Source of the DNA: Stieleria neptunia
GTDB taxonomy: Bacteria; Planctomycetota; Planctomycetia; Pirellulales; Pirellulaceae
Reading direction: 5' to 3'
Length of the DNA stretch: 64,000 nucleotides
NCBI RefSeq assembly: GCF_007754155.1
Contig: NZ_CP037423.1
Coordinates: 3,224,001-3,288,000, forward strand
Below, in pieces: positions 1 through 64,000 of the stretch (position 1 is its first letter; each line of letters begins with the position of its first letter). The position numbers and the translations under genes are program-made. The notes under the pieces were generated by a model. The model did not search any database. It was not told the DNA's origin and was given only the letters and a program-made list of their open reading frames with translations.

Positions 1-19
1 CCCTTTTCTCCTTCAAGTC

Positions 20-352
20 TCACTTTTCGGTACCTGCACCTTCCATTTTGTTCATGATTTTCGTCACGGCGAATGACAGGGATTCGACAACGCAAGCCGA
101 GAGAGTGCTTCCCAGGATTATCACGACTGAATAACCATCGTGAATATCTTGGACCCATCTCGCTGGACGGTCGCTAATACGAAAACATAGGAGGCAAAAT
201 GCAGTCCACAAAAACACAGTAAGCCATCCACCTACACATTCAAAGAACGGACTTCGCTGAAACCGAAGTCTGCCAAAGCCGAATCTCATAACTGCAGCGG
301 AGCCAAATACAAGAGTGAGCCTCAAATTTAGCATGCTGATTGCCGGAAACAT
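20..352 (-). CDS. Small membrane protein downstream of Rhs gene
   Basis: I do not recognise the family. From the only ATG the product is 110 residues with hydrophobic stretches near residues 38-58 (GGWLTVFLWTAFCLLCF) and 74-88. It lies directly behind the Rhs gene on the same strand. The reading frame stays open upstream to a stop at about 461, and the extra codons encode a typical membrane segment (IAELLVLVLVAAIGI) next to Met1. This suggests the real N-terminus lies inside the Rhs 3' end, but no ATG, GTG or TTG exists in that stretch. By position it could be an immunity or accessory protein of the Rhs protein; that is inference only. Confidence 0.5.
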   Translation of the reverse strand: MFPAISMLNLRLTLVFGSAAVMRFGFGRLRFQRSPFFECVGGWLTVFLWTAFCLLCFRISDRPARWVQDIHDGYSVVIILGSTLSACVVESLSFAVTKIMNKMEGAGTEK

Positions 353-413
353 TTTGATCCCAATCGCGGCAACAAGTACAAGAACTAAGAGTTCCGCGAT
401 CGAAACCCGGTGC

Positions 414-3400
414 TTAGAGGCCTTGATACCACCCTCCTTCAGGGGTGACCCCGCACGCGCCTAAAGAAGAGACGCCGTCGAGTGGTATGCCATATTTGCT
501 CAGACTATCCATTACCTCCTTCGCCAAGCAATTAGATTGGTCTTCGTCATTTCCTCCGCAGATAATCGCAGAACACCCATTGCCCCGCCAATCAAAGTTG
601 CCAAGCGTCGCGCTGGGGTCATCCCCTGTCGTGAAATGAAACACAGCGACGACATCATCACATTTTATAATTGTGTTAATACAGGGAAGTGCACCGCCAC
701 TCCCGATGTTTGTTGGAGGACTTCCTGGATATGGGTAGATTTGGTTTTCGCCACCTCCGACACCCACTGGATAACCGCCAAGCGGAATCGACGTTACTCC
801 GGGAATTGGGCTTTCGCGCTGTGCCTTGTTTGGGCAAGAAACGCATAGATTTGTCCTAGTAGCATGCTTGCTGTTCCGTTGTTTTGGACGTTGCCTGGGA
901 CCCGGCAGCTTCGGGATTGGCCATCCAGGCTTCCGTGGGTTAGTGGGTTGGTGAGGACCGCCCGGTACAGTTGTTCCGGGGGGATGTGGCCAGGATGGTG
1001 TCGGCGGTTTGTGTCCGGGAGGGATCGGTACATAGGTTTGCAAGCCCGCTGGATCAACAGCGTTGAGAATACGCGATCCAACGTATTCATACAAACTTGC
1101 ACTGTCAGAATAACCGATGGGATCACGACTCAGAAAACGTCCACTGATCGCATCGTACATCCGAGCCCGATAGTGAAAGAGCCCCAGCTCTTTATCCCAC
1201 TCACGCCCCGTGTAGGTATAGCGGTTACCTTCCGCCGTTGATGTACGCGCGGCTCCACTACCATCGAAGATCGATAGGTTGCCATACGCATCATACGCGT
1301 AGCGTTCTTTGATCGTCCCTGACGAATCGGTCAACGCCGTGATGCTGTACTGTTGGGTGCGATGGTAGTAACGCAGTCCGCCGGTGCCGTCGCGTACGAC
1401 GGGTTCGTCGATGTAGCTGGCGTAGACGTAGTTGTAGGTGGGGTTGGTTGCCGCGGTTCCTGAGGTGTAGTCCGCGACGGTCTGCTGGCCATTTTGGACA
1501 TAGATGCTGACCGTCGTGCCATCGTCGCGCGCGACTCGGCGACCAAGTGCGTCCCATTCGTAAAAGACGTCGTCGGTGCTGTCGTTGTCGACATCGGCCG
1601 AAACCAAACGATTGTCGAAGTCCCATGTGAGCGTCAGCGGATCGCTGCCGGGACGGAGGACCGCCGGGATCACCGTCATATTGCCTTTGGCATCGTGCGT
1701 GACGCTCTGGCTGGCCGCCGAGATAATTTCGTGGGCGTCACCGTGGACTCGCGTTTGGGTGCTGCTGTTCTCGGTGAACGCGTCCCAATCGCCAACGAGC
1801 GACAGATTCCAGGATTGGTCTAGGTTGGTGTCGTCGCGCTCCCAGTTGACTAGGCGATCTTCGTCGTCGTAGCCGCTTATTCCCACGTCGAATCCGTAGC
1901 CGCTCATCGTTCCGGCGATACTCTCACTGGTCTTGTTTTTGTTGTCGTCCCAGCCGTAGCTGAGATTCCCAATCGCTGCCCCAGTATAACTGATGCTTGA
2001 AAGCGTGTTATCGCTGTTGTACGCACGCGTTTCCGCCACACCGTTATTATACGTGCTGGTCAGCATCCGTCCGCCATCGTCGTAGGTTCTGGTGTCAACG
2101 GTCGTCGAATCCAGGGCAATTGTGGCTAATTGTCCGCGGTCGGTGTAGGTTCGGTCGACCTCCGTGCCGTCCGGGTAGGTTAGCGTGGACACTTGGCCAG
2201 TTGCGTCATAGTCGGTCGCGGTAGTGTAGGTAACACTGTCGATGGTGAGTGCCTCGGTTGCTTTGCGGCCTGCCACGTCGTAGGTGTAGGTCACCGTATT
2301 GCTGTATCGCCCTGAAGCCGCCGTCAGCATCCGGCTGGCGTCGTCATAGGTGAACGTGTCAGTATCGGCGACTGTGCCCGAGGGGCTGTTGGCAAGCGTG
2401 CGGTAATCGCGAGACGTCAGGCGGCCTGCCAAATCGTAGTTGTAGGTGACGGTATCACCGGATTGGTCCTGCTTGCGCAGCGTTCGCCCCGTCGGGTCCA
2501 GCGTAAAGGTGACGATGCCATATCCAGAGTTCCCCGGCGTGGTGCTTGACGTGTGATCCGGATAGGTTTCGGTCAGTTTTTGGCCGGCATCGTTGTACGT
2601 GTAGCTGGTCACCTGGTCTTCGGCATCGGTCAGGCTTTCCAGTTGCCCCGAGTCCAGATACGCGAACTCCGTCTCGCCGCCGAGCCGGTCGGTTTGTTTG
2701 ATCTGACGGCCACGCGCATCGAAAGTGTAGGTCGTTGTTTCGCTTTTGGCGTCAGTCGAAGTGATCTTATTGCCATCGTCATCGTAAGTGCTGCTGGTCG
2801 CGTCACTGGAGGTATCGGTGCAGGTCAAGTCGCGTCCCAAAGCGTCATAGGTGCAGTCTTGGCCGACGCTGTTGGGGTCACGGACCGAGAGCTGGTTGCC
2901 AGCCGCGTCATAGGTGTATGCAGTGATCTCTCCGATCGCGTCAATCGCTTGAATGGTTCGTCCGGCAGCGTCGGAGAGCTGTTGCGTCGAATTGCCAAGA
3001 GCATTGACGTTCTGGGAGACCAAGACGGTGCCGTAACCGCCAATGGAGGTGGTTGCATCGTATGCATTGCAATTCCAAGTGACGAGCGAGCTATCGCTGG
3101 GGTCCAGGATACCGCTCATGACACTACGACCGGCGGCATCGGAAATCGAAAACCGGACCTCGCCTTCAGGATTGATGACCACCCGGGCGCTGCCGGGGGC
3201 TTCGCTGTCGAGTGTTACTCCAGCTCCGCCGTTGGCCACGGTATCGGCGAGTTGTGTCAATGCCGGCCCCAGTTTGATTGCGGCTGATCCCATTAGCGGC
3301 GTGACACCTCCGGTGCTGTCCAATCCTGAGCCGTCAGCCAGATTGTCGTCATAAAGATACTGTTCGGTCAGGCCATCGGATGCCGAAACGCCGCCGAGGC

Positions 3401-6400
3401 CTGCGATCGGTGGATCGTCGATGTCGACGGTTCCTCGTGCCGAAAGCCATGTTGTTCTGGCGACGGGGCGTCCGCGGCCATCGTATTTGGTCGTGACCTC
3501 TCGGTACGTCTTGGCGTTGACGGGATTGTCCAGTGAGGCCGCGTGGCTTGCATAGTCTTCTATTGCAGCCATGTGTACTGTTCGCCCCAGTGAATCCTTG
3601 CGGACGATGCTGCCGTGCCCAAGTGGGTTCTCGCTGGCCACGGTCTGGCCGCAACAGTCTTCGAAATGGGTTTCCCAGATTTTGCCCCGGAAGTCGGTGC
3701 GTTCAATCCTGCGGCCGAGCAAATCGTATTCAAATTCTTCTGCCGCTTCCTCGCCCGCGCCGACTGCAACGGTGTGCGAGGCAACTAGGCCACGGTCAGT
3801 GTAGGTCCACTGCTCTCGTGCCTTTTGGTAGCCATAGGTATCACCTGAGTCAAAGTACCTCGGTGATCGCACCTCCTTTACACGGTCAGCCAAGCCGTAG
3901 AGCGTTTCAGTGCGTAGTTCTAACGCAGTTGAAAGACTCGAGAGCGTGCTGCGATCGATATAGTCAGCGTCAGCAACTTGCGCGGTTCGCCTGCCGCGAC
4001 TGTCGTACTCAAATTCGGTCGCCATGTTGCGACCGTCATGCAGGCGGATTTGGTTACCTTCGGCGTCATAGACAATGTCGGTGATGACATAGCTGGCATT
4101 TGCAGAAAAGTCACGTGTTAACGCGATCACCGCATCAAAGTCGGCGAGCGAAAACTCAGGCGTTGTGCCGGCAACAGTCCGAATGAGTCGGCCATCGGTC
4201 GCATCGTAGGCATAGTACGTCTTGCGGCCGTATGGGTCTTCGGTGTTAAATAGCTGTGAGTCTACGTAAACACTTTTTGTCGTGAGCGTCTTGCCGTCTC
4301 GCGGATAGTTGGTGGTCTGAATTCGTCGACCGGCGGCATCGTATTTGTAGCTCGTCACCGCCCCATCTTTTTGGTATTCGTATGGATCGGATGTGCCGGG
4401 GAGATAGTACCAGGTTTCAGTTGATTCCAGATCAGGTGTCGAGGTCTCTGAGCTTCCGTCATTGTAAGCGGTCGCAGTCTTCCGTGATATGAGTCGATCG
4501 GCGGCATCGTAAGTGTAGGAGGTTACGGTTCCGGCTCGGTCGGTCGATTTAGACAATAGCAGATAACCATTGCCTGATGCGTGGTAAGCGTAGCGGTGCG
4601 AAGTGCCGTCGTCGTACAGGATGCTGGTCAGACGGTCCAGACTGTCGTAGAAGTACTCAACGACGTTGGTTTCGGGGTCAGTGACCGTTTTGAGTTGGCC
4701 ATTGGAGTAATAGGTGTAGGTCGTCGTAGGCCGAGTCCCACCGGATGAGTCCGCAGGTTGCTGGATTTGGCTGAGCAGGCCATCGCTGTTGTACGACAGG
4801 TCGGTCTGCTTACCGAGCGGGTTGATGTACGCCGTGAGTTTCACTTTGCCGGAGCTGTTGTAGTCATCGTCGTAGATCCATTGATGCACCGCATACTCTG
4901 ACGTTTGCACGTCATTGGTTGCACAGCGGTCGTAAGTCGGCGTCACTCCGTAGGCTGTCGCGGACTCAACATTGGAAGGGTTGTCGGTCAGGCCAACGTA
5001 CATCTTGGTGCAGCCACCAGAGCTTCCGTATTCGTACTTCTGGACATTGCCATTTCGATCGCGATATCTCGTGACACGTCCGTACTCATCTCGGCACCAG
5101 GTTTCGAAAGTCTCGTCCGAGAACCAGGTGCGAACCTTCCAGCCGTCTTCGTAATCGTGATATTGCAGTACTCCGTTAGGCTTGATTGTTGAATTGAAGT
5201 TGCTTCCGACTGCCAGGTAAGGATCGTTGATTTGGTGACTGGTCGCAGGCTCCTCTGTACCCGTGACCTGGATATCGTCGTTGGTGTCAACGCTCATTGC
5301 CCAGCCCGTTTCGTAATTGGTTGCGACGCGACGGTAGACGCCACTGCTCATATCGATCCGCCCGTGGGGAAGCAGGCGGGCCAACCGACCTCCGCCCAGA
5401 TAAGTGTAATTGCTCAGCCGCTGCCCGTTCGGCTGGCTGTAGTCAACGACCTGTACCGCCGCGAACGTGGCTTCATCCGAAGGGTTAGTGATCATTCGAA
5501 TGAGATTAGCAGGAAACGTAAAGTAGCTGCTAGATCCGGCTACAATCGAGGAAAGAAAGACGGTCTTGCTGCGGTGTCCTGGCTCAGCGACCGGATCATC
5601 AATCTCAACCGTAGATGTGCCGGACGCAGAGTCCGTTCCGTAAGTGAAGCTGCTCGACGTTCCGTCGCTGCGGCTTACTCCGGTGAGCTTTCCGCCGGAA
5701 TAGCTATAGGTGACGGACTGACCGTCGCTATTGGTGATGCCGGTGACAACCCACTGGCCACCCACCTGGCTCCCACCATAAGTGAAGGAGAGTGTTTCGC
5801 CGGAGTCGGCTGTAACCGTATCGATCTGAAACAGGCGTTCCCATGAACTGTAGAGGTCGAACGGAGTCCATTCTTTGTACGAGATCTCTGCAGACCGCCC
5901 ATCTGGGAATTGAATTTTTGTCAGCCGACCCAGAAGATGAGTGTTATCGGGGTCAGTCAGGGTAGATCCAGGGTATCCATTGTTCAGGAGATACGACTCC
6001 GTCAACGTGCCATCCGAGCCGGGATCTCCGTTTCCATATGCGTCTTCATTCCAAGCTGCCAGTTCATCCCAGACCTCCTCGGTCGGCGAAATAAGTAGCT
6101 CAAAGGTAAATTCGGCACCAATCCAGTTTTCAACGACGCACTGATTTACGAGTGGCACGCAAAAATTGGATCCGGTAATGGTTTCAGTGTCCCGACGCAG
6201 TTCAATATCGTCTGTAGGAGGATTATTCGGGTCCAAATCGCCGATGGCCGCGTCCTTGACGAAGCCTGGTTGCTTTGGCGAGAATTGTCCCAACTTCGAC
6301 CAATCGATTGGGATAGCAGCCATGTCGATATCTGGGCGGAGCGAATATGGGATCTGGGCCAGGGGGTCGCGCACGTTGATGGTATCCAAGTACCCCACAG

Positions 6401-7079
6401 TGTTGAACGTGCCGCTGATCTCTAGCGCCATGTCCCAGTTGCAAAACATCATCGGGCCAAAGCTACTAAACTGCGAGTGATTTCTCGATCGCATGACGCG
6501 TCTCACGCTCAGGTCGTTCTCGTTGAACGCCGTCATATCATCGGCCCAGTGCATATAGTCCAGGCCGAAGGCTTCGATCAGCGATCCGTTCCCTCGCGCC
6601 CCTTCGCTGATCGGGGAGCCGTGCGTGGATGCCGGAATCTGGCCGTTGGCGAATATCGTGGCACTGGCGGAGAACCCGCCGGCACTTCCGCAGCCTCCAC
6701 CGGACACACAGGAGCCGCCGCTTCCAATTGGCAATGAAGTTCCCGGGAACGAAAGCGGGAATCCACCGCCAGCTCCCGAGGGAGGTGGAGTGAATCCAAT
6801 GCCCAAGCCTCCCAGAGGGCCGCCACCATTTGAGCCGCTGTAAGGCCGGGCAGTGCTTGGCCAGTTTTTGGCAGGGGCCGCCGGATCCGGGCAGGTATAG
6901 GCGACGCTCGAATTGAGGCATGATAGCGTATATGAGTGCTGCAGGATGTCCTTGATTTCGCCCGAACTCATGATCTCACTATTGGAGGCCAAGGGTGACG
7001 TGACCTGGCCTAAGAGATGGTGGAGAGGCACTGCAGCAAGGAACAGGATCAATGTTAATCGGCTTAGGCTTCGAAACAT
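414..7079 (-). CDS. Giant secreted Rhs/YD-repeat protein
   Basis: A 2221-residue Rhs protein. Residues 1-25 form a signal peptide (hydrophobic core LILFLAAVPL), so it should be exported. A Gly/Pro-rich N-terminal part is followed by dozens of YD repeats of the form YDxxGR, which in this family build a hollow beta-barrel shell. The Rhs-associated core ends with GRFLSRDPIGY and the DPAGL motif near residue 2010. After it comes a 210-residue variable tail (about 2012-2221): a Pro-rich linker, then a Cys-containing domain (CVSCPNK, CSAIICGG, SNCLAKEV, GACGV). In polymorphic toxins this is the toxin position, but I cannot assign an activity and this tail may be structural. The gene starts 15 bp behind an anchored 258-residue protein. 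Only the tail identity is uncertain. Confidence 0.95.
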   Translation of the reverse strand: MFRSLSRLTLILFLAAVPLHHLLGQVTSPLASNSEIMSSGEIKDILQHSYTLSCLNSSVAYTCPDPAAPAKNWPSTARPYSGSNGGGPLGGLGIGFTPPPSGAGGGFPLSFPGTSLPIGSGGSCVSGGGCGSAGGFSASATIFANGQIPASTHGSPISEGARGNGSLIEAFGLDYMHWADDMTAFNENDLSVRRVMRSRNHSQFSSFGPMMFCNWDMALEISGTFNTVGYLDTINVRDPLAQIPYSLRPDIDMAAIPIDWSKLGQFSPKQPGFVKDAAIGDLDPNNPPTDDIELRRDTETITGSNFCVPLVNQCVVENWIGAEFTFELLISPTEEVWDELAAWNEDAYGNGDPGSDGTLTESYLLNNGYPGSTLTDPDNTHLLGRLTKIQFPDGRSAEISYKEWTPFDLYSSWERLFQIDTVTADSGETLSFTYGGSQVGGQWVVTGITNSDGQSVTYSYSGGKLTGVSRSDGTSSSFTYGTDSASGTSTVEIDDPVAEPGHRSKTVFLSSIVAGSSSYFTFPANLIRMITNPSDEATFAAVQVVDYSQPNGQRLSNYTYLGGGRLARLLPHGRIDMSSGVYRRVATNYETGWAMSVDTNDDIQVTGTEEPATSHQINDPYLAVGSNFNSTIKPNGVLQYHDYEDGWKVRTWFSDETFETWCRDEYGRVTRYRDRNGNVQKYEYGSSGGCTKMYVGLTDNPSNVESATAYGVTPTYDRCATNDVQTSEYAVHQWIYDDDYNSSGKVKLTAYINPLGKQTDLSYNSDGLLSQIQQPADSSGGTRPTTTYTYYSNGQLKTVTDPETNVVEYFYDSLDRLTSILYDDGTSHRYAYHASGNGYLLLSKSTDRAGTVTSYTYDAADRLISRKTATAYNDGSSETSTPDLESTETWYYLPGTSDPYEYQKDGAVTSYKYDAAGRRIQTTNYPRDGKTLTTKSVYVDSQLFNTEDPYGRKTYYAYDATDGRLIRTVAGTTPEFSLADFDAVIALTRDFSANASYVITDIVYDAEGNQIRLHDGRNMATEFEYDSRGRRTAQVADADYIDRSTLSSLSTALELRTETLYGLADRVKEVRSPRYFDSGDTYGYQKAREQWTYTDRGLVASHTVAVGAGEEAAEEFEYDLLGRRIERTDFRGKIWETHFEDCCGQTVASENPLGHGSIVRKDSLGRTVHMAAIEDYASHAASLDNPVNAKTYREVTTKYDGRGRPVARTTWLSARGTVDIDDPPIAGLGGVSASDGLTEQYLYDDNLADGSGLDSTGGVTPLMGSAAIKLGPALTQLADTVANGGAGVTLDSEAPGSARVVINPEGEVRFSISDAAGRSVMSGILDPSDSSLVTWNCNAYDATTSIGGYGTVLVSQNVNALGNSTQQLSDAAGRTIQAIDAIGEITAYTYDAAGNQLSVRDPNSVGQDCTYDALGRDLTCTDTSSDATSSTYDDDGNKITSTDAKSETTTYTFDARGRQIKQTDRLGGETEFAYLDSGQLESLTDAEDQVTSYTYNDAGQKLTETYPDHTSSTTPGNSGYGIVTFTLDPTGRTLRKQDQSGDTVTYNYDLAGRLTSRDYRTLANSPSGTVADTDTFTYDDASRMLTAASGRYSNTVTYTYDVAGRKATEALTIDSVTYTTATDYDATGQVSTLTYPDGTEVDRTYTDRGQLATIALDSTTVDTRTYDDGGRMLTSTYNNGVAETRAYNSDNTLSSISYTGAAIGNLSYGWDDNKNKTSESIAGTMSGYGFDVGISGYDDEDRLVNWERDDTNLDQSWNLSLVGDWDAFTENSSTQTRVHGDAHEIISAASQSVTHDAKGNMTVIPAVLRPGSDPLTLTWDFDNRLVSADVDNDSTDDVFYEWDALGRRVARDDGTTVSIYVQNGQQTVADYTSGTAATNPTYNYVYASYIDEPVVRDGTGGLRYYHRTQQYSITALTDSSGTIKERYAYDAYGNLSIFDGSGAARTSTAEGNRYTYTGREWDKELGLFHYRARMYDAISGRFLSRDPIGYSDSASLYEYVGSRILNAVDPAGLQTYVPIPPGHKPPTPSWPHPPGTTVPGGPHQPTNPRKPGWPIPKLPGPRQRPKQRNSKHATRTNLCVSCPNKAQRESPIPGVTSIPLGGYPVGVGGGENQIYPYPGSPPTNIGSGGALPCINTIIKCDDVVAVFHFTTGDDPSATLGNFDWRGNGCSAIICGGNDEDQSNCLAKEVMDSLSKYGIPLDGVSSLGACGVTPEGGWYQGL

Positions 7080-7094
7080 AATGAGCAGTCCTCG

Positions 7095-7871
7095 CTAATG
7101 CAGAATAGTAACGACGAAGTGAACGCGTCCCGATGCCATCGGGCTAGCAGCTAAGATCGTGACATCGTTGACGGTACCTTCCGTGCCGGTGAATTCGGCA
7201 CTGGCGATTCCATCCTCGCCCGCCGCGACGGTGATGGTAGGAAGTTTGTTCTCGAATGCTCCGAGATCAAACGACGTGAAAGTGACTGGGTAGTTTGGTG
7301 CTGCCTTGACTTTCAGGCGGACACTCTCCAGCTGTTTGATTGTGTGCCGATTCCGTCCGACCGGGCCGACGGATTTGACGTTCAGGCCAGGCTGAGCCGA
7401 CTGATACACTCTGCCCGGCTCTGCGATATCCAAATATGCCTGTGGGTTTCTCATGTAGGCGTCTTCGTCAAACGGGGCAGGCAGGATGTTTGGCGTAAGT
7501 CTTTCAGGGTGCAGCCCCGTTTCAATCGCTTCGATCACCGATGCCACATTGGGGTTCATCGACTTTTGCAAGCCCTGAGGACGCTCGCTCAGTTCCGCCC
7601 GGTTGGGCCTGGGGAGCGTTTCCTGCTGAAATTCCCTTGCTTCTGCAAGCACTTCTTCGGCTTCCTGCGACAGCGAGAGGTCCGACACTGGCCGGTTCAC
7701 GCCACCGACCTTCTTCTCAATTGAGCGGCGAGAAACAGGCAGCGGTTCGTCGCGGATGTCGATGTCTGCCGGGAAACGCAAAAGCCAAAACGCCGCTAGC
7801 CCGATGACCGGCAGTGCAAGTAATAGGGCCACAAGGAACGAGGCTGGAAATGAATCTCGCAGTTTTGTCAT
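7095..7871 (-). CDS. Membrane-anchored protein preceding Rhs gene
   Basis: A 258-residue protein of unknown family. Residues 10-30 (SFLVALLLALPVIGLAAFW) form one transmembrane or uncleaved signal segment, leaving a periplasmic part. That part has a charged, partly coiled region (about 60-110) and a C-terminal beta-rich domain (about 175-258) that could be Ig-like. It ends 15 bp before the Rhs start and overlaps the upstream ORF by an ATGA, so the three are probably translated as one operon. A role in export, anchoring or folding of the Rhs protein is inferred from position only. Confidence 0.8.
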   Translation of the reverse strand: MTKLRDSFPASFLVALLLALPVIGLAAFWLLRFPADIDIRDEPLPVSRRSIEKKVGGVNRPVSDLSLSQEAEEVLAEAREFQQETLPRPNRAELSERPQGLQKSMNPNVASVIEAIETGLHPERLTPNILPAPFDEDAYMRNPQAYLDIAEPGRVYQSAQPGLNVKSVGPVGRNRHTIKQLESVRLKVKAAPNYPVTFTSFDLGAFENKLPTITVAAGEDGIASAEFTGTEGTVNDVTILAASPMASGRVHFVVTILH

Positions 7872-8356
7872 TGTTGACCTTGCAGGCTCCTATTGAAAAC
7901 ACCGCTTATTGAAACGCATGCCCAACGGGAGCACGCACAGAAGAGCGAACCAATCACGATCGCCCCAGGAATGCCGCCGAGCCTTTGCGGAGACGCCGCC
8001 GAGCGTGCCAACCAATCAAGACGCAAAGCCGCTTTGTTGACTGCGATTCGCCAAACGGCACAGACCGGCACAATAACTGGAAGGACGTCCGAAAAAAGGC
8101 ACTTCTGCCAGGACGGCCTCCACGAAAGCGAGGCTCGCAGAAAGCCTGAATAGAAAGCACTAGCAAGAGAACGACTCCGTTGCCCAAGTGGAGTGATGGA
8201 TGAGTACTTCAAAGAGCACTGCGTATTCAAGGAAATGCTTACCCGGGGGTGCGGCCCCACACCCTTTGAAGCGGGGCTGATCTTAGCGGTTTGAGCTTGG
8301 CAGTCAACGAATTTTTCTAGAGACCGTTCAAGAAAACAAAAAAAGTTATAGGGCAT
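7868..8356 (-). CDS. Possible small membrane protein, first gene of Rhs operon
   Basis: The frame is open for 162 codons and its stop overlaps the next start as ATGA, the pattern of coupled genes. The C-terminal 75 residues look membrane-like (DVLPVIVPVCAVW and IPGAIVIGSLFCAC); the N-terminal half is Cys/Ser-rich and not convincing. The true start may be a GTG or TTG further in, since there is no second ATG. No family recognised. It could also be chance, because the region is otherwise an untranslated leader. Confidence 0.35.
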   Translation of the reverse strand: MPYNFFCFLERSLEKFVDCQAQTAKISPASKGVGPHPRVSISLNTQCSLKYSSITPLGQRSRSLASAFYSGFLRASLSWRPSWQKCLFSDVLPVIVPVCAVWRIAVNKAALRLDWLARSAASPQRLGGIPGAIVIGSLFCACSRWACVSISGVFNRSLQGQQ

Positions 8357-8362
8357 GCATCA

Positions 8363-8692
8363 GTGAGAAGCGTGAATTTGACGAGACCAAGGAACCGCGG
8401 AGTGTTTAAAGAGTATGGCTTTCGACTTGTTCTATGTGGTCAGACGACCAAGAGAAGAATTGCTGATTTGTTAGAGCGGAATCACTCGCATCCGCGAACG
8501 AAAGTTACGTTCCTTTATGATGTTCCTCCTTCATCCTTGATGTGGGAAGATCACCGTGTGTATCCAAGCCGCGAGCAGTTTGACGAGCGATTGCGTATAC
8601 TGATTCGACGAGCATTCCAGGTAGTCGATGCTTTGGAGGCTCGCATCTTGCCGGCGACGTGGCAAATGCAGAGAATCGACGGAGCTAGGTAA
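8363..8692 (+). CDS. Doubtful short ORF, unknown
   Basis: A 109-codon ORF divergent from the Rhs operon and 146 bp before the GT-C gene. The product is basic at the start and has a helical C-terminal part (FDERLRILIRRAFQVVDALEA). I recognise no family and see no clear ribosome binding site. It is the only candidate gene between 8357 and 8838; the rest of that stretch shows nothing I can name. Confidence 0.3.
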   Translation: MRSVNLTRPRNRGVFKEYGFRLVLCGQTTKRRIADLLERNHSHPRTKVTFLYDVPPSSLMWEDHRVYPSREQFDERLRILIRRAFQVVDALEARILPATWQMQRIDGAR

Positions 8693-8838
8693 TGGCATCT
8701 GTAGAATCCACGCGAATCATTTGATGCAAGCTCGGAGGTTGCAGTCGATTCCGTACTGGCTGCTGTGAGAGGTGATTTGCCGATTTGGAAACCCACGCCG
8801 AGCGCACAACCCATACAGCGACGAATTGGTAAACGCAC

Positions 8839-10986
8839 ATGAATCAGGAATGGTGGGATGCTTTTGAGTTTTCGTTGTTGGGTGCGGTTGACGTCACACT
8901 TTGTTTTTTAGTCGCCAGATTGGCGGTCGGAAAAAGCAACCTGCCAACACTTGCTCTTTCCTCCCTTCTGTTGCTTTGGTGCAATGTTGTGATCGCTGGG
9001 ACCGTACTTGGGGCCGTTGGGATTCTACAGGCGGCGTTTCTGGGGCGACTCGTTGCAATTCAGCTAATTGCCGCCTACGGGGGCGCAATCGGCTTGGTAT
9101 TACTGCGTCGAAGTGGTTGTGAAGGAGAGGTCCTAACAACAGCGGCAAGACGAGAGAAGGCGTCTGTTACGCAGGCAACTGGCGACCGGCGGCGCTGGAG
9201 CCGCTATGCCCGATGGCAACTCATCTTTCTCTCTGTGTTTTCTGCGCACGTACTGACCTATGGAATTGTTCAGCTACCGTTTGACTGGGACTCCATCGCA
9301 TACCACCTTCCCTTGATTGATCACTGGATCCAGTCTGGGTCGATTTGGAACCAAGACTGCGCTTTTTGGTACGTCCCAGGCAACAATGAGTTGCTGGGGC
9401 TGTTCTTTAGCATCGGCTTCAGTGGAGACTTTTGGGTTCAACTCCACAACACAATTCCTGGCCTGATTCTGTTCGCGAGCCTTGCTGCATTAGCAATTGA
9501 GCTGCGATTGTCCACGGTCGCGTGTTGTCTGGTTTCGATGACGGTCTTTGCCGTGCAGCCAGTCCTTCGGCAGCTTGTTTCAGCGGAGAACGACCTTTCC
9601 GTCGTAGCCTTGCTTGTCGCTGGGGCCCTGTTCGGCTGGAGATGGGTCTACGAACGAAGCTACTCCAGCTTGTTGTTCCTCTCGCTTTCCGTCGGGCTTT
9701 TGGCTGGGATCAAGTACTATGCGCTGGGGTACGTTACGTTGCTGACTCTTGCACCGGTCGCGTGGCTTGCTGTGCAGGGGCGATGGAAGGCTGCTGTGCA
9801 AACCCTGGCTGCGATTCTAGTTGCTTCGTTAATTCTTGCGGGCTTCTGGTACATCCGAAATTGGCAGCTTGCGGGGACGCCGTTTTACCCCAAGGGCATA
9901 CTGGGGATGCCTGATCTCTGGTCTGAGATGCGACCGCATTTTTCGTCGAGTAAATTGCTCGGGTGCGGTCGAGCGGAAGTGATTCCCCTGCTTTTTCGTG
10001 CGTGGCTCGTACAAGCAGGGATTCTCCCGTTGATCACGGTGAGTTTGGCGTGGCTCCCGCTAAGCCTATTGCTTTTCAAGCCTATTCAAACGTGGCAATC
10101 GATTGCCGGAGGGGAAAAAGGGGGCCTGTTCCCGTGGCTCGCCTGCTTCAGCAGCGCCGCCTTTGCTGTCTATTTGGTGACGCCCAATGTCGTAGAAACA
10201 GAATACGGGACAATGAACATGCTGCAGCTGCAGTATCACCCGGTTCGATTCGGGTTATGTGCATTCGTCACGTCACTGCTCGCTTTGAGTGCTATCCCGC
10301 ATCCAGCGGGCAGATGGCCGATCCAGCTACGCAGGCTGCTGCTGGCGATTTGCATGCTGCTCATCCTCGTGCAAGTGGCATGGCAATCCTGTGCCGTATT
10401 CAACTGGACGACCGTGCCGGATTGGTTGAACGTGAATTTTTGGTGGGCGGCGGGCAAACGCCGGTTGATGCTGACTTGGGTTTTGCTCCTTATTTTTTCG
10501 TATGCAGGCATAACTGGCGTTTCCGAACTTGTGCGTGTGAAGAGCCTTCGGGCCACTGCGGCGACCGTCGCTTTGGCGATCGGGTTGTTTTCGCAAGTGA
10601 GCCCCTTGTTGGCCAAGAAATGGCACAATCGGTATGTGGGTCACTTTGGCCGGGTTCTCCGCACCGACTGTTTGGCGGCCTGGGAGGAACTCAAGCAGCC
10701 ATCAGATCGCTTGGGGGTCTTCGAGTATCGCTATTACCCTTTTCTTGGGTCGCGACGAGAGAACCCGGTGGTCCGACCGCTCTGGCACAGCAGCGCGGAT
10801 GAACTACGAGAATACATCACCGAAAATCAGCTTTCCATGCTCGTATTCCCAACGACTCCGGAAGTGGCCCATGACCGCTATCGAGAATCTCGGATGTGGT
10901 TCCACAAGGAATTTGCCGGGGAAATGGTTTTTTACCGCGACCGCAGGCTTGTCCTGGCGAGGCGTCCCATCAAGAGGGGCGACTAG
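8839..10986 (+). CDS. Polytopic GT-C/ArnT-like glycosyltransferase
   Basis: A 715-residue membrane protein with about 11-13 hydrophobic segments. The first large loop carries an acidic motif (FDWDSIAYHLPLIDHWIQSG, about 148-167), the position of the catalytic Asp in GT-C enzymes such as the protein mannosyltransferase (GT39) and ArnT families. These transfer a sugar from a polyprenyl-phosphate donor on the outer face of the inner membrane. The C-terminal 130 residues are soluble. The gene is followed within about 100 bp by a sulfotransferase on the same strand, suggesting a shared role in building or decorating a surface glycan. Donor and acceptor cannot be told. Confidence 0.75.
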   Translation: MNQEWWDAFEFSLLGAVDVTLCFLVARLAVGKSNLPTLALSSLLLLWCNVVIAGTVLGAVGILQAAFLGRLVAIQLIAAYGGAIGLVLLRRSGCEGEVLTTAARREKASVTQATGDRRRWSRYARWQLIFLSVFSAHVLTYGIVQLPFDWDSIAYHLPLIDHWIQSGSIWNQDCAFWYVPGNNELLGLFFSIGFSGDFWVQLHNTIPGLILFASLAALAIELRLSTVACCLVSMTVFAVQPVLRQLVSAENDLSVVALLVAGALFGWRWVYERSYSSLLFLSLSVGLLAGIKYYALGYVTLLTLAPVAWLAVQGRWKAAVQTLAAILVASLILAGFWYIRNWQLAGTPFYPKGILGMPDLWSEMRPHFSSSKLLGCGRAEVIPLLFRAWLVQAGILPLITVSLAWLPLSLLLFKPIQTWQSIAGGEKGGLFPWLACFSSAAFAVYLVTPNVVETEYGTMNMLQLQYHPVRFGLCAFVTSLLALSAIPHPAGRWPIQLRRLLLAICMLLILVQVAWQSCAVFNWTTVPDWLNVNFWWAAGKRRLMLTWVLLLIFSYAGITGVSELVRVKSLRATAATVALAIGLFSQVSPLLAKKWHNRYVGHFGRVLRTDCLAAWEELKQPSDRLGVFEYRYYPFLGSRRENPVVRPLWHSSADELREYITENQLSMLVFPTTPEVAHDRYRESRMWFHKEFAGEMVFYRDRRLVLARRPIKRGD

Positions 10987-11081
10987 GGAGCACACCTCTA
11001 GAATCGCTTCCCGGTGGAATGAGCGACTTGGACGCCCACTTTCCTCCTGCCTCGAACACTAAGCAGATCGAAGTCAAGAAG

Positions 11082-12098
11082 ATGCCCCTCTCTCATTTCT
11101 TTATTACAGGGTGCCCGAGGTCAGGGACGACGATGCTCCAGCAAGCGCTCAATCGACACACCGATGTCGTCGTTCCCGCCGAAACGAAATACTTTTGCTA
11201 CTTTTACGGTATGCCAATTCGGTGGCAACGGCAGCATGTCGAGCGCATGAAAAGCGATCTAGGGATTCATTTGGAGGCGCACACAAGAGTCATTAGCGAT
11301 GATGAAGCTCACCTGAGGTATTTTCGGGGCATTGCCGAGCGTTGCATTGATCGCTCGGGCAAATCAGGCGTTCGGTTCTTTGGCGAAAAAACGCCGGAAC
11401 ACGCGAACCGGATCCCGCTCATCCGTCGCGTATTGCCAGATAGCAAGGTTATCTACGTGCACAGAGACCCTCGCGCGGTTGTTGCGAGTCTGCTTAAGGT
11501 TCCTTGGATCACTTGTTCGCCAAGGACCGCATCTCTGGTATGGAACAAGTACGTTCAATTCTGGCTGCTGCACCAGCGCAGCCCGGATCCCAATACATTG
11601 ATCGTGCGATACGAAGACCTCGCTCGATCCCCGAGAAAGGTGCTTCGCCAGGCATGCGCTTTTTTGGGAGCCGAATTTCAAGCGGAGGTAGCAGACGGAA
11701 CCGGCGACTCCCAGATCATCCCAGAGCGCGAGCTCCGGTGGAAATCTCACTCCCTGCGCAGCATCGACACGTCAAGAATTGACCAGTGGAAAGAAATATT
11801 AAGTGATCGAGAGGTAGCTCAGGTGGAGCGGTTGACCGGAAGCACGATGCTTCAAATGGGCTACCAGCCTGAAACAGACCCGCCTTATCGACCTTGCCTT
11901 TACGACCGCGCACTTTTGATTCCGGAGAGCCTGCGGACAGCGTCGTCATTGACCTACCAGTGCTTGCTGTCAGAGCTTCGGTTCTGCTTAAAAACGAAGA
12001 TCAGCAGTGCCGTTCACCCCAATAAACCGCAGCAAGGGTGGGGGCAAGGCTCAGCCGGTCACCGCACCCGGCGACGGGGATCGGCCCCGCAAGGGTAG
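11082..12098 (+). CDS. Sulfotransferase family protein
   Basis: A cytoplasmic enzyme of about 338 residues of the PAPS-dependent sulfotransferase family, which moves a sulfuryl group onto a glycan, lipid or small molecule. The 5'-phosphosulfate-binding loop GCPRSGTTM lies at residues 10-18 and the 3'-phosphate-binding motif YVHRDPRAVVASL about 115 residues later. I chose the ATG just before the first beta strand (PLSHFFITG); an in-frame ATG at 11019 would add 21 residues, and the frame stays open to 10896. The last 25 residues are Gln/Gly/Arg-rich and unlike the rest. It follows the GT-C gene, consistent with a sulfated polysaccharide. Confidence 0.85.
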   Translation: MPLSHFFITGCPRSGTTMLQQALNRHTDVVVPAETKYFCYFYGMPIRWQRQHVERMKSDLGIHLEAHTRVISDDEAHLRYFRGIAERCIDRSGKSGVRFFGEKTPEHANRIPLIRRVLPDSKVIYVHRDPRAVVASLLKVPWITCSPRTASLVWNKYVQFWLLHQRSPDPNTLIVRYEDLARSPRKVLRQACAFLGAEFQAEVADGTGDSQIIPERELRWKSHSLRSIDTSRIDQWKEILSDREVAQVERLTGSTMLQMGYQPETDPPYRPCLYDRALLIPESLRTASSLTYQCLLSELRFCLKTKISSAVHPNKPQQGWGQGSAGHRTRRRGSAPQG

Positions 12099-12226
12099 CC
12101 GTAACAGCGCAACCAGATTAGTGGTCTTATACGAGTTGGATTGCGATCACGGTTAACAGTAGCTGGTGGTGATCCTAGAAGCGATTGCGAAGACATTGAC
12201 GGGCCAGCGGAGCTTGCGGGGGTGGC

Positions 12227-14368
12227 CTACTTTTGCGGCTTAAGCAATTCCTCCAAGGGCTCGAGGGCATTTGCAGGGGCTGCTTGCCTGATCTCCGTCA
12301 TTTTCTCTGAAAGCCGAGAGGATATCCTTGTTAGTCCGTCGTAGGGGTTGTCCGTGATGTCGACCCATCCGGGACGATCGGCTTCGCCAGGTTGAGCGGC
12401 GATAGACGCATCTACGTAGCTATCGTAATGAACGCCGACAATACGTGGATCAGCAAGCGCAGACACAACGTAGGATGCGAATATCCGTTCCCGTTGGGAT
12501 TGATCATGCCCAAGCAGCTTGCCCATTGCTGGGACGCCTCGATCCAGAGCCCCAACGTGAAAGCGTGAAATCAGAACAGGCCTGTCGATTCCTGCAGGAA
12601 GAGGGCGGCAGCTCGGCAATGGATCAAAGCAATTGAGGCTAATGACGTCGGCGTGTTCGGCACAAGCTGCAAGTACCGCAGGGGAGCAGTAGCTGATGCG
12701 AGAGCCCAGGTAGAGGTGGTTGGGCATGTGTTCCGAAAGTGCTTGCTCGCAATGAGAGAAGTAGCGTTTGGCGAAAAAATACTCTAGTGATTCAATATCT
12801 TGGGCACACGGATCCTTCGGCGCTTCATCGGTTGAGTGATTAACGAACTGCCTGGTGCGGTAGCGACCAATCATTGCCGCCGAAACACGTACTGATTTCC
12901 AAGTATCGAAATCTGTTTCCCATACATGATTGAGCCGATCGATGGTTTCGTATTTTTTAGCCAACCACTGGATCAAGGCATCTCGCGCGGGGCCGTCTCG
13001 TGCAAATACCTGAGAGACCAAGTCGGTCGGCCATCGTTGATCTTCATCCACAAAGATTCCCATACAGCGAGGGCGATCAGCAAGCTTTTTGGCGATTTGT
13101 TCGGCCCGACTGGAGAGTTGCTTGGCGAACGATTGGGAGAAGGGGTCTGGCACGTTGTTGACGATGTACGTCAGCCCTTCGGATGCCGCAATAAACCCAG
13201 CAAAGGGAAGCTTCGAATCATTCACGATCACGGGGTCGGAGTGAATTCCGATCGTGGTAACGCCCCATGAATTCAGGCGATTTGTGGTTCTAGCAGATGC
13301 AATTCTACGGTGATGCCGACCGAATTCGCGTATTGCATTCGCTTTGTAGTAGTCAAAGAATCCGATGCCATTGCGTTTCGAAAATGCGGTGGCAAAAGGT
13401 CCACCAGGGTCCGCTGGAACCCACTGGTACAGCTGACGTTGTTTCCAGAGTCGAACTGGGGTACCGGTGCCGACTCTGGCGACCCCCAGTGACCAAAAGG
13501 GGGCACCCTGCTGGTCAAGAAACCACCATTGGCCGTCAAGTTTTTTGATTTGAAACCAATTTTTTTTCGGCTCATTTACTGGCGATTTTGCCTTCGATTG
13601 CGTTGGCAATGTGGACGGATCGCGATCGCTTCGGGAACGCAGCTCATCAAGGCTCGAGAGTTTTTTCGGCCAGTCGAGTGTGCGACACTGACCGAATCGA
13701 TCAACGTATGGCAACGCTTCCAATTGGGATATCTTTGCAGCTTCAGTCGGAAATGTAGCGTCTACGCGAATGGACTCGAGAGCGTAACTGTCGGCGGGAG
13801 AGCTGAGGACCAACTCAATGCGATTTAAGCCAAGTCTGCTCGAAGGATTCCAGTGTTGGCGGTGTCCGTTGGGCTTGATCGCGACATTTTCAAAGGCGGG
13901 GTTGCCTTCGTACTCTCCCGCGGCAAAACCGAAGGGGATGGTCAATGCCCCCTGTTCGCCGGGAAGCAGGATAAGCACGCCGCTTCCCGCTTGGTGGTTA
14001 CGTCGTTGCTGTGATCCGAAAACCGATGCATGGATGCTTACGATCCGATCTGATCCGTTGGCCATCTGAATGGAAAGTGCGGAGTAATCACTCAGGTCCC
14101 ACGGGGCGGGAGCCGCTCGAAGCGTCAGGCGATTGATTTCACCGAGGTTTCCATAGACTGAAACGGAGTCATCGAGCTGGAACTGAAACGCAAAACTACC
14201 GTCATCGGAATGAGGGGAAAATTCGAGGGGCCGATCAGGATTCCACAAACTTTCCGTCTTGACAGTAGGCCTAGCGGGCGTTTCTCGCAAGTCAGCGCGG
14301 TAGCACGCGGAAGCAGCTGCGAGCAATAGCCCGACGAAGACGCTCACAATGGACTGAGGAGTGTTCAT
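12227..14368 (-). CDS. GH50 agarase-like lipoprotein lacking catalytic residues
   Basis: A 713-residue exported protein with a probable lipoprotein signal (hydrophobic core, then AAASAC with Cys22). Residues about 45-215 form a beta-rich carbohydrate-binding-like domain; about 270-705 match the TIM-barrel of GH50 beta-agarases (WWFLDQQGAPFWSLGVAR, then GIFVDEDQRW at 437-446, ISRFHVGALDRG at 600-611, and GWVDITDNPYDGL near the end). In active GH50 enzymes the last two active-site motifs read FVDNE and (G/S)EFHFGALDRG. Here the acid/base Glu is Asp443, its preceding Asn is Glu442, and the nucleophile Glu is Arg602. Hydrolysis is therefore unlikely; binding of a galactan is possible. The gene is convergent with the sulfotransferase. 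Confidence 0.75.
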   Translation of the reverse strand: MNTPQSIVSVFVGLLLAAASACYRADLRETPARPTVKTESLWNPDRPLEFSPHSDDGSFAFQFQLDDSVSVYGNLGEINRLTLRAAPAPWDLSDYSALSIQMANGSDRIVSIHASVFGSQQRRNHQAGSGVLILLPGEQGALTIPFGFAAGEYEGNPAFENVAIKPNGHRQHWNPSSRLGLNRIELVLSSPADSYALESIRVDATFPTEAAKISQLEALPYVDRFGQCRTLDWPKKLSSLDELRSRSDRDPSTLPTQSKAKSPVNEPKKNWFQIKKLDGQWWFLDQQGAPFWSLGVARVGTGTPVRLWKQRQLYQWVPADPGGPFATAFSKRNGIGFFDYYKANAIREFGRHHRRIASARTTNRLNSWGVTTIGIHSDPVIVNDSKLPFAGFIAASEGLTYIVNNVPDPFSQSFAKQLSSRAEQIAKKLADRPRCMGIFVDEDQRWPTDLVSQVFARDGPARDALIQWLAKKYETIDRLNHVWETDFDTWKSVRVSAAMIGRYRTRQFVNHSTDEAPKDPCAQDIESLEYFFAKRYFSHCEQALSEHMPNHLYLGSRISYCSPAVLAACAEHADVISLNCFDPLPSCRPLPAGIDRPVLISRFHVGALDRGVPAMGKLLGHDQSQRERIFASYVVSALADPRIVGVHYDSYVDASIAAQPGEADRPGWVDITDNPYDGLTRISSRLSEKMTEIRQAAPANALEPLEELLKPQK

Positions 14369-14648
14369 GCGGGAGATGTGATGGTGATTTCAGAGGGGCC
14401 GGCGAGAGCAGACCGCAGGGGCGCAAAGTTTATAGCGGAAAACGCGTTTCTGATGCAAAAAACTGCAGTCGATTTGCGACCGCGACGCGACGATTCCGTG
14501 TGAGTCGGCCGTTCAAGCGGAGTGTGAACATGCCTCTCTCTGAAAAACAATTGACTTTTCCTGCCGGGACGATTCCATTAGTTAACGATTTAATCGTCTC
14601 CGACACCGTGATGCCTCCAAGAACCTGTCTGCAAGAGTACCGTTAGAA

Positions 14649-15236
14649 GTGAATGGTCCTGTGAAGCCCGCCAGCTTAACGCAATCGAACACGCGCTCAC
14701 GTGTTGGGTTTACGCTGGTGGAAATACTTACAGTGGTCGTCATCGTTTCGTTGTTGGCTGGTGTGGCGCTGGTCAGTGTGTCGGTACCATTGAGACGATC
14801 ACAGGCTGATGCCGCGATTGCGGAATTCAGAAGTTTGGATTTGACCGCACGATTGCGGTCCAGTGCCGGACTGGGCGGGTGGATCGCCATCAACTCGGCC
14901 GAGAAGGAAATTGTCTATTCTGAATCCGATGTGCGGCAAGGGCAGCGTAGGGTGCAGCTGCCTGCAGGGACACTGATTCAACGCGTGCGAGGACTGAGCA
15001 GGAATGGTTCTCGGAGTTACGTCGTTCGGTACAGCAACCAAGGGACATCTCAGACTTATGCCGTTGAAATCGCTGCCAAAGGCAACAGGGCGCGGTGGTT
15101 GCTGTTTCTCGGGCTCACCGGCCAGTCGTACGTTCTCGACGACTCAAAGTTGATTGATGAGATATTTCGGGGACCTTCTCCAGCTGAAAATGCCGGTGAA
15201 CGCGTTGCTCGTCGGGATGCGGGGGCGACGATCTAG
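14649..15236 (+). CDS. GspH/FimT-like pseudopilin
   Basis: A 195-residue prepilin-like protein, first gene of the type II secretion-like block. The class III signal is clear: a basic leader ends in RVGFTLVEILTVVVIVSLLA, with prepilin peptidase expected to cut after Gly20 and methylate Phe. Glu+5, needed for pilin assembly, is present. The remainder is a small beta-rich domain as in minor pseudopilins of the GspH type. No ATG is available; translation probably starts at GTG 14649. Its 3' end overlaps the next pseudopilin gene. The 280 bp before it, shared with the divergent GH50-like gene, presumably hold the promoter, but I see no clear boxes. Confidence 0.8.
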   Translation: MNGPVKPASLTQSNTRSRVGFTLVEILTVVVIVSLLAGVALVSVSVPLRRSQADAAIAEFRSLDLTARLRSSAGLGGWIAINSAEKEIVYSESDVRQGQRRVQLPAGTLIQRVRGLSRNGSRSYVVRYSNQGTSQTYAVEIAAKGNRARWLLFLGLTGQSYVLDDSKLIDEIFRGPSPAENAGERVARRDAGATI

Positions 15237-15678
15237 AGTGGTTGCCAAGAGAATTCAACGGCGGAGACAAGGCGTGACGCTCATCGAGGTGGTCGCTAGC
15301 ATCGCGATTGCAGGAAGCCTTCTTTCGGTTGTGATTATCGGAGGCAGTCAGCACCTGCGGCAGCTAAAGCAGGCCCGTGACAAACGAATAGCGACAGAGG
15401 CACTCGACGGCTTTCTTTCCGCTTGGTCCGTTTCGAATTTCAACGAAACTCGAATCGCTGATGCCGTGGCACAATCGAATCTATCCGCCGTCGGCGACTT
15501 CGGCCAATTTGGACGTGAGTCTAGTTCTCCTGGGTCACGAACAATGTATGCGAGGCTAAAGTCGAGGGGGCGTGGTAATCTGGGGGACAGCAGGCGCGTA
15601 CGGTTGACCGTCTTTGCTCGCACTGCGGATCGCCGAGAGCAGAACCTCGCCTATGCCGAGATACTTATTCCTGATTAG
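15217..15678 (+). CDS. GspI-like minor pseudopilin
   Basis: About 153 residues from ATG 15217 (ATGs at 15154, 15157 and 15190 would lengthen the leader). The leader is very basic (MRGRRSRVVAKRIQRRRQG) and is followed by the prepilin motif VTLIEVVASIAIAGSLLSVV, with Val instead of Phe at +1 and Glu at +5. A short soluble domain follows. The assignment to GspI rests on the motif, size and position between the H-like and J-like genes. The start lies inside the preceding gene by 20 bp, so translation is probably coupled. Confidence 0.7.
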   Translation: MRGRRSRVVAKRIQRRRQGVTLIEVVASIAIAGSLLSVVIIGGSQHLRQLKQARDKRIATEALDGFLSAWSVSNFNETRIADAVAQSNLSAVGDFGQFGRESSSPGSRTMYARLKSRGRGNLGDSRRVRLTVFARTADRREQNLAYAEILIPD

Positions 15679-15770
15679 CAAGGCACAACGAAGTACGAGA
15701 ATTTGGGAGCAACGCATTCGGTCCAACGTACCAATGATGCGTAAGGTCAATACTGACAGCAATCCACGCA

Positions 15771-16289
15771 ATGAATCGCTTCAAGTACGGTATGACACTG
15801 ATCGAGCTCATGGTTGCAATCGCGCTGTCCGCGATGCTCATGGCTGCGATCGTTGGGATTCTCGGCGGCGTCTCGAAGCAGGCGAAAATCGCAGTCGACG
15901 GAGAACCCGCTATATGGGCCGAACAGACGATCGCATTGATGCGCACGGACCTCCTGGCGGCAAACGCTGTCTGGAAATCGGAAGACGCGGTTTGGCTCTT
16001 TACCGATGCGCCATCGTACGAGTCAGAGAACATTGGCATTCGAAACATTTGTTATCGAACTCGGAAACTACGCGATGAGACTCCGATCCTCGAAAGAACG
16101 GATTCCACCTTCCGCTCGGTCTTGGCGTTAGATGTACGTGAAATTCGCGTGGAGCGTCTGGATCGCTTTGGGGTCCCGCAACCGCTACCTTCAGCGCCTG
16201 GTCCGGTGCCAAATCAAGTTCGAGTTTGGGTGCGGTGTGATGGTCAGGCTGGCAGGGCGACGGTGATTCGAGATTTGGTTCTTCGATAA
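15771..16289 (+). CDS. GspJ-like minor pseudopilin
   Basis: A 172-residue prepilin-like protein: short leader MNRFKYG, then MTLIELMVAIALSAMLMAAI with Glu+5. The soluble domain (ending in a beta-strand pattern NQVRVWVRCDGQ) matches the size and place of GspJ, which with I and K forms the tip of the secretion pseudopilus. A 92-bp gap separates it from the I-like gene. Its stop codon shares one A with the start of the next gene (TAATG), a sign of translational coupling. Confidence 0.75.
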   Translation: MNRFKYGMTLIELMVAIALSAMLMAAIVGILGGVSKQAKIAVDGEPAIWAEQTIALMRTDLLAANAVWKSEDAVWLFTDAPSYESENIGIRNICYRTRKLRDETPILERTDSTFRSVLALDVREIRVERLDRFGVPQPLPSAPGPVPNQVRVWVRCDGQAGRATVIRDLVLR

Positions 16290-17155
16290 TGGAAAATAGG
16301 GGCCGTACAATTCGCTCGCAACGTCGCGGCTACATTCTGCTTACCGTCGTCGTGATTCTCGCCGTTGCGGTGCTGATGCTTTCACGTATTGCATCAACGA
16401 GCATGCGTTCGGCCTCGTATGCCGTTGAGAATGAAAGATCAGTCCGACACCAGTGGGCTATTACGAGCCTACGTCGGATGGCCCTGAATGCAGCGCCATC
16501 GTTGTTGACGCAATCTTCACTGGCTGAAAATGAGAGCTCTTTGGGGCATTCCCCTATTCTTTGGAAAGAGGTCGGTCTTGCGGGTGAAACCTGGCGCGTT
16601 GTCCTGGCCGATGAATCTGCAAAGCTCAATGTGAGCAAGCTCTCGGCTACGGCGCCTACCGAGCAGGTTGCCGCCTGCTTGCGACAGCTTCAAACGAGCC
16701 GAGGGTTACAGTCGCAGAGCAACTTCGACAAAACCGCGACTCGCTGGGATCACTGGTTTGAATTACCCGCGGCTGGTTCGGGGAATAGGGACACACCGGC
16801 AATACTCATTGCCGCAGCAACGCAGAGGCTAACCCTCTGGGGTGATGGAAAGCTTAACGTCTGCCGCTGCGACAGCGAATCGCTTGATTATTTGTGGCAT
16901 ATGCTTTACAGCCGCCCAACACCAAAGCAACTACAGGAAATAAGGCACATGAGGCCCACGCCTACGGAATCTCACCTTATCGGGTCGCTCGCGTTACGAG
17001 AGTCAGAAGCGAGACTCGCTGCTAAGTGGCTCACGACAGAAAGTCAATGCTACTCGGTATGGATTTTCTGTATGTCAGATCGTCGAGTTCCTGCGAGTTT
17101 TTTCGTAGAATGGGGGCGGGGGCAGGTTCGTGATCGGCGTGGATACGAATATTGA
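16289..17155 (+). CDS. GspK-like minor pseudopilin
   Basis: A 288-residue protein with a basic leader (RTIRSQRRG) and the hydrophobic segment YILLTVVVILAVAVLML. As in GspK, the +5 position is not Glu (it is Thr), a feature that marks the tip pseudopilin. The large soluble part contains a stretch (WRVVLADESAKLNVSKL) like the conserved 'DE.kiNlN' motif after the first strand of GspK. It is somewhat shorter than proteobacterial GspK. Coupled to the J-like gene by a one-base overlap; 73 bp before the C-like gene. Confidence 0.75.
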   Translation: MENRGRTIRSQRRGYILLTVVVILAVAVLMLSRIASTSMRSASYAVENERSVRHQWAITSLRRMALNAAPSLLTQSSLAENESSLGHSPILWKEVGLAGETWRVVLADESAKLNVSKLSATAPTEQVAACLRQLQTSRGLQSQSNFDKTATRWDHWFELPAAGSGNRDTPAILIAAATQRLTLWGDGKLNVCRCDSESLDYLWHMLYSRPTPKQLQEIRHMRPTPTESHLIGSLALRESEARLAAKWLTTESQCYSVWIFCMSDRRVPASFFVEWGRGQVRDRRGYEY

Positions 17156-17228
17156 GCGTTGGCCTGTTGCCGTTGACCGTTTAGTATGAACGAAGAAAAG
17201 GTCGTGTAACCGTTGAGATGTTTGGGAG

Positions 17229-17777
17229 ATGACAGAGAGCCAGCTTCGAAGCACCTTGTATCTCGCAGGCGCCTTTTGTGTCATTGGTGCGGTAGCCTCC
17301 GTAACACTGGCAATTGTGACGCCTGTGATTGAAGAAGATGCATCCATGAACATCCAGCCCACACGTATACGCCCGAACGATCGACATGAAAGCCATCGGT
17401 TGCGGGTGGGGGATTTTTACGCACTTTCCCAAAAAGCCATCCAGGGGCCGTTTGAAGAGATGGAACCTGTCAAGCCACCAAAGAAGGCAGAGCAAGTTCC
17501 GGTCAAGCCGGTTAAGGCATCGATCGTTTTGAACGCAACCTTGGTGGGCACTCTTGTGGATCAGCAGCCGGAACTTGCCAGAGCATGGATTCAGTTTCAA
17601 GGGCGGCAGCATTTGGTACGCGTTGGAGATACATTGAAGGGGCACCCGGGAGACCCTTATGTCGAGGCGATCGCCGATCAATCGGTTTCAATTAGGTTAT
17701 CCGGAGCCACGATCGAGCTGAGTCCCCCACCGAACGCACTTACTCGGGATCAACTATTGAATGCGGACGACAAATGA
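17229..17777 (+). CDS. GspC-like inner-membrane secretion protein
   Basis: A 182-residue protein with one N-terminal transmembrane segment (LYLAGAFCVIGAVASVTLAIV, residues 9-29), a charged Pro/Lys-rich linker (about 77-97) and a C-terminal domain (about 98-165) with the pattern VLNATLVGTLVDQQPELARAW...HLVRVGD. That is the 'homology region' of GspC, which links the inner-membrane platform to the secretin. There is no PDZ domain. The gene overlaps the next by ATGA. Family assignment rests on pattern and position. Confidence 0.7.
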   Translation: MTESQLRSTLYLAGAFCVIGAVASVTLAIVTPVIEEDASMNIQPTRIRPNDRHESHRLRVGDFYALSQKAIQGPFEEMEPVKPPKKAEQVPVKPVKASIVLNATLVGTLVDQQPELARAWIQFQGRQHLVRVGDTLKGHPGDPYVEAIADQSVSIRLSGATIELSPPPNALTRDQLLNADDK

Positions 17778-19060
17778 TTGTGGCCAGGGCTGTCGAGCCA
17801 TATTTGATTTGCGTCTCTCGCGAGGAGGACCCGAATCCAGCTGTTTCACTTGAAGCAGGTGAAATGCTGGACCATGTTCTTGTGAGTCATGGATCGGCCG
17901 TGATTTCTCTGCCGAGTAATGGATGCTTCAGTTTTGTTCGCTGTCATGATGTCTCGCGAAGATGGAAACGTCGAGATCAGATCGTCTTTGATCTGGAAGA
18001 ATGCATTCCGGTAGATGCAGAATGCATTGCCTTCGACAGGATTAGGTCAGGAACTGGCAATCTGTTGGTCGCGACAGATTCGTCTGAGCTGTGCGACGCC
18101 ATTGAGACTCTTGAGGAAGAAGGGGTTCACGTTGCGGCAATTGTCCCCAACGTGTTCCTTGCTCTTTCCTCTGTTTTTCGTACGCATCCGAAGACCCGTT
18201 CGCTTGATTTTATTCTCATTGAGTCGGAAACGGGGCTCGATCTTATTCGGCTTGAAAGCGGGACTCCTGCCGAGTGGTATTGGCTAGGGGAGGACCAAGA
18301 GATTGCCTTGCGCTGGATGGGTGATGCAATGAAGCGGACGGGGGCCGCCTCACTTGTATTCGTCAACATCACGCAATTGTCACCGGAATCGATCGACAAT
18401 CATGTTGACGTTTCAGAGGTTCAACTGGATTTGGCCGCGGCGATTGCAGGTGAGAGTGAAAGAATTGCCGATGGCAGGGCTAAGCCAATTTTTGACCTTC
18501 GCGATGGACCGCTCAAGACCAAGAACAAATATCGTCCGATACAAAAACCGCTATTGATCTGCATGGTTGCTGTTGCGTTGCTGCAGACTGCTCTCCTTGC
18601 CGCGATACTTATACGCGTCACCAAGCTGCAGCATCACGCTGAGGTTTCCCTCCGCGAGCAGGAAGATGTCTTTGGACGTGTATTCCCTGATGAGCGCATC
18701 CCCGTTGGTATTTCATCCAGATTGCAGAGTGAGCATCGTCGCCTGCTTGGGACGAGGGGAGTGGGGGGCAAGCCTATTCCGGTCCTGAAATCGTCCTTAC
18801 CCGTTGCCTACGCCTTTCTGGAAGGGCTTCCCGAGAGATCCGCGGCGAAGTTCGAATTTAGTCGTATGGAATTCGAAGTCGACCGGATCCGGGAGGCGGT
18901 TGGCGTCGCTAAGACTTATGCTGACCAGGAAACCGTAGCGACCATGCTCCGAAAATCTGGTCTTGACGTCCCTCAGCTGTCAGCGGAATCTGTCCGTGGC
19001 GGGGTGTCGCTTCGATTGGAGAATGTGAGGTTCTTGGATCCGCCGAGGGAGGAAGAATGA
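17774..19060 (+). CDS. GspL-like assembly platform protein
   Basis: A 428-residue protein. The N-terminal 250 residues resemble the actin-like cytoplasmic domain of GspL/PilM; residues about 258-282 (PLLICMVAVALLQTALLAAILI) span the membrane; the rest is periplasmic and coiled-coil-prone before a small alpha/beta domain. In type II systems GspL recruits the GspE ATPase to the membrane and pairs with GspM, whose candidate follows with an ATGA overlap. Sequence motifs are weak, so the call depends on topology and order. Confidence 0.65.
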   Translation: MIVARAVEPYLICVSREEDPNPAVSLEAGEMLDHVLVSHGSAVISLPSNGCFSFVRCHDVSRRWKRRDQIVFDLEECIPVDAECIAFDRIRSGTGNLLVATDSSELCDAIETLEEEGVHVAAIVPNVFLALSSVFRTHPKTRSLDFILIESETGLDLIRLESGTPAEWYWLGEDQEIALRWMGDAMKRTGAASLVFVNITQLSPESIDNHVDVSEVQLDLAAAIAGESERIADGRAKPIFDLRDGPLKTKNKYRPIQKPLLICMVAVALLQTALLAAILIRVTKLQHHAEVSLREQEDVFGRVFPDERIPVGISSRLQSEHRRLLGTRGVGGKPIPVLKSSLPVAYAFLEGLPERSAAKFEFSRMEFEVDRIREAVGVAKTYADQETVATMLRKSGLDVPQLSAESVRGGVSLRLENVRFLDPPREEE

Positions 19061-19728
19061 AGCGATCGTTGCTCGTTTTTGGAGTCTTCCAGGCAGTCAT
19101 ATTCGCGGTGATCGCCGTCTCGGTAATTCGATGGTCAGAAGCGAGGGCTGCCTTGCGTGACAATCAAAGGAATGAAGCCCTTTGCAAGCAACTTGCCGCG
19201 GAAATACGGGGGCTCAGGCAACTCGGGTCGGTTGCGAAGGAGCGGGTGCCGGAGAAAGATTTTGGGAACGCGACGATTCTTGAGCTTGCCGCAACCTGCC
19301 GAATCGGGGAAGGGCAGGTGAGATCGATACAACGTATTCCGAGTGCACCGGTTCCGGATACGGATTACCAGCAGCAGGGGATCTCGATTCATCTATCAAG
19401 GGTAACGTTTTTCCAAGTTTCGAAATTTGCCCTGGAATTAGAGAAGCTGCACGGAAATCCCAAGACGACGATCGTTAGCCTTATGGCGGTCGGAGACCGT
19501 CGAGGGACAAGAGAGGCGGAGCGGACGCGTGCCACGTTGGAGCTCTGGAACGCAGAGCTGATCTTGACCCAGCTGGTTTACGATGCGACAAGCAAAACCA
19601 CTCGCTCAGCGAGGGATGGTGCGTCTCTCGCTCGAATAGGTGTGACATCAAAGCAAATGCCCAGATCTAAAGTTGTTGCGCTCCGGTCCAACCGAAACGA
19701 ACGTAGGCTCCATTGCCCAGCCCTATAG
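19057..19728 (+). CDS. GspM/PilO-like platform protein
   Basis: A 223-residue protein with an N-terminal transmembrane helix (LLVFGVFQAVIFAVIAVSVIRW), a heptad-like helix (about 25-65) and a ferredoxin-like alpha/beta domain (about 75-175). This is the layout of GspM and PilO. Starts by an ATGA overlap with the GspL-like gene. The last 40 residues are basic and unstructured, and its 3' end overlaps the longest possible frame of the next gene. Confidence 0.6.
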   Translation: MKRSLLVFGVFQAVIFAVIAVSVIRWSEARAALRDNQRNEALCKQLAAEIRGLRQLGSVAKERVPEKDFGNATILELAATCRIGEGQVRSIQRIPSAPVPDTDYQQQGISIHLSRVTFFQVSKFALELEKLHGNPKTTIVSLMAVGDRRGTREAERTRATLELWNAELILTQLVYDATSKTTRSARDGASLARIGVTSKQMPRSKVVALRSNRNERRLHCPAL

Positions 19729-20821
19729 CGGAGTAGAACGCACTCCGTTTACGGCCGCTTTGCGCACGGGAGGTGACACGAGCATCCGTCTGCCGAGTCA
19801 TTCAGGGCGTCTCGTTGTGGCGTACCTCGCGTTGTGGAGCGTTTTAGCTGGTGTGTCGGGCTGCGCTTTGAATCGGGCTCAAAATGTCGGTGATACGCTG
19901 TATTCCACAAATTCGTTGAGTCCGGCCGCCGTCAATCTTGCCTCTCAGCGGTTGAATCGCAAGGGCTTGGACCGGTTTCGAAGGGGGGACCTTGCCGCAG
20001 CCGAGACTTTATTTCGCGAAGCTCTTGAAGAGGACGTTAGTTTTGGACCGGCCCACAACAATTTGGGGCAAGTCTATCTAGCACGCCACCAACTCTATCT
20101 GGCAGCATGGGAATTTGAGTATGCGGCCAACCTGATGCCTTCATTCCCAGAACCGATTGTCGGGCAGGGACTGGCTTACGAAACGGGCGAGCAGTTGGAA
20201 CGAGCTGTCGAGTTTTACGAAGTCGCTTATGAGCGATTTCCCGCCGATCCGATTGCGATTTCCAGTTTGGTCCGCGCGCGCATTAAGCTTGACCGGCCAT
20301 CAGAAGAGATTGGTTATCTGCTCGATGAACTCATCATGCACGACCGACGTTGCGAGTGGGTGGAGTGGGCTAAAGAGCTTCGGCTCACAAAGTACCGTGC
20401 AGGGGGGGGCACTTGTGAGGCACCTGAGTGTTTGTCCGATGGTGTCGTGGATTCTGCTAGCCCGATCCCAACAACAATGGGGGCAGGTGGTCATAGCGAC
20501 GCTGCTCCTGCTGAGTCTCAATTTACCCCGCCAGTTGAGGCAACGCCGCTGACTGCTCCTCGCAATCGACCCGATGCTGCAAAGGACGACTTCGAAACGC
20601 TATTGAATAGCGGGTTTGCTTCGTTATCGCCTTTCGAACCGCCCTTTGCGTCGCGTGCCCGTCGGATCGACAAGGCATCATTTGAGACCGAGTTCGGAAT
20701 GAGTGATCGCCCTGGTTTGGAGTGTTTCGACGATCGCAATGTCCCGTCCTCATCTGCCGACAGAAAACCTCGCCTGAATTTCGAAGCTATAGCTCGCGAA
20801 GTGAATGGACTTGTACGATGA
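19673..20821 (+). CDS. TPR lipoprotein in secretion operon, possible pilotin
   Basis: The longest frame (TTG start) gives 382 residues. A signal with lipobox (WSVLAGVSGC, Cys64) is followed by three to four tetratricopeptide repeats (about 87-220; for example GDLAAAETLFREALEEDVSFG and GPAHNNLGQVYLARHQLYLA) and a Pro/Ala-rich disordered tail. The real start may be GTG 19820, which has an AGGGCG upstream and puts the lipobox at residues 13-16. Its stop overlaps the secretin start as ATGA. TPR lipoproteins of the PilF/PilW type act as secretin pilotins, so that role is a reasonable inference; a true gspS is absent here. Confidence 0.8.
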   Translation: MLRSGPTETNVGSIAQPYSGVERTPFTAALRTGGDTSIRLPSHSGRLVVAYLALWSVLAGVSGCALNRAQNVGDTLYSTNSLSPAAVNLASQRLNRKGLDRFRRGDLAAAETLFREALEEDVSFGPAHNNLGQVYLARHQLYLAAWEFEYAANLMPSFPEPIVGQGLAYETGEQLERAVEFYEVAYERFPADPIAISSLVRARIKLDRPSEEIGYLLDELIMHDRRCEWVEWAKELRLTKYRAGGGTCEAPECLSDGVVDSASPIPTTMGAGGHSDAAPAESQFTPPVEATPLTAPRNRPDAAKDDFETLLNSGFASLSPFEPPFASRARRIDKASFETEFGMSDRPGLECFDDRNVPSSSADRKPRLNFEAIAREVNGLVR

Positions 20822-23166
20822 AACAGCCGCTTGCATGTCTGGTTTGTATTCTCGGTTGGGGCCTACTCGGCCCACATGTGGACGCACAGGAGCCACTTCC
20901 GGCACCTCCACCCGTCGCGGACGCAACGCTCCAACTTTCATTGCAAGGCGAAATACCGCTGTCCGATTTTGTGGATTACGTGTCTGAGCGTTTGAGCCTG
21001 CGTGTTCTTTACGATGAATCTTTGAGGGAACGGAGCATTAATTTGGTTGCTCCGGATCCAATCCCGCTTGACGGTCTTCCGCAGCTTCTCCAGAGCGTGC
21101 TGATCAATGAGGGGTTAGTTGTCACAGATACGGACGAACAAGGATTTAAACGAATTGCAACGAATGATCAAATCCCGCGCATCGCACGTCCGAGTGCTGC
21201 GACAGAGGATCTCAACTTAATTGATGCTGCGACACCTCTGACTCGTGTCTTTGTTCTGAATGAGACGAAACCCAGCTCGCTCGCAGAATTGATCACTCCA
21301 TTTTTGTCACCCCAGGGATCAAGTACTATTCCTTTAGACCGAAGTGGAATGCTCATCATTACGGACATTGCGAGAAACATTCGCCGTGTCGAGCAACTGA
21401 TCGAAATACTCGATGCTGGACAGGCGCAGGTTGAAATCGAATTTATTTCGGCTCGAAATGTCGCGGTCGAAGAGCTTGCGGAGCAGTTGACCAAGATCTT
21501 GCAAGCTAAGCGACGTGCCCTGGGCAGCGGAGAGGAGGCGACGCAGGGACTCGAAGTAACAATCGAGTCTCGAACCAACAGTCTGATCTTAGTCGGAACC
21601 AAGGCTGAAATTGCCCAGGCAAGCGAACTTCTTGATCGGCTTGACAGAGATCTCGAAACCCAGCAGGAAACCTTTACGCTTCGTTACTATTCACCTCAAA
21701 GGCTTGACGAACTCGTTCGCGGCATTCTTTCCGAACGCCAAATCAAACCACCGTACCAATCGCGAATCGAGGGAAGCACGATCATTGTTGACGCGTCCCC
21801 TGAAGTTCTGCTGCTAATTCGCCGCAGCATTCAGCAACTGGACACACGAGCGGCACCTGATGAGCAAAGCCCTGTTCGCTTCTACAAGATTAAAAATGTT
21901 TCCGCACAAGAGCTTGTGGAAACGATTCGTGGAATCGGCGGGAATGTCAGAGTGAACTCGGACCGCCCTTCCGTTTCGCCGCGACGCCAGACAACAAACG
22001 ATCGCTCACTGCCGGGGCCAAATCGACCGCCTAATTTCGCTCCCGGTGCGGCTCAGCCTGTTCGAGAGCCCGTCCCCCCTCCTGCCGTTATGGACGATGC
22101 TTTTACTGAGCAACGCACTATGCTAGACGTCGATGCGGGCGGTCGGGCTGCTCTGCAGCAGGTCGACGCTTTTCACGAAGGCTTTCCAGCCGACTTTGAC
22201 GCGTTATCCGGTTCTGAGGAGAATTTGAACGGTCTCGTCGGGGCGGCCAATGTTACCGTCGATTTGCACACGAACACGATCATCGTCGTTGCTGAACCGG
22301 AAGTGCAGCGAATCTATGCAAAGCTCATCGAGACTTTAGACGTTCGTCGTCCTCAAGTTTTGATCGAAGCAAGGATTGTCATCATCGACACCTCAGATGA
22401 CTACACGCTCGGAGTCGAAATCTCCGGCGGCGACCGATCTGGCGCTCGACGCCTGTTCAATTTTTCAAGCTACGGTTTGAGCACGGTCAACCCGAGCAGT
22501 GGTGCGTTGAACATTATTCCCGGAGTTGGATTTAACGGAACGTTGGTGGATCCATCTACCGCAGATGTCGTTGTTCGAGCGCTCGCGAACCATCGGCGCG
22601 CTCGAGTTTTGTCCACACCGCGTTTGCTCATAAACGACAATGCTGAAGGACAGCTCACAAGTGTCCTTGAGGTTCCATTTACAAGTGTCAACGCATCGCA
22701 AACAGTTGCAACGACGAGTTTCGCAGGATTTGCAGAGGCAGGAACGACAATTACTGCTACGCCAACGATCAGCGAGGACAATTATCTGCAGGTCGACTAC
22801 GTGGTTACGTTGAACTCGTTCACAGGGACTGGGACTGAAGGTGTCCCCCCTCCTCGACAGACCAACGAGATCCAAAGCAGCGTAACCGTGCCAGACGGCT
22901 ATACAATCATCGTTGGGGGCCTGACCAGCAAGAATCAGTCATACGAAATCGATACGATACCTTGGCTAGAACGGATCCCAATCGTGAAAGATCTGGCAAG
23001 TCTTCAGCAGAAAAGTTGGAGCGAAACATCATTGTTTGTGTTCTTGAAGCCAGTCATTCTCCGTGAAGACAAATTCAAAGATCTGCGGTATCTTTCGGAC
23101 GTGAATCTACGCAACGCATACGAGCCAACAAATTTCCCATTCACCGCACCATTGCTGGTAGACTAA
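20818..23166 (+). CDS. gspD: Type II secretion secretin GspD
   Basis: A 782-residue secretin starting at the ATG that overlaps the TPR gene. It has a signal peptide (LACLVCILGWGLLGPHVDAQ), an N0 domain (about 40-110), three N-type ring domains (about 140-400, with the repeated pattern of short strands and RLD or RSI helices), a disordered Pro/Arg-rich insert (about 390-440) and the C-terminal secretin domain (about 505-765). Key stretches are VLIEARIVIIDTSDDYTLG, the beta-hairpin gate region VPFTSVNASQTVATTSFAGF, and VTVPDGYTIIVGGLTSKN. It forms the outer-membrane channel. The gene ends convergent with, and overlapping by 4 bp, an antisense glycosyltransferase gene. Confidence 0.92.
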   Translation: MKQPLACLVCILGWGLLGPHVDAQEPLPAPPPVADATLQLSLQGEIPLSDFVDYVSERLSLRVLYDESLRERSINLVAPDPIPLDGLPQLLQSVLINEGLVVTDTDEQGFKRIATNDQIPRIARPSAATEDLNLIDAATPLTRVFVLNETKPSSLAELITPFLSPQGSSTIPLDRSGMLIITDIARNIRRVEQLIEILDAGQAQVEIEFISARNVAVEELAEQLTKILQAKRRALGSGEEATQGLEVTIESRTNSLILVGTKAEIAQASELLDRLDRDLETQQETFTLRYYSPQRLDELVRGILSERQIKPPYQSRIEGSTIIVDASPEVLLLIRRSIQQLDTRAAPDEQSPVRFYKIKNVSAQELVETIRGIGGNVRVNSDRPSVSPRRQTTNDRSLPGPNRPPNFAPGAAQPVREPVPPPAVMDDAFTEQRTMLDVDAGGRAALQQVDAFHEGFPADFDALSGSEENLNGLVGAANVTVDLHTNTIIVVAEPEVQRIYAKLIETLDVRRPQVLIEARIVIIDTSDDYTLGVEISGGDRSGARRLFNFSSYGLSTVNPSSGALNIIPGVGFNGTLVDPSTADVVVRALANHRRARVLSTPRLLINDNAEGQLTSVLEVPFTSVNASQTVATTSFAGFAEAGTTITATPTISEDNYLQVDYVVTLNSFTGTGTEGVPPPRQTNEIQSSVTVPDGYTIIVGGLTSKNQSYEIDTIPWLERIPIVKDLASLQQKSWSETSLFVFLKPVILREDKFKDLRYLSDVNLRNAYEPTNFPFTAPLLVD

Positions 23167-25151
23167 CGGTCGGCAGAGATGTGGTTTAACGCAACAAGCT
23201 CCGCAAATCGTTCGGAGTCCGCTCGTGTTATGTGGTAAACATTCATCGAGTGCCCAATTTCCTCCACGACCGGAAAGTGCCTGAAATAAGAAAATGCATT
23301 GGGGCCGAAGTAGTGGAAATGAAGTGTTGCAGTTGCACTTGGGACGGGCATCGAGTGGCCCGCCACGTAGTTTTTGCTGATCACGTACCAGCCAGGGCTT
23401 AGTTGCTCGCGACGGTAAGCCGGGTGTCCAGAAGCTCTTCTGCTCGGTCGGGGCGGAGGAAGCTTGAAGCCAATTCCAATATCAGATGGGCTGAACGAAC
23501 CAAAATACGCAAGATATATAGGCTTTTCTCCGGGGGAACGCTCGGCCAGCCATTTCACAAGCAAAAGCAAGTCCTGGCCACTGTCGACACTGGTGTCGGA
23601 AAGAAGCTGATAGCCCGTTGAAGGCCCCCCCCCGAGTTCATTGAAATAGCTGAGATGATGTGGGTTGCTGCGAACGGACACCACAGGAAGCCAGATGCAA
23701 CACGCGATGAAAAGCGAAAACAAACATCCGTGTGCAAGTCGCTTGGTGGAAGCGTGCCAACGAACCGCAGTCTGCGATGCAAAAACTAGCAGCGTGGGAA
23801 GTACCGGCAAGCAGTATCTAAAATAGCGATTTAAGCCCGTGCTCGCACTCACCGCAATAAAAAATGCAGTCGCTGGAACAAGAAGGCAGACATATCCCCA
23901 CCGAACGGAAGCTGTCTCTTTTGCTAATAGGGACGAAACGACTGCGATAATTATCGCCAGTAGAGTTGGTATCGGGAGCTTCCACACAAGGCCGAGCAAG
24001 TAATAGTGCCACCATCCGCCTTGCTGCCACGAGCCAAGCAGATAGCTTTGCCATCTTCCGTCGTAGTGTCCACGCTCGAAGTCACGAATTTGGATATCAA
24101 TGCCTTTCGTATAATTCTCAGGAAGCGGTATCGGAATGGCGCCTGTCCATCGACTGGCAAAGCGATTTGCAGGCTCCATTGACGTGCGTACCATTGGTGC
24201 GCACTCAGGACAGTCGTTTAAGGGGAGGCGAATCAGTTCAACGCCTGAAAGTCGTTGGCTCAGGAATTGGTAGCTTCCCAATGGCCTACAGCTACCCCGG
24301 AATCCATAGCAAGCATTCACGCCCACAAGCGAACCGGCAACGGCAACTCCGAATAAGACGAGTGTACGAAACGCTGAATGCCGGCTTTTGCCCGCCGAGA
24401 AGTAGTCCTTTGCGATCTTTAAGAGCAAAATCCCCCCGAACAAAACGGGAAGCCCCAGCCAGACGCTCTTCGTGACCATGGCGATCGCCATCGCTAGCGA
24501 AAGTAGTAGAGTGAGTGCACCGGCTGGTCTTTCAAGCCATTGCCAAAACGTAAAGCAAGCTCCGAGAAAAGCGACACTGGAACCGAGATCGGGTGTAATG
24601 AGGCTGCCGTACGCAAGAACGTTCGGAGAGAAGCTCCATAGCAAAACAGCTGCAACTCCCGCATCAAGGCCGAAGAGAGTTTTGGCCCACAGGAAGCAAA
24701 AAAGCGCGCCGACGAGCGAAAGAGGAATCAGCGCTAAACGCGCGATATAGAAGAAGCGAAGGGAATCGATTCCATTGAGAGCAATCATCCGGCGACCGAG
24801 ATAAACTTCACTCCTGAGCGTCGGGTCTGACCTGTAGTAGGACCAGTCCATCTTGGGTGTGCAGAACAAGTAAACCGGTGCAGCCGCAATGGTCCGCACC
24901 AACGGCGGGTTGACACTGTACAACTCGAACTTTCGGAGCTCCCAGTGCGACAGCCCGGCTGCTAGATGTCCGACTTCGTCCCACGTCGGGCTGTGCACCT
25001 TGGCCGAGTAGACGAGCAGGGCAGTGTGTATAGAGAGAAGCAGCGTGATAACGCAGGCCGCCATTGGTTTTGACAAAAGCGCCCGCATAACCCGCACAGA
25101 AGTTGAAGAAATCAGACGACACTCAGGACCGGCTTTCCAGTCGCCGAACAC
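23163..25151 (-). CDS. GT39-like membrane glycosyltransferase
   Basis: A 662-residue polytopic protein of the dolichyl-phosphate-mannose protein mannosyltransferase-like clan. The first outer loop holds the acidic motif SPTWDEVGHLAAGLSHW followed by NPPLVRTIAA, the catalytic Asp/Glu region of these GT-C enzymes. About ten further membrane segments follow, then a soluble C-terminal part. It transfers sugar from a lipid-linked donor outside the membrane. It lies antisense between gspD and gspE and so splits the secretion cluster; whether it modifies secreted proteins is unknown. Confidence 0.75.
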   Translation of the reverse strand: MFGDWKAGPECRLISSTSVRVMRALLSKPMAACVITLLLSIHTALLVYSAKVHSPTWDEVGHLAAGLSHWELRKFELYSVNPPLVRTIAAAPVYLFCTPKMDWSYYRSDPTLRSEVYLGRRMIALNGIDSLRFFYIARLALIPLSLVGALFCFLWAKTLFGLDAGVAAVLLWSFSPNVLAYGSLITPDLGSSVAFLGACFTFWQWLERPAGALTLLLSLAMAIAMVTKSVWLGLPVLFGGILLLKIAKDYFSAGKSRHSAFRTLVLFGVAVAGSLVGVNACYGFRGSCRPLGSYQFLSQRLSGVELIRLPLNDCPECAPMVRTSMEPANRFASRWTGAIPIPLPENYTKGIDIQIRDFERGHYDGRWQSYLLGSWQQGGWWHYYLLGLVWKLPIPTLLAIIIAVVSSLLAKETASVRWGYVCLLVPATAFFIAVSASTGLNRYFRYCLPVLPTLLVFASQTAVRWHASTKRLAHGCLFSLFIACCIWLPVVSVRSNPHHLSYFNELGGGPSTGYQLLSDTSVDSGQDLLLLVKWLAERSPGEKPIYLAYFGSFSPSDIGIGFKLPPPRPSRRASGHPAYRREQLSPGWYVISKNYVAGHSMPVPSATATLHFHYFGPNAFSYFRHFPVVEEIGHSMNVYHITRADSERFAELVALNHISADR

Positions 25152-25457
25152 GGCGTGCCTGATGGTAGCGATCGGCTCACCGACCAGTCAAGCAATAATT
25201 GCGAAACTTTGGTGTGGCGATTCGCTTCCCTGCCGCTCGCTGGCGCACGGAAAGAGAATCGAATTCGCCGTTTAGCCAACCACACCTGTGTCCCACAATC
25301 CATCGCGAAACGTATTCTTCGAAAAATCTTCGTGAAGTTTGCTCGTCGACGGCCGATCCAATACACTGCACGCCGAGTAGGGCTCGTTCTGGATTGCCGC
25401 TTTAGACCGTGTTGATGTTTGCCCCCAATGTACAACTCCAATTGAGCACGTCTGGAA
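25152..25457 (+). promoter_or_regulatory. Divergent intergenic region before gspE
   Basis: About 300 bp without a credible gene between the antisense GT39-like gene and gspE. It must hold the promoters for both if each is transcribed separately. I could not pick out convincing -35/-10 pairs or operators. Confidence 0.3.
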
Positions 25458-26888
25458 ATGAGATGGGCAGCGTGTAAACAATTTGTAGAGTTCTTTCCAA
25501 TTGAGTTCTGCCGGCAACATGGCCTAATTGTCGCCTTGGATGTCCACGGCAAGCGGGCACTTTTGGCCTCCGAGCCTCCCGCATTCGAGTTGTTGGACAA
25601 CGTTGGACGATTATTGGGAAGCCCTTTGTCATACGTCGCAGTTCCGGAAGATGAAATTGAGACGCTGGTCGACGGGGCCTACGAGGATCGAGCGCGAGGT
25701 GAGTCGCGGCGTGCCCAGGAGGCGGTTTCCCTGGACGAGTTGCTACAGCAACCCTCTGATACGAGGGATGATTTGCTGGAAACGGATTCGCGTGGCCCAG
25801 TGGTTCGTCTAGTGAATTCATTGCTTTTGGATGCCATTCAGAAATGTGCGTCAGACATCCATTTGCAGCCATTTGAGGCAACGATGATTGTCCGAATGCG
25901 TATCGATGGGGTACTTATAGAGGTTCAGCGTATTCCCAAATCAATCCAAGACGAGGTGGTAAGTCGGCTGAAAGTGGCCGGACAAATGAATATTGCGGAG
26001 AAACGTTTGCCACAAGATGGACGCGCAACGGTTTGCGTTGGGAAGCGTGTTATCGATCTGCGTTTAGCCTCAATGCCGACAAGCTTTGGTGAGCGAGTCG
26101 TCGTCCGCCTGCTCGACAAAAGCGCCCGACTCTACGAGCTCTCTGAACTTGGCATGGATAATCGAACTCAAGCGAGGTTTCGAGACGTCGTTCACGCTGA
26201 GCATGGGCTTATCCTCGTGACCGGACCAACCGGGAGCGGAAAAAGCACGACATTATACGCGGCTTTAAAGGAGCTGGACACGAGCACACGCAATGCGGTG
26301 ACTCTCGAAGATCCTATCGAATACCAGCTTGAGGGAATCAGCCAAACGCAGATCAATACTAAGAAAGGCATGACCTTCGCGAGCGGACTTAGGAGCGTGC
26401 TTCGTCAAGATCCTGACATTATCATGCTAGGAGAGATTCGCGACGAAGAAACGGCTATGATGGCCGTCCAATCGTCGCTCACGGGACACCTCGTATTGAG
26501 CACTCTCCACACCAATGACGCGGCCAGTGCGATCACCCGGATGCTGGATTTAGGGATTGAACCTTACCTCGTTGCAAGTAGCGTCCTCGCCGTCCTCGCT
26601 CAGAGACTGGTACGTCGGAAATGTACCGACTGCGAAGGAATACCGGGCGTTGAGTGCGAGACATGCGGTGGCACTCGCTACCGGGGGCGGGAACTGATAT
26701 CAGAATTGCTCATTCTCAACGACGGGATTAGGAAACTGGTGCAATCGCGAGCGAATGCTAGTGAAATACGAGATGCGGGACTGCGGTCTGGCATGCAGTT
26801 ACTCCGCGACGTGGGAATGGAAAAAGTCCAGGCAGGGATTACGACCCAGGAAGAGGTCGAGCGAGTCACGATGAGGACGTCGTTGTAG
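25458..26888 (+). CDS. gspE: Type II secretion ATPase GspE
   Basis: A 476-residue cytoplasmic ATPase that powers pseudopilus assembly. A shortened N-terminal domain (about 8-75) is followed by the N2E part and the RecA-like core: Walker A GPTGSGKST (256-264), Asp box (VTLEDPIEYQ), Walker B IIMLGEIRDEET and the His box LSTLHTNDA. The metal-binding module is unusually small: Cys389-X2-Cys392-X7-Cys400-X2-Cys403, where typical GspE has about 30-45 residues between the two Cys pairs. Starts at ATG 25458. One base separates it from gspF. Confidence 0.93.
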   Translation: MRWAACKQFVEFFPIEFCRQHGLIVALDVHGKRALLASEPPAFELLDNVGRLLGSPLSYVAVPEDEIETLVDGAYEDRARGESRRAQEAVSLDELLQQPSDTRDDLLETDSRGPVVRLVNSLLLDAIQKCASDIHLQPFEATMIVRMRIDGVLIEVQRIPKSIQDEVVSRLKVAGQMNIAEKRLPQDGRATVCVGKRVIDLRLASMPTSFGERVVVRLLDKSARLYELSELGMDNRTQARFRDVVHAEHGLILVTGPTGSGKSTTLYAALKELDTSTRNAVTLEDPIEYQLEGISQTQINTKKGMTFASGLRSVLRQDPDIIMLGEIRDEETAMMAVQSSLTGHLVLSTLHTNDAASAITRMLDLGIEPYLVASSVLAVLAQRLVRRKCTDCEGIPGVECETCGGTRYRGRELISELLILNDGIRKLVQSRANASEIRDAGLRSGMQLLRDVGMEKVQAGITTQEEVERVTMRTSL

Positions 26889-26889
26889 C

Positions 26890-28107
26890 ATGGCCACCTA
26901 TGCATATCGCGCGAGTGACAAACAGGGCAATCGCAAACGTGGTACGATCAGCGCGGCGAGCGGACGCCATGCTCGACAGCAACTGCGCACGCAAGGTCTG
27001 ACCATTGAATCCGTCAAGGAACGGCAGTCGACAACGCCAAGCCCCGTCTCTCAGTATGCCCGCAATCGCTCCACGCGGTACCGGTCTCAGCTAACGATTG
27101 CGGTGCGTGAACTCGCGACTCTGCTTCAGGCAGGAGTTCCTTTGCTCGACGCTCTTGATTCAATCCTCACGCAATCACGAGGCGGCTTTCGTGACGCAAT
27201 GCTATCGGTTCGGGATAAAGTTGCGAGCGGAGAAAGCCTCGGCAACGCAATGGCCAGCGAACGCCACATCTTCGACGAAATGATCATTGGCATGATTGGC
27301 GTAGGGGAGCACGTTGGAAATCTTGACGAAGTCTGTGAGCAGGTTGCGGAATTCCGGGAACGATCCAACGAGCTCAAGGATCGAGTTGTCTCTGCAATGC
27401 TGTACCCCGCAATTATTTTTGCGGTATCGATCGCGGTCACCGTTTTCCTGATGACCGCTGTTGTCCCTATGCTGCTTCAGAATCTTGTTGAAATCGGTCG
27501 GCCATTACCTACTCCGACACTGGTCCTGAAGTGGCTAAGCGATACGCTCCTGGATCACGGCATTTGGGTTTGTAGCGCAACAGCCCTGCTAGCTGCCAGT
27601 CTGCTTGGGTATTCGATGACGGCAAAAGGACGCAGGAAATTGGATGAGATTATTCTTTCAACCCCCGTTCTCGGGACCTTGGTTCAAAAACAGGCATTAA
27701 GTCGAATCGCCATCGTCATTAGTACGCTTTTGAGGAGCGGAGTCGAACTGGTGGATGCCTTGGAAATTGCGGAGCGATCATCGACAAACGGTCTTTTGAA
27801 GTCTGCACTTGCTGAAATGCAGTTTGATTTGAGGAACGGAAAGAATCTGCTGGAAGCGACTGAGCGGCACCGTATAATCTCACGCGCGATGTGTCAGGTC
27901 TTCTTACTTGGCCAACAGAGTGGCCAGTTGGATACAATGCTTTCCAGGTTGGGGCGCGACTACAGTCGTCAGGCTGAACTGCTAGCAAATCGCCTCACCA
28001 CGATCGTTGAGCCAGTCCTGCTACTGTTTCTTTCAGTGGTGGTCGGGTTCATTCTCTTCGCGACAGTTCTTCCCATTATGGAGGCCGGAAATGTATTGGC
28101 GGGATAG
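26890..28107 (+). CDS. gspF: Type II secretion inner-membrane protein GspF
   Basis: A 405-residue integral membrane protein with the family layout: an N-terminal segment YAYRASDKQGNRKRGTISA, two homologous GspF/PilC cytoplasmic domains (about 70-190 and 270-390) and three membrane segments near 170-195, 220-245 and 375-400. Motifs LATLLQAGVPLLDAL and STLLRSGVELVDALEIA are the paired family signatures. It is the core of the assembly platform that GspE drives. It overlaps the start of gspG by 17 bp. Confidence 0.93.
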   Translation: MATYAYRASDKQGNRKRGTISAASGRHARQQLRTQGLTIESVKERQSTTPSPVSQYARNRSTRYRSQLTIAVRELATLLQAGVPLLDALDSILTQSRGGFRDAMLSVRDKVASGESLGNAMASERHIFDEMIIGMIGVGEHVGNLDEVCEQVAEFRERSNELKDRVVSAMLYPAIIFAVSIAVTVFLMTAVVPMLLQNLVEIGRPLPTPTLVLKWLSDTLLDHGIWVCSATALLAASLLGYSMTAKGRRKLDEIILSTPVLGTLVQKQALSRIAIVISTLLRSGVELVDALEIAERSSTNGLLKSALAEMQFDLRNGKNLLEATERHRIISRAMCQVFLLGQQSGQLDTMLSRLGRDYSRQAELLANRLTTIVEPVLLLFLSVVVGFILFATVLPIMEAGNVLAG

Positions 28108-28573
28108 GCGGAGTTTTGAGCAACGTAATGCAGCTTATGTCTCGTCGAAGGCGTTTCCCAAAAAGGGCTTTACGTTGGTTGAATTGATGGTTGTAATCGT
28201 GATTATTGGCTTGCTGTCGGGGGTTGTCACGATCAGTGTTCGCAGCTATCTCATTCGTAGCAAGCAAAACATTGCGAGGCTTGAGATCAGCAAAATTTCC
28301 CAAGGACTAGAAACGTTCTACACAACGTACGACCGCTATCCGAGTAGTCAAGAAGGACTTGCGGTGCTGGCTCAATCAAGTGACGACTTCGTTGACGGCA
28401 TCATTCCATTTGTACCATTGGATCCGTGGGACAACCCCTATGAATATGTAAGCCCAGGAAGATCGAGTGCATACGAAGTCACGTGCTATGGCGCTGACAA
28501 CCGGGAGGGTGGGAGTGGTGCCGACAAAGACATCACCAGCAGCGAATTGCAGCAACGAGGGCAGCAACGTTAG
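28091..28573 (+). CDS. gspG: Major pseudopilin GspG
   Basis: A 160-residue major pseudopilin from ATG 28091, inside the gspF 3' end. The leader ends at KKG and is followed by FTLVELMVVIVIIGLLSGVV with Phe+1 and Glu+5. The soluble domain shows family marks: TYDRYPSSQEGLAVL, PLDPWDNPYEYVSPG and the C-terminal calcium-binding loop YGADNREGGSGADKDI. It forms the pseudopilus shaft. It is the last secretion gene; no gspN, gspO (prepilin peptidase) or gspS is in the window. Confidence 0.93.
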   Translation: MYWRDRRSFEQRNAAYVSSKAFPKKGFTLVELMVVIVIIGLLSGVVTISVRSYLIRSKQNIARLEISKISQGLETFYTTYDRYPSSQEGLAVLAQSSDDFVDGIIPFVPLDPWDNPYEYVSPGRSSAYEVTCYGADNREGGSGADKDITSSELQQRGQQR

Positions 28574-29045
28574 ATACAGGTAGCGTCGCAAGAATTTCAT
28601 GACTGGATTATGAGATTTAGTGCCTGACGTCAGTAGCAGTGATGCGAATTCCTTGTCGTGAAGACCGGATTAGCGTTTCGCATTGACGATGCCAACGGCA
28701 CGCTGCCGGCTGTCTCGAATTGATTGATGTGGATTCAATGATCCGTAGCCACAATTACCGGGCCACTGGAGATTACTCACCTTCACCTACTCGCTGCCAC
28801 AATTGTTGCGGTATTGACCGGGCGGAGGTGGGTGTTGCCCGGCAAGTGTTAGTACGATTATTCGGCATTCGGCTTGCTGTTGCCAACAGTGACCCCAAGA
28901 CATCGATTGACTGTCCAGGAAACAATCGAAATTCAGTACCCTTTTCCGTACCCTTTATCGATCGAAACCGGTGGGAAACAGAGGGATGCGTGGAAACGAA
29001 AACTGCTTTTTCCCCCGTAAAAACTGTGTTTCTCGACTTGTCTGG
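28574..29045. other. Intergenic stretch before island end
   Basis: About 470 bp between gspG and the tRNA-derived repeat. A 193-codon frame runs across it and through the tRNA fragment, but its product has no recognisable domain and I take it as chance. I see no terminator with a T-run after gspG. Confidence 0.4.
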
Positions 29046-29092
29046 CTGCATTCACACGGCAGAGGTCACTGGTTCGAATCCAGTATCGCCCA
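29046..29092 (+). tRNA. 3' half of a tRNA (probably tRNA-Val, CAC), left end of island
   Basis: The 47 nt read as anticodon arm, variable loop, T arm and acceptor 3' strand. The anticodon stem is CTGCA/GGCAG around loop TTCACAC, which in standard numbering gives anticodon CAC. The variable loop is AGGTC, the T arm ACTGG-TTCGAAT-CCAGT, then ATCGCCC and discriminator A; CCA is not encoded. The expected 5' half (a GGGCGAT acceptor strand and D arm about 70 bp upstream) is absent, so this is a fragment, not a working gene. Confidence 0.7.
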
Positions 29093-29094
29093 CT
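29069..29094 (+). repeat. att-like direct repeat, left copy
   Basis: 26 bp (from CTGGTTCGAATCC to GCCCACT) identical to 40095-40120. It covers the T arm and acceptor 3' strand of the tRNA fragment, the usual crossover site of tRNA-targeting tyrosine integrases. An integrase fragment begins 138 bp to the right. Confidence 0.8.
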
Positions 29095-29231
29095 TCTAGT
29101 ACTCGAGTTTGGACTCGTTTTTTACCGGCCGGAACGACTGGTGGTCGTTTCCCGCAATACGCGGCGCGGCCCGTTTTCAAGTTCGTTTGTAGTAACCCGT
29201 ACTACAAACGGTTTTTGAAGAGGGCCTTTCC

Positions 29232-29941
29232 ATGCCACGCAAACCCAGCCCGATGCCGGGGTACAAGTTCCACACCTCCGGCCAAGCCCGCGTCTTTTTG
29301 AACCGCAAGGCGTACTACCTCGGCGAGTACGACTCACCGGAGTCATATGCCCGGTACCACAACCTGCTGGCGATCTACAACGCCAACGGGCAGAAGATGC
29401 CGGATGACGTTCCGACGCACCAGATCGACTTGCCACTGACGATCGGGTGCCTCACTGCCGAGTTTCGCGAAAACCTCAAGAGTCGATACGCAAATAACAA
29501 GCACGAGCGCAGACGATTCTCCAATCTCAGCACGCTGCTTGAAGACGAGTACGGCGACCTCCCGCTCGATGCGTTCGGACCGATCAAGCTGGCGGACGTT
29601 CGTGACCTGTTCGTTGCTTCAGGCAACTGCCGCAACTACGTCAATCAGCAAACTCGCAACATCGTCCGGATCTTCAAATTCGGTGTGTCACGCGAACTCG
29701 TCACGGCAGAGCAACTCAAAGCGTTGGAATCTCTGGAGTCGCTGCGGCGAGGGCAAACCACCGCGAAGGAGTCGGTACTGCGCAGTCCAGTGAATCTTGA
29801 CGACGTCCGATCGACCGCCGCCCACCTCAGCCCGACGCTGAAGGCGATGGTGCGTGTGCAGGCGGCAACTGGAATGCGATCGACAGAGGTCTGCATCATG
29901 CGTCCAGTCGACCTGACGCAGGAGGCCGACGGTAACCTTGT
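29232..29941 (+). pseudogene. Tyrosine integrase, truncated before catalytic core
   Basis: The first ~237 residues match planctomycete phage-type integrases: an N-terminal arm with GYKFHTSGQARVFLNRKAYYLG, a SAM-like core-binding domain (about 75-165) and the beginning of the catalytic domain with its first Arg (VQAATGMRSTEVCIMRP). Homology stops at about QEADGN; the frame then runs to 30119 through antisense DNA of a ThiF-like fragment. The Lys, His-X-X-Arg and Tyr nucleophile are lost, so the protein cannot recombine DNA. It reads away from the left tRNA repeat, as island integrases usually do. Confidence 0.85.
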
Positions 29942-29942
29942 A

Positions 29943-30332
29943 CGATTCCTCCGCTTCGGGTTGATTCATGTACTCGTAGTAGCCCGCTCGAAAGTCAGCC
30001 GCCCATCCCCCTTCCGATGGATCAAACAGCGTTTTGCTGTAATTGGAATCCCTTGCGGGATGGTCGTTGGCCAGCCCGCGGATCACTTCGCCGCGCATTC
30101 GGCCGTCGATCCAAACTGAGCAGCGAGCCTGTATGGAACGCCAAATGGCAGACCGTGCTTTGATGGAGTCGACGCAGGCAAATACAGCTTCACCGGTCTT
30201 GAAATGCGGCCGATATCGGTCCGCGATCACACTGACTTCGATCTCGGGATCGATTGCCTTCACGTCAACCGCCGTGGCCTCGACCTTCGCGTGACCAATT
30301 TTGTTTCGTTTCAACCAACGGAGAAAACCCAT
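29943..30332 (-). pseudogene. ThiF/E1-like adenylyltransferase fragment
   Basis: On the minus strand about 125 codons resemble the middle of E1-like ThiF/MoeB/HesA proteins: IGHAKVEATAVDVKAIDPEI is the helix and strand after the nucleotide site, and AVFACVDSIKARSAIW matches the 'D(N)-x-R' part of the substrate pocket, followed by VWIDGRMRGEVIRGL. The N-terminal glycine-rich loop and the catalytic Cys region are missing. It meets the integrase fragment head-on at about 29942 and the IS66 gene at about 30331, so it is a leftover of a larger gene. Confidence 0.6.
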
Positions 30333-30666
30333 GTCCAAATCCGAGAATGCCGAAATCTGGGCCGAGCGTTTGCGGCGTTTCGAACTGGCTGACACCACCG
30401 TCGCTGCGTTCTGTGCCGCCGAAGGCGTTTCCCAGCCGGCCTACTACTACTGGCGACGCAAACTGCGGCGGTCGGTGATCAAGGCTGAACTGAAGGCAGC
30501 GAGTCCGCCCGCTACATTCTTGCCCGTCGCTTTCCCTGGCCAAGCTGAGCAGCTTGACGCCCCACGTCGGGCATTGACCACCATCGACCTGCCCGGTGGG
30601 ATTCGCATCCGGGTCGAAGTGCCGACGATGCCCCAATCCGAACAACGACCGGAGGATCGCTCATGA
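30331..30666 (+). mobile_element. tnpA: IS66-family TnpA-like accessory protein
   Basis: A 111-residue product (121 codons counting an upstream extension) like the first ORF of IS66 elements: a helix-turn-helix part (IWAERLRRFELADTTVAAFCAAEGVSQPAYYYWRRKL), a linker, and a short C-terminal strand region ending with IDLPGGIRIRVEVP. In IS66 this protein helps the TnpC transposase. It overlaps the degraded tnpB by ATGA. No tnpC and no terminal inverted repeats are visible, so the element is a remnant. Confidence 0.85.
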
Positions 30667-30836
30667 CCGGACTGCCCCCAGCCACGCCGGTTTAACTCTG
30701 CACCGATCCAGTCGATTTTCGAAAAGGTTTCGATGGACTGACCGGCATCGTCACCACTTCGCTGGGAAGAAACGTCACCGACGGATCGCTGTTCCTGTTC
30801 GTCATCCGAAAGCGGGATCGCAAGCTGGAAGCTTAA
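30663..30836 (+). pseudogene. tnpB: IS66-family TnpB remnant
   Basis: Starts by ATGA overlap with tnpA. Translation reads TGLPPATPV, a TAA stop, then LCTDPVDFRKGFDGLTGIV and LFLFVIRKRDRKLEA before a second stop. This is the N-terminal half of IS66 TnpB (normally about 115 residues, with V-Y/W-L at the place of the stop). The nonsense codon and missing second half show it is dead. Confidence 0.8.
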
Positions 30837-30849
30837 GCCACTTTGTAAG

Positions 30850-30873
30850 ACCGCCATTCATTCTTTTGGCGGT
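30850..30873. terminator. Weak hairpin between kinase gene and IS remnant
   Basis: A 7-bp inverted repeat ACCGCCA/TGGCGGT with a 10-nt loop lies just behind the stop of the kinase gene (minus strand). No T-run follows on either strand, so a terminator function is only possible. Confidence 0.3.
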
Positions 30874-30875
30874 GC

Positions 30876-33800
30876 CTAATGCGTCTCAATCGCCGATCCA
30901 TCGGCGTTCACCCACCTTGCACCGCGAATGGTTCCGTGGTGGTGGTTGCCGGAGGAGTCAAACAGGACGTTGCCAGTGCCTTCATCAAAATGATACAGGG
31001 CCCGCGTGTGCTCGTCGTTTTCGAAGCGATCGACCGGCGTGTAGTTCTCGGTGTAGCGTGCGATGTTGGAGATGCGGACTTCGTCGATGATGCCATAGAA
31101 GTGGGATTTCCCAATGCATGCGTCGCGGCCCGGCGCGAGCAACTGCACCGATTCTGCCAAGAGTTTGTCTGATTCTTCCGTGGTGTTCTTCTTGTATTGT
31201 TTTCTTTTTCCATGTGTCGCACTTACCTGATTCTTTACCCTTACGCCATTTACGAATAGCGAAAGGGTCTTTTGGTCGTAAACGGCCGCAAGCTTTACAG
31301 TCTCTGTTGAAGTTCGAGCCGCATGAACAACGATGTCACGATCCTCAGAGATCATGCCTTCCGCCGCCCATTTTCCATGGCTCTTGACAGTCAACCACAG
31401 AAGTCCAGCATGTACAGGCCATGACATCGTTGCGTTCTGAGGCAGGGAAGATAAGGACAGTGTGGCCTCAATGGTGACTGGTTGGGATTTATGTATTGTT
31501 GCGGACGAAATATCCACGCAACTCGATTGCGCATCAAACTCCAAAGCGTAGTTGCCGTTTCCTGGTTTCGCGGCGTTTGCGCCGGAACGTGCATTGGCTA
31601 GCGGTGGCGAGTTGATCTGAGCTTCCGCTTCGCGGCGCGTGATTCGATTGTCGCGCACATCACCAGGGGAATTTGTGATCGGGCCTTCATCAACCGCTTG
31701 GATAGCGTTTCGTCTTAACGCGTCAACGATTTCTTCCGCCGGTCGGGCATCCCAGACACGATTGAGTGAGCCACTCCAACCACTCGCCGAGAGCCAGTGA
31801 TCACGGCAATCAAACTCGAGCTTCGAAACGCGGTGTTCTGATTCCAATCGCAACAAATGCTCCGCCGATGGCCACTCCCACAGATTCACCTCACAATCGG
31901 TCCCGCCCGTTACCAGCCGTGTTCCATCGTGACTAAAGGCCAACGCACTCATGCTTCCCCAGTGCCGGTCGAGACGCTTGACTCGCTCGCCCGACTCAAG
32001 ATCGAAAATATCGATTCGTCGCCGATAGCCAACAAGTAAGTGCTTCTCGTCAGGGCTAAATCCCGCGGCCCCGTTTGGTGCAAATTGGGTAGGGATTGAT
32101 TGAATGATCGTCCCCATCAGCGGATCGAAAACCGTGATCTGTCCATCAAATACCGCTGCCGCCAATCGAGATCGGGGGGCGGTAGCAATACACCGACGCA
32201 TCGGTCTGCGGAGTTTCTCAGGCAACTTAATTGCGTTGCCCGTATCGGTCTCAAGCACAACCAACTCCCCGTCTTTGCGGATAAAAATCAGGTGATCGCT
32301 ATCGGCAGTAAAAAATGGTCCTGGTTGAGCCATCCCGTCGACAAAAAGCACCGGGGCACCAAACCCTGTCACTCGTTCTCCGATGCTCCAATCCCAAACA
32401 GAACCTCCCTCGGTGCCTGCTGCAAGAAGCTGTCTACCATCGGGCGAGAAACGGATCACTTGTACTGGATGATTGACCGCGAATGGCACATGAAATGTGG
32501 AACGTCGTGAACCGAGCTCTTGAATCTTGATTTCCCCATTTTCGTGGACTGCGATCAAAGACTCCGTTGGGTGATAAGTGACGCGTTCCTCCGAGAACCG
32601 TGATCGGGGGACCGGTCGTGGCCAACGGATAAGTGTTTCATCGCACATGCTGATCAGCGACCCATCATGCAATTCATCAATTGCTCTGAGTCTGGAATGA
32701 TGCCCGATTAGAGAATGTTCCAGCTCGCGTGTTTGGTGATTCCATATCTTGAGCACATTGTCAGTCCCCCCCGAAACTGCTAGCTGTCCTCCGTTGAGAA
32801 ACTTGGCTGCGTAGATACCGTCGGTTCCGCGATGCTTACCAATGTGCACTACCGATTTACTGTTGAATGACACCCGTCTAACGCTTGCGTTTATCTGACC
32901 AAGTAAAAGCTGCTTGCCGTCCGTCGAAATATCGATCGCGTGTGACCCGCCTGTGCGTGCGATCTTGCGTTGTTTCGGCTCAACAGCCTCCTCCTGACGG
33001 TCTTTCGTGTCCCAGCGAATGATGTCCCCACTGGAGCTGCAAGTGACCAAATTCTCGCTGTCGGGAGTGAATGCGGCACATAGGACTTGAGGGCTATTTG
33101 GACTGGTTCCCGACAAATCGCCGTTGGCAGTCCAACTGGAATCCAGGTCCGGCCATGAGAAAACCTGGACATTAGTTTGGCCATTTCCTACCACCGCCAA
33201 CTGCTTTCCGTCGGGGCTAAACACAACGTCAGCCATCCATCTACTGAATAGATCTGCTGAACGAGTGAAGACTGACGCCTGTTCCCGAACAATCTTTCCG
33301 TCGGGTGCGACAACGTGCAGCTTTGATGTCTTGTCCGATACCACCAAGTCATTTTGCAAGGGGTGGCCGCAAACCCGTCTTGCTCTGGGCAATTTGATAT
33401 GCCGGATCTGCTCACCGTCTTGAAGACTTCGGATTGAAATTCCGCCGTCTACCGCGAGTGCGACGTGGTTTCCGTCCGCCATGACTGTCATGTCATAGGC
33501 GCCAACGGTGACCTTCCAATCGTATTGTGCAAACAGATTGCGGGTCAGCCGCCACTCAAGGCCTCGCTTTTCCTCAGGGCATTCGTCTAACAACTGGATT
33601 CCCGTCCCCGAATGGCCTTCTCGCCATTGCGACAACGCCAGTGACACATTGCGGCGATAGGTGGTTGCTTCGGATTGCTCCCGAGCTTGCTCAGAATCTT
33701 GTTTCGCCCTTACAGCCTGTGCTGTTGCAGTTTCTGCGACCGCTTGTGACTGCCGTGCATCATCTCGTGCCGCTTCCGCTTGATCTCGTGCGACTTCTGC

Positions 33801-35378
33801 CTGATCTCTTGCGACGCGGGACGTCACTTCTCGCTGTCGGGCCAGATCGAGTGCGTCGGTCGTGCGGATGTAGGCGAAGGTGGAGACCACTGAGATCGCG
33901 AGGAGCAGCGCGGTGCACGCCGCGCCGAGCCCGGCGATCACCGGATTGCGACGGCCCCAACGGTTGAATCGCTCCGGCAACGACATGCGTCGCGCGTGAA
34001 TCGGCTCGTCGCTCAGATACCGCTCCAAGTCAGCCGCCATCTCCTCGGCATCTTGGTATCGATCCTTCGAGTCCGCCGCCACCGATTTGTGGATGATCGT
34101 TTCCAAGTCACGCGGGATATGACGATCGATGGATTGCAAGCGTGTCACGTCGGCATGGCTGATTCGCTGCAACAACCCGCGTCGATCGTTTTCCTCGTAA
34201 GCCGGTCGTTGGGCGACCAGCTCATAGAGCGTCAAGCCCAACGAGAAGATGTCACTACGCGCATCCGCGACGCCCTTGAGCGCTTCCGGTGGCATGTAGC
34301 GCAGGGTTCCGAGCACGTCGCCGGTCTTCGTGAGGTCGTCTTCCTCTTCCGCCTTGGCCAAGCCGAAGTCGGTGATCCAGACGGTACCGGCCAGGTCCAG
34401 TAGCAAGTTGCCCGGTTTGATGTCTCGGTGGATCACGCCTTGGCTGTGCGCGTAACCCAACGCCTCGGCGGCTTGCTGGCCGATCCGTGCCACGCTTTGC
34501 CAATAGGTTTGCTTGGACGCGAGTTGGGAGATGCCGGATTCGGCCGCCGAGAGGATGCCAGACCCGGAACGGTGGATAGAAGACGTGCCGGAGGCAGGAT
34601 CCTCTTGCTTGCGCTGCGAGCTGGTATTGCGGGAGGCGGGCTTTTGGCTACCGGAATCGATTGTCTGGTCAAGCAGCTCGCTGCTACCGGAGTCTACATC
34701 GCTGATCTCCGGCGTTTGAAACTGACCGTTGAAAAGGGAATGGGCGAGATTCGCAGCGGTCACCTCTTCGTTGCCCCAACCCGATGGCTCGACATCCTCT
34801 CCTTCCACCCTTCCTGCGACTTCCGCTTGGCGCTGAACCGCTGAGAGTACATCGTTGAGCGGCATGCCGGAGATAAATTGCATCGCGTAGTAACTGATCC
34901 CGTCGGCTTCGCCGACACCGAACACGGGAACGATGTTGGTGTGGTGCAAACGCGCCGCGGCGCGAGCTTCACGCTTGAACCGACGTCGCTGTTTGCTGTC
35001 GGCCATCAATCGTTGCGGCAGGATCTTCAGCGCGACGTGACGACCCAGCGATTCCTGTTCGGCTTCGTAGACCACCCCCATCCCGCCGCGACCGATTTCG
35101 CGTACGATCCGGTAATCGCCCAGTTGCTGCGGATGTGAGGGGGCGAGTGCAGCGGTGCTAGCGTCCGCATCAAGGGTGTGATCGGGAGGAGAATCGTCGC
35201 TCTCCGGCGCGGCCTGCTCCATCGCCAATAGCGTGGGAAACAGATCCAGGATCTCCTCGGCATGCTCGGGATACTGCTCGGCGTATTCCTGGACCGTAGG
35301 ACGCTCGCCGATACGGCAACGCCTGGTAAACTCTTCGACGATCTCATCCAGATCAGGCGATGGCAATGATTCGTTCAT
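30876..35378 (-). CDS. Ser/Thr protein kinase with WD40 and LamG-like domains
   Basis: A 1500-residue PknB-type kinase. Residues 1-55 are the short helical 'EEFTRRCRIGERPTVQEYAEQYPEHAEEIL' segment usual in planctomycete kinases. The kinase domain (88-455) has GRGGMG, Lys118, HRD (317-319) and DFG (337-339), so it should be active. A Ser-rich insert of about 100 residues (185-292) sits between the hinge and the catalytic loop. A transmembrane helix follows (ITALL-type segment GLGAACTALLLAISVVSTFA, about 486-505), then a coiled coil of DQAEVAR-like repeats, WD40 repeats (about 620-1220) and a LamG/concanavalin-like domain (about 1290-1490). It follows an ECF sigma gene on the same strand, 209 bp away, a common planctomycete pairing. 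Confidence 0.92.
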   Translation of the reverse strand: MNESLPSPDLDEIVEEFTRRCRIGERPTVQEYAEQYPEHAEEILDLFPTLLAMEQAAPESDDSPPDHTLDADASTAALAPSHPQQLGDYRIVREIGRGGMGVVYEAEQESLGRHVALKILPQRLMADSKQRRRFKREARAAARLHHTNIVPVFGVGEADGISYYAMQFISGMPLNDVLSAVQRQAEVAGRVEGEDVEPSGWGNEEVTAANLAHSLFNGQFQTPEISDVDSGSSELLDQTIDSGSQKPASRNTSSQRKQEDPASGTSSIHRSGSGILSAAESGISQLASKQTYWQSVARIGQQAAEALGYAHSQGVIHRDIKPGNLLLDLAGTVWITDFGLAKAEEEDDLTKTGDVLGTLRYMPPEALKGVADARSDIFSLGLTLYELVAQRPAYEENDRRGLLQRISHADVTRLQSIDRHIPRDLETIIHKSVAADSKDRYQDAEEMAADLERYLSDEPIHARRMSLPERFNRWGRRNPVIAGLGAACTALLLAISVVSTFAYIRTTDALDLARQREVTSRVARDQAEVARDQAEAARDDARQSQAVAETATAQAVRAKQDSEQAREQSEATTYRRNVSLALSQWREGHSGTGIQLLDECPEEKRGLEWRLTRNLFAQYDWKVTVGAYDMTVMADGNHVALAVDGGISIRSLQDGEQIRHIKLPRARRVCGHPLQNDLVVSDKTSKLHVVAPDGKIVREQASVFTRSADLFSRWMADVVFSPDGKQLAVVGNGQTNVQVFSWPDLDSSWTANGDLSGTSPNSPQVLCAAFTPDSENLVTCSSSGDIIRWDTKDRQEEAVEPKQRKIARTGGSHAIDISTDGKQLLLGQINASVRRVSFNSKSVVHIGKHRGTDGIYAAKFLNGGQLAVSGGTDNVLKIWNHQTRELEHSLIGHHSRLRAIDELHDGSLISMCDETLIRWPRPVPRSRFSEERVTYHPTESLIAVHENGEIKIQELGSRRSTFHVPFAVNHPVQVIRFSPDGRQLLAAGTEGGSVWDWSIGERVTGFGAPVLFVDGMAQPGPFFTADSDHLIFIRKDGELVVLETDTGNAIKLPEKLRRPMRRCIATAPRSRLAAAVFDGQITVFDPLMGTIIQSIPTQFAPNGAAGFSPDEKHLLVGYRRRIDIFDLESGERVKRLDRHWGSMSALAFSHDGTRLVTGGTDCEVNLWEWPSAEHLLRLESEHRVSKLEFDCRDHWLSASGWSGSLNRVWDARPAEEIVDALRRNAIQAVDEGPITNSPGDVRDNRITRREAEAQINSPPLANARSGANAAKPGNGNYALEFDAQSSCVDISSATIHKSQPVTIEATLSLSSLPQNATMSWPVHAGLLWLTVKSHGKWAAEGMISEDRDIVVHAARTSTETVKLAAVYDQKTLSLFVNGVRVKNQVSATHGKRKQYKKNTTEESDKLLAESVQLLAPGRDACIGKSHFYGIIDEVRISNIARYTENYTPVDRFENDEHTRALYHFDEGTGNVLFDSSGNHHHGTIRGARWVNADGSAIETH

Positions 35379-35461
35379 TGGTTCTCCAAAATTTTAATAA
35401 ATACGAGCCCGACGCGCAAGCCAAATGTTGATTTAGTTTTTGCGAAGTAAATTTTCAAATC

Positions 35462-35519
35462 ATAACCCGAAGCGCGAGCGAGGGACGGACTTCCATCCCT
35501 TGCTCACGCTTCGGGTTAT
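35462..35519. repeat. REP-like palindrome between kinase and sigma genes
   Basis: Arms of 24 nt (35462-35485 and 35496-35519) around a 10-nt loop match at 22 positions; the core reads AACCCGAAGCG. The bases after it (TCAATCAACAGCCCG) recur in the repeat at 56632-56650. The 209-bp gap between the sigma and kinase genes contains this and nothing else I can name. Confidence 0.7.
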
Positions 35520-35587
35520 TCAATCAACAGCCCGCTTGTGCTTCGAGCTTGTATTTTCACGGCACGCAACGCTTTTGTCCAACATCG

Positions 35588-36220
35588 TTACTCCATGAAC
35601 CCCGGTATCTCCGAGAGTGTTTCCTTCATTCGTTTGAGCGCTCTTAGGTAACGTGTGCTTGCGGTCGACTTATCGATTTCCAGGACTTCGGCCACTTCCG
35701 AATTAGTCAGTTGTTCGAAATGCCGCAGCGCTAGCACTTCACGGTCGACATCGGACAGGCTATTGAGCGCTTCTTGGACACGTAGTTGGGTCTCGGCCCG
35801 CACGGCAGCTCGCGACGGCGAAGTCATTCCGCCCAGCAGTTGGATCGCCAGCGAGGCCGACGTCGCCATTGGCATGCTGCCGCGATAGAGCGAGATTTCC
35901 ATCCCTGCATCCCGCTTTTGTGCCCCCAGATGCCGGCGATGGGCATCGATCAGTTTTTGACCGGTGATGTGTCGCAGCCAAAGATAGAACGGCATCTCCG
36001 GCGACTTGGCGTAGTCGGCAATCCGTTTGCTGGCTTCGATGAATGCCTCCTGGACGATGTCGGCCGGATCGACACGCCGCTGGATGTTGCGGTTCAGCCG
36101 CATCTTGACCATTCGCCGGAGACGCGTTTCGTGGGGCGACAACAAATCGGCTAACGCGGAATCGTCACCTTCTGCCGCGCGGCGAAGCAAATCGTCCGAA
36201 ATTTCGCTGGGATCGGTCAT
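35588..36220 (-). CDS. ECF-type RNA polymerase sigma factor
   Basis: A 210-residue sigma-70 family factor. Region 2 includes ADIVQEAFIEASKRI and LWLRHITGQKLIDAHRRHLG; region 4 includes LSDVDREVLALRHFEQLTNSEVAEVLEIDKSTASTRYLRALKRM, a helix-turn-helix for -35 recognition. I chose ATG 36220 (preceded by AAGAAAG); the frame is open to 36337, which overlaps the hsdR remnant. It resembles the planctomycete ECF group encoded beside Ser/Thr kinases, and it precedes such a kinase here. The kinase probably controls it, by inference. Confidence 0.9.
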   Translation of the reverse strand: MTDPSEISDDLLRRAAEGDDSALADLLSPHETRLRRMVKMRLNRNIQRRVDPADIVQEAFIEASKRIADYAKSPEMPFYLWLRHITGQKLIDAHRRHLGAQKRDAGMEISLYRGSMPMATSASLAIQLLGGMTSPSRAAVRAETQLRVQEALNSLSDVDREVLALRHFEQLTNSEVAEVLEIDKSTASTRYLRALKRMKETLSEIPGFME

Positions 36221-36387
36221 TGAACTTTCTTGCATGTCATTGCTAATCGCGGTCTTTCCGACGCAAGCTCCGATATTCTCGCAGATTCGGAAAAGATCGA
36301 CCACATTCTCGGGGAGCAGACGCGCGACGTTCGGCAACGTCCGTCATCTCCTCAAGCAACTCTTGCTCGCGGGCAAAAAGCCGCTTC

Positions 36388-37717
36388 GCCGATGCACAAA
36401 CGACCGTCGACAAGGCCTACAGCCAGTTGCAAACGTACAAGGCCGAGTTCCCGACCCTTGTTCGGGTACAACGAACTGCTTGTCGCCAGCGACGGCTCAG
36501 GAGCCCGTATGGGCTCGCTGACGGCCGGACGCGAGTGGTTCAAGCCGTGGAGGGCGATCGACTCGGAAAAGCCCGTGAAGGGCCTGAGCGAGTTGGAAGT
36601 GCTGATCCGCGGTGCGTTCGACCCGGAGAGACTGGTCCGGCTGATCCAAAACTTCATTGTGTTCGAAGAAGACCCGGATAGCGGCACGGTCCACAAGATC
36701 CTGGCCGGGTACACCGAGTCCGGCGGGCAGGGTGAAACGACCATCGACACCGCCCAAGCCGTCGCTGCCCTGCAGAAGCAATACGAAATCTGCTGTGACA
36801 TGCTTCACGGGTTCGATTGGTCAGCGTGGCACGGCGGAAAGCCGACTGACATGGTGTCAGTGCCCGTTGCCGCGCAAGACTACGTTCTCGATCAGGAGGA
36901 CGGCAAACAGCGGTGGCTGGCCAGTGTGAGTTCGTTGTCAAAGGCGTTCGCGCTTTGCCCCACCGAACCCTACGCCCACGAGATTCGCGACGACGTCGCG
37001 TTCTTCCAGACCGTCGCTGCGATGATGCGGAAGTATCAGGAGAATGGCAAGTCGCAAAGCGAACTCGACTACGCCGTGCGTCAGCTGGTCGGCAAGGCGG
37101 TCGTCACGACGGGGGACCGGCCGATCGACGTGTGCAGCGCGGCTGGCATGGAGAAGCCCGACATCTCGATTCTGTCGGACGATTTTTTGGAGGAAGTTCG
37201 GCGGTTGCCGCACAAGAACGTGGCCGTCGAACTGCTCAAGAAACTGCTGAGCGACGAGATCAAAACGCGGTCGCCCCGCAACGTCGTCCAGGCCCGAGCG
37301 TTTTCGGACATGCTCAAGCGGACGTTGAACGCTTACCACAACCGGGCGATCACGACCCAGGAGATCATTGAGGAGATGATCAAGCTGGGCAAGGAACTCC
37401 GTGCCGCCGGGGCCCGTGGAGCGGATCTGGGGCTCAACGACGACGAATTGGCGTTCCACGACGCCCTGGCCGAGAACGAGTCCGCATTCGAGCTTCTCGG
37501 CGACGACAAGCTGAAAGTGATCGCGACCGAACTGATCGTCGCGGTTCGGAAGAACGTCACGATCGACTGGGCGCTACGCGAATCGGCCCGAGCACGAATC
37601 CGAGTCATCATCCGCCGGATCCTGCGAAAGCACGGTTATCCGCCGGATCTGCAAGCGGCGGCGACCAAGTTGGTGCTGGAGCAGGCGGAAGCGATTTGTG
37701 GAGGGATGCTCGGGTGA
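36388..37717 (+). pseudogene. hsdR: Type I restriction enzyme HsdR remnant, motor deleted
   Basis: Three parts of HsdR are joined. First, ADAQTTVDKAYSQLQTYKAE (from the end of the nuclease domain), broken by a one-base insertion at about 36460. Second, in the shifted frame, FGYNELLVASDGSGARMGSL to HKILAGY. Third, from TESGGQGETTIDTAQAV, the C-terminal helical domain through to VRKNVTIDWALRESARARIRVIIRRILRKHGYPPD. The whole Superfamily 2 helicase motor (normally some 450 residues between AGY and TESGG) and the N-terminal nuclease are missing. No hsdM or hsdS is in the window. A frame starting at 36230 could still give a 495-residue protein, but with no nuclease or ATPase. Confidence 0.85.
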
Positions 37718-37890
37718 CGCGGTGTCACCTCTCAATCGGGAATCTGGCGTCGACAGGACTCCTTCGGGCATGAGAAATTCGTGATTCAAGGCTTCGATTG
37801 CATGAACCCGGTCAGCGATCCAGCCGGATCGCTTCTAGGCTGCATCCCAATTTCCTTGTTGATCCGCGATCCGAAAACACGTGAAGGGCG

Positions 37891-38301
37891 TCAGTACGCG
37901 ACCCCGGTGTATTCCTCAAATTCGCGTCTCGTCATTTGCCCATTGCGTACTGCTGCTCTCGCTCCCCTCATAACCAACTCCCTTGCGTCCTGAAGGTGCT
38001 TTTCTCGACTGTGGGACGGTGTTCCCAACGCAGTACGGGGAGCTGATGAGACGGATCGCGTTGTGAACGCCGGGCGTGTCGCTGGTTCTTTCGCCTCATC
38101 TTTACCGCCACCAAAGATCGCGACGATAAACACGAACAGGAGGAACGCCCCAAGCACAGCGCCACCGATAAACCTGCAATCGTCGGCTTCCTTTTTCTGC
38201 GTCTCGATCATCTCGGCCGTCAGTGCAACACCGCACTTTGGACACGATTCCGCAAATTCACTTAGGTTGTTGCTGCACTCAGGACACGCGATTATCGGCA
38301 T
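37891..38301 (-). CDS. Zinc-ribbon membrane protein
   Basis: A 136-residue protein from ATG 38301 (an upstream ATG at 38352 would add 17 residues). Residues 5-25 form a zinc ribbon (CPECSNNL...SCPKCG), residues about 45-65 a transmembrane helix (GGAVLGAFLLFVFIVAIFGG), and the C-terminus a helical domain with a short SHOCT-like pattern (LVMRGARAAVRNGQMTRREFEEYTG). Such small zinc-ribbon membrane proteins are of unknown function. It lies antisense between the two hsdR remnants, inside the island. Confidence 0.75.
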   Translation of the reverse strand: MPIIACPECSNNLSEFAESCPKCGVALTAEMIETQKKEADDCRFIGGAVLGAFLLFVFIVAIFGGGKDEAKEPATRPAFTTRSVSSAPRTALGTPSHSREKHLQDARELVMRGARAAVRNGQMTRREFEEYTGVAY

Positions 38302-38430
38302 TGCTTCACCTTTCAAATGTCTGGGGGGGTAGTTGCTACCAACTTTCGTCATGAGCTAGCAGATGCAAACACCAGCAGGAGGATTTCCATTGGCCTCACG
38401 TGTTTCGGTTGCATGCGGCTATTTCTTCGT

Positions 38431-38716
38431 TACAACCCGGCGATCATGCCCCTGGATATGATCAAGCTGGGCAACGAACTACGTGCCGCGGTGTCCCGAT
38501 GGATGGGGAGCGGTCTCTTTTCAATTTCCCCCGTGACAATCAACGATGCGGTAGCCGACGGAGTGTCTGAGTTCGAGCTTCTAGGTGACGACAAGCTGAA
38601 CGTGATCGCGACCGAACTGTTCGCCACGGTCCGGAAGAACGCGACGATCGACTAAGCCCTACGAGAATCGGCCCGAACTCGAATCCGAGTTATCATCCGC
38701 CGGATCCTGCGAGACT
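38431..38716 (+). pseudogene. Second, more decayed HsdR C-terminal fragment (part 1)
   Basis: This repeats the end of the first hsdR remnant at lower identity: MIKLGNELRAAV, a scrambled stretch, then FELLGDDKLNVIATELFATVRKNATID, a TAA where Trp stood, and ALRESARTRIRVIIRRILR. Homology stops at about 38715 and resumes at about 39337. It is a diverged second copy, not a recent duplication, since many codons differ. Confidence 0.75.
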
Positions 38717-39073
38717 AGAGCCACTCGCTGGTTCGACTGACTGAGCCATAAAGATTGCTCAATAGCCAAGTCGCCGAACAGGGCTGTTATTGGTGGCGGC
38801 CTGTGAACAAAACACGAAGGCGATTCTAAATGCTGCGTTTTGCAGAAGCACCTGGTCGCGAATCACCGCACTTTGGAACATATAACGACGCCCTAGTACC
38901 TAGCGGGAAAATCAATCGGGAAAACGGCACAATTTGAGGTGACATTGGGGCACCTCACACTTCATTTTTTGCAGTGGCTGTAGAGGAACTGTCCCAGGTT
39001 GCTTAGAAAGTGACCACAATAAGTGCTCGACGATCCGGATCGATCGCTTTGACGTGAACCTGGGAGATGAAAG
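38717..39073. other. Non-coding part of DNA inserted in second hsdR copy
   Basis: About 360 bp with no credible gene. It begins where the hsdR homology breaks off and leads into a small membrane ORF. I could not see terminal inverted repeats or a target-site duplication. Confidence 0.4.
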
Positions 39074-39325
39074 ATGCCGAATCGACCTGAAAGAAAGTCA
39101 TCTACCACCGAACTTAAGTCTCTACGTCTCGCCGACGCAGTCGTTGGGTACGTGGGGATCTTTATCGTGCTTGCCGTGCTTTGGGTTTTCAGGCCATTTG
39201 TAGTTGCAGAATTACCGGTAAGCGAAGAAGTGAGAATACAAGCGGCTGTTGATCGGGCCGTATTGAAGGATCGCTTTTACAGCGCATACGGCGACTACGT
39301 TGCCGGAGTACCTGTTTCCAGGTAG
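39074..39325 (+). CDS. Small single-pass membrane protein
   Basis: An 83-residue product with a basic N-terminus (MPNRPERKSS), one transmembrane helix (about 26-44, VVGYVGIFIVLAVLWVF) and a short acidic then helical tail. GGGAGATGAAAG precedes the ATG, a fair ribosome binding site. No family recognised. It occupies the end of the ~620-bp stretch that splits the second hsdR tail. Confidence 0.45.
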   Translation: MPNRPERKSSTTELKSLRLADAVVGYVGIFIVLAVLWVFRPFVVAELPVSEEVRIQAAVDRAVLKDRFYSAYGDYVAGVPVSR

Positions 39326-39336
39326 TTGCACGCCCG

Positions 39337-39408
39337 ACCTGGATCCCCGCCGCGTCGAAACGGGTTCTGAAACAGGCCAAGGCGATTTGTGACAGATCGG
39401 TGGGGTGA
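39337..39408 (+). pseudogene. Second HsdR C-terminal fragment (part 2)
   Basis: The frame P-T-W-I-P-A-A-S-K-R-V-L-K-Q-A-K-A-I-C ending in VG-stop matches the last 24 residues of the first remnant (PDLQAAATKLVLEQAEAIC...LG-stop). The DNA after the stop also keeps a GTGAC...GTCA palindrome seen behind the first copy. It is the continuation of the fragment ending at 38716. Confidence 0.6.
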
Positions 39409-40094
39409 CATCGCGTCAGTTCCCGACTCGGGGCCACTAAATTCGATGCCCTCAAGTCCATCAGGTACGCCGTCATACCACCTGACGCGTTTCCGCGAAC
39501 CGGCTGGGGGCGGCTAATTCGAACCTCGGTTCCCTGTCCAAAGAAAACGTCATGCCGCACGGCACAACTGCGGAAGGAAACGTGTTTTCTACGTTTGGAG
39601 GTGGCCGGCTGGACCGCCTGGGTCATTCCAGCCGTTTCCTGTTCCATCGGAGACGGGAGATAACCAAGTACCTGCAAAACCGAAACGCCGATTCGCGGGT
39701 CAAACAATTCTGGCGAATGGGGCCCCCTGTGTCGGTGCCGCTGACATCACGTCAGTTGGAGAGAGTGAATCAGCAAAAATCTGTTCTTGTCGCTCGTGCA
39801 TTGGTCCGCCGTCACCAACTGCCACCGATATGCCCCGCGGTGTTACCGCTGAGACTTCTGCGCAGGCTTGCCGCGTTTGGCGTCTCCCGATCGCCCTTCC
39901 GTGTCGTGTGACTTCCACCGGGCCAGGATTGACTCAGCGAACGCTTGCACCCGCCGCAACTGTGAGTGCTCCATCTGCTCCAGCAGCTTCACCACCGACT
40001 CGATCGAAGCGTTTTGGTCCGCAAATTGGTCCGCAGCTTCCAGATCGCTCTCCGAATCTCGGTTTCGCCCCGTGTTTTGCGGCGTTTCCGCGAG
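39409..40094. other. Right-end stretch of island without clear gene
   Basis: About 690 bp. The best frame is on the minus strand (39843-40169), whose first part is antisense tRNA sequence reading WAILDSNQ and whose remainder includes a helix-like stretch (ASIESVVKLLEQMEHSQLRRVQAFAESILARW). That could be the C-terminal end of a broken gene. Nothing else is recognisable. Confidence 0.35.
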
Positions 40095-40120
40095 CTGGTT
40101 CGAATCCAGTATCGCCCACT
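40095..40120 (+). repeat. att-like direct repeat, right copy
   Basis: 26 bp identical to 29069-29094, in the same orientation, covering the tRNA T arm and acceptor 3' strand. Here the anticodon arm is missing as well. Together the copies delimit an 11.05-kb segment. Confidence 0.8.
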
Positions 40121-40198
40121 CTCTTTTCGGGCATTCTGCTCGCGGTGGGGCGATGGGGTGGGGGCGCACTTGGCAGGGCGAATGATTGCTCTATTTTC

Positions 40199-40340
40199 TT
40201 GTCACCCATTTTCCTGTCTGTTCCGATGCTGCCCCTGTGCGACAGTGGTTGGGGCGGAAACGTGTGGGGGTTGGCAGAAAAATCGGTGGCAGAAAAATGG
40301 GAGTGGCGGAGGGACGGGGCGACAGGAAAATGGGTGACAA
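40199..40340. repeat. Dispersed repeat family R1, inverted pair
   Basis: A perfect 20-nt inverted repeat, TTGTCACCCATTTTCCTGTC at 40199-40218 against 40321-40340. The right half also has GGCAGAAAAATCG and GGCAGAAAAATGGGAG upstream, the full R1 module that recurs at 44938, 46416, 53338 and (partly) 54470. It lies just outside the right island repeat and behind the haloperoxidase gene. Confidence 0.75.
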
Positions 40341-40370
40341 CCAACGGGCAATCAGGCCTGATGAATCGTC

Positions 40371-42893
40371 TTAGGGCGAACCGATCGAACCGTCGATGTA
40401 CTGTTGAGCCCGCTGCCAGACGGCCATGGCGACGTCATCGCCGAGTTTCCGCCCCCGTAGATCGCCGTCGTCAAAATGGATGCCGCCGTAGATGCGAGAG
40501 AGCCCCGCTTCATCGGCCGCTTCGCGGAAGGTAGGCCACTGCAACGTCACCTCGGTCGCGGGGACGTCACCGGGTTCAAACCGCGACTCTCCGGCACCAA
40601 ACGTGACTTCCCCGCCGAACTGTGTTGCCCCCGAGAAGAGTTCCAAAATCGTCGCACCGGCAGCGCTAAAGCTGCTGTGTCCCGACGTGAACTCGGCAAA
40701 CGGGGGCGAGGGATCACTGCCGGGCGTTTGATACGTCAAGAACTGGATCGCCGGGATCGTTTGCGTCGCGCCCGTCTCCGGCGTCCAAACATCGATCATG
40801 TATTTCCCCGATGCCTGATCAAGTTCGCCGATCAACCCCAGTTCACCTAGTTCTCGGATGACGCGGACCGGGCGGGCGTAATCATAGAACACTTTGGCAT
40901 CCCAGGTGGCGATGCTGGCATCGAAGACGGCATTGGACAGCGCAAAGAAAAGCTGAGCGTCCTGATCCAGCGTGTGTTCGTCGCGTCCGGAGAGGAATTG
41001 CCCAAACGTCATCCACGTGCCCGGTGGGAAGGAGGTGTGCCCGGCGTCTTCCCAGAACTCGGCGATCAGTTTTTGTTGATCGGTCAAATCGGCACTGGCG
41101 TCGATGACGCGTTGAGCTTGGGCGATGAAGTCGGGGTTGATCACCGTTCCGATCAACGATCGATCGATGGGGAGCACCGTTTGATCGGCCAGCGTGATGG
41201 TTTGGGTGATCAGATCCACCGTGCCGTCTACCAGCAAGAACGGTTCTGGCGGTTCGGGGCGAAACTGGGACGCCGTGGTCAAACTGAAGGGCGTGACATC
41301 GCGCCAGTGGGGCGTCAAGAAGGTCTGCTCGCGATCAGCAGTCGCGGCCGTGGCGTTGATCGGCACGTACTCCGGTGTCCAGGCATCGATCACGACGTTT
41401 TGGCCGACGCCGTTGACGGACGCATACGCCGTCAGGTTGGAATACTTGACGCCGCTGATGCCGTCGGGGCTGTTCCCGAGTTGGTTGGAACCATCGGCGT
41501 GTCGCATTTCCAAGAGCTTTGCGGCCATCACATTCCCGATCCCCGCCGGCGTGGTCACGTCGGTCGAATCGTCATCGCGATCGTAGCCCAATTCGGCCAT
41601 CAAGCCGTCAAAGATCTGATCGGCTTCGGGGAACAAGTCCGACAGCACTCGATAGGCCGCATAGCTCATCGCTCGGGCCTTGTTCGCATCGGTGTTTTCA
41701 TGGGCCGGCCGCTGCAACAGGTCCTGGTGGTTGGTCGAAACCGCATCGGCGTCGTAGGCGGACCAGGCGTCAAACATGGCGGTGTGGACCATGGCGTAGG
41801 CGCGCGCGGCCACCGTGGGCCCAGGAGAGGTGGCGACGACGCCTCTTTGTGCCGCGACGTCCCAACGCACCGAGAGGGTCGGGTCGGGTGTCGAGACGGT
41901 CACGAATTGCGATTGGGGATTCAGATTCAATTCAGCGGTTTGCCGTACCAGCATCGGAAATTGATCCGTCGTGATTTCGTTGCCAGCCAGATCGCAAAGC
42001 CGCGGTGGCAGCGTGATGCGGTATTCTCCATCGTCGAGTTTGTCGGCAAATTCGAGCGTCAATCGATGCGTCGGGTCCTGTGTGATCGTCTGGATCGGAA
42101 TCTCTTGAAGGACGTTGCCGCTGGCGGTTACTTCGACCGCAAAACTACTTTCGGCGATGGCTTCCTGGGCCAGCGGTTCGTCGAACAGAAACTCGACGCG
42201 CCGCTGTCGCAATCGCATTCGGCCGTCTTCGGCGTCGAGCACCGGGGCGGGGACGGTGCGATCGACCGTGAGCGTGAAATCGATCGACGCGTTTCTGCCA
42301 GGGATTGAAATCGCGATCTGGTGGTCGCCGTCTTCCAGGCGACCGGAGGCCAGTCCGTCGATGACGCTGTCGGAGAGCACCAGACGGTCGTCGACTTCGA
42401 AGTCGGCCAGATTGTCGAACGTGGTTCCGTCGATCGTCAGCTCGATCTCATCCAGGAAGTCCGAGGCCCAGATTTCGATTCCCGGCGCGTTGGTCAACAG
42501 ATCGTAATTGGCGTTGCCGGCGAATCCGGAATCGTGGATCAACCGAGACGCGATCGCGGGGTCATCGTCGTTCAATTCGTTGAACACCAACAAGACGTCA
42601 TGCGGCGTGACCAGCCCGTTTCCGGTCACGTCGGGGAAAAAGCCGGCACCGAGCTGGGGCGTCGATTCGTTGCGGAGCAAGTCGATCACGGCCAGTGCAT
42701 CGAGTATTGAAACCTGCAAGTCCAAGTTGACGTCACGCGGCTGGTAGGGACTTTGTAGGTCTGCGGCGAGTAGCATCCGCTTGCACAGAAGTTCCAGTCG
42801 TCCCCGCCGTCGGTAGGGTCGTCGTTTTGTGTGACCGTCTCTCATCTGCTTCAACATCGATTGCGCCTTCGAATCGTCGCGCTGCAAAATCAC
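40371..42893 (-). CDS. Vanadium-dependent haloperoxidase/PAP2-like secreted protein with dockerin
   Basis: An 840-residue protein. A basic leader with RLELLCKRMLLAADLQ resembles the planctomycete 'LE.R.LL.AD' N-terminus of secreted proteins. Residues about 50-115 form a dockerin type I-like pair (DVNLDLQVSILDALAVIDLL and DVTGNGLVTPHDVLLVFNEL). About 120-330 are beta-sandwich (Ig-like) domains. The C-terminal 500 residues are a vanadium haloperoxidase/acid phosphatase superfamily domain with FTSGHSSFSAAGA (phosphate/vanadate and catalytic His) and YGGIHFDDGDLRGRKLGDDVA. Halide oxidation or a phosphatase role cannot be told apart. Start could also be the ATG at 42857. Confidence 0.85.
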   Translation of the reverse strand: MILQRDDSKAQSMLKQMRDGHTKRRPYRRRGRLELLCKRMLLAADLQSPYQPRDVNLDLQVSILDALAVIDLLRNESTPQLGAGFFPDVTGNGLVTPHDVLLVFNELNDDDPAIASRLIHDSGFAGNANYDLLTNAPGIEIWASDFLDEIELTIDGTTFDNLADFEVDDRLVLSDSVIDGLASGRLEDGDHQIAISIPGRNASIDFTLTVDRTVPAPVLDAEDGRMRLRQRRVEFLFDEPLAQEAIAESSFAVEVTASGNVLQEIPIQTITQDPTHRLTLEFADKLDDGEYRITLPPRLCDLAGNEITTDQFPMLVRQTAELNLNPQSQFVTVSTPDPTLSVRWDVAAQRGVVATSPGPTVAARAYAMVHTAMFDAWSAYDADAVSTNHQDLLQRPAHENTDANKARAMSYAAYRVLSDLFPEADQIFDGLMAELGYDRDDDSTDVTTPAGIGNVMAAKLLEMRHADGSNQLGNSPDGISGVKYSNLTAYASVNGVGQNVVIDAWTPEYVPINATAATADREQTFLTPHWRDVTPFSLTTASQFRPEPPEPFLLVDGTVDLITQTITLADQTVLPIDRSLIGTVINPDFIAQAQRVIDASADLTDQQKLIAEFWEDAGHTSFPPGTWMTFGQFLSGRDEHTLDQDAQLFFALSNAVFDASIATWDAKVFYDYARPVRVIRELGELGLIGELDQASGKYMIDVWTPETGATQTIPAIQFLTYQTPGSDPSPPFAEFTSGHSSFSAAGATILELFSGATQFGGEVTFGAGESRFEPGDVPATEVTLQWPTFREAADEAGLSRIYGGIHFDDGDLRGRKLGDDVAMAVWQRAQQYIDGSIGSP

Positions 42894-43106
42894 CCCTTAT
42901 TATAACCCGCCCTGCGGACAGGGGCGACGTGCGAAACGGGGGACGGCCGTTTTTTGTGTCCACGAGGACAACTCAGCCAAACTCATGCGGCGGAGATCCA
43001 GGCGGAAATCCGATGCGAACGATTGCTTTCGAAAGATAGACAGAGGATAGGGATCGAAAAAGAGTGTCCCAGAATTTAAAATCGTGCGCTCGTTAACCGA
43101 TCGGAT

Positions 43107-43682
43107 CTATCGCCCATCCGAACGTTTTTCCCTGGTCTCGTTTTCAGAACACTTTTTCACAGCAATCTCCAGCTTTCGTTTTTGGGCAGCGGACAGCAGT
43201 TCAGCAAACCTGTCTAACTGGTCTACCACTGTGGTGTAGTCTTTGTCCCGAAACGCTTTGTCGGCGAGTTCGGACGCTTTGGCATAGTCGTCCTGAATGC
43301 ATTCTTGTCGAAGTTTTTTCAGTGCTTCCGGCGAAAGTTGGGGCTTTTCTGGTCCCAACTCTCGTATGAGCTGACGTAGTTCGAACAGCCTTTGAAAACG
43401 AAAGTATGGGTGATCGGAGGATTCCCTTGCGAAATCTGCAAACCGTTCATCATGCTCCTTAAGCAAGCGGTTTCCCCATTCTCTAATGGCTCCTGCGAAA
43501 CGGTCAAAGGTATCGGCAAATTCGGTTGCTTCTTCGACGCGATTGTTGATGATGCTTCGTACGAAGCGTTCTTGATCTTCTGGGTCAGCAATCGACCAAC
43601 GCTCAGCCACTCCAATAAACTCGTGCAGCTCTTTGGGGACGTGTTCTGGTGGGATTGTTGATCCCATGGGATTTGTGTTCAC
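43107..43682 (-). CDS. Conserved-looking helical protein of unknown function
   Basis: A 191-residue soluble protein, mostly helical and strongly charged (for example EDQERFVRSIINNRVEEATEFADTFDRF and RFQRLFELRQLIRELGPE). It has no signal, no membrane segment and no motif I recognise. Codon use fits a real gene. An IR-type repeat element begins 4 bp before its start, so its promoter must lie in or beyond that element. The 210 bp between this gene and the haloperoxidase gene hold nothing I can name. Confidence 0.65.
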   Translation of the reverse strand: MNTNPMGSTIPPEHVPKELHEFIGVAERWSIADPEDQERFVRSIINNRVEEATEFADTFDRFAGAIREWGNRLLKEHDERFADFARESSDHPYFRFQRLFELRQLIRELGPEKPQLSPEALKKLRQECIQDDYAKASELADKAFRDKDYTTVVDQLDRFAELLSAAQKRKLEIAVKKCSENETREKRSDGR

Positions 43683-43686
43683 GTGA

Positions 43687-43842
43687 CTAGTGCTTTGTCA
43701 GCTTTGAATTTTCGAGCCTGCGTTTGTCGAGCGGAAAAGGGGTCAGGTACCAAAAACCAAATGGCCCGCAGGGTGCTTCGCATTTTTGGTACCTGACCCC
43801 TTTTCCGCGGTACCCTAAGAATAAAAGTTGACGAAGCACTAG
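43687..43842. mobile_element. MITE-like palindromic element
   Basis: A 156-bp element. Outer inverted repeats CTAGTGCTTTGTCA (43687-43700) and TGACGAAGCACTAG (43829-43842) match at 13 of 14 positions. An inner pair of 26-nt arms (43731-43756 and 43783-43808) is perfect, with a 26-nt loop; the arm contains GGGGTCAGGTACC. It codes for nothing and has the form of a non-autonomous element or REP-type palindrome. The bases from 43843 to 44126 contain only an R1-like scrap (CATTTTCCTGCC near 43941) and an R2-like scrap near 44053. Confidence 0.75.
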
Positions 43843-44126
43843 CTTCTCCGATGCCTTCATTAAACCTTTTCTCTGTCGATCAGTGATGTTCACGCCTTGT
43901 CGTTGTGCTTCGCGTAGGACGCTTCCATTTTTCTGCCTGCCATTTTCCTGCCATCTCAGTCAGCAGCACTCCTTTGACGCCACCTGCCTACTGATTGGCC
44001 TGCGGTCGCAAAGGCATCGATGCCGGCGGATCTGATCGGTTGCACCATTTGTCCCACTTATTCTCCGTGCATTGTTAAGCTGGTATTTTAAACGCCGACG
44101 TTTCGAAGATCATCTCCAATCTGCTT

Positions 44127-44909
44127 ATGCCACTCGCGCGATCACAAAAAGGGACGCTTGCCGCGCTGCTGGCTGCTCTGGTTGGAATTGCGGCCGGTTT
44201 CCTCTGGCTTTCCAACCGCATTCCTTGTTTGGATCGCGGCGGAGTTAGCACGAATATTTTAGCGGACCAGTCTCTCGCCTTGGTCACCGCGACGGCCTAT
44301 TCGAACGATGGATCAGTGTTGCATTCCGATGCGATTCTCATTGACTTGCGTTCCGGCGCGGTCGAGAAGGCATTCGACGAACGTCTCTTCGAGATGTTGT
44401 ATTTGGAAGGATGCGACACGCCCTCGCCGCGTCCGAAGGCGCATTGGCTCGTCGCCAATGACGGCGCGACGTCGATCGGCCGTCGAGAACCGGTTGACGT
44501 GCGATTCGTCGTAACCGAACTCAAGACCGGGAAGACGCTCAAGGAATTCCCCTACACGTTAAATACGTACTCTTTTCGGGTCTTCATCGGTGACCGCTTC
44601 ATGATCACCAAGTTGAAGGACCACTTTGAGATCGTCGATCTCCACGCCGAACACCCCTCGCCAAAACGTGTCTCCACGACACACCCGACGCGTTGGATTT
44701 GGGGAATCCCGGAAGCACGCTATTTCATGTTGGGATCACCCCGTGCCGCAACGGTGACTCCGCCCGAGCTCTATCACGTCGATGAAAATGGAACGATTCG
44801 ACTGGTGCGTCTCATGCGGAGCGCATCGCCGCAACACACGATGCAAAGTCACTCAATTGGTGCCACCTACTTGGTTCAACAAAGTGGTTCAGCAAGATGG
44901 AGGAGTTGA
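44127..44909 (+). CDS. Anchored protein of unknown function, 3' end in repeat
   Basis: A 260-residue protein with an N-terminal transmembrane or signal segment (LAALLAALVGIAAGFLWLS, residues 10-28) and a periplasmic beta-rich part with short strands (SDAILIDLRSGAVEK, DVRFVVTELKTGK, HFEIVDLHAEH) that look like beta-propeller blades. The protein ends QQSGSARWRS just before a copy of repeat R1, so the original gene may have been longer and cut by the repeat. Not assigned to a family. Confidence 0.65.
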   Translation: MPLARSQKGTLAALLAALVGIAAGFLWLSNRIPCLDRGGVSTNILADQSLALVTATAYSNDGSVLHSDAILIDLRSGAVEKAFDERLFEMLYLEGCDTPSPRPKAHWLVANDGATSIGRREPVDVRFVVTELKTGKTLKEFPYTLNTYSFRVFIGDRFMITKLKDHFEIVDLHAEHPSPKRVSTTHPTRWIWGIPEARYFMLGSPRAATVTPPELYHVDENGTIRLVRLMRSASPQHTMQSHSIGATYLVQQSGSARWRS

Positions 44910-44937
44910 ATGGGGAGGCGGTTTTGATTGAGGCTCC

Positions 44938-45020
44938 TGAGATGGCAGGCAAATCGGGGGCAGATAAATTGGGTGGACTGCTGGGAGGAGGGGCGACAGG
45001 AAAATGGGTGACAAGAAAAT
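44938..45020 (+). repeat. Dispersed repeat family R1, copy
   Basis: Contains GAGATGGCAGGCAAATCGG, GGGCAGATAAATTGGG and GGGGCGACAGGAAAATGGGT followed by GACAAGAAAAT: the R1 module with small changes. It fills most of the gap between two convergent genes. Confidence 0.65.
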
Positions 45021-45087
45021 TTGGCGTCTCGGTGGGCTGTTGTGTGGTTGGAGGTAGAATCGAAACGGCGTCCACATTGTGGCCGGC

Positions 45088-46323
45088 TCAAGGGGGCGAG
45101 ACAGGGTTGGATTCGGCTGGAGGAAGAACCTCGATCGTTTGCTGGGAATCCATCTGCAATGCACGGCATTGGCGGAGTCGGTTTTTGATTTCCTGGACAA
45201 TGCGATGGGTTGGTTCTCCGCCGAGTCCGCCGTAGGTCGCTTGGAATTCGTCTCGTGGAATTCCCTCCGGCAGGTCGGTGATCGGAGGGCAATAATCCGC
45301 AGCATCCAAGCCGCTTTGGATGGCTTGTTGGAGCTTTAATGCGGAGGTTGCGTCGTGGGTGGCCGCTTCGGCAAACAGGACACCGGCGCGATCCGCCACG
45401 AGATCGACGAACGAGAACCCAGAGCCTCCGGGATTCGAATCCATCAACTCTTTCATGACCCCCACGGAAGTCGAGCGATTCCCATCGGCGAGCACTGTCA
45501 GCGACGCGCTGACCCAAAAGTGTCGTGGCAGGTCGCCGCGGCCGCGCAGTTGGACTTTCTGGCGAAGCCGACTGATCGTTTCATGGTGGGACTGATCGAG
45601 CGAGCGCCGCGCCACCATTGCGACGCGTTCATCTCCCAAGATGACGCCGAGTGCGAGAATCGCGGTCTGGTTGGCTTGCACCGGATCGGAGGCGTCGGAA
45701 ATCTCTGCGGCGAATTGAAACGCCATCGCGACACATTCCGCAAAGCCTTCGTCCCCGGCGGGAATCTTATCGACGCTTGCTAACACGTACTCGCCCGTGA
45801 TTCGTGCACTCCGATCCAAGTTGTCGGAGATGCCGTGTGGAATCGCCCAAACGAACAGTCCGCCGGCGATCACGATCAATGAAATTCTCGCGACCAGACT
45901 CTTTCGAATCGCCACTCCAGTCGTGACACCGATGATGGCAAAGACGATCGCAAAGCCGACCTGAAATGCGATCGGAAAGTAGCCATAGTTGATCCACATC
46001 GATGCGATGGCCAGGGACGGCGCGACGGCGAGCGCGATGATCGTCGACTGGCGCAGCGGTCGACGGCTGAGACTCAATGCCACCAGAACGCCGAGCACGC
46101 CGATGCCGATGGCACGTAGCGTGAACGTCGTGGCCGCCCGCGACGACGCGTCCGATAATCCGGTTAGTTTTCCAACGACCTTGACCGCGACGTCGGGTGC
46201 TCCCAATGGACGTGGATCAGGGGCGAGGCACAGCACCGCGAACCATACCGAGACAAACACCAACCCGAGTGCAGGCGACAAACCAGGGGGACGTGATGGC
46301 TGTCGAATCGTGACCGGTTTCAT
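45088..46323 (-). CDS. Polytopic membrane protein with soluble C-terminal domain
   Basis: A 411-residue protein with five or six membrane segments in residues 18-175 and a soluble helical C-terminal part. The latter includes HFWVSASLTVLADGN, VGVMKELMDS and GSGFSFVDLVADRAGVLFA. The spacing 'H..xSAxxT..., GxxKExxD, GSGxSxxDLxAD' resembles the short YfiM/DUF2279-like and VanZ-like membrane protein motifs, but here in a soluble setting, so I do not assign a function. It is convergent with the gene at 44127; an R1 copy lies upstream. Confidence 0.65.
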   Translation of the reverse strand: MKPVTIRQPSRPPGLSPALGLVFVSVWFAVLCLAPDPRPLGAPDVAVKVVGKLTGLSDASSRAATTFTLRAIGIGVLGVLVALSLSRRPLRQSTIIALAVAPSLAIASMWINYGYFPIAFQVGFAIVFAIIGVTTGVAIRKSLVARISLIVIAGGLFVWAIPHGISDNLDRSARITGEYVLASVDKIPAGDEGFAECVAMAFQFAAEISDASDPVQANQTAILALGVILGDERVAMVARRSLDQSHHETISRLRQKVQLRGRGDLPRHFWVSASLTVLADGNRSTSVGVMKELMDSNPGGSGFSFVDLVADRAGVLFAEAATHDATSALKLQQAIQSGLDAADYCPPITDLPEGIPRDEFQATYGGLGGEPTHRIVQEIKNRLRQCRALQMDSQQTIEVLPPAESNPVSPP

Positions 46324-46415
46324 GGGGTTTGGTCGTGTTGGATTGGGTGACTGTTTGGTGAAAGCCGACGCGTTTCGCGGGGGGACGCTGAAATGTTGGG
46401 GGGCAATGGCGGACG

Positions 46416-46491
46416 GGAGATGGCAGAAAAGTGCGGGGCAGAAAGATGGGAGCGGCGGGGGCAGGGCGATAGGAAAGTGGGTGGCAGGAAG
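46416..46491 (+). repeat. Dispersed repeat family R1, copy
   Basis: Reads GGGAGATGGCAGAAAAGTGC, GGGCAGAAAGATGGGAGCGG and GGGCGATAGGAAAGTGGGTG. It is the R1 module with a few substitutions, in the intergenic gap between the membrane protein gene and the cupin gene. Confidence 0.65.
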
Positions 46492-46520
46492 ACACCGATC
46501 TTGGGACTGCGCTATCGCGA

Positions 46521-47015
46521 CTAATTGTGCGAGATTTTAATCTCGATGCCGTAGCGTGGCGCGGCTTTGAGTAGCTTTTCGATTTCGTCTTCGCTTGGCG
46601 GTGGGGCCGTCGCTGCGTCATCGGGTAGCAACTGCCCGACCTCGAAGAACATCTCTTCCAGCCCGGCTGGAGCAAGGGTGATCAACATGCGAGCGGTCTT
46701 GTCGGTCTCGTTCTTGAAACAATGCAAACTGCCAACCGGCATGTTCAAAAACGTGCCTTCACCGGCAACAAATCGGTGGTCGCCGAGTTGAAACGTCATC
46801 TCGCCCTCAAGAACAAGAAACGATTCCTCTTCGCGGCTGTGAGCATGCGGGGGCGGGCCGCCGCCCGGCGGTACAACGGCCTCGAACATGGTGTACTTGC
46901 CGGACGTCTCGTCCCCTGTCGCGAGGAACCGGTAAATATCGCCGACAATGCCGATCCGTTTGCCGTCACCGGGCTTTCGTAGGGTTGCTGGACGATTCAT
47001 GGATGAATCTTTCAT
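46521..47015 (-). CDS. Cupin domain protein
   Basis: A 164-residue single-domain cupin. The first motif is PPPHAHSREEESFLVLEGEM, which supplies two His and a Glu for metal binding (HxH...E); the second is near VGSLHCFKN. This matches quercetin dioxygenase-like cupins; the substrate is unknown. ATG 47000 (MNRPATLRK) is a possible later start. It is divergent from the SRPBCC gene. Confidence 0.85.
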   Translation of the reverse strand: MKDSSMNRPATLRKPGDGKRIGIVGDIYRFLATGDETSGKYTMFEAVVPPGGGPPPHAHSREEESFLVLEGEMTFQLGDHRFVAGEGTFLNMPVGSLHCFKNETDKTARMLITLAPAGLEEMFFEVGQLLPDDAATAPPPSEDEIEKLLKAAPRYGIEIKISHN

Positions 47016-47198
47016 TCAAAAGAGTTGGATTCGACCTTGATGCCACTTGCTTCATGGCAGATCAGCGTATCGTAAGCCACTCGCGATTGACTTTCGAGCG
47101 TGACGACTTTGATTTTGTTTTCGCTTCGGCGATCATTGCCATCGTTCAACCTTTCAACCCTTTCACCCGTTTCAGCATTCTGGAAAGAGGCACAACGC

Positions 47199-47672
47199 AT
47201 GTCGGAACTGAAGACCTTTGAGATCGGTTGCGTCCAATACGAATTGGAGATTGAAATCAAGGCCGACCGGACGGTCGTTTGGAAGGCACTCATTGAGCAG
47301 CCGGATCGCTGGTGGTTGCCCGATTTCCGAATGGTGGACGAAGCATCGACGGTTGAATTTGACGTACGCCCAGGCGGCCACGGTTTGATCGAGTCTCGAG
47401 ACGGAGGCGGCTTTTTGGTGTGGTACACCATCCAGTTTTATCAACCCGACGAGTTCAAGATCTACCTTGTGGGGAATGTCGCACCGGATTGGGGCGGTCC
47501 CTCCACAAGCAATCTGTGTCTGTCCTTGGACCGGCGCGGCGACGGTTCTGTTCTGAAACTCTCAGACACGCATCATGGCCATGTCAGTGAGGCCTACATG
47601 GGTTCGCTGAAGGACGGTTGGGCGAAGCTATTCGGCGAGGGCCTGCGTCGGCATGTCGAGTCCGTGGATTGA
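47199..47672 (+). CDS. SRPBCC (AHSA1-like) domain protein
   Basis: A 157-residue protein from ATG 47199, which is preceded by GGAAAGAGG; the frame is open further upstream. It shows the START/Bet v1-like helix-grip fold of the Aha1-domain family: YELEIEIKADRTVVWKALIEQPDRWW at the start, central strands (VEFDVRPGGHGLIES, FLVWYTIQFYQPDEFKIYLV) and a long C-terminal helix (AYMGSLKDGWAKLFGEGLRRHV). Family members bind hydrophobic ligands or act as regulators; the ligand is unknown. Confidence 0.8.
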   Translation: MSELKTFEIGCVQYELEIEIKADRTVVWKALIEQPDRWWLPDFRMVDEASTVEFDVRPGGHGLIESRDGGGFLVWYTIQFYQPDEFKIYLVGNVAPDWGGPSTSNLCLSLDRRGDGSVLKLSDTHHGHVSEAYMGSLKDGWAKLFGEGLRRHVESVD

Positions 47673-47775
47673 GCCGTCGGGCACACGTGGGAACGGTCTC
47701 TTTGTGGCTTCAAGCGAAGCGGATCGCCGCGAAGGTCAATGTACGGCAGCCTTTCCAGGCTGTCATTCCAGCGTC

Positions 47776-47800
47776 GACAGGCTGGAAGCCTATCCCACTT
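47776..47800 (+). repeat. Dispersed repeat family R2, copy at kinase gene end
   Basis: GACAGGCTGGAAGC followed by CTATCCCACTT. A near-identical stretch lies at 55187-55211, and the following bases (ATTTTCCGTGCGTTG) recur near 44060. The stop codon of the minus-strand kinase gene falls in this repeat. Confidence 0.6.
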
Positions 47801-50800
47801 ATTTTCCGTGCGTTGCTTCGATCGCTGCCAGGTCGAACAACACACAGCACGAACCTCCGTCGCCCTGTCGGTGGCGTCGTCCGGTCGCAAGCAGATAGCG
47901 TCCATCATCGGAGGAGGAAAGTCGACGAATCAGCGCGTGTGGCAAGTGTCCGATCATTTTCTGTTCGCCGGAGAGTGACCATCCCATGACTTCACCCCGG
48001 TCATTCCCGGTGACAATCAATTGATGAGACTTCAAATACGTTAAAGCGGTGATCGATCCCGGTGTCGTCGCAAGGGGCTTTGCTTGTCGTTCCTTGTCAA
48101 TGTCGATGATTCGAAGTTGACGGGAATCTGAACGGTAGCAGCAGATGGTGTTGTGATCGATCCACGCGAATTGACCGCCGTCGGACAATTCGGTAACCGG
48201 GGCCAGCGTTTGAGAATAGAGAGACGTGTGATCGTTGCCCATGCCGATCGCGATTCGGGAGCCGTCGGCATTGAATTCGATGTGGCGCGGAACGCCGAGC
48301 AAGAGCGTCGGTTGTTGCCAAAGTGTCTTCGTTGCCAGATCCCAGATCTCCACTCGCTTGGCTTGGAAGGCGACGGCAAGCAAGTTGCCTGTTTCACAGT
48401 GGTCGAGCGAGTTGGGCTGATATTTTACGTTCAGCGAAGTTGCTCGGCGCGTCGCGATCTCAATCACATCGACGCACTTGTTGGGGCGGCCGACAATCAA
48501 GGACTTGCCGTCGCCGGTGAATTCAAGACAACGGACCTCACCTCCGGCGGGGAAGTTTACCAGTTTGCCCTGAGCAATTTCCAGCAGATACAGACTACCA
48601 TCGCGTAGGGGAGTGAACGCGCAGCGTGTTCCTGCTGGATCCAACGCGGAGGCGTTAATGTTGTACAGCATGTCTGACAATCCGCTACGAGACAAATCGA
48701 ACGCAATCGTGATGCCTCGCCCGGGAATCGTCCGCATCAATTCCGCTTCGACGACGTTTCGAACGGGCTCGAGATTGCCTGTTGAGATCAGCATGGACTC
48801 ATAAACGGCCTGCCAATTCTTTACGACGTTGGCGGGATTGAATTGTGCTTTGGCTTGCAGTTGGGCCAACTGTTTCTTGCGAGCCGCTCGTTCCTCCTCG
48901 CTCTGCTTGGCACGGAGATCCTCTAGCCAATCGATCCACCTTAAGGTGCAATACTGTTCGAGCGAGGAGACGTCGACGGTCTTGACGAGCGACCGAAGGT
49001 GAGCCTCCGCTTGGTCGATTTGACCGGTTCGAAGTTTCCAGAGTGCGAAGACATATTGGCAATACCAATCGTCCGGGAAGTTTTTCGCGAGTGTTTCCAG
49101 ATCCTCAAAATAGACGGAAAACGTATGCTCCTGTTGCGTCCCGACCAGAAGGACGCGGAACACAAACGCGGTGCCGGGGTTTCGCAGATCCAGCCGTCGC
49201 AGCATCGTCGCTTCGTCGCCGGTCATGGCGCGACTGAACTGCTGTAACAGAGCACGGTCTTTCGTAAACGATTCGACGTATGCCTGGACGGTCTGGTAGA
49301 TCGGATCATCTGGTTTCAGCGTCGCAGCTCGCTGAAAATCAGAAAACGCTTCCCGTTGCCGACGCATGCGGCTGAAGGTCATTGCTCGCTGGAAATGCAA
49401 TTCGGCTTGATCGGGCGACTCAATCAAACGTTTGGTGATCGAATGAATCTGGTTGTCCAGATTCACAAAGGCCGGTGTTTGTCCGGCATGCCACCGTTTC
49501 AGGTTTTCAAGCGGACCGAGGCGATGTTGAAAAAACGGCATCATCCATCGCATCTCCAAGATCGATTCCAGATCCTCGATGGACGCTGTCGATTCGGAGC
49601 CGAGTAGCGGTGTCAATTGCCGCTGGACCATTTCCGATTTCATCAGCGATCGGCGTGCCAAATCGAGTTGACCATTGCAGGCCAGCATGAGGGTCCACCA
49701 GTAGTCGTGGAGCCACTTTTGCAGCTCTGATTTCGTCAGTTGCCCCGCCGCCGCTCGGTGATCCAATGCAAGTGCAAGTCGCCCCTGACGAAATCGGATG
49801 GTGGCAAGGCAATGGTGAAGGCTCCAGTCACTCCAACGTTCTCCCTGGACCTGCTCCGCGATCCGATCGATTAACGCCTGGTCCCACTGTCTTTCCTGAT
49901 GGAGCGCGAGTAGGCGGAGTATTTCGACTTGAGCAGGCAGCGGAAGTTGGGGAGCGTTTCGCAGCGTCTGTTCCAGGGTTTGCAAGTATCGGTCAGCTTT
50001 AGGGCGTAGATCTGAATCGTCTCGCGCGGCAATCATCAGTCCGAGTGCGACGCGGCAGCGCAGTGGCCAATGCATCTCGTGTGTTTGTTGTCCAGCGGCA
50101 TATTCCGCCTCTGCGTCAACGTAGGCTTGTTTGATCAACAGGCCGTCGACACGGTCCTCCCATTGATCCCGCGTCTCATGCCGTGCCGCTCTGTCAATCG
50201 GCGTCTGCACCAGTTGAATGTCCCCCTCATCGGCCGCTTCCGTTTTGATCGCCTGAGAATTCAAAGCGTTTTTCCGACGTACCGCCGGCCGATCTGCTTG
50301 GGGCGTTGTCGGCTCCGATTGTGGATCATGATCTTCTTGGGGCGGCGGAGATTGCTCATCAAATTGACCAAGGATGACAACCAATTCGATGTAATCGAAC
50401 CACATTTGAGGCACAGGGGTATGAGCATTTGCCTTGAGTTCGAGCTGCAATTGTTGGGCTTTCTCGAATGCGCGGAGTGCTTCTGTCGAACGTCCCATCC
50501 GATCCAAGATCAGCGCCGACCAAGCCGTATCGACGGCGCGATGCATGACGTTATTTGGCGAGAGGCGTCGCGCGTCACTCAAAGCGACGAGCGCATCGCG
50601 GTCGCGTCCCAATCGGAACAACAACATCATCTGAGAATGGGGGTATCTCCAATCCTTCGGTCGTCCCTTCGCTTCAGCGACGACGGCGTCGAGCATTCGC
50701 GACAAATCGGCCGGGGGATCCGGGTGCAAACAGCAGATGCGGGGAATCGTATTGGTGCCCTCCCCTGTTTGTGCCCAGCGATTGCCAAGCCACTTTCTGT

Positions 50801-52571
50801 GACCTTCGTAAGTCGTTAACGAAGTTTGTCCATCGGCTTGAAGGTCATAGGCGGCGATCATCGTGGCCAAGGCGTGATTCCAACCTTGATTCGGCGCTTG
50901 TTCGATCAGTTGTCGGGCGAGCGAAACGGCACGATTGATCTCGCCACTTCGAATCGCGTGGACCACGTCGTCTTCCTTCACGAGTTGGTCCGGAGAGGAT
51001 GCGATCACGGAGGCGTCTTTTTCGGGCAAGGCACTTTGCATCACGCCGAATCCGGTACGGTTCGAGAACAGCAACAACAGACCGATCGCAATTGCAGCCG
51101 CCGCCGCAACGGGCAGAAAGACTTTCAACGAGGGGAGTGCGGATCTTTGCGGAATCATTGGACCGCGATCACGTTTCGGTTGCAGATCCGTCGGCGATGG
51201 AATGTCATTGAAATCGGTCAAATCGGCCGACAGCATTCCCGGACCGACCTTGCAATTCTCGGCGAGCTGCAACAAGTTCGAGTGTTCTGTAAAACTGGAC
51301 AGCTCCAACGCGACGCATGCTGCAGTTTGGGGGCGTTGCTGCGGAGATGGCGACAGCAAGCGATTGATGTAATTTTGCAGATTCGGGGGGAGGTCGTTTT
51401 GGACGCCGTCAATTTCCACCAGTCGCGCGTCCAAGTTCAGATCGACGGCTGCCGATCTGTTCTTTAAGTGCCGTGCCTGTGGCGTTTGCCCGGTCAAGAG
51501 CTGGAACAGGGTGGCACCCAACGCATACAGGTCCGCGCGTTCATCGACCGGGGTCTCGCTGCGAAACTGCTCGGGCGCCATGTACTCCGGGGTACCGACG
51601 AAAGAGCCGGCGTGCGTGAGGCCACCACCGGTCGTTGTGGCTGCTTCGGTGTGCTCCACGTTTTCCACCCAACCGGCCAAACCCAGGTCGAGCACTTTGA
51701 CGTTTCCGTCGGTTGTCAACATCAAGTTCGATGGTTTGATGTCTCGATGTAGCAGGCCGCTATCGTGTGCATGCTGCAAACCGAGGGCTGCTTGACGAAC
51801 GATTTCACACGCATCGGCAACGTTTAGCGGTCCGCGCTGACGGACGATCCGTCCCAGATCTGCACCTTCGACAAGTTCCATCACCAAGAAGTGCCGCCCA
51901 TCGACGCTGCCCGCATCCGAAGCACTGATCAGGTTGGGGTGGTTCACTTTGCCGGCCGCGAGCATCTCCCGGCGAAAACGTGCAACCGAACTTTCCGACC
52001 GCAGTTTTTCCTCCGGCAGAACCTTCACCGCGAACGCTTTTCTTAGATTCAAATGCACGGCCAGGTAGACGCTTCCCATCCCTCCCTGCCCAATCTTTTT
52101 TAGCAATCGATAGTCGCGAAGTCGGGTTCCTGCAGCGATCGCGACGTCATTCTTGGTCGCGGTATTGCAGTCCGCTGACCGGGACGTCGAAATCGCCTTT
52201 TGCAAGAGTTCGAATTCAGGTTCGGCAAGGTATCTTTGGCTGCTGCTATCTTCTTGAAGTTCCTGCAGCAAAATGACGTGTTGCTGTTCGAGTGTTGACG
52301 TCAATGATTCACAGTTCGAGCAAGTGTCCAGGTGACGACAGATTGCACGCGCCTGGTCATCTTCGACCGCGCCGACGAGAAGGTCGTGGAGCGTTTTTCT
52401 TGATGGGCAAGGAATCTGCATCGCAGGGACTCCGGTGGTTGACGATGATGCATTGATCGCTGGCATGGTGCGACGTCTGACGCACGGCGGAGTGACAAAC
52501 GCCGGCATGCCATACTGAACAACACCGTCGCGCAACGCGGACCGGTCGATCCGCCGCGCATTTTGCCCCAT
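47799..52571 (-). CDS. Ser/Thr protein kinase with TPR and WD40 parts
   Basis: A 1590-residue PknB-type kinase. Residues about 60-105 hold a zf-HC2-like anti-sigma motif (CRHLDTCSNCESL). The kinase domain (about 153-430) has GQGGMG, Lys183, HRD (275-277) and DLG in place of DFG (295-297), a change seen in active relatives. A transmembrane helix lies at about 480-505 (VFLPVAAAAAIAIGLLLLF). The next 800 residues are helical TPR-like repeats, and the last 250 are WD40-like blades. The start ATG 52571 has AAGGATC 5-11 bp upstream and comes 40 bp after the sigma factor stop, so both are one operon. The zinc-finger part may bind that sigma factor. Confidence 0.92.
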   Translation of the reverse strand: MGQNARRIDRSALRDGVVQYGMPAFVTPPCVRRRTMPAINASSSTTGVPAMQIPCPSRKTLHDLLVGAVEDDQARAICRHLDTCSNCESLTSTLEQQHVILLQELQEDSSSQRYLAEPEFELLQKAISTSRSADCNTATKNDVAIAAGTRLRDYRLLKKIGQGGMGSVYLAVHLNLRKAFAVKVLPEEKLRSESSVARFRREMLAAGKVNHPNLISASDAGSVDGRHFLVMELVEGADLGRIVRQRGPLNVADACEIVRQAALGLQHAHDSGLLHRDIKPSNLMLTTDGNVKVLDLGLAGWVENVEHTEAATTTGGGLTHAGSFVGTPEYMAPEQFRSETPVDERADLYALGATLFQLLTGQTPQARHLKNRSAAVDLNLDARLVEIDGVQNDLPPNLQNYINRLLSPSPQQRPQTAACVALELSSFTEHSNLLQLAENCKVGPGMLSADLTDFNDIPSPTDLQPKRDRGPMIPQRSALPSLKVFLPVAAAAAIAIGLLLLFSNRTGFGVMQSALPEKDASVIASSPDQLVKEDDVVHAIRSGEINRAVSLARQLIEQAPNQGWNHALATMIAAYDLQADGQTSLTTYEGHRKWLGNRWAQTGEGTNTIPRICCLHPDPPADLSRMLDAVVAEAKGRPKDWRYPHSQMMLLFRLGRDRDALVALSDARRLSPNNVMHRAVDTAWSALILDRMGRSTEALRAFEKAQQLQLELKANAHTPVPQMWFDYIELVVILGQFDEQSPPPQEDHDPQSEPTTPQADRPAVRRKNALNSQAIKTEAADEGDIQLVQTPIDRAARHETRDQWEDRVDGLLIKQAYVDAEAEYAAGQQTHEMHWPLRCRVALGLMIAARDDSDLRPKADRYLQTLEQTLRNAPQLPLPAQVEILRLLALHQERQWDQALIDRIAEQVQGERWSDWSLHHCLATIRFRQGRLALALDHRAAAGQLTKSELQKWLHDYWWTLMLACNGQLDLARRSLMKSEMVQRQLTPLLGSESTASIEDLESILEMRWMMPFFQHRLGPLENLKRWHAGQTPAFVNLDNQIHSITKRLIESPDQAELHFQRAMTFSRMRRQREAFSDFQRAATLKPDDPIYQTVQAYVESFTKDRALLQQFSRAMTGDEATMLRRLDLRNPGTAFVFRVLLVGTQQEHTFSVYFEDLETLAKNFPDDWYCQYVFALWKLRTGQIDQAEAHLRSLVKTVDVSSLEQYCTLRWIDWLEDLRAKQSEEERAARKKQLAQLQAKAQFNPANVVKNWQAVYESMLISTGNLEPVRNVVEAELMRTIPGRGITIAFDLSRSGLSDMLYNINASALDPAGTRCAFTPLRDGSLYLLEIAQGKLVNFPAGGEVRCLEFTGDGKSLIVGRPNKCVDVIEIATRRATSLNVKYQPNSLDHCETGNLLAVAFQAKRVEIWDLATKTLWQQPTLLLGVPRHIEFNADGSRIAIGMGNDHTSLYSQTLAPVTELSDGGQFAWIDHNTICCYRSDSRQLRIIDIDKERQAKPLATTPGSITALTYLKSHQLIVTGNDRGEVMGWSLSGEQKMIGHLPHALIRRLSSSDDGRYLLATGRRHRQGDGGSCCVLFDLAAIEATHGK

Positions 52572-52611
52572 CGGCGATCCTTAAGTCGTTTGGACGCAGC
52601 CAGTTACACCA

Positions 52612-53247
52612 TCAAACAAAACGCCCAAGGTCCAGTCGCAACCGCCGTGTTACCCGGTATTTCGCCTGCCTCACGGCGGAAGGCTTCATTCCGAATTGCT
52701 CCGCGACTTCGGCCGCGGTGTGTCCTTCGAGTGCGATCAGACGAAAACATTGCCAAGTCCGATCGTCGAAATCCCCGCGGGCCGCGTCGAGAGCGGCCTG
52801 CAGTGGCGTCTGGGGATCCGATCGACCGTCGGCTGAAAGTGTCGCGGCCGACAGAGAGGCTTCGTCGAGTGATTCGGGTTCGGCGAGCAGACGCAACTGG
52901 ATCGAACTGCCTCCCTGTGCACGTGGCCCCCGCAAGGTGCGCTGCAGATGATTGCGGATCGCGTTTCGGGTGATCACGAACAACCAGCCGCGAAAACTGC
53001 CTCCGCCCTCGGGACGATGCGAAAACGTCGAGATCGATCGATGGACCGATCCAAAAACCTGTTGGGACACGTCCAAGGCATCTTCAGCTTGTAAATCACA
53101 CGTTCGGCACCAAACATAGATCAGCGGCGAATAGCGTTCGACAAATTGTTCCCATGCCTGATCGTCTTGTGCACGGATCCCATCCACTAACCCGTCATCG
53201 GTTGAGCCCGGAGTGGCGAACAAGCTGGGGGACGAAGTCGATGTCAT
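52612..53247 (-). CDS. ECF-type RNA polymerase sigma factor
   Basis: A 211-residue ECF sigma factor from ATG 53247. Region 2 includes WEQFVERYSPLIYVWCRTC and DALDVSQQVFGSVHRSISTF; region 4 includes DDRTWQCFRLIALEGHTAAEVAEQFGMKPSAVRQAKYRVTRRL. The two regions are separated by a long linker (about 110-150). It is the first gene of an operon with the zinc-finger kinase behind it, so the pair is likely a signalling module in which the kinase or its zinc finger controls the sigma factor. Confidence 0.9.
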   Translation of the reverse strand: MTSTSSPSLFATPGSTDDGLVDGIRAQDDQAWEQFVERYSPLIYVWCRTCDLQAEDALDVSQQVFGSVHRSISTFSHRPEGGGSFRGWLFVITRNAIRNHLQRTLRGPRAQGGSSIQLRLLAEPESLDEASLSAATLSADGRSDPQTPLQAALDAARGDFDDRTWQCFRLIALEGHTAAEVAEQFGMKPSAVRQAKYRVTRRLRLDLGRFV

Positions 53248-53337
53248 GGCGTCGAATCCGTGAAGAGAAGCGTCATTGCCGGTGTAGAAAACGGCAGCGT
53301 CCATCCTAGCAGGATTGACGGGGAAAGGGGCGGTCGC

Positions 53338-53420
53338 GGGAGATGGCAGAAAGATCGAGGGGCAGAAAAATGGGAGCGGCGGAGAGAAGGGGCGACAGGA
53401 AAATGGGCGACAAGAAAATA
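53338..53420 (+). repeat. Dispersed repeat family R1, copy
   Basis: Reads GGGAGATGGCAGAAAGATCG, GGGGCAGAAAAATGGGAGCG and GGGGCGACAGGAAAATGGGC with GACAAGAAAATA: the best match to the R1 consensus. It lies between the sigma factor gene and the secreted protein gene. Confidence 0.7.
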
Positions 53421-53523
53421 ATATGTCTTAAAGCAGGCGGGATCCTTCGGGCCCATGGTGGGGAGGACGAGATCGAGGGGCTGAAATATCGCAGCCCGTC
53501 GATCGTCCGCGGACGCATGCTCG

Positions 53524-54369
53524 TTACTTGAACAGCTTTCCGATCGAACGTTTCGCTTTTTTGCTGGTGCTTTTGACGCTTTTGACGCTCTTGACGCTTT
53601 TGCGTGTCGAGCCGCTGACCGTGCGAGCGGTTTTGCCGACGTCGTTGGAAACGCTTCGCCGGGTCGAGTCCATTCGCTTGGCAGCCTTGATGGGTTGGCG
53701 AAGATCGACCGAGACGTCACCGCCAAATTTGCCGCCCACACCGATTGCCCCTCCGGCGCCATAGTCAAACTTGATTCGACCGTTCTTGTACTTTGCATCG
53801 GCTCCGGCTTCGACGCCCACTCCCGCCCATGCTTCTCCCGTCACCGCGGCGTCGACAGGGCCGACTTCGGTCCCCGTCCGCGCCCCCACCCGGGTCCCCG
53901 CAAACGCATTCGCATTGACGCCCACCCCGTTGTTGCTCACCCCTGCCTGAGCGCCCGCTTCCACACCGACAAATGCCTCGGCCTCGGCGTACGATCTGAC
54001 CCGGGTGTTACCGATCTTGCCTGTCTGAGCGACGCCGGTGTCGGCTGCGTAACCGGCTCGAACACCTCCGCGAACCCCCGCAAACCACTTTTCGTCCCGT
54101 TCCCGCCCGAATTTGGTCCCGCGTTGCTTGTCGTTGCCAGACGAAACGCCGATTTCGACGCCGGCTTCCTGTGTGGGGCCCGAATTGAACCACGATTCAC
54201 TGACGGCGCCGTTGCGATGGGTCGTGGTGGAGCCGGCGCGCTGTTGGTACGTCAGGTTGGAAGTCGTTTGCGGAACCGGCTGGGGCACCCAGTCGCCCCA
54301 AGGATTTTGGGCCGATCCGACGGAGACGGCCAAGAGAGCGACCAAGATGACATTCGTTGCAGTTTTCAT
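53524..54369 (-). CDS. Secreted Gly/Ala-rich repeat protein with basic tail
   Basis: A 281-residue exported protein with a signal peptide (MKTATNVILVALLAVSVGSAQ). The middle (about 95-220) is a run of short imperfect units rich in Gly, Ala and Val (AGVRGGVRAG, VGVEAGAQAGVS, GVGVEAGADA) that suggest stacked beta-strands. The C-terminus is very basic and has KSV repeated three times (STRKSVKSVKSVKS). No family recognised. Possibly a surface or envelope protein that binds anionic polymers; this is a guess. Confidence 0.7.
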   Translation of the reverse strand: MKTATNVILVALLAVSVGSAQNPWGDWVPQPVPQTTSNLTYQQRAGSTTTHRNGAVSESWFNSGPTQEAGVEIGVSSGNDKQRGTKFGRERDEKWFAGVRGGVRAGYAADTGVAQTGKIGNTRVRSYAEAEAFVGVEAGAQAGVSNNGVGVNANAFAGTRVGARTGTEVGPVDAAVTGEAWAGVGVEAGADAKYKNGRIKFDYGAGGAIGVGGKFGGDVSVDLRQPIKAAKRMDSTRRSVSNDVGKTARTVSGSTRKSVKSVKSVKSTSKKAKRSIGKLFK

Positions 54370-54469
54370 TGTGCTTGACAGGGTGAAGAGGAGAGGGAAT
54401 TCACCCAGCCAAGCGTGACACGTCTCAGCGTGTTACAGCATATTTTCGAAAAATCGAAATCCCGAGGAA

Positions 54470-54502
54470 AAGGGCGACAGGAAAAGGGGTGACAAGAAAA
54501 TG
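54470..54502 (+). repeat. Partial R1 repeat
   Basis: GGGCGACAGGAAAAGGGGTG followed by GACAAGAAAATGG. The next bases (GAAGCAGGCAGAATC) resemble those after the 53338 copy (AAAGCAGGCGGGATC), so R1 extends past its A-rich core. The rest of 54370-54743 shows nothing else. Confidence 0.5.
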
Positions 54503-54743
54503 GTGTGGATTGAAGCAGGCAGAATCATTCGGGGCAGAATGATGAGGGGGATGTCATGGGGAGCGGGGAGTGGGGTGGTGATCGTCGGCGTTAGAAACGG
54601 CACAGGCGGTCTGTCGGTTAGGATCGGATCGGGAGAAGGGGGCGCCGGGGATGGTTCGAAATCGATTTCGAAATCGCTGGGGCGAGCCGGACTGTGATCT
54701 AGATTCCTGTAGTCCTTGGAATCAATCGCTTGAGGTATGACTT

Positions 54744-55130
54744 GTGGCCCATCTGAAACAACTGAAGTCCGAACTGCTGAGCGACGGCAAGATCAGCGCG
54801 AACGAAGTCGCACGGATTCGTCGATACGTCGAAGAAGACGGCGCGCTGGACTTTGACGACGTGGCGTTTCTGGTCCAGCTGCTCGGCGAAGCGGATGAGG
54901 TCTGCCCCGAATTCGACGAGCTGTTTCTGCCGCTGATGCGTCACGTGTTGCTCAAGGACGGCAAGATCGATCTGGACGAACAGGCGGTTCTGGTCGAGAT
55001 GCTGGTCGCCGGCGGAGCGATCCGCCAGTCGGAACTGAAACTGGTCCGCGAGCTTCAGATCGAAGCGACCGAGACGACGCCCGGGTTTGAAAAGCTGTGC
55101 CAAGCCTTGCTGGCGATTCCGGCCGGTTGA
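54744..55130 (+). CDS. TerB-like helical protein
   Basis: A 128-residue acidic protein, apparently starting at GTG 54744. It is all helical and has two related halves: LLSDGKISANEVARIRRYVEEDG and VLLKDGKIDLDEQAVLVEMLVAGG, each with a DGKI turn. This fits the TerB/TerB-like (tellurite resistance) fold, whose acidic surface can bind metal. Its role is unknown and no other ter gene is nearby. Confidence 0.65.
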   Translation: MAHLKQLKSELLSDGKISANEVARIRRYVEEDGALDFDDVAFLVQLLGEADEVCPEFDELFLPLMRHVLLKDGKIDLDEQAVLVEMLVAGGAIRQSELKLVRELQIEATETTPGFEKLCQALLAIPAG

Positions 55131-55493
55131 GCGGTTCGCCCGCGTCGTCGTGCCCCCGCCACGGAACCTCGTCGCGTCGCCGAAATGACAGGCTGGAAGC
55201 TTCTCCCACTTCATTGCATCCGACACTTCGAATCTGCTCGAGCAGGCCGCACGCATTGGGCGATTTGCGATTTGTCACACCTGGTCCATATTGGCGCGCC
55301 GTCGTGATTCTTGCCTGTGCTCATTGGCGCGCGTTTGGGTTCCAAGTGGGCGATGAAAGGAGGCCGTCCAACCGCGTGCGGGTAGGCATTGGCGCGTCCC
55401 GAGGGAGTTTTTTTCTCGGTCGCGTCGACGGTACATCGTTTGCATCGGAGCGGTCGTTGAACGATCAACAACGATGATTTCGAGGGTCCCTTG
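55131..55493. other. Intergenic region with R2 repeat
   Basis: About 360 bp between the TerB-like gene and the universal stress gene. It contains an R2 copy (55187-55211, GACAGGCTGGAAGCTTCTCC). Frames crossing it have no recognisable product. The promoter of the stress gene should be here. Confidence 0.5.
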
Positions 55494-56474
55494 ATGGAAC
55501 GATTCAAAAAATTGCTGGTGTACACGGGAACGGAGGAACCCGAGGGTGCGATTGCGCGAGCGATCGTGCTGGCGATGGAAAACGGTGCCTCGTTGACCCT
55601 GATGGATGTGATCAAGCCGGTGCCACGGATTCTGCGTTTGTTCAAGGGAGTCGCGGGGCCGGACGAGCTGCAGCGTTTGTTGATCGAAGATCATCGTGCC
55701 AAGCTGCAAGCACAGGTCGACGAGTTCTATGACGCGGACGTTCCGATCGACATCGTGGTCACCGTCGGTGATCCAGCGATGGAAGTGATCCGCGAAGTGC
55801 TCCGCAACGACCACGATTTGGTGATCAAGGCGGCTGACGGATTTCGCGGAGCCGGGCGGGTGGTCGGCAGCGTGGCCCGGGCGCTGTTGCGGATGTGCCC
55901 GTGCGCGATGCTGTTACTGAAGCCGCAGATTCACGGCGAATTCGACCAGGTGTTGGCGGCGATCGACGTTGACCGACAAGACACCCCGCACAAGAAACTG
56001 AACGAATCGATCGCGGAGTTGTCGTTGGAGATTGCACGCAGCGATGAGGCGACGTTGCATTGGTTGAGTGCTTGGGAAATGCCCTTGGAAGTTCCGTTCG
56101 AACTGCCGTTGGAATCGCCTTTCCAGCAATCGTTCGGCGAAGATCAATTCGAGGATGTGTTTTCGATCCATGCGGAAAACATCCGCACGCATCTTGGCGA
56201 GCTTCATACGGCGGCGGGAATCACGGATGTCTCACCGGAAATTCATGTCCGTCGCGGACCGGCGGCCGATGTGATCTCGGAGATGGTGGAAGAGGTGCAA
56301 GCGGACTTGTTGGTGATGGGGACGGTCTGCCGCACCGGGATCGCCGGCTTTTTGATCGGCAATACCGCCGAATCCGTCTTGGCCGACGTGTCCTGCAGCG
56401 TGTTGGCATTGAAACCCCCGGGATTCGTCTGCCCGGTTGCCGGCGAAACGCTGGAATCGAAGGTTGTGTCGTGA
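55494..56474 (+). CDS. Tandem universal stress protein (UspE-like)
   Basis: A 327-residue cytoplasmic protein with two Usp domains (about 1-145 and 150-315). Domain 1 has IVVTVGDPAMEVIREV and a degenerate nucleotide loop. Domain 2 keeps the ATP-binding pattern G-x2-G-x9-G(S/N): LLVMGTVCRTGIAGFLIGNTAESVL. Fused pairs like this resemble UspE and are induced by stress in other bacteria. ATG 55494 follows GAGGGTCCCTTG. Codon use is like its neighbours. Confidence 0.9.
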   Translation: MERFKKLLVYTGTEEPEGAIARAIVLAMENGASLTLMDVIKPVPRILRLFKGVAGPDELQRLLIEDHRAKLQAQVDEFYDADVPIDIVVTVGDPAMEVIREVLRNDHDLVIKAADGFRGAGRVVGSVARALLRMCPCAMLLLKPQIHGEFDQVLAAIDVDRQDTPHKKLNESIAELSLEIARSDEATLHWLSAWEMPLEVPFELPLESPFQQSFGEDQFEDVFSIHAENIRTHLGELHTAAGITDVSPEIHVRRGPAADVISEMVEEVQADLLVMGTVCRTGIAGFLIGNTAESVLADVSCSVLALKPPGFVCPVAGETLESKVVS

Positions 56475-56530
56475 GCTGAAGAGAGAAACAAGCGGGAGAG
56501 GCGGCCACGCTCGCCGCTGCCAGCGGGACG

Positions 56531-56690
56531 GGCTGTCGGTTTAATTGGGGATCTGCGGAGTCAATGGTGAGCCGCTGGCCGTAAGGCCTCGGGCGGGCGC
56601 CGAAATGCCCGGCCGCTTACGCGTCGCGGCTCACTCAATCAACAGCCCGGCCGCTTACGCGTCGCGGCTCACTCAATCAACAGCCCGGCA
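56531..56690. repeat. Repeat family R3, copy A with 38-bp tandem unit
   Basis: A module of about 103 nt (56531-56634) shared with 57490-57592, containing GTGAGCCGCTGGCCGTAAGG and CCGCTTACGCGTCGCGGCTC, which fold back on each other (GTGAGCCGC against GCGGCTCAC). Here a 38-bp unit (56608-56645) is repeated directly at 56646-56683. The copy lies behind the CBS gene and behind the Usp gene, which are convergent. Confidence 0.75.
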
Positions 56691-56758
56691 AGCGAGCGGC
56701 GCGTGCAGGCAACGAGATCGCCACGCGCCACTGGCTGACGCCACGTGCTGGAGTCGTA

Positions 56759-57232
56759 CTAGGTCGCGTCAGCGACCAGACGGACGAAGTCCATCGAGGA
56801 CAGGATCCCGAGCAGTTTCATGTCTTTGCCGACGACGGGAAGATGATGCAGTTGATGTTCGATCATCAACTTGGCGGCGCTCTTGAGCGTGTCTTCCTGC
56901 TTGACCTTGAACATCACGCCCGACATCACACTGGCAACTTCATCGGTGCCGAGGGTTTCGCGGATGATGTCCGCGACCAAAAAACTGGTGTCGTAGATTG
57001 CCAGGTCGCTTTCGAGCGTTCGTTCGGCATCTTGAACCAATCGGACGAGATCGTTGAGTGTGAGAATGCCTTTGAGATAATGTCCATCGTCGACGACCGG
57101 CAGCGCCGAAACGTGGTGCTCGGTCATCGTGTCGACGGCGTCGTGGACGGTTTGATAGTCGTGAATGGTCACCGGGTGCCGTTGCATGACGTTTTGCACC
57201 TTGGTTTCCAAATTCGCATTGATGGTCGTCAT
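56759..57232 (-). CDS. CBS-pair protein
   Basis: A 157-residue protein made of two CBS domains (about 13-70 and 88-155), for example VQNVMQRHPVTIHDYQTVHDAVDTM with LPVVDDGHYLKGILTLNDLVRL, and MIEHQLHHLPVVGKDMKLLGILSSMDFVRL. Stand-alone CBS pairs bind adenosyl ligands and act as energy or redox sensors. Its neighbour is a universal stress protein, another nucleotide-binding sensor. R3 repeat copies flank it on both sides. Confidence 0.9.
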   Translation of the reverse strand: MTTINANLETKVQNVMQRHPVTIHDYQTVHDAVDTMTEHHVSALPVVDDGHYLKGILTLNDLVRLVQDAERTLESDLAIYDTSFLVADIIRETLGTDEVASVMSGVMFKVKQEDTLKSAAKLMIEHQLHHLPVVGKDMKLLGILSSMDFVRLVADAT

Positions 57233-57391
57233 TGAGCTTTCCTCAGGCGTCGAGAGAGTTGACCGCGGTGGACACGTGCCCGATGGTCACAGCGTCTGGC
57301 CATCGGAAACGAAATCGATCCAGACCGCAAACCGTATGCCGAATCTGGGGATCCGTTGCACTCGATTTTGGTCGTGCGTCCTCGGGGGTAT

Positions 57392-57641
57392 CGCTGTGAA
57401 GCATTTTTCCCATGTGTTTCTTGAGGTTTTAGCGGCAGGGCGCGAGCCCTCCGGTTCTACACCTCGGCCATAGCACCGGAGGGCTCGCGGGCTGTCGTTT
57501 TAGTCGGGTTCTGCTGAGTTAATGGTGAGCCGCTGGCCGTAAGGCCTCGGGCGGGCGTCGCAGTGCCCGGCCGCTTACGCGTCGCGGCTCACAAAACCGA
57601 CAGTCCGCTCGCGCCCTGCCGCTAAACGATGCTTCACAGCG
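57392..57641. repeat. Nested palindromic element containing R3 copy B
   Basis: Three nested inverted repeats: CGCTGTGAAGCAT at 57392-57404 against 57629-57641; TTTAGCGGCAGGGCGCGAG at 57428-57446 against 57608-57626 (19 of 19); and, inside, GCGAGCCCTCCGGT near 57442 against ACCGGAGGGCTCGC near 57475. The core holds R3 copy B (57490-57592), itself a fold-back. The whole 250-bp segment could form one branched structure. It lies between divergent CBS and FKBP genes and codes for nothing. Confidence 0.8.
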
Positions 57642-57740
57642 TTGCCCGCCGGGGTTCTGGTGCGCTCGGCTGATCCGCCGATCGAGTACAATTCTCATGG
57701 CCTCCGCCTTCCGTCCCCTTTCCTCTGTCAGGTCTGTTCG

Positions 57741-58292
57741 ATGAAACCATCCTTTTTGCTTGGAACTCCGCTGGTTGCCGTTTTGCTGATGGCGGCGACG
57801 TCATGGGGGCAAGGCAGCGCGATCGGGGGCGTGCTCAACACCGCCGACAAATTGCAGCAAGACGTGCAAACGAGTCAGGGAGCGATCACGGCGGGACCGG
57901 CTGACAAGATGGAGAAGGTTTCGCCGGGCAAAATCGATCCCGATGCTCCACGAAGTTTCACCAAGACCGACTCGGGACTGCAGTACCGCGTGCTGCGCAA
58001 GAGTAACAAAGAGAAACCCAAAGCGACCGACAGCGTGGTGGCGCACTACAAGGGCTGGTTGGATTCAAAGAAAATCTTTGACAGTTCGTATCGCCGTGGC
58101 CAGCCGACCCCGTTTCCGCTCAAACGCGTGATTGCCGGTTGGACCGAGGGGCTGCAATTGATCGGCGAGGGGGGCATGATCGAGTTGGACATCCCCCATG
58201 AACTCGGCTACGGGGCGCGTGGCACCCCGGGCGGCCCGATCCCTCCGCGGGCCCGGTTGCACTTCATCGTCGAGTTGGTGGAGATCAAGTGA
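57741..58292 (+). CDS. Secreted FKBP-type peptidyl-prolyl isomerase
   Basis: A 183-residue exported protein from ATG 57741, with a signal peptide (FLLGTPLVAVLLMAATSWGQ), a short linker and one FKBP domain (about 85-183): DSGLQYRVLRKSN, VVAHYKGWLDSKKIFDSSY, FPLKRVIAGWTEGLQLIGEGG and IPPRARLHFIVELVEI. It is the usual layout of Mip/FkpA-type periplasmic folding catalysts, without the dimerisation helix. It helps proline isomerisation in exported proteins. Confidence 0.9.
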   Translation: MKPSFLLGTPLVAVLLMAATSWGQGSAIGGVLNTADKLQQDVQTSQGAITAGPADKMEKVSPGKIDPDAPRSFTKTDSGLQYRVLRKSNKEKPKATDSVVAHYKGWLDSKKIFDSSYRRGQPTPFPLKRVIAGWTEGLQLIGEGGMIELDIPHELGYGARGTPGGPIPPRARLHFIVELVEIK

Positions 58293-58408
58293 TTGGGCGG
58301 TGAGCGGAAATACCTCGCTTGGGCGACGGCGTGTGGCGGGGGACGTCAATTGTAGAAGTGACGGATTTGATCGTAGCGGAAAACGGTAAGACTTTCGCAA
58401 GCCGCCGG

Positions 58409-58457
58409 CCCTCTCTGGCGTTTGCTTGCTGCGCAAACGCCGTCTCTGCCAGAGGGG
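58409..58457. repeat. Intergenic hairpin
   Basis: CCCTCTCTGGCGTTTGC pairs with GCAAACGCC and CCAGAGGGG around the loop TTGCTGC, with a short bulge. It lies 117 bp behind the FKBP stop and could be transcribed as a stable hairpin; no T-run follows. Confidence 0.5.
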
Positions 58458-58495
58458 GTTCTTCGTGGATTTTAATGGCTAATCACTCAGGGCCC

Positions 58496-58729
58496 AGGTT
58501 TTTTGAGGCATTGCTGCGATGTCCGAATGGGTGTTGGACGACAACCGCTCGGTTCAAACGCCCCTCCGGCGACGCGGGCCGGTGGAGGGCACGAAGCACC
58601 TTCGCCGCATCGCAGACCAGGTGATTCCTAGGCGGGTTGCTCCTCCGCAGAGCCCGTCTCCGCTACAGCTGGCTTCGCCATCAGACCGAACAGAACCATC
58701 GGACATCGCAGTCATGCCTCAAAAAACCT
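58496..58729. repeat. Long inverted repeat element
   Basis: Arms of about 35 nt (58496-58530 and 58696-58729) match at roughly 31 positions with one gap; the arm contains TTTTTTGAGGCATTGCTGCG and reverses to CGCAGTCATGCCTCAAAAAA. The 165-nt interior has no credible gene. This and the hairpin at 58409 fill the gap between the FKBP and peptidase genes (58293-58896). Confidence 0.65.
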
Positions 58730-58896
58730 TCCCCGAGTATCCGAGAGCAGCCACTAAAATCCGCGAAGAACCCTCAGAGGGGGAGAGACTCAATCGGTTG
58801 CCAAAAGCCGTAGCAATCGAATCGGCGTCCCGAGCCACACCGGCCGTGCGTTCCAAGGCGGAGCCTTGGAACGAGTTGAGGCTCACGAACTTTGCT

Positions 58897-60918
58897 TCAA
58901 TCGACCTTCGCCCCGGACCACTTCAGCATTTGGGTTTCCAGGTCTTGGGGGTAGGAAATCTGGACGTCGGTGATGTTTCCTTGGTCGTCGATCGTCGGGG
59001 TCAGTTCGGGTTGGACGAAACCGGTGTAGGCGGGTTGGTCCAGATCGGCGTAGCGACGCAACACTTCGTCGCGTAAGGCGACATTGATGTTGATCGCGTA
59101 GTCCTTCATCAGCCGTTCGGCCGACGCCCGGTCGCCTTCGGATTTGATGCGTTGGACTTCGGCCAGCAATTGACCGACGCCGCGATGCCAGGCGGCCACG
59201 TCCGTGACCCGGAAGTACGTTTTTGAGTCACGGACGTCGACGCGGATGGCGTCCGTGTTGGCGGCCAGCCAGCCGACGATCATTTGTCGATTCCGCATGT
59301 GGTCTTCTTCGATCGTCGTGCCCGACTTGATCCGCCGCAGTTGGGTCATCGCGTTTCGCGTGTAGGCTTCATAGGCCGCCAGTTGCATCTCTTTCAGGTC
59401 CGTTTCGTTGTCGACCAAACCGAGTTCGATCAGTTTCGGATTGCCGATAAAGTACAGCGCGACCAGGTCGGCACGTCCTTCTTCGAGCGCGCTGTAGTAT
59501 TCCTTGATCGAGACGGCGGGGTCGATGCCTTCGTTGACTTGGCCGGAGGCATGCCCGATGACTTCGTGCATGTTTACTTCCAGTGCCAAGGCGGTGGATT
59601 TCCATTGATCGGCCCGCGCGAATTCGGCATCGTCGTAACAGAACTCTGCCCGTGCCGACGGAGTGCTGGCTTTGTCATACGCTTCCATCACGTTGCTGAG
59701 CGACACGGATTTGCTGCCGTAACGCTGGCGAATGGTGGCGTCGTTGGGCAGATTGATTCCGATCGGGGTGACGGGGCCGGAGTCACCGGTTTCCATCACG
59801 ACCTGGATCGCTTTGGCGGAAATCCCTTTCACATTGTCCTTGCGGAACGATTGGGCGTAGGGCATGCGGTCTTCGAACCACTGTGCGTTGTCGGCAAACT
59901 TTCGAATCATGTCCATTTTGATCGGGTCATTGAAGTAGACCGCGGCCTCCCACGATCCCTTGATTCCCCGCGCGTCCATGTAGACTTCGATGAACCCGTT
60001 GATGGTGTCGACGGAGCTGTCTTTGTCGGCGACCCATGCGATGTTGTAGCCGTAGAAATCCGCGGCTTCGCCGGTGCGGTAATAATGAATCAACGCGCCC
60101 AGGGCGCGCGCCATCTCGGGCGTGGCGAAGGGGATGGCGGCTTCGAGATGGGAGACGATGTTGGCGATCGGTTGGGCGTACATGCCGGCGGGAACCAGGC
60201 TGTCCAATCCGCTGCGGTAGACGTTTTCACGCAGTTTGCCACCGTCGGTTTTGATCAGTTGTGAATTGAGCGGGTAGCGTTCTTGAAACCCGTCCAGATC
60301 CGCGGTGGTGACGTTGTGGTAGAGGTTGTTGGCGCTGGCGGTCAGGATATCGACACCTGCGGGCGGAGATTTTTGGGTGACGTGTGTTTCGAATTCGGGG
60401 TCAAACAACACCGGTTCGATCTCCAGCATCAGCGTGAAGAGTTCCTCGCCGGACGCCGGCAGCAGGGCACCGTTTTTCACGGCTTGTTTGACGGCCGCTT
60501 CAAACGCGTCGACAGAACACTCCAACAGATTTTTCTGTGCCGTCAGCGCGCTGTGGGGGCCGTTGTTGACCCAGAACAGTTTCATGTAGTTGCGAATCGC
60601 GGCGATGGTCGTTTCATCGATCCCCTCGGGATGCGTCAACACTCCCTCCAGGACGGCGCGAATGCGAAGCGAGTGGCGGTAGCGTTGGTCGATGTAGATA
60701 TCGCGGCCGGCGATCGCAGCTTGGGAGAGGTGATAGATCAGCGTTTTTTCTCGCAGCGACAACCGATCGAACCCGTCGACGTAGAGCTGGACGATGGCGA
60801 CGTCGTCGACACGGTCGAGCAGGTACTTTCGCTGATCGGGGTTCGGGTCTTGGGCGAACAGTCCGGCATTGCACCACAGTGTTGCAGCGGCGAGGACGCA
60901 GAGGGTAACAGAACGCAT
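58897..60918 (-). CDS. Dipeptidyl peptidase III (M49) family peptidase
   Basis: A 673-residue secreted zinc peptidase from ATG 60918, with a signal peptide (VTLCVLAAATLWCNAGLFAQ). The M49 signature HEVIGH lies at residues 451-456 and the second zinc motif EEGRAD at 479-484, 28 residues on; the two His and Glu480 should bind zinc and Glu452 be catalytic. Members remove dipeptides from peptide N-termini. A signal peptide is unusual for the eukaryotic enzyme but common in bacterial members. An in-frame upstream ATG (61080) would add an unlikely basic tail. Confidence 0.92.
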   Translation of the reverse strand: MRSVTLCVLAAATLWCNAGLFAQDPNPDQRKYLLDRVDDVAIVQLYVDGFDRLSLREKTLIYHLSQAAIAGRDIYIDQRYRHSLRIRAVLEGVLTHPEGIDETTIAAIRNYMKLFWVNNGPHSALTAQKNLLECSVDAFEAAVKQAVKNGALLPASGEELFTLMLEIEPVLFDPEFETHVTQKSPPAGVDILTASANNLYHNVTTADLDGFQERYPLNSQLIKTDGGKLRENVYRSGLDSLVPAGMYAQPIANIVSHLEAAIPFATPEMARALGALIHYYRTGEAADFYGYNIAWVADKDSSVDTINGFIEVYMDARGIKGSWEAAVYFNDPIKMDMIRKFADNAQWFEDRMPYAQSFRKDNVKGISAKAIQVVMETGDSGPVTPIGINLPNDATIRQRYGSKSVSLSNVMEAYDKASTPSARAEFCYDDAEFARADQWKSTALALEVNMHEVIGHASGQVNEGIDPAVSIKEYYSALEEGRADLVALYFIGNPKLIELGLVDNETDLKEMQLAAYEAYTRNAMTQLRRIKSGTTIEEDHMRNRQMIVGWLAANTDAIRVDVRDSKTYFRVTDVAAWHRGVGQLLAEVQRIKSEGDRASAERLMKDYAININVALRDEVLRRYADLDQPAYTGFVQPELTPTIDDQGNITDVQISYPQDLETQMLKWSGAKVD

Positions 60919-61091
60919 CAATAAACCTTGAATGTCGAGGGGGGGCGAACCGGGCGCGCGATCGAAGGCGTGAAGTCCGCTTTGCAACGAGCGGAAATAA
61001 ATGTCGTCGCGGGACTCGCGTCGTGCGCCCGCCGTCGGGCGACGGCAGGGGACACGCACAAGTCGACATTCATTCTTCATTGATGTGTTGC

Positions 61092-61562
61092 TTACGCATC
61101 CGCGTCGACTTCGAAGATGGCTTCGATTTCGACGGCGATCTTTCCGGGCAGGCTGTTGGTGCCGATGGCGCTTCGCGCGCCGACGCCGTTTTCTTCGCCA
61201 AACACGTCACGGAACAGCTCGCTGCAGCCGTTGATCACCGCGGGCGAATCGGGAAATCCTTCGATGCACTGGACCAGGCCGAGCAACTTGATCACTCGTT
61301 TCACTTTGTCGAGCGAACCGAAGTGGCTTTGCAGCGTGGCCAGCATGGCCAGACCGGTTTGCCGGGCGGCGTCGTAACCCGCTTCGACGTCCAAATCCAA
61401 TCCCAATCGACCGGTCGTCAGCGTCTTATTCGGCTTTAACGGTCCATGGCCGGATACATAGGCAAGGCCGCCGACCACGACGACGGGTTTGTAAACGCCG
61501 GCCGGTGCGGGGGCAGGTGGTAGTTCGAGTCCGAGTTCTTCGATACGTTTTTGGTAGGACAT
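61092..61562 (-). CDS. RidA/YjgF family protein
   Basis: A 156-residue RidA-like protein. The fold's marks are present: VYKPVVVVGGLAYVSGHGP, AARQTGLAMLATLQSHFGSLDKVKRVIKLLGLV and PGKIAVEIEAIFEV. The C-terminal Arg that RidA uses for 2-aminoacrylate deamination (in ...N..R...) appears as GVGARSAIGTNSLP, so activity is possible; this resembles the RidA subgroup with a longer N-terminus. It follows the peptidase gene's promoter region on the same strand and is divergent from the SDR gene. Confidence 0.9.
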   Translation of the reverse strand: MSYQKRIEELGLELPPAPAPAGVYKPVVVVGGLAYVSGHGPLKPNKTLTTGRLGLDLDVEAGYDAARQTGLAMLATLQSHFGSLDKVKRVIKLLGLVQCIEGFPDSPAVINGCSELFRDVFGEENGVGARSAIGTNSLPGKIAVEIEAIFEVDADA

Positions 61563-61699
61563 GGTTTGGAGGGGTTGGATGCGGTGAATGGGAAAGCCAA
61601 AGTGTGTCAGTATTTCAGTCGTCTTTCAAGCTGACGACGGCAGGAACCGCTGCGTTCGTGTCGTTGGGGAATCCCTTGCACCATGGAGCGAAATTGATC

Positions 61700-62485
61700 A
61701 TGAACGAATTGAGCGGCCGAAAGGCATTGATCACCGGTGGAACCCAGGGAATCGGTGGGGCGATCGCGATCGCTGCGGCGAAAGCCGGTGCCGACGTGTT
61801 GCTGGTCGGATTGCGACGCGACGCGGCGGCCGAACAGACGCTCGAGCAATGTCGCCGGCACGGTGTCCGCGCCGAACTGGTGCTGTGCGATTTGTCGCGG
61901 GCCCCGGGAGAGTATCTGGAGTCATTGATGGCGGAGGTGGATACGTTGATGCCGGGGATCGACCTGTTGGTCAACAACGCCGGGACGTACATCGACGTGC
62001 CGTATCTGGAAATGGATTATGAACGATACCAGACCACGATGCATCTGAATGTCGCGGCGGGGTACTTTTTGACCCAGGCGATCGCGCGGCGTTGGGTGGA
62101 TGCCGGGGTCGATGGGCGAGTCGTGTTCACCGGTTCGATCAACGGGTTGCTCTCCGAGCCCGATCACACCGCCTATGACACCAGCAAGGGGGCGGTCGCG
62201 GCCATGGTCCGTTCGCTTTGCGTGTCGCTGGCGCCGCTGGGGATTCGGGTCAACGCGATGGCACCCGGTCTGGTGCGGACGCCCTTGACCGATGGCGCGA
62301 TCGGGGACGACAAGATGCGTCATTGGATGGAATTGCATACACCCAACGGACGCGTTCCGACCGGCGACGTGTGTGCGGGCACGGTGATTTTTTTGTTGTC
62401 GGATGCCGCCGAGCACATTCACGGCCAGACGATTTACGTCGACGGAGGGATGAGTGCCTGGCAGCAACCCGATGCGCCCGAGTGA
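61700..62485 (+). CDS. Short-chain dehydrogenase/reductase
   Basis: A 261-residue classical SDR from ATG 61700; the frame is open further upstream but that part overlaps the RidA gene. The cofactor loop is TGGTQGIG (12-19), followed by LLVNNAG, catalytic Ser in FTGSINGL and YDTSK (Tyr-x3-Lys). The C-terminal GQTIYVDGGMSAW is standard for this family. It is an NAD(P)-dependent oxidoreductase; the substrate cannot be told, although sugar or gluconate-type SDRs are similar. Confidence 0.9.
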   Translation: MNELSGRKALITGGTQGIGGAIAIAAAKAGADVLLVGLRRDAAAEQTLEQCRRHGVRAELVLCDLSRAPGEYLESLMAEVDTLMPGIDLLVNNAGTYIDVPYLEMDYERYQTTMHLNVAAGYFLTQAIARRWVDAGVDGRVVFTGSINGLLSEPDHTAYDTSKGAVAAMVRSLCVSLAPLGIRVNAMAPGLVRTPLTDGAIGDDKMRHWMELHTPNGRVPTGDVCAGTVIFLLSDAAEHIHGQTIYVDGGMSAWQQPDAPE

Positions 62486-62662
62486 GGGACGACGGACATG
62501 ACATTGGCGTGAACGGGGCGTGGCCATGCAAAACATGACTTAAACTTCCACCAGTGGGGTCATGCGCCGTCACCGGCTTTCTTGCGACAGCAACGTGCAT
62601 GGGTCTCGCCAAGATAGGGATTCGCCCGCCATCACTCCCGCTCCAACAGAATTCTATCCGTC

Positions 62663-63904
62663 ATGTCGACTTGCCCTACCGCTCCCGGCGCATCGTCTTC
62701 CCCCGCCGAAAACGCATTCGTGGGACGTCAACCGATCTTCACGCCTGAAGTGGAGGTTTTCGCCTACGAGTTGCTCTTCCGATCGGGAGAGCAGAACGCC
62801 GCGATGATCACCGATGGTGATCGCGCGACGGCCAACGTGCTGCTCAATACGTTCACCGATATCGGTCTGGACACGATCGTCGGCTCGAAAAAGGCATTCA
62901 TCAATTTGACGCGTAACTTGCTGACCAGTCACAACTTGTCGTGCATGCCGCCGGACCGCGTCGTGTTGGAAATTCTCGAAGACATCGAGCCGGACCCGGA
63001 GGTCCTGTCGGCGATCGAAAAACTGGTCGAAGAAGGCTATAAGATCGCGTTGGACGATTTCGTCTATCGCCCCGACTTGGAACCCCTGATCGGGACCGCG
63101 GACATCGTCAAGATCGAGTTTCCGCTGATCCCCAAAGAAGACTTGGCTGATCATATCAGCAAGCTACGGGCACTGGGCGTGCGCACCATCTTGGCGGAAA
63201 AGATTGAGACCCAGGAGGATTTCGAGCTGTGCAAGAGCCTCGGTTGCGATCTTTTCCAAGGTTACTTTTTCTGTCGTCCCCAGGTCATCAGCCAACGCAA
63301 GACGCAAGTCAATGTGGCGTCGATTGTGCGGTTGATGTCGGAATTGCAAAACCCCGACATCACGGTCGGCGAAGTCGAAGGGATCATCCAAACCGACGCG
63401 AATCTTTCCTTCAAACTGCTTCGGTTCGTCAATTCGGCCAACGCCGCGACGACGCGCACGATCGATTCGTTGAAGCAAGCCACGACACTGATGGGAATCT
63501 CGCGTTTGCGTTCCCTGGCCTCGATGATGCTGATGACCAGCATTGACGAAGGCAAGCCGCAAGAACTGATCAGGCTTGCCATGATTCGCGGTAAGATGTG
63601 CGAATTGCTGGCGAGCGAATCACGTGCTACGCGACCGGATCGCTTCTACACGCTCGGGTTGCTTTCGGTCATGGACGCGCTGTTGGACAAGCCGATGGAC
63701 GAAGTCATTCCGTTGTTGCCACTGGCCGATGACATGAACGACGCCTTGCTCAATCGGGCCGGCGAACTGGGGCAGGTCTTGCAAAGCGTGATCCACTTCG
63801 AAGCGGGCGAGATCGCGCCGCCGATTTCGTTGTCCGCCGAACACATGGCCTCGGCCTATCAGCAAGCGCTGCGTTGGATCGCCGACTGCAAGATCAACGA
63901 ATAA
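62663..63904 (+). CDS. EAL-HDOD signalling protein (YuxH/CdgJ type)
   Basis: A 413-residue protein with an N-terminal EAL domain (about 18-205) and a C-terminal HDOD domain (about 215-400). The EAL signature is degenerate: VGRQPIFTPEVEVFAYELLFRSG has ELL instead of EAL, while LEILEDIEPD and IALDDFVY keep acidic residues, and KIEFPLI the following strand. Such YuxH-like proteins usually lack c-di-GMP phosphodiesterase activity and act through binding. The HDOD part has LLRFVNSANAATTRTIDSLKQATTLMG. Start ATG 62663. Confidence 0.9.
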   Translation: MSTCPTAPGASSSPAENAFVGRQPIFTPEVEVFAYELLFRSGEQNAAMITDGDRATANVLLNTFTDIGLDTIVGSKKAFINLTRNLLTSHNLSCMPPDRVVLEILEDIEPDPEVLSAIEKLVEEGYKIALDDFVYRPDLEPLIGTADIVKIEFPLIPKEDLADHISKLRALGVRTILAEKIETQEDFELCKSLGCDLFQGYFFCRPQVISQRKTQVNVASIVRLMSELQNPDITVGEVEGIIQTDANLSFKLLRFVNSANAATTRTIDSLKQATTLMGISRLRSLASMMLMTSIDEGKPQELIRLAMIRGKMCELLASESRATRPDRFYTLGLLSVMDALLDKPMDEVIPLLPLADDMNDALLNRAGELGQVLQSVIHFEAGEIAPPISLSAEHMASAYQQALRWIADCKINE

Positions 63905-63938
63905 GACGGCGGGGACGGTCCTGGTTGTCGCTGGATTC

Positions 63939-63959
63939 GACGGCCTGGAATGGGCCGTC
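63939..63959. repeat. Short palindrome behind EAL-HDOD gene
   Basis: GACGGCC and GGCCGTC form a 7-bp stem with a 7-nt loop, 35 bp behind the stop codon. No T-run follows, so it may be a repeat-derived hairpin rather than an intrinsic terminator. Confidence 0.35.
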
Positions 63960-64000
63960 CTACATTAGCCTGCAAACCCCTGATGACGTGCCTAGCGTTC

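Follow-up and report, generated by a model that had tools for sequence, protein, structure and literature searches.

A probable tandem of two mobile elements at a single tRNA-Val gene in Stieleria neptunia

Introduction

An 11-kb segment of the Stieleria neptunia chromosome lies between two identical short repeats that resemble the end of a tRNA, and the question it raises is whether this segment is an island in its own right or one layer of a larger structure. An original prediction, made from the sequence alone, had described a tRNA-targeted, decayed island of about 11 kb that had lost its integrase. Here, we follow up that description in a 64,000-nucleotide stretch of the chromosome (hereafter, the window), in the rest of the 10.98-Mb genome (G000), and in related genomes. 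The features discussed below are collected in Table 1.

Results

Nested fragments of a tRNA-Val gene

The repeat at 29069-29094 and 40095-40120 consists of two identical 26-bp copies in direct orientation, and shuffled versions of the window gave no matches to it, even allowing three mismatches. Across the genome, its 25-base core has three copies, all on the plus strand, at up to two mismatches, and the reversed 25-mer, used as a control, has none at the same tolerance. The third copy forms the 3' end of an intact tRNA-Val(CAC) outside the window (G000:C1:3126315-3126389), with the tRNA on the left and about 126.7 kb from the left repeat copy. The repeat is therefore tRNA-derived, as originally proposed. 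The alternative that the 26 bp are an unrelated dispersed repeat, whose frequent occurrence had been named in advance as grounds for refuting the island, is vanishingly improbable; nothing was found to support it, and a mere three copies, one of them a tRNA end, speak against it.

Alignment to the tRNA distinguishes the two window copies. The exact match of the left copy extends to 45 bp and covers tRNA positions 33-77, from the anticodon loop onward, and that of the right copy covers 26 bp, positions 51-76, from the T arm onward. Together with the 75-base tRNA they form a nested series in a single orientation, and its 3'-terminal 26 bp are common to all three. Rfam and ARAGORN returned no matches in the window, and a search of 440 kb of the S. 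neptunia genome for additional attachment-site copies with up to four substitutions found none beyond these three.

Table 1. Features of the window, with positions counted from its first nucleotide
Feature	Position	Strand	Basis
Right part of the 127-kb outer element, with RHS protein and type II secretion genes	1..29050	.	
att2, 45-bp tRNA-Val 3' fragment, junction of both elements	29051..29095	+	same fragment and left neighbor in G004:C38
int2, N-terminal 220 residues of a tyrosine integrase, truncated	29232..29891	+	match to G002 399-aa protein
ThiF-resembling fragment, weak	30096..30311	-	22.8 bits, under cut-off of 28.1
IS66 remnant with TnpA at 30301-30666	30299..30822	+	NCBIfam NF047593
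Serine/threonine kinase with WD40 repeats and LamG-like domain, 1500 aa	30876..35378	-	
ECF sigma factor, Planctomycetaceae-specific subfamily 1 (TIGR02984)	35588..36337	-	
HsdR remnant in two parts, 36386-36712 and 36709-37698	36386..37698	+	comparison with G001
Small zinc-ribbon-like ORF	37891..38352	-	weak Pfam matches under cut-off; part matched in G002:C48
Second HsdR copy, partial	38454..38711	+	
Right end of the inner element	39912..40118	+	conserved in G008:C481 to end of tRNA part
att3, 26-bp tRNA-Val 3' fragment, from T arm	40095..40120	+	genome-wide 25-mer search and tRNA alignment
Flank directly behind intact tRNA-Val in G002 (empty site)	40121..40218	+	
Gene common to G001, where it lies 2.6 kb past the attachment site that a different element occupies in the same tRNA-Val	45088..46323	-	
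Chromosome syntenic in G002, G005, and G012	47820..64000	.	tested to 60000

The 11-kb inner element

The tyrosine integrase fragment predicted just inside the left copy is present. Its reading frame (int2) has no Pfam or NCBIfam match of its own, and its product is 62% identical over 220 aa to the N-terminal part of a 399-aa Phage_integrase protein in Stieleria sedimenti (G002); the remainder of this protein is missing from the 11-kb segment. The rest of the predicted gene content also held. The IS66 remains comprise a 121-aa TnpA (53.4 bits versus a cut-off of 28), with no transposase found among the ORFs; the restriction gene wreckage is an HsdR gene that shows an internal gap when compared with relatives, its two parts being separated by 1.4 kb in the G001 frame of 1079 aa, plus a second partial copy; and the kinase and sigma factor genes form the pair described.

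The 11-kb segment is a worn-out remnant of a tRNA-targeted mobile island. Its bounds are tRNA-derived direct repeats, an integrase gene truncated to its first 220 residues stands beside the tRNA-derived end, and relatives lack it at the same site, which is empty in S. sedimenti and holds different contents elsewhere. Atypical composition, a usual but not necessary feature of islands, is not among its traits: with a GC content of 0.568 and a tetranucleotide distance of 0.171, about one standard deviation over the mean of 25 local core windows (mean 0.131, sd 0.040, maximum 0.224), the segment is not singled out by the composition comparison that had been suggested as a check. Since the catalytic C-terminus of int2 is gone and neither the restriction nor the IS66 genes are intact, the element should not excise alone.

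As a unit, the 11 kb are absent from 13 congeners, the longest among the matches listed being ~1 kb, and its two ends were recovered separately. The left end occurs in G009 at 94.3% identity over 849 bases, directly behind an intact tRNA-Val, in a genome whose core matches are 68-77% identical among the matches listed, except one of 78 bases; the int2 copy there is likewise truncated. The right end is conserved in G008:C481 at 81% over 207 bases and stops at the tRNA part. Across the int2 family (26 matches, 16 loci examined), an intact tRNA stands close upstream in 12 loci, and neither a tRNA nor a fragment does so in two.

The 127-kb outer element

The flank to the left of the 11 kb, which the original prediction treated as chromosome, belongs to a second island; the tRNA-targeted remnant and its repeats stand, and this border does not. 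The outer element (G000:C1:3126390-3253050, 127 kb) encodes an integrase, RepA, ParA, a TrwC relaxase, a coupling protein, ArdC, and type II secretion genes. Its integrase gene, int1, and the tRNA-Val are located 97 kb left of the window; int1 encodes an intact tyrosine integrase and starts 74 bases behind the tRNA end. Loss of the integrase is thus true of the 11 kb alone and not of the array, which retains int1 beside the tRNA. The more foreign part is also this left neighbor rather than the 11 kb: its GC content is 0.544, its tetranucleotide distances range from 0.202 to 0.361, and eight of its 11 pieces exceed the core maximum. A lone 11-kb island flanked by chromosome left and right would fit the repeat and integrase fragment where they were first noted, but it is hardly credible next to an intact tRNA-Val 127 kb away with an integrase of its own and a stretch (9061-29060) that has no close counterpart in 13 congeners, except gspE-like and three short matches.

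An integrative mobilizable element (IME) carries an integrase and a relaxase and, in some but not all cases, a coupling protein; the outer element encodes all three. One VirB4 mating-pore profile (PF03135) had no match in the genome. Judged by its genes, the outer element is predicted to be a plasmid-like mobilizable element. Its left end and inner blocks recur in G004:C148 and its right end in G004:C38, and the G004 int1 has an internal stop codon. No intact element of the int1 or int2 kind was seen whole, and in G004 and G008 the tRNA fragments lie at or close to contig ends.

These relatives also bear on whether the 138 kb from the tRNA-Val to att3 form a single composite unit that moves whole. 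The terminal 26 bp that all three copies have in common would suit such a unit, but att3 does not contain the anticodon-loop portion with which the int1 element terminates in both S. neptunia and G004, and each part has its own relatives, which makes a composite unit very unlikely.

The empty site and the right flank

In S. sedimenti, the tRNA-Val is followed directly by the sequence found here after 40120, constituting an empty site (alignment score 97 versus at most 30 in 200 shuffles). The original prediction had expected an empty site joining 29050 to 40125; this expectation failed, as 29050 lies within the other element and the junction in S. sedimenti runs from the tRNA-Val itself. Of the 11 relatives tested for this flank, only one was positive, because the others carry different contents there. 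In G001, the flank behind the resident element did not match the att3 flank (score 19; shuffles up to 29).

In G005, 30-odd bases left of the junction resemble the 11-kb right end despite a tRNA that carries another integrase, and element ends may therefore have been exchanged. The FGGY-kinase genes adjoining the tRNA in G002 and G012 were considered as a right flank and rejected: the S. neptunia ortholog is 700 kb away, which indicates that a rearrangement separates the lineages. The sole match seen at the rearrangement breakpoint is a sequence recurring elsewhere, and no direction is drawn from it.

Discussion

Two insertions and their order

We conclude, with a probability of roughly three in four, that two mobile elements with integrases of different families sit head to tail in one tRNA-Val(CAC) gene and that the 11-kb element most likely came first. 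Both members can be assigned a tRNA fragment and an integrase gene of their own (int1 with the 45-bp fragment, the int2 remnant with the 26-bp fragment), and both fragments are oriented as the tRNA. We infer the following crossover points. Int1 would recombine at the anticodon loop, restoring the tRNA at the left end of the outer element, with att2, the fragment starting in the anticodon loop, left behind at the right end; int2 would have recombined in the T arm, leaving the 26-bp fragment at 40095 as the right end of the 11 kb. The inner element would have arrived first, and the int1 element would then have pushed it away from the tRNA.

Structure alone leaves the order of the two insertions unfixed. 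Alternatively, the 127-kb element could have inserted first and left the 45-bp fragment, with the int2 element then entering the T arm of that fragment to give a same-looking product. The T arm is indeed still present in the 45-bp fragment, and an int2-like gene in G008:C199 also stands behind a tRNA-Val fragment; in G009, however, int2 stands behind an intact tRNA, and both the decay of int2 and its neighbors against an open int1 and the composition of the 11 kb, closer to that of the core, suggest that the inner element is older. We consider the reverse order unlikely and arrival of the inner element first probable.

Subsites within one tRNA

In other species, this tRNA is also the target of a third integrase family. 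Tentatively, and with somewhat more doubt than confidence, one tRNA-Val may serve three integrase families at separate subsites: int1 at the anticodon loop, int2 in the T arm, and the third family at a site from which only CCAGTATCGCCCA of the tRNA is left behind. An element arriving later and using a subsite nearer the 5' end would leave a fragment still holding the other subsites, so arrays could grow in layers and strand their inner elements. Stacking takes the form of int1 plus int2 in S. neptunia; in G010, an int1 remnant is preceded by the third family. Perhaps G008, with an int2-like gene behind an anticodon-loop fragment, is another instance, on a contig too short to tell. If this reading of the subsites is true, the tRNA-Val locus of the genus would be a natural test of exclusion versus stacking by integrases that share a target.

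Comparison with known systems

Tandem islands in one tRNA gene are a known kind of event, and the S. neptunia locus is an unusually clear one: the nested tRNA fragments separate two insertion events, and the island border shifts by 127 kb. It also presents a large element, plasmid-like and mobilizable as predicted from its genes, in a planctomycete; the literature retrieved by combining planctomycetes with conjugative elements, judged by titles and partial abstracts, included nothing about such elements in planctomycetes.

The Islander survey covers 3919 islands and lists 125 tandems with at least two members (PMC4383910). As in those tandems, a separate tRNA fragment and integrase gene belong to each member here, with crossovers at the anticodon loop or T-arm region; unlike them, the inner integrase is broken and the members occupy different subsites. 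The accessible portion of the Islander table gives no count of mixed-subsite tandems (PMC4383910). Tandem accretion at the asn tRNA hotspot of Klebsiella similarly involves several island types and composite islands with not closely related integrases, but in other bacteria and another tRNA, and with direct repeats that are short tRNA 3' ends (PMC4891358). In Streptomyces avermitilis, tandem AICEs in a tRNA-Arg gene are likewise two elements with different integrase subfamilies in one tRNA gene, although those actinomycete elements use another transfer mechanism (PMC3218068). Finally, the outer element, judged by its genes, resembles IMEs in combining an integrase, relaxase, and coupling protein, and differs from them in its 127-kb length and its plasmid-like RepA and ParA.

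Displaced fragments of one tRNA gene

The original prediction bounded an 11-kb decayed island with a 26-bp tRNA-derived direct repeat, and both copies in the window are exact and in a single orientation. Across the whole genome (10,975,817 bases, <=2 mismatches), the 25-base core occurs three times, and the reversed core, as a control, 0 times. The remaining copy (copy 1) ends an intact tRNA-Val(CAC), so the tRNA that gave rise to both repeats is found outside the window, 127 kb to the left of the 11-kb segment. Against this locus, the left repeat is exact over 45 bp (tRNA positions 33 to 77), beginning exactly where the anticodon loop does (anticodon at 35-37), while the right repeat spans 26 bp (positions 51 to 76) and starts in the T arm. 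ARAGORN calls no tRNA at either repeat. The repeats are displaced 3' fragments of the sort that tyrosine integrases leave on inserting elements in a tRNA gene, here with two separate crossover places. According to the Islander paper (PMC4383910), crossovers occur within the anticodon loop, within the T loop, or where the T and acceptor stems join; we infer that they did so in this array.

Features of the tRNA-Val array and its surroundings
Feature	Window	Genome (contig C1)	Strand	Basis or remark
tRNA-Val(CAC)		3126315-3126389		intact
25-base core, copy 1		3126365	+	genome search
25-base core, copy 2	29069	3253069	+	genome search
25-base core, copy 3	40095	3264095	+	genome search
Left tRNA fragment (att2)	29051-29095			
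Right tRNA fragment (att3)	40095-40120			
Two reverse-transcriptase-type ORFs		3148903-3151833; 3154879-3159276		L160:3903-6830; L006:4879-9273
4.4-kb direct duplication		3212152-3216573; 3219114-3223534		98.9% identical
Its third relative		3205928-3212311		about 90%
Stretch of the duplication set		3220761-3225360		extends into window start
RHS-repeat protein	417-7079			2221 aa
Type II secretion genes	20722-28573			secretin, GspE, GspF, GspG
Small ORF	39843-40169		-	extends into att3
Short repeat around TTTTCTTGTCACCCATTTTC	40192-40218			
Dockerin protein	40371-42893			840 aa
Conserved chromosome restarts	47820			G002, G005, G012
Repeat up to 0.5 kb	58339-58834			
FGGY kinase gene		3828981-3830303		internal TAA

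Two elements in tandem

The outer, 127-kb element adjoins the tRNA, and its integrase (int1) is an open frame for a 333-aa tyrosine integrase starting 74 bases past the tRNA end. It encodes RadC, ParA, a TIR-WD40 protein, TrwC relaxase, ArdC, a Toprim protein, a resolvase, a coupling protein, an RPA-family RepA and type I restriction genes, with an RHS protein and type II secretion genes in the window. Because one mating-pore profile, PF03135 (VirB4), has no match anywhere in the genome, we term the element mobilizable rather than conjugative. Its GC content is 0.544 against 0.592 and 0.603 in the flanking core, and its tetranucleotide distances are 0.202-0.361 (11 pieces) against a core mean of 0.131 and maximum of 0.224 (25 windows). 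Among the matches listed for window 9061-29060 in 13 congeners, all fall in gspE except three short ones, one being the right end in G004. That genome supports both ends of the element: contig C148 begins with the tRNA 3' end followed by int1 (91% aa, one internal stop codon) and has blocks in common with 3169892-3182640 and 3198255-3202694, and contig C38 begins in the same tRNA fragment, after which comes the element's right-end sequence, 72.8% identical over 136 bases.

The type II secretion genes are cargo of this mobilizable element; among the matches listed in congeners, only those to gspE are of any length (64-79%). Outside the window, one outer-element ORF (976 aa) has DnaG-like, Toprim and reverse-transcriptase domains and another (1465 aa) matches PADLOC RT_UG29 and RTasDnaG-like; perhaps they are one DRT defence gene split in two. 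The 4.4-kb duplication, left of the window, includes a primase-like gene and one for a tyrosine recombinase.

The predicted contents of the inner, 11-kb element were borne out. An integrase fragment adjoins the left repeat on the inside, comprising the first 220 residues of int2, with the remainder missing; the IS66 remains include TnpA without a transposase; a long kinase frame accompanies a sigma factor; and the restriction wreckage is an HsdR remnant, whose two parts map to places separated by 1.4 kb in the 1079-aa G001 frame, plus a second HsdR piece. Base composition did not mark the segment out. Among the matches listed, best first, none to the 11 kb in the 13 other genomes exceeds about 1 kb. 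At the right end, 39912-40118 and G008:C481:7134-7340 share 81% identity, and the likeness stops where the tRNA part does. The protein of the small ORF there resembles one encoded at the corresponding end in G008:C481; this end of the element therefore seems to be coding.

In one pairwise comparison int2 hardly resembles int1 (E 0.004), and it shares 62% identity with a Phage_integrase protein of 399 aa in Stieleria sedimenti (G002). In G009, int2 DNA is 94.3% identical over 849 bases directly after an intact tRNA-Val, its integrase also shortened, whereas for the core, the matches listed across a 20-kb block range from 68 to 77%, bar one of 78 bases at 86%; the int2 piece has therefore moved between species. 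The family has 26 matches in the genus. Among 16 loci examined, 12 have an intact tRNA (Val, Pro, Ala, Arg, Cys, Asp) close upstream, with the gene starting about 115-200 bases away, a distance extrapolated for partial matches; two, in the window and in G008:C199, come after a fragment of tRNA-Val; and two have neither nearby. All four named loci follow a tRNA, two being S. sedimenti loci already counted as G002.

The site in relatives and the order of insertion

Twelve of 14 genomes have a full-length tRNA-Val(CAC) gene, identical in 11 and at 95% in G011; in G004 contig ends split it, and in G008 it was seen only as fragments of 45 and 24 bases. Its left flank is common to five of the 11 compared (G001, G002, G005, G012, G013). 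An empty site was found in S. sedimenti, where the tRNA leads directly into the sequence beyond att3 (score 97; <=30 in 200 shuffles), and not in ten other relatives (14-21, within their own shuffles). A third integrase family occupies the tRNA in G005, which carries the same flank on another contig after the junction TTCGGGGCCAGTATCGCCCA; to the left of that junction, about 30 bases are similar to the 11-kb right end, which speaks against a tidy picture. In G001 the third family is again at the tRNA and the same junction lies 97 kb on, with an ortholog of the window 45088-46323 gene 2.6 kb beyond, although no DNA match links the G001 flank to the att3 flank. Six of 78 predicted proteins between the G000 tRNA and core match that region of G001 (E <= 1e-8), only one closely (75% identity). 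In G010 the third family precedes an int1 remnant.

Right of att3, the 840-aa dockerin and vanadium-haloperoxidase-like protein has relatives (82-83%) at other places in G001 and G013. The TTTTCTTGTCACCCATTTTC sequence recurs after the tRNA and elsewhere in G002 and G012, and the repeat at window 58339-58834 has >10 copies in G000 and more in other genomes. The FGGY kinase gene lies 700 kb from tRNA-Val; its orthologs adjoin tRNA-Val in G002 and G012.

Elements that target tRNAs carry a copy of the tRNA 3' end beside the integrase, and integration restores the tRNA and leaves its former 3' end beyond the element (PMC4383910). Most likely, the T-arm (int2) element entered first and decayed, and the anticodon-loop (int1) element later entered between the tRNA and int2. 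Insertion in the reverse order would leave the same final structure; decay and composition favor, without proving, the T-arm element as the first. As att3 has no anticodon-loop part, int1 should excise the 127 kb only. With T-arm sequence at both ends, the 11 kb might be mobilized in trans by a related integrase.

Relation to known tandem islands

This array is of a known kind, tandem tRNA islands. Among its 3919 islands, Islander counts 125 tandems with at least two members (PMC4383910); Klebsiella asn tRNA genes hold composite islands formed by tandem accretion (PMC4891358), and one tRNA-Arg gene hosts AICEs whose integrases belong to different subfamilies (PMC3218068). Less usual, and of a sort for which the excerpts of the tandem-island literature gave no count, is the mixture of three integrase families and three junction types at a single tRNA in a single genus.
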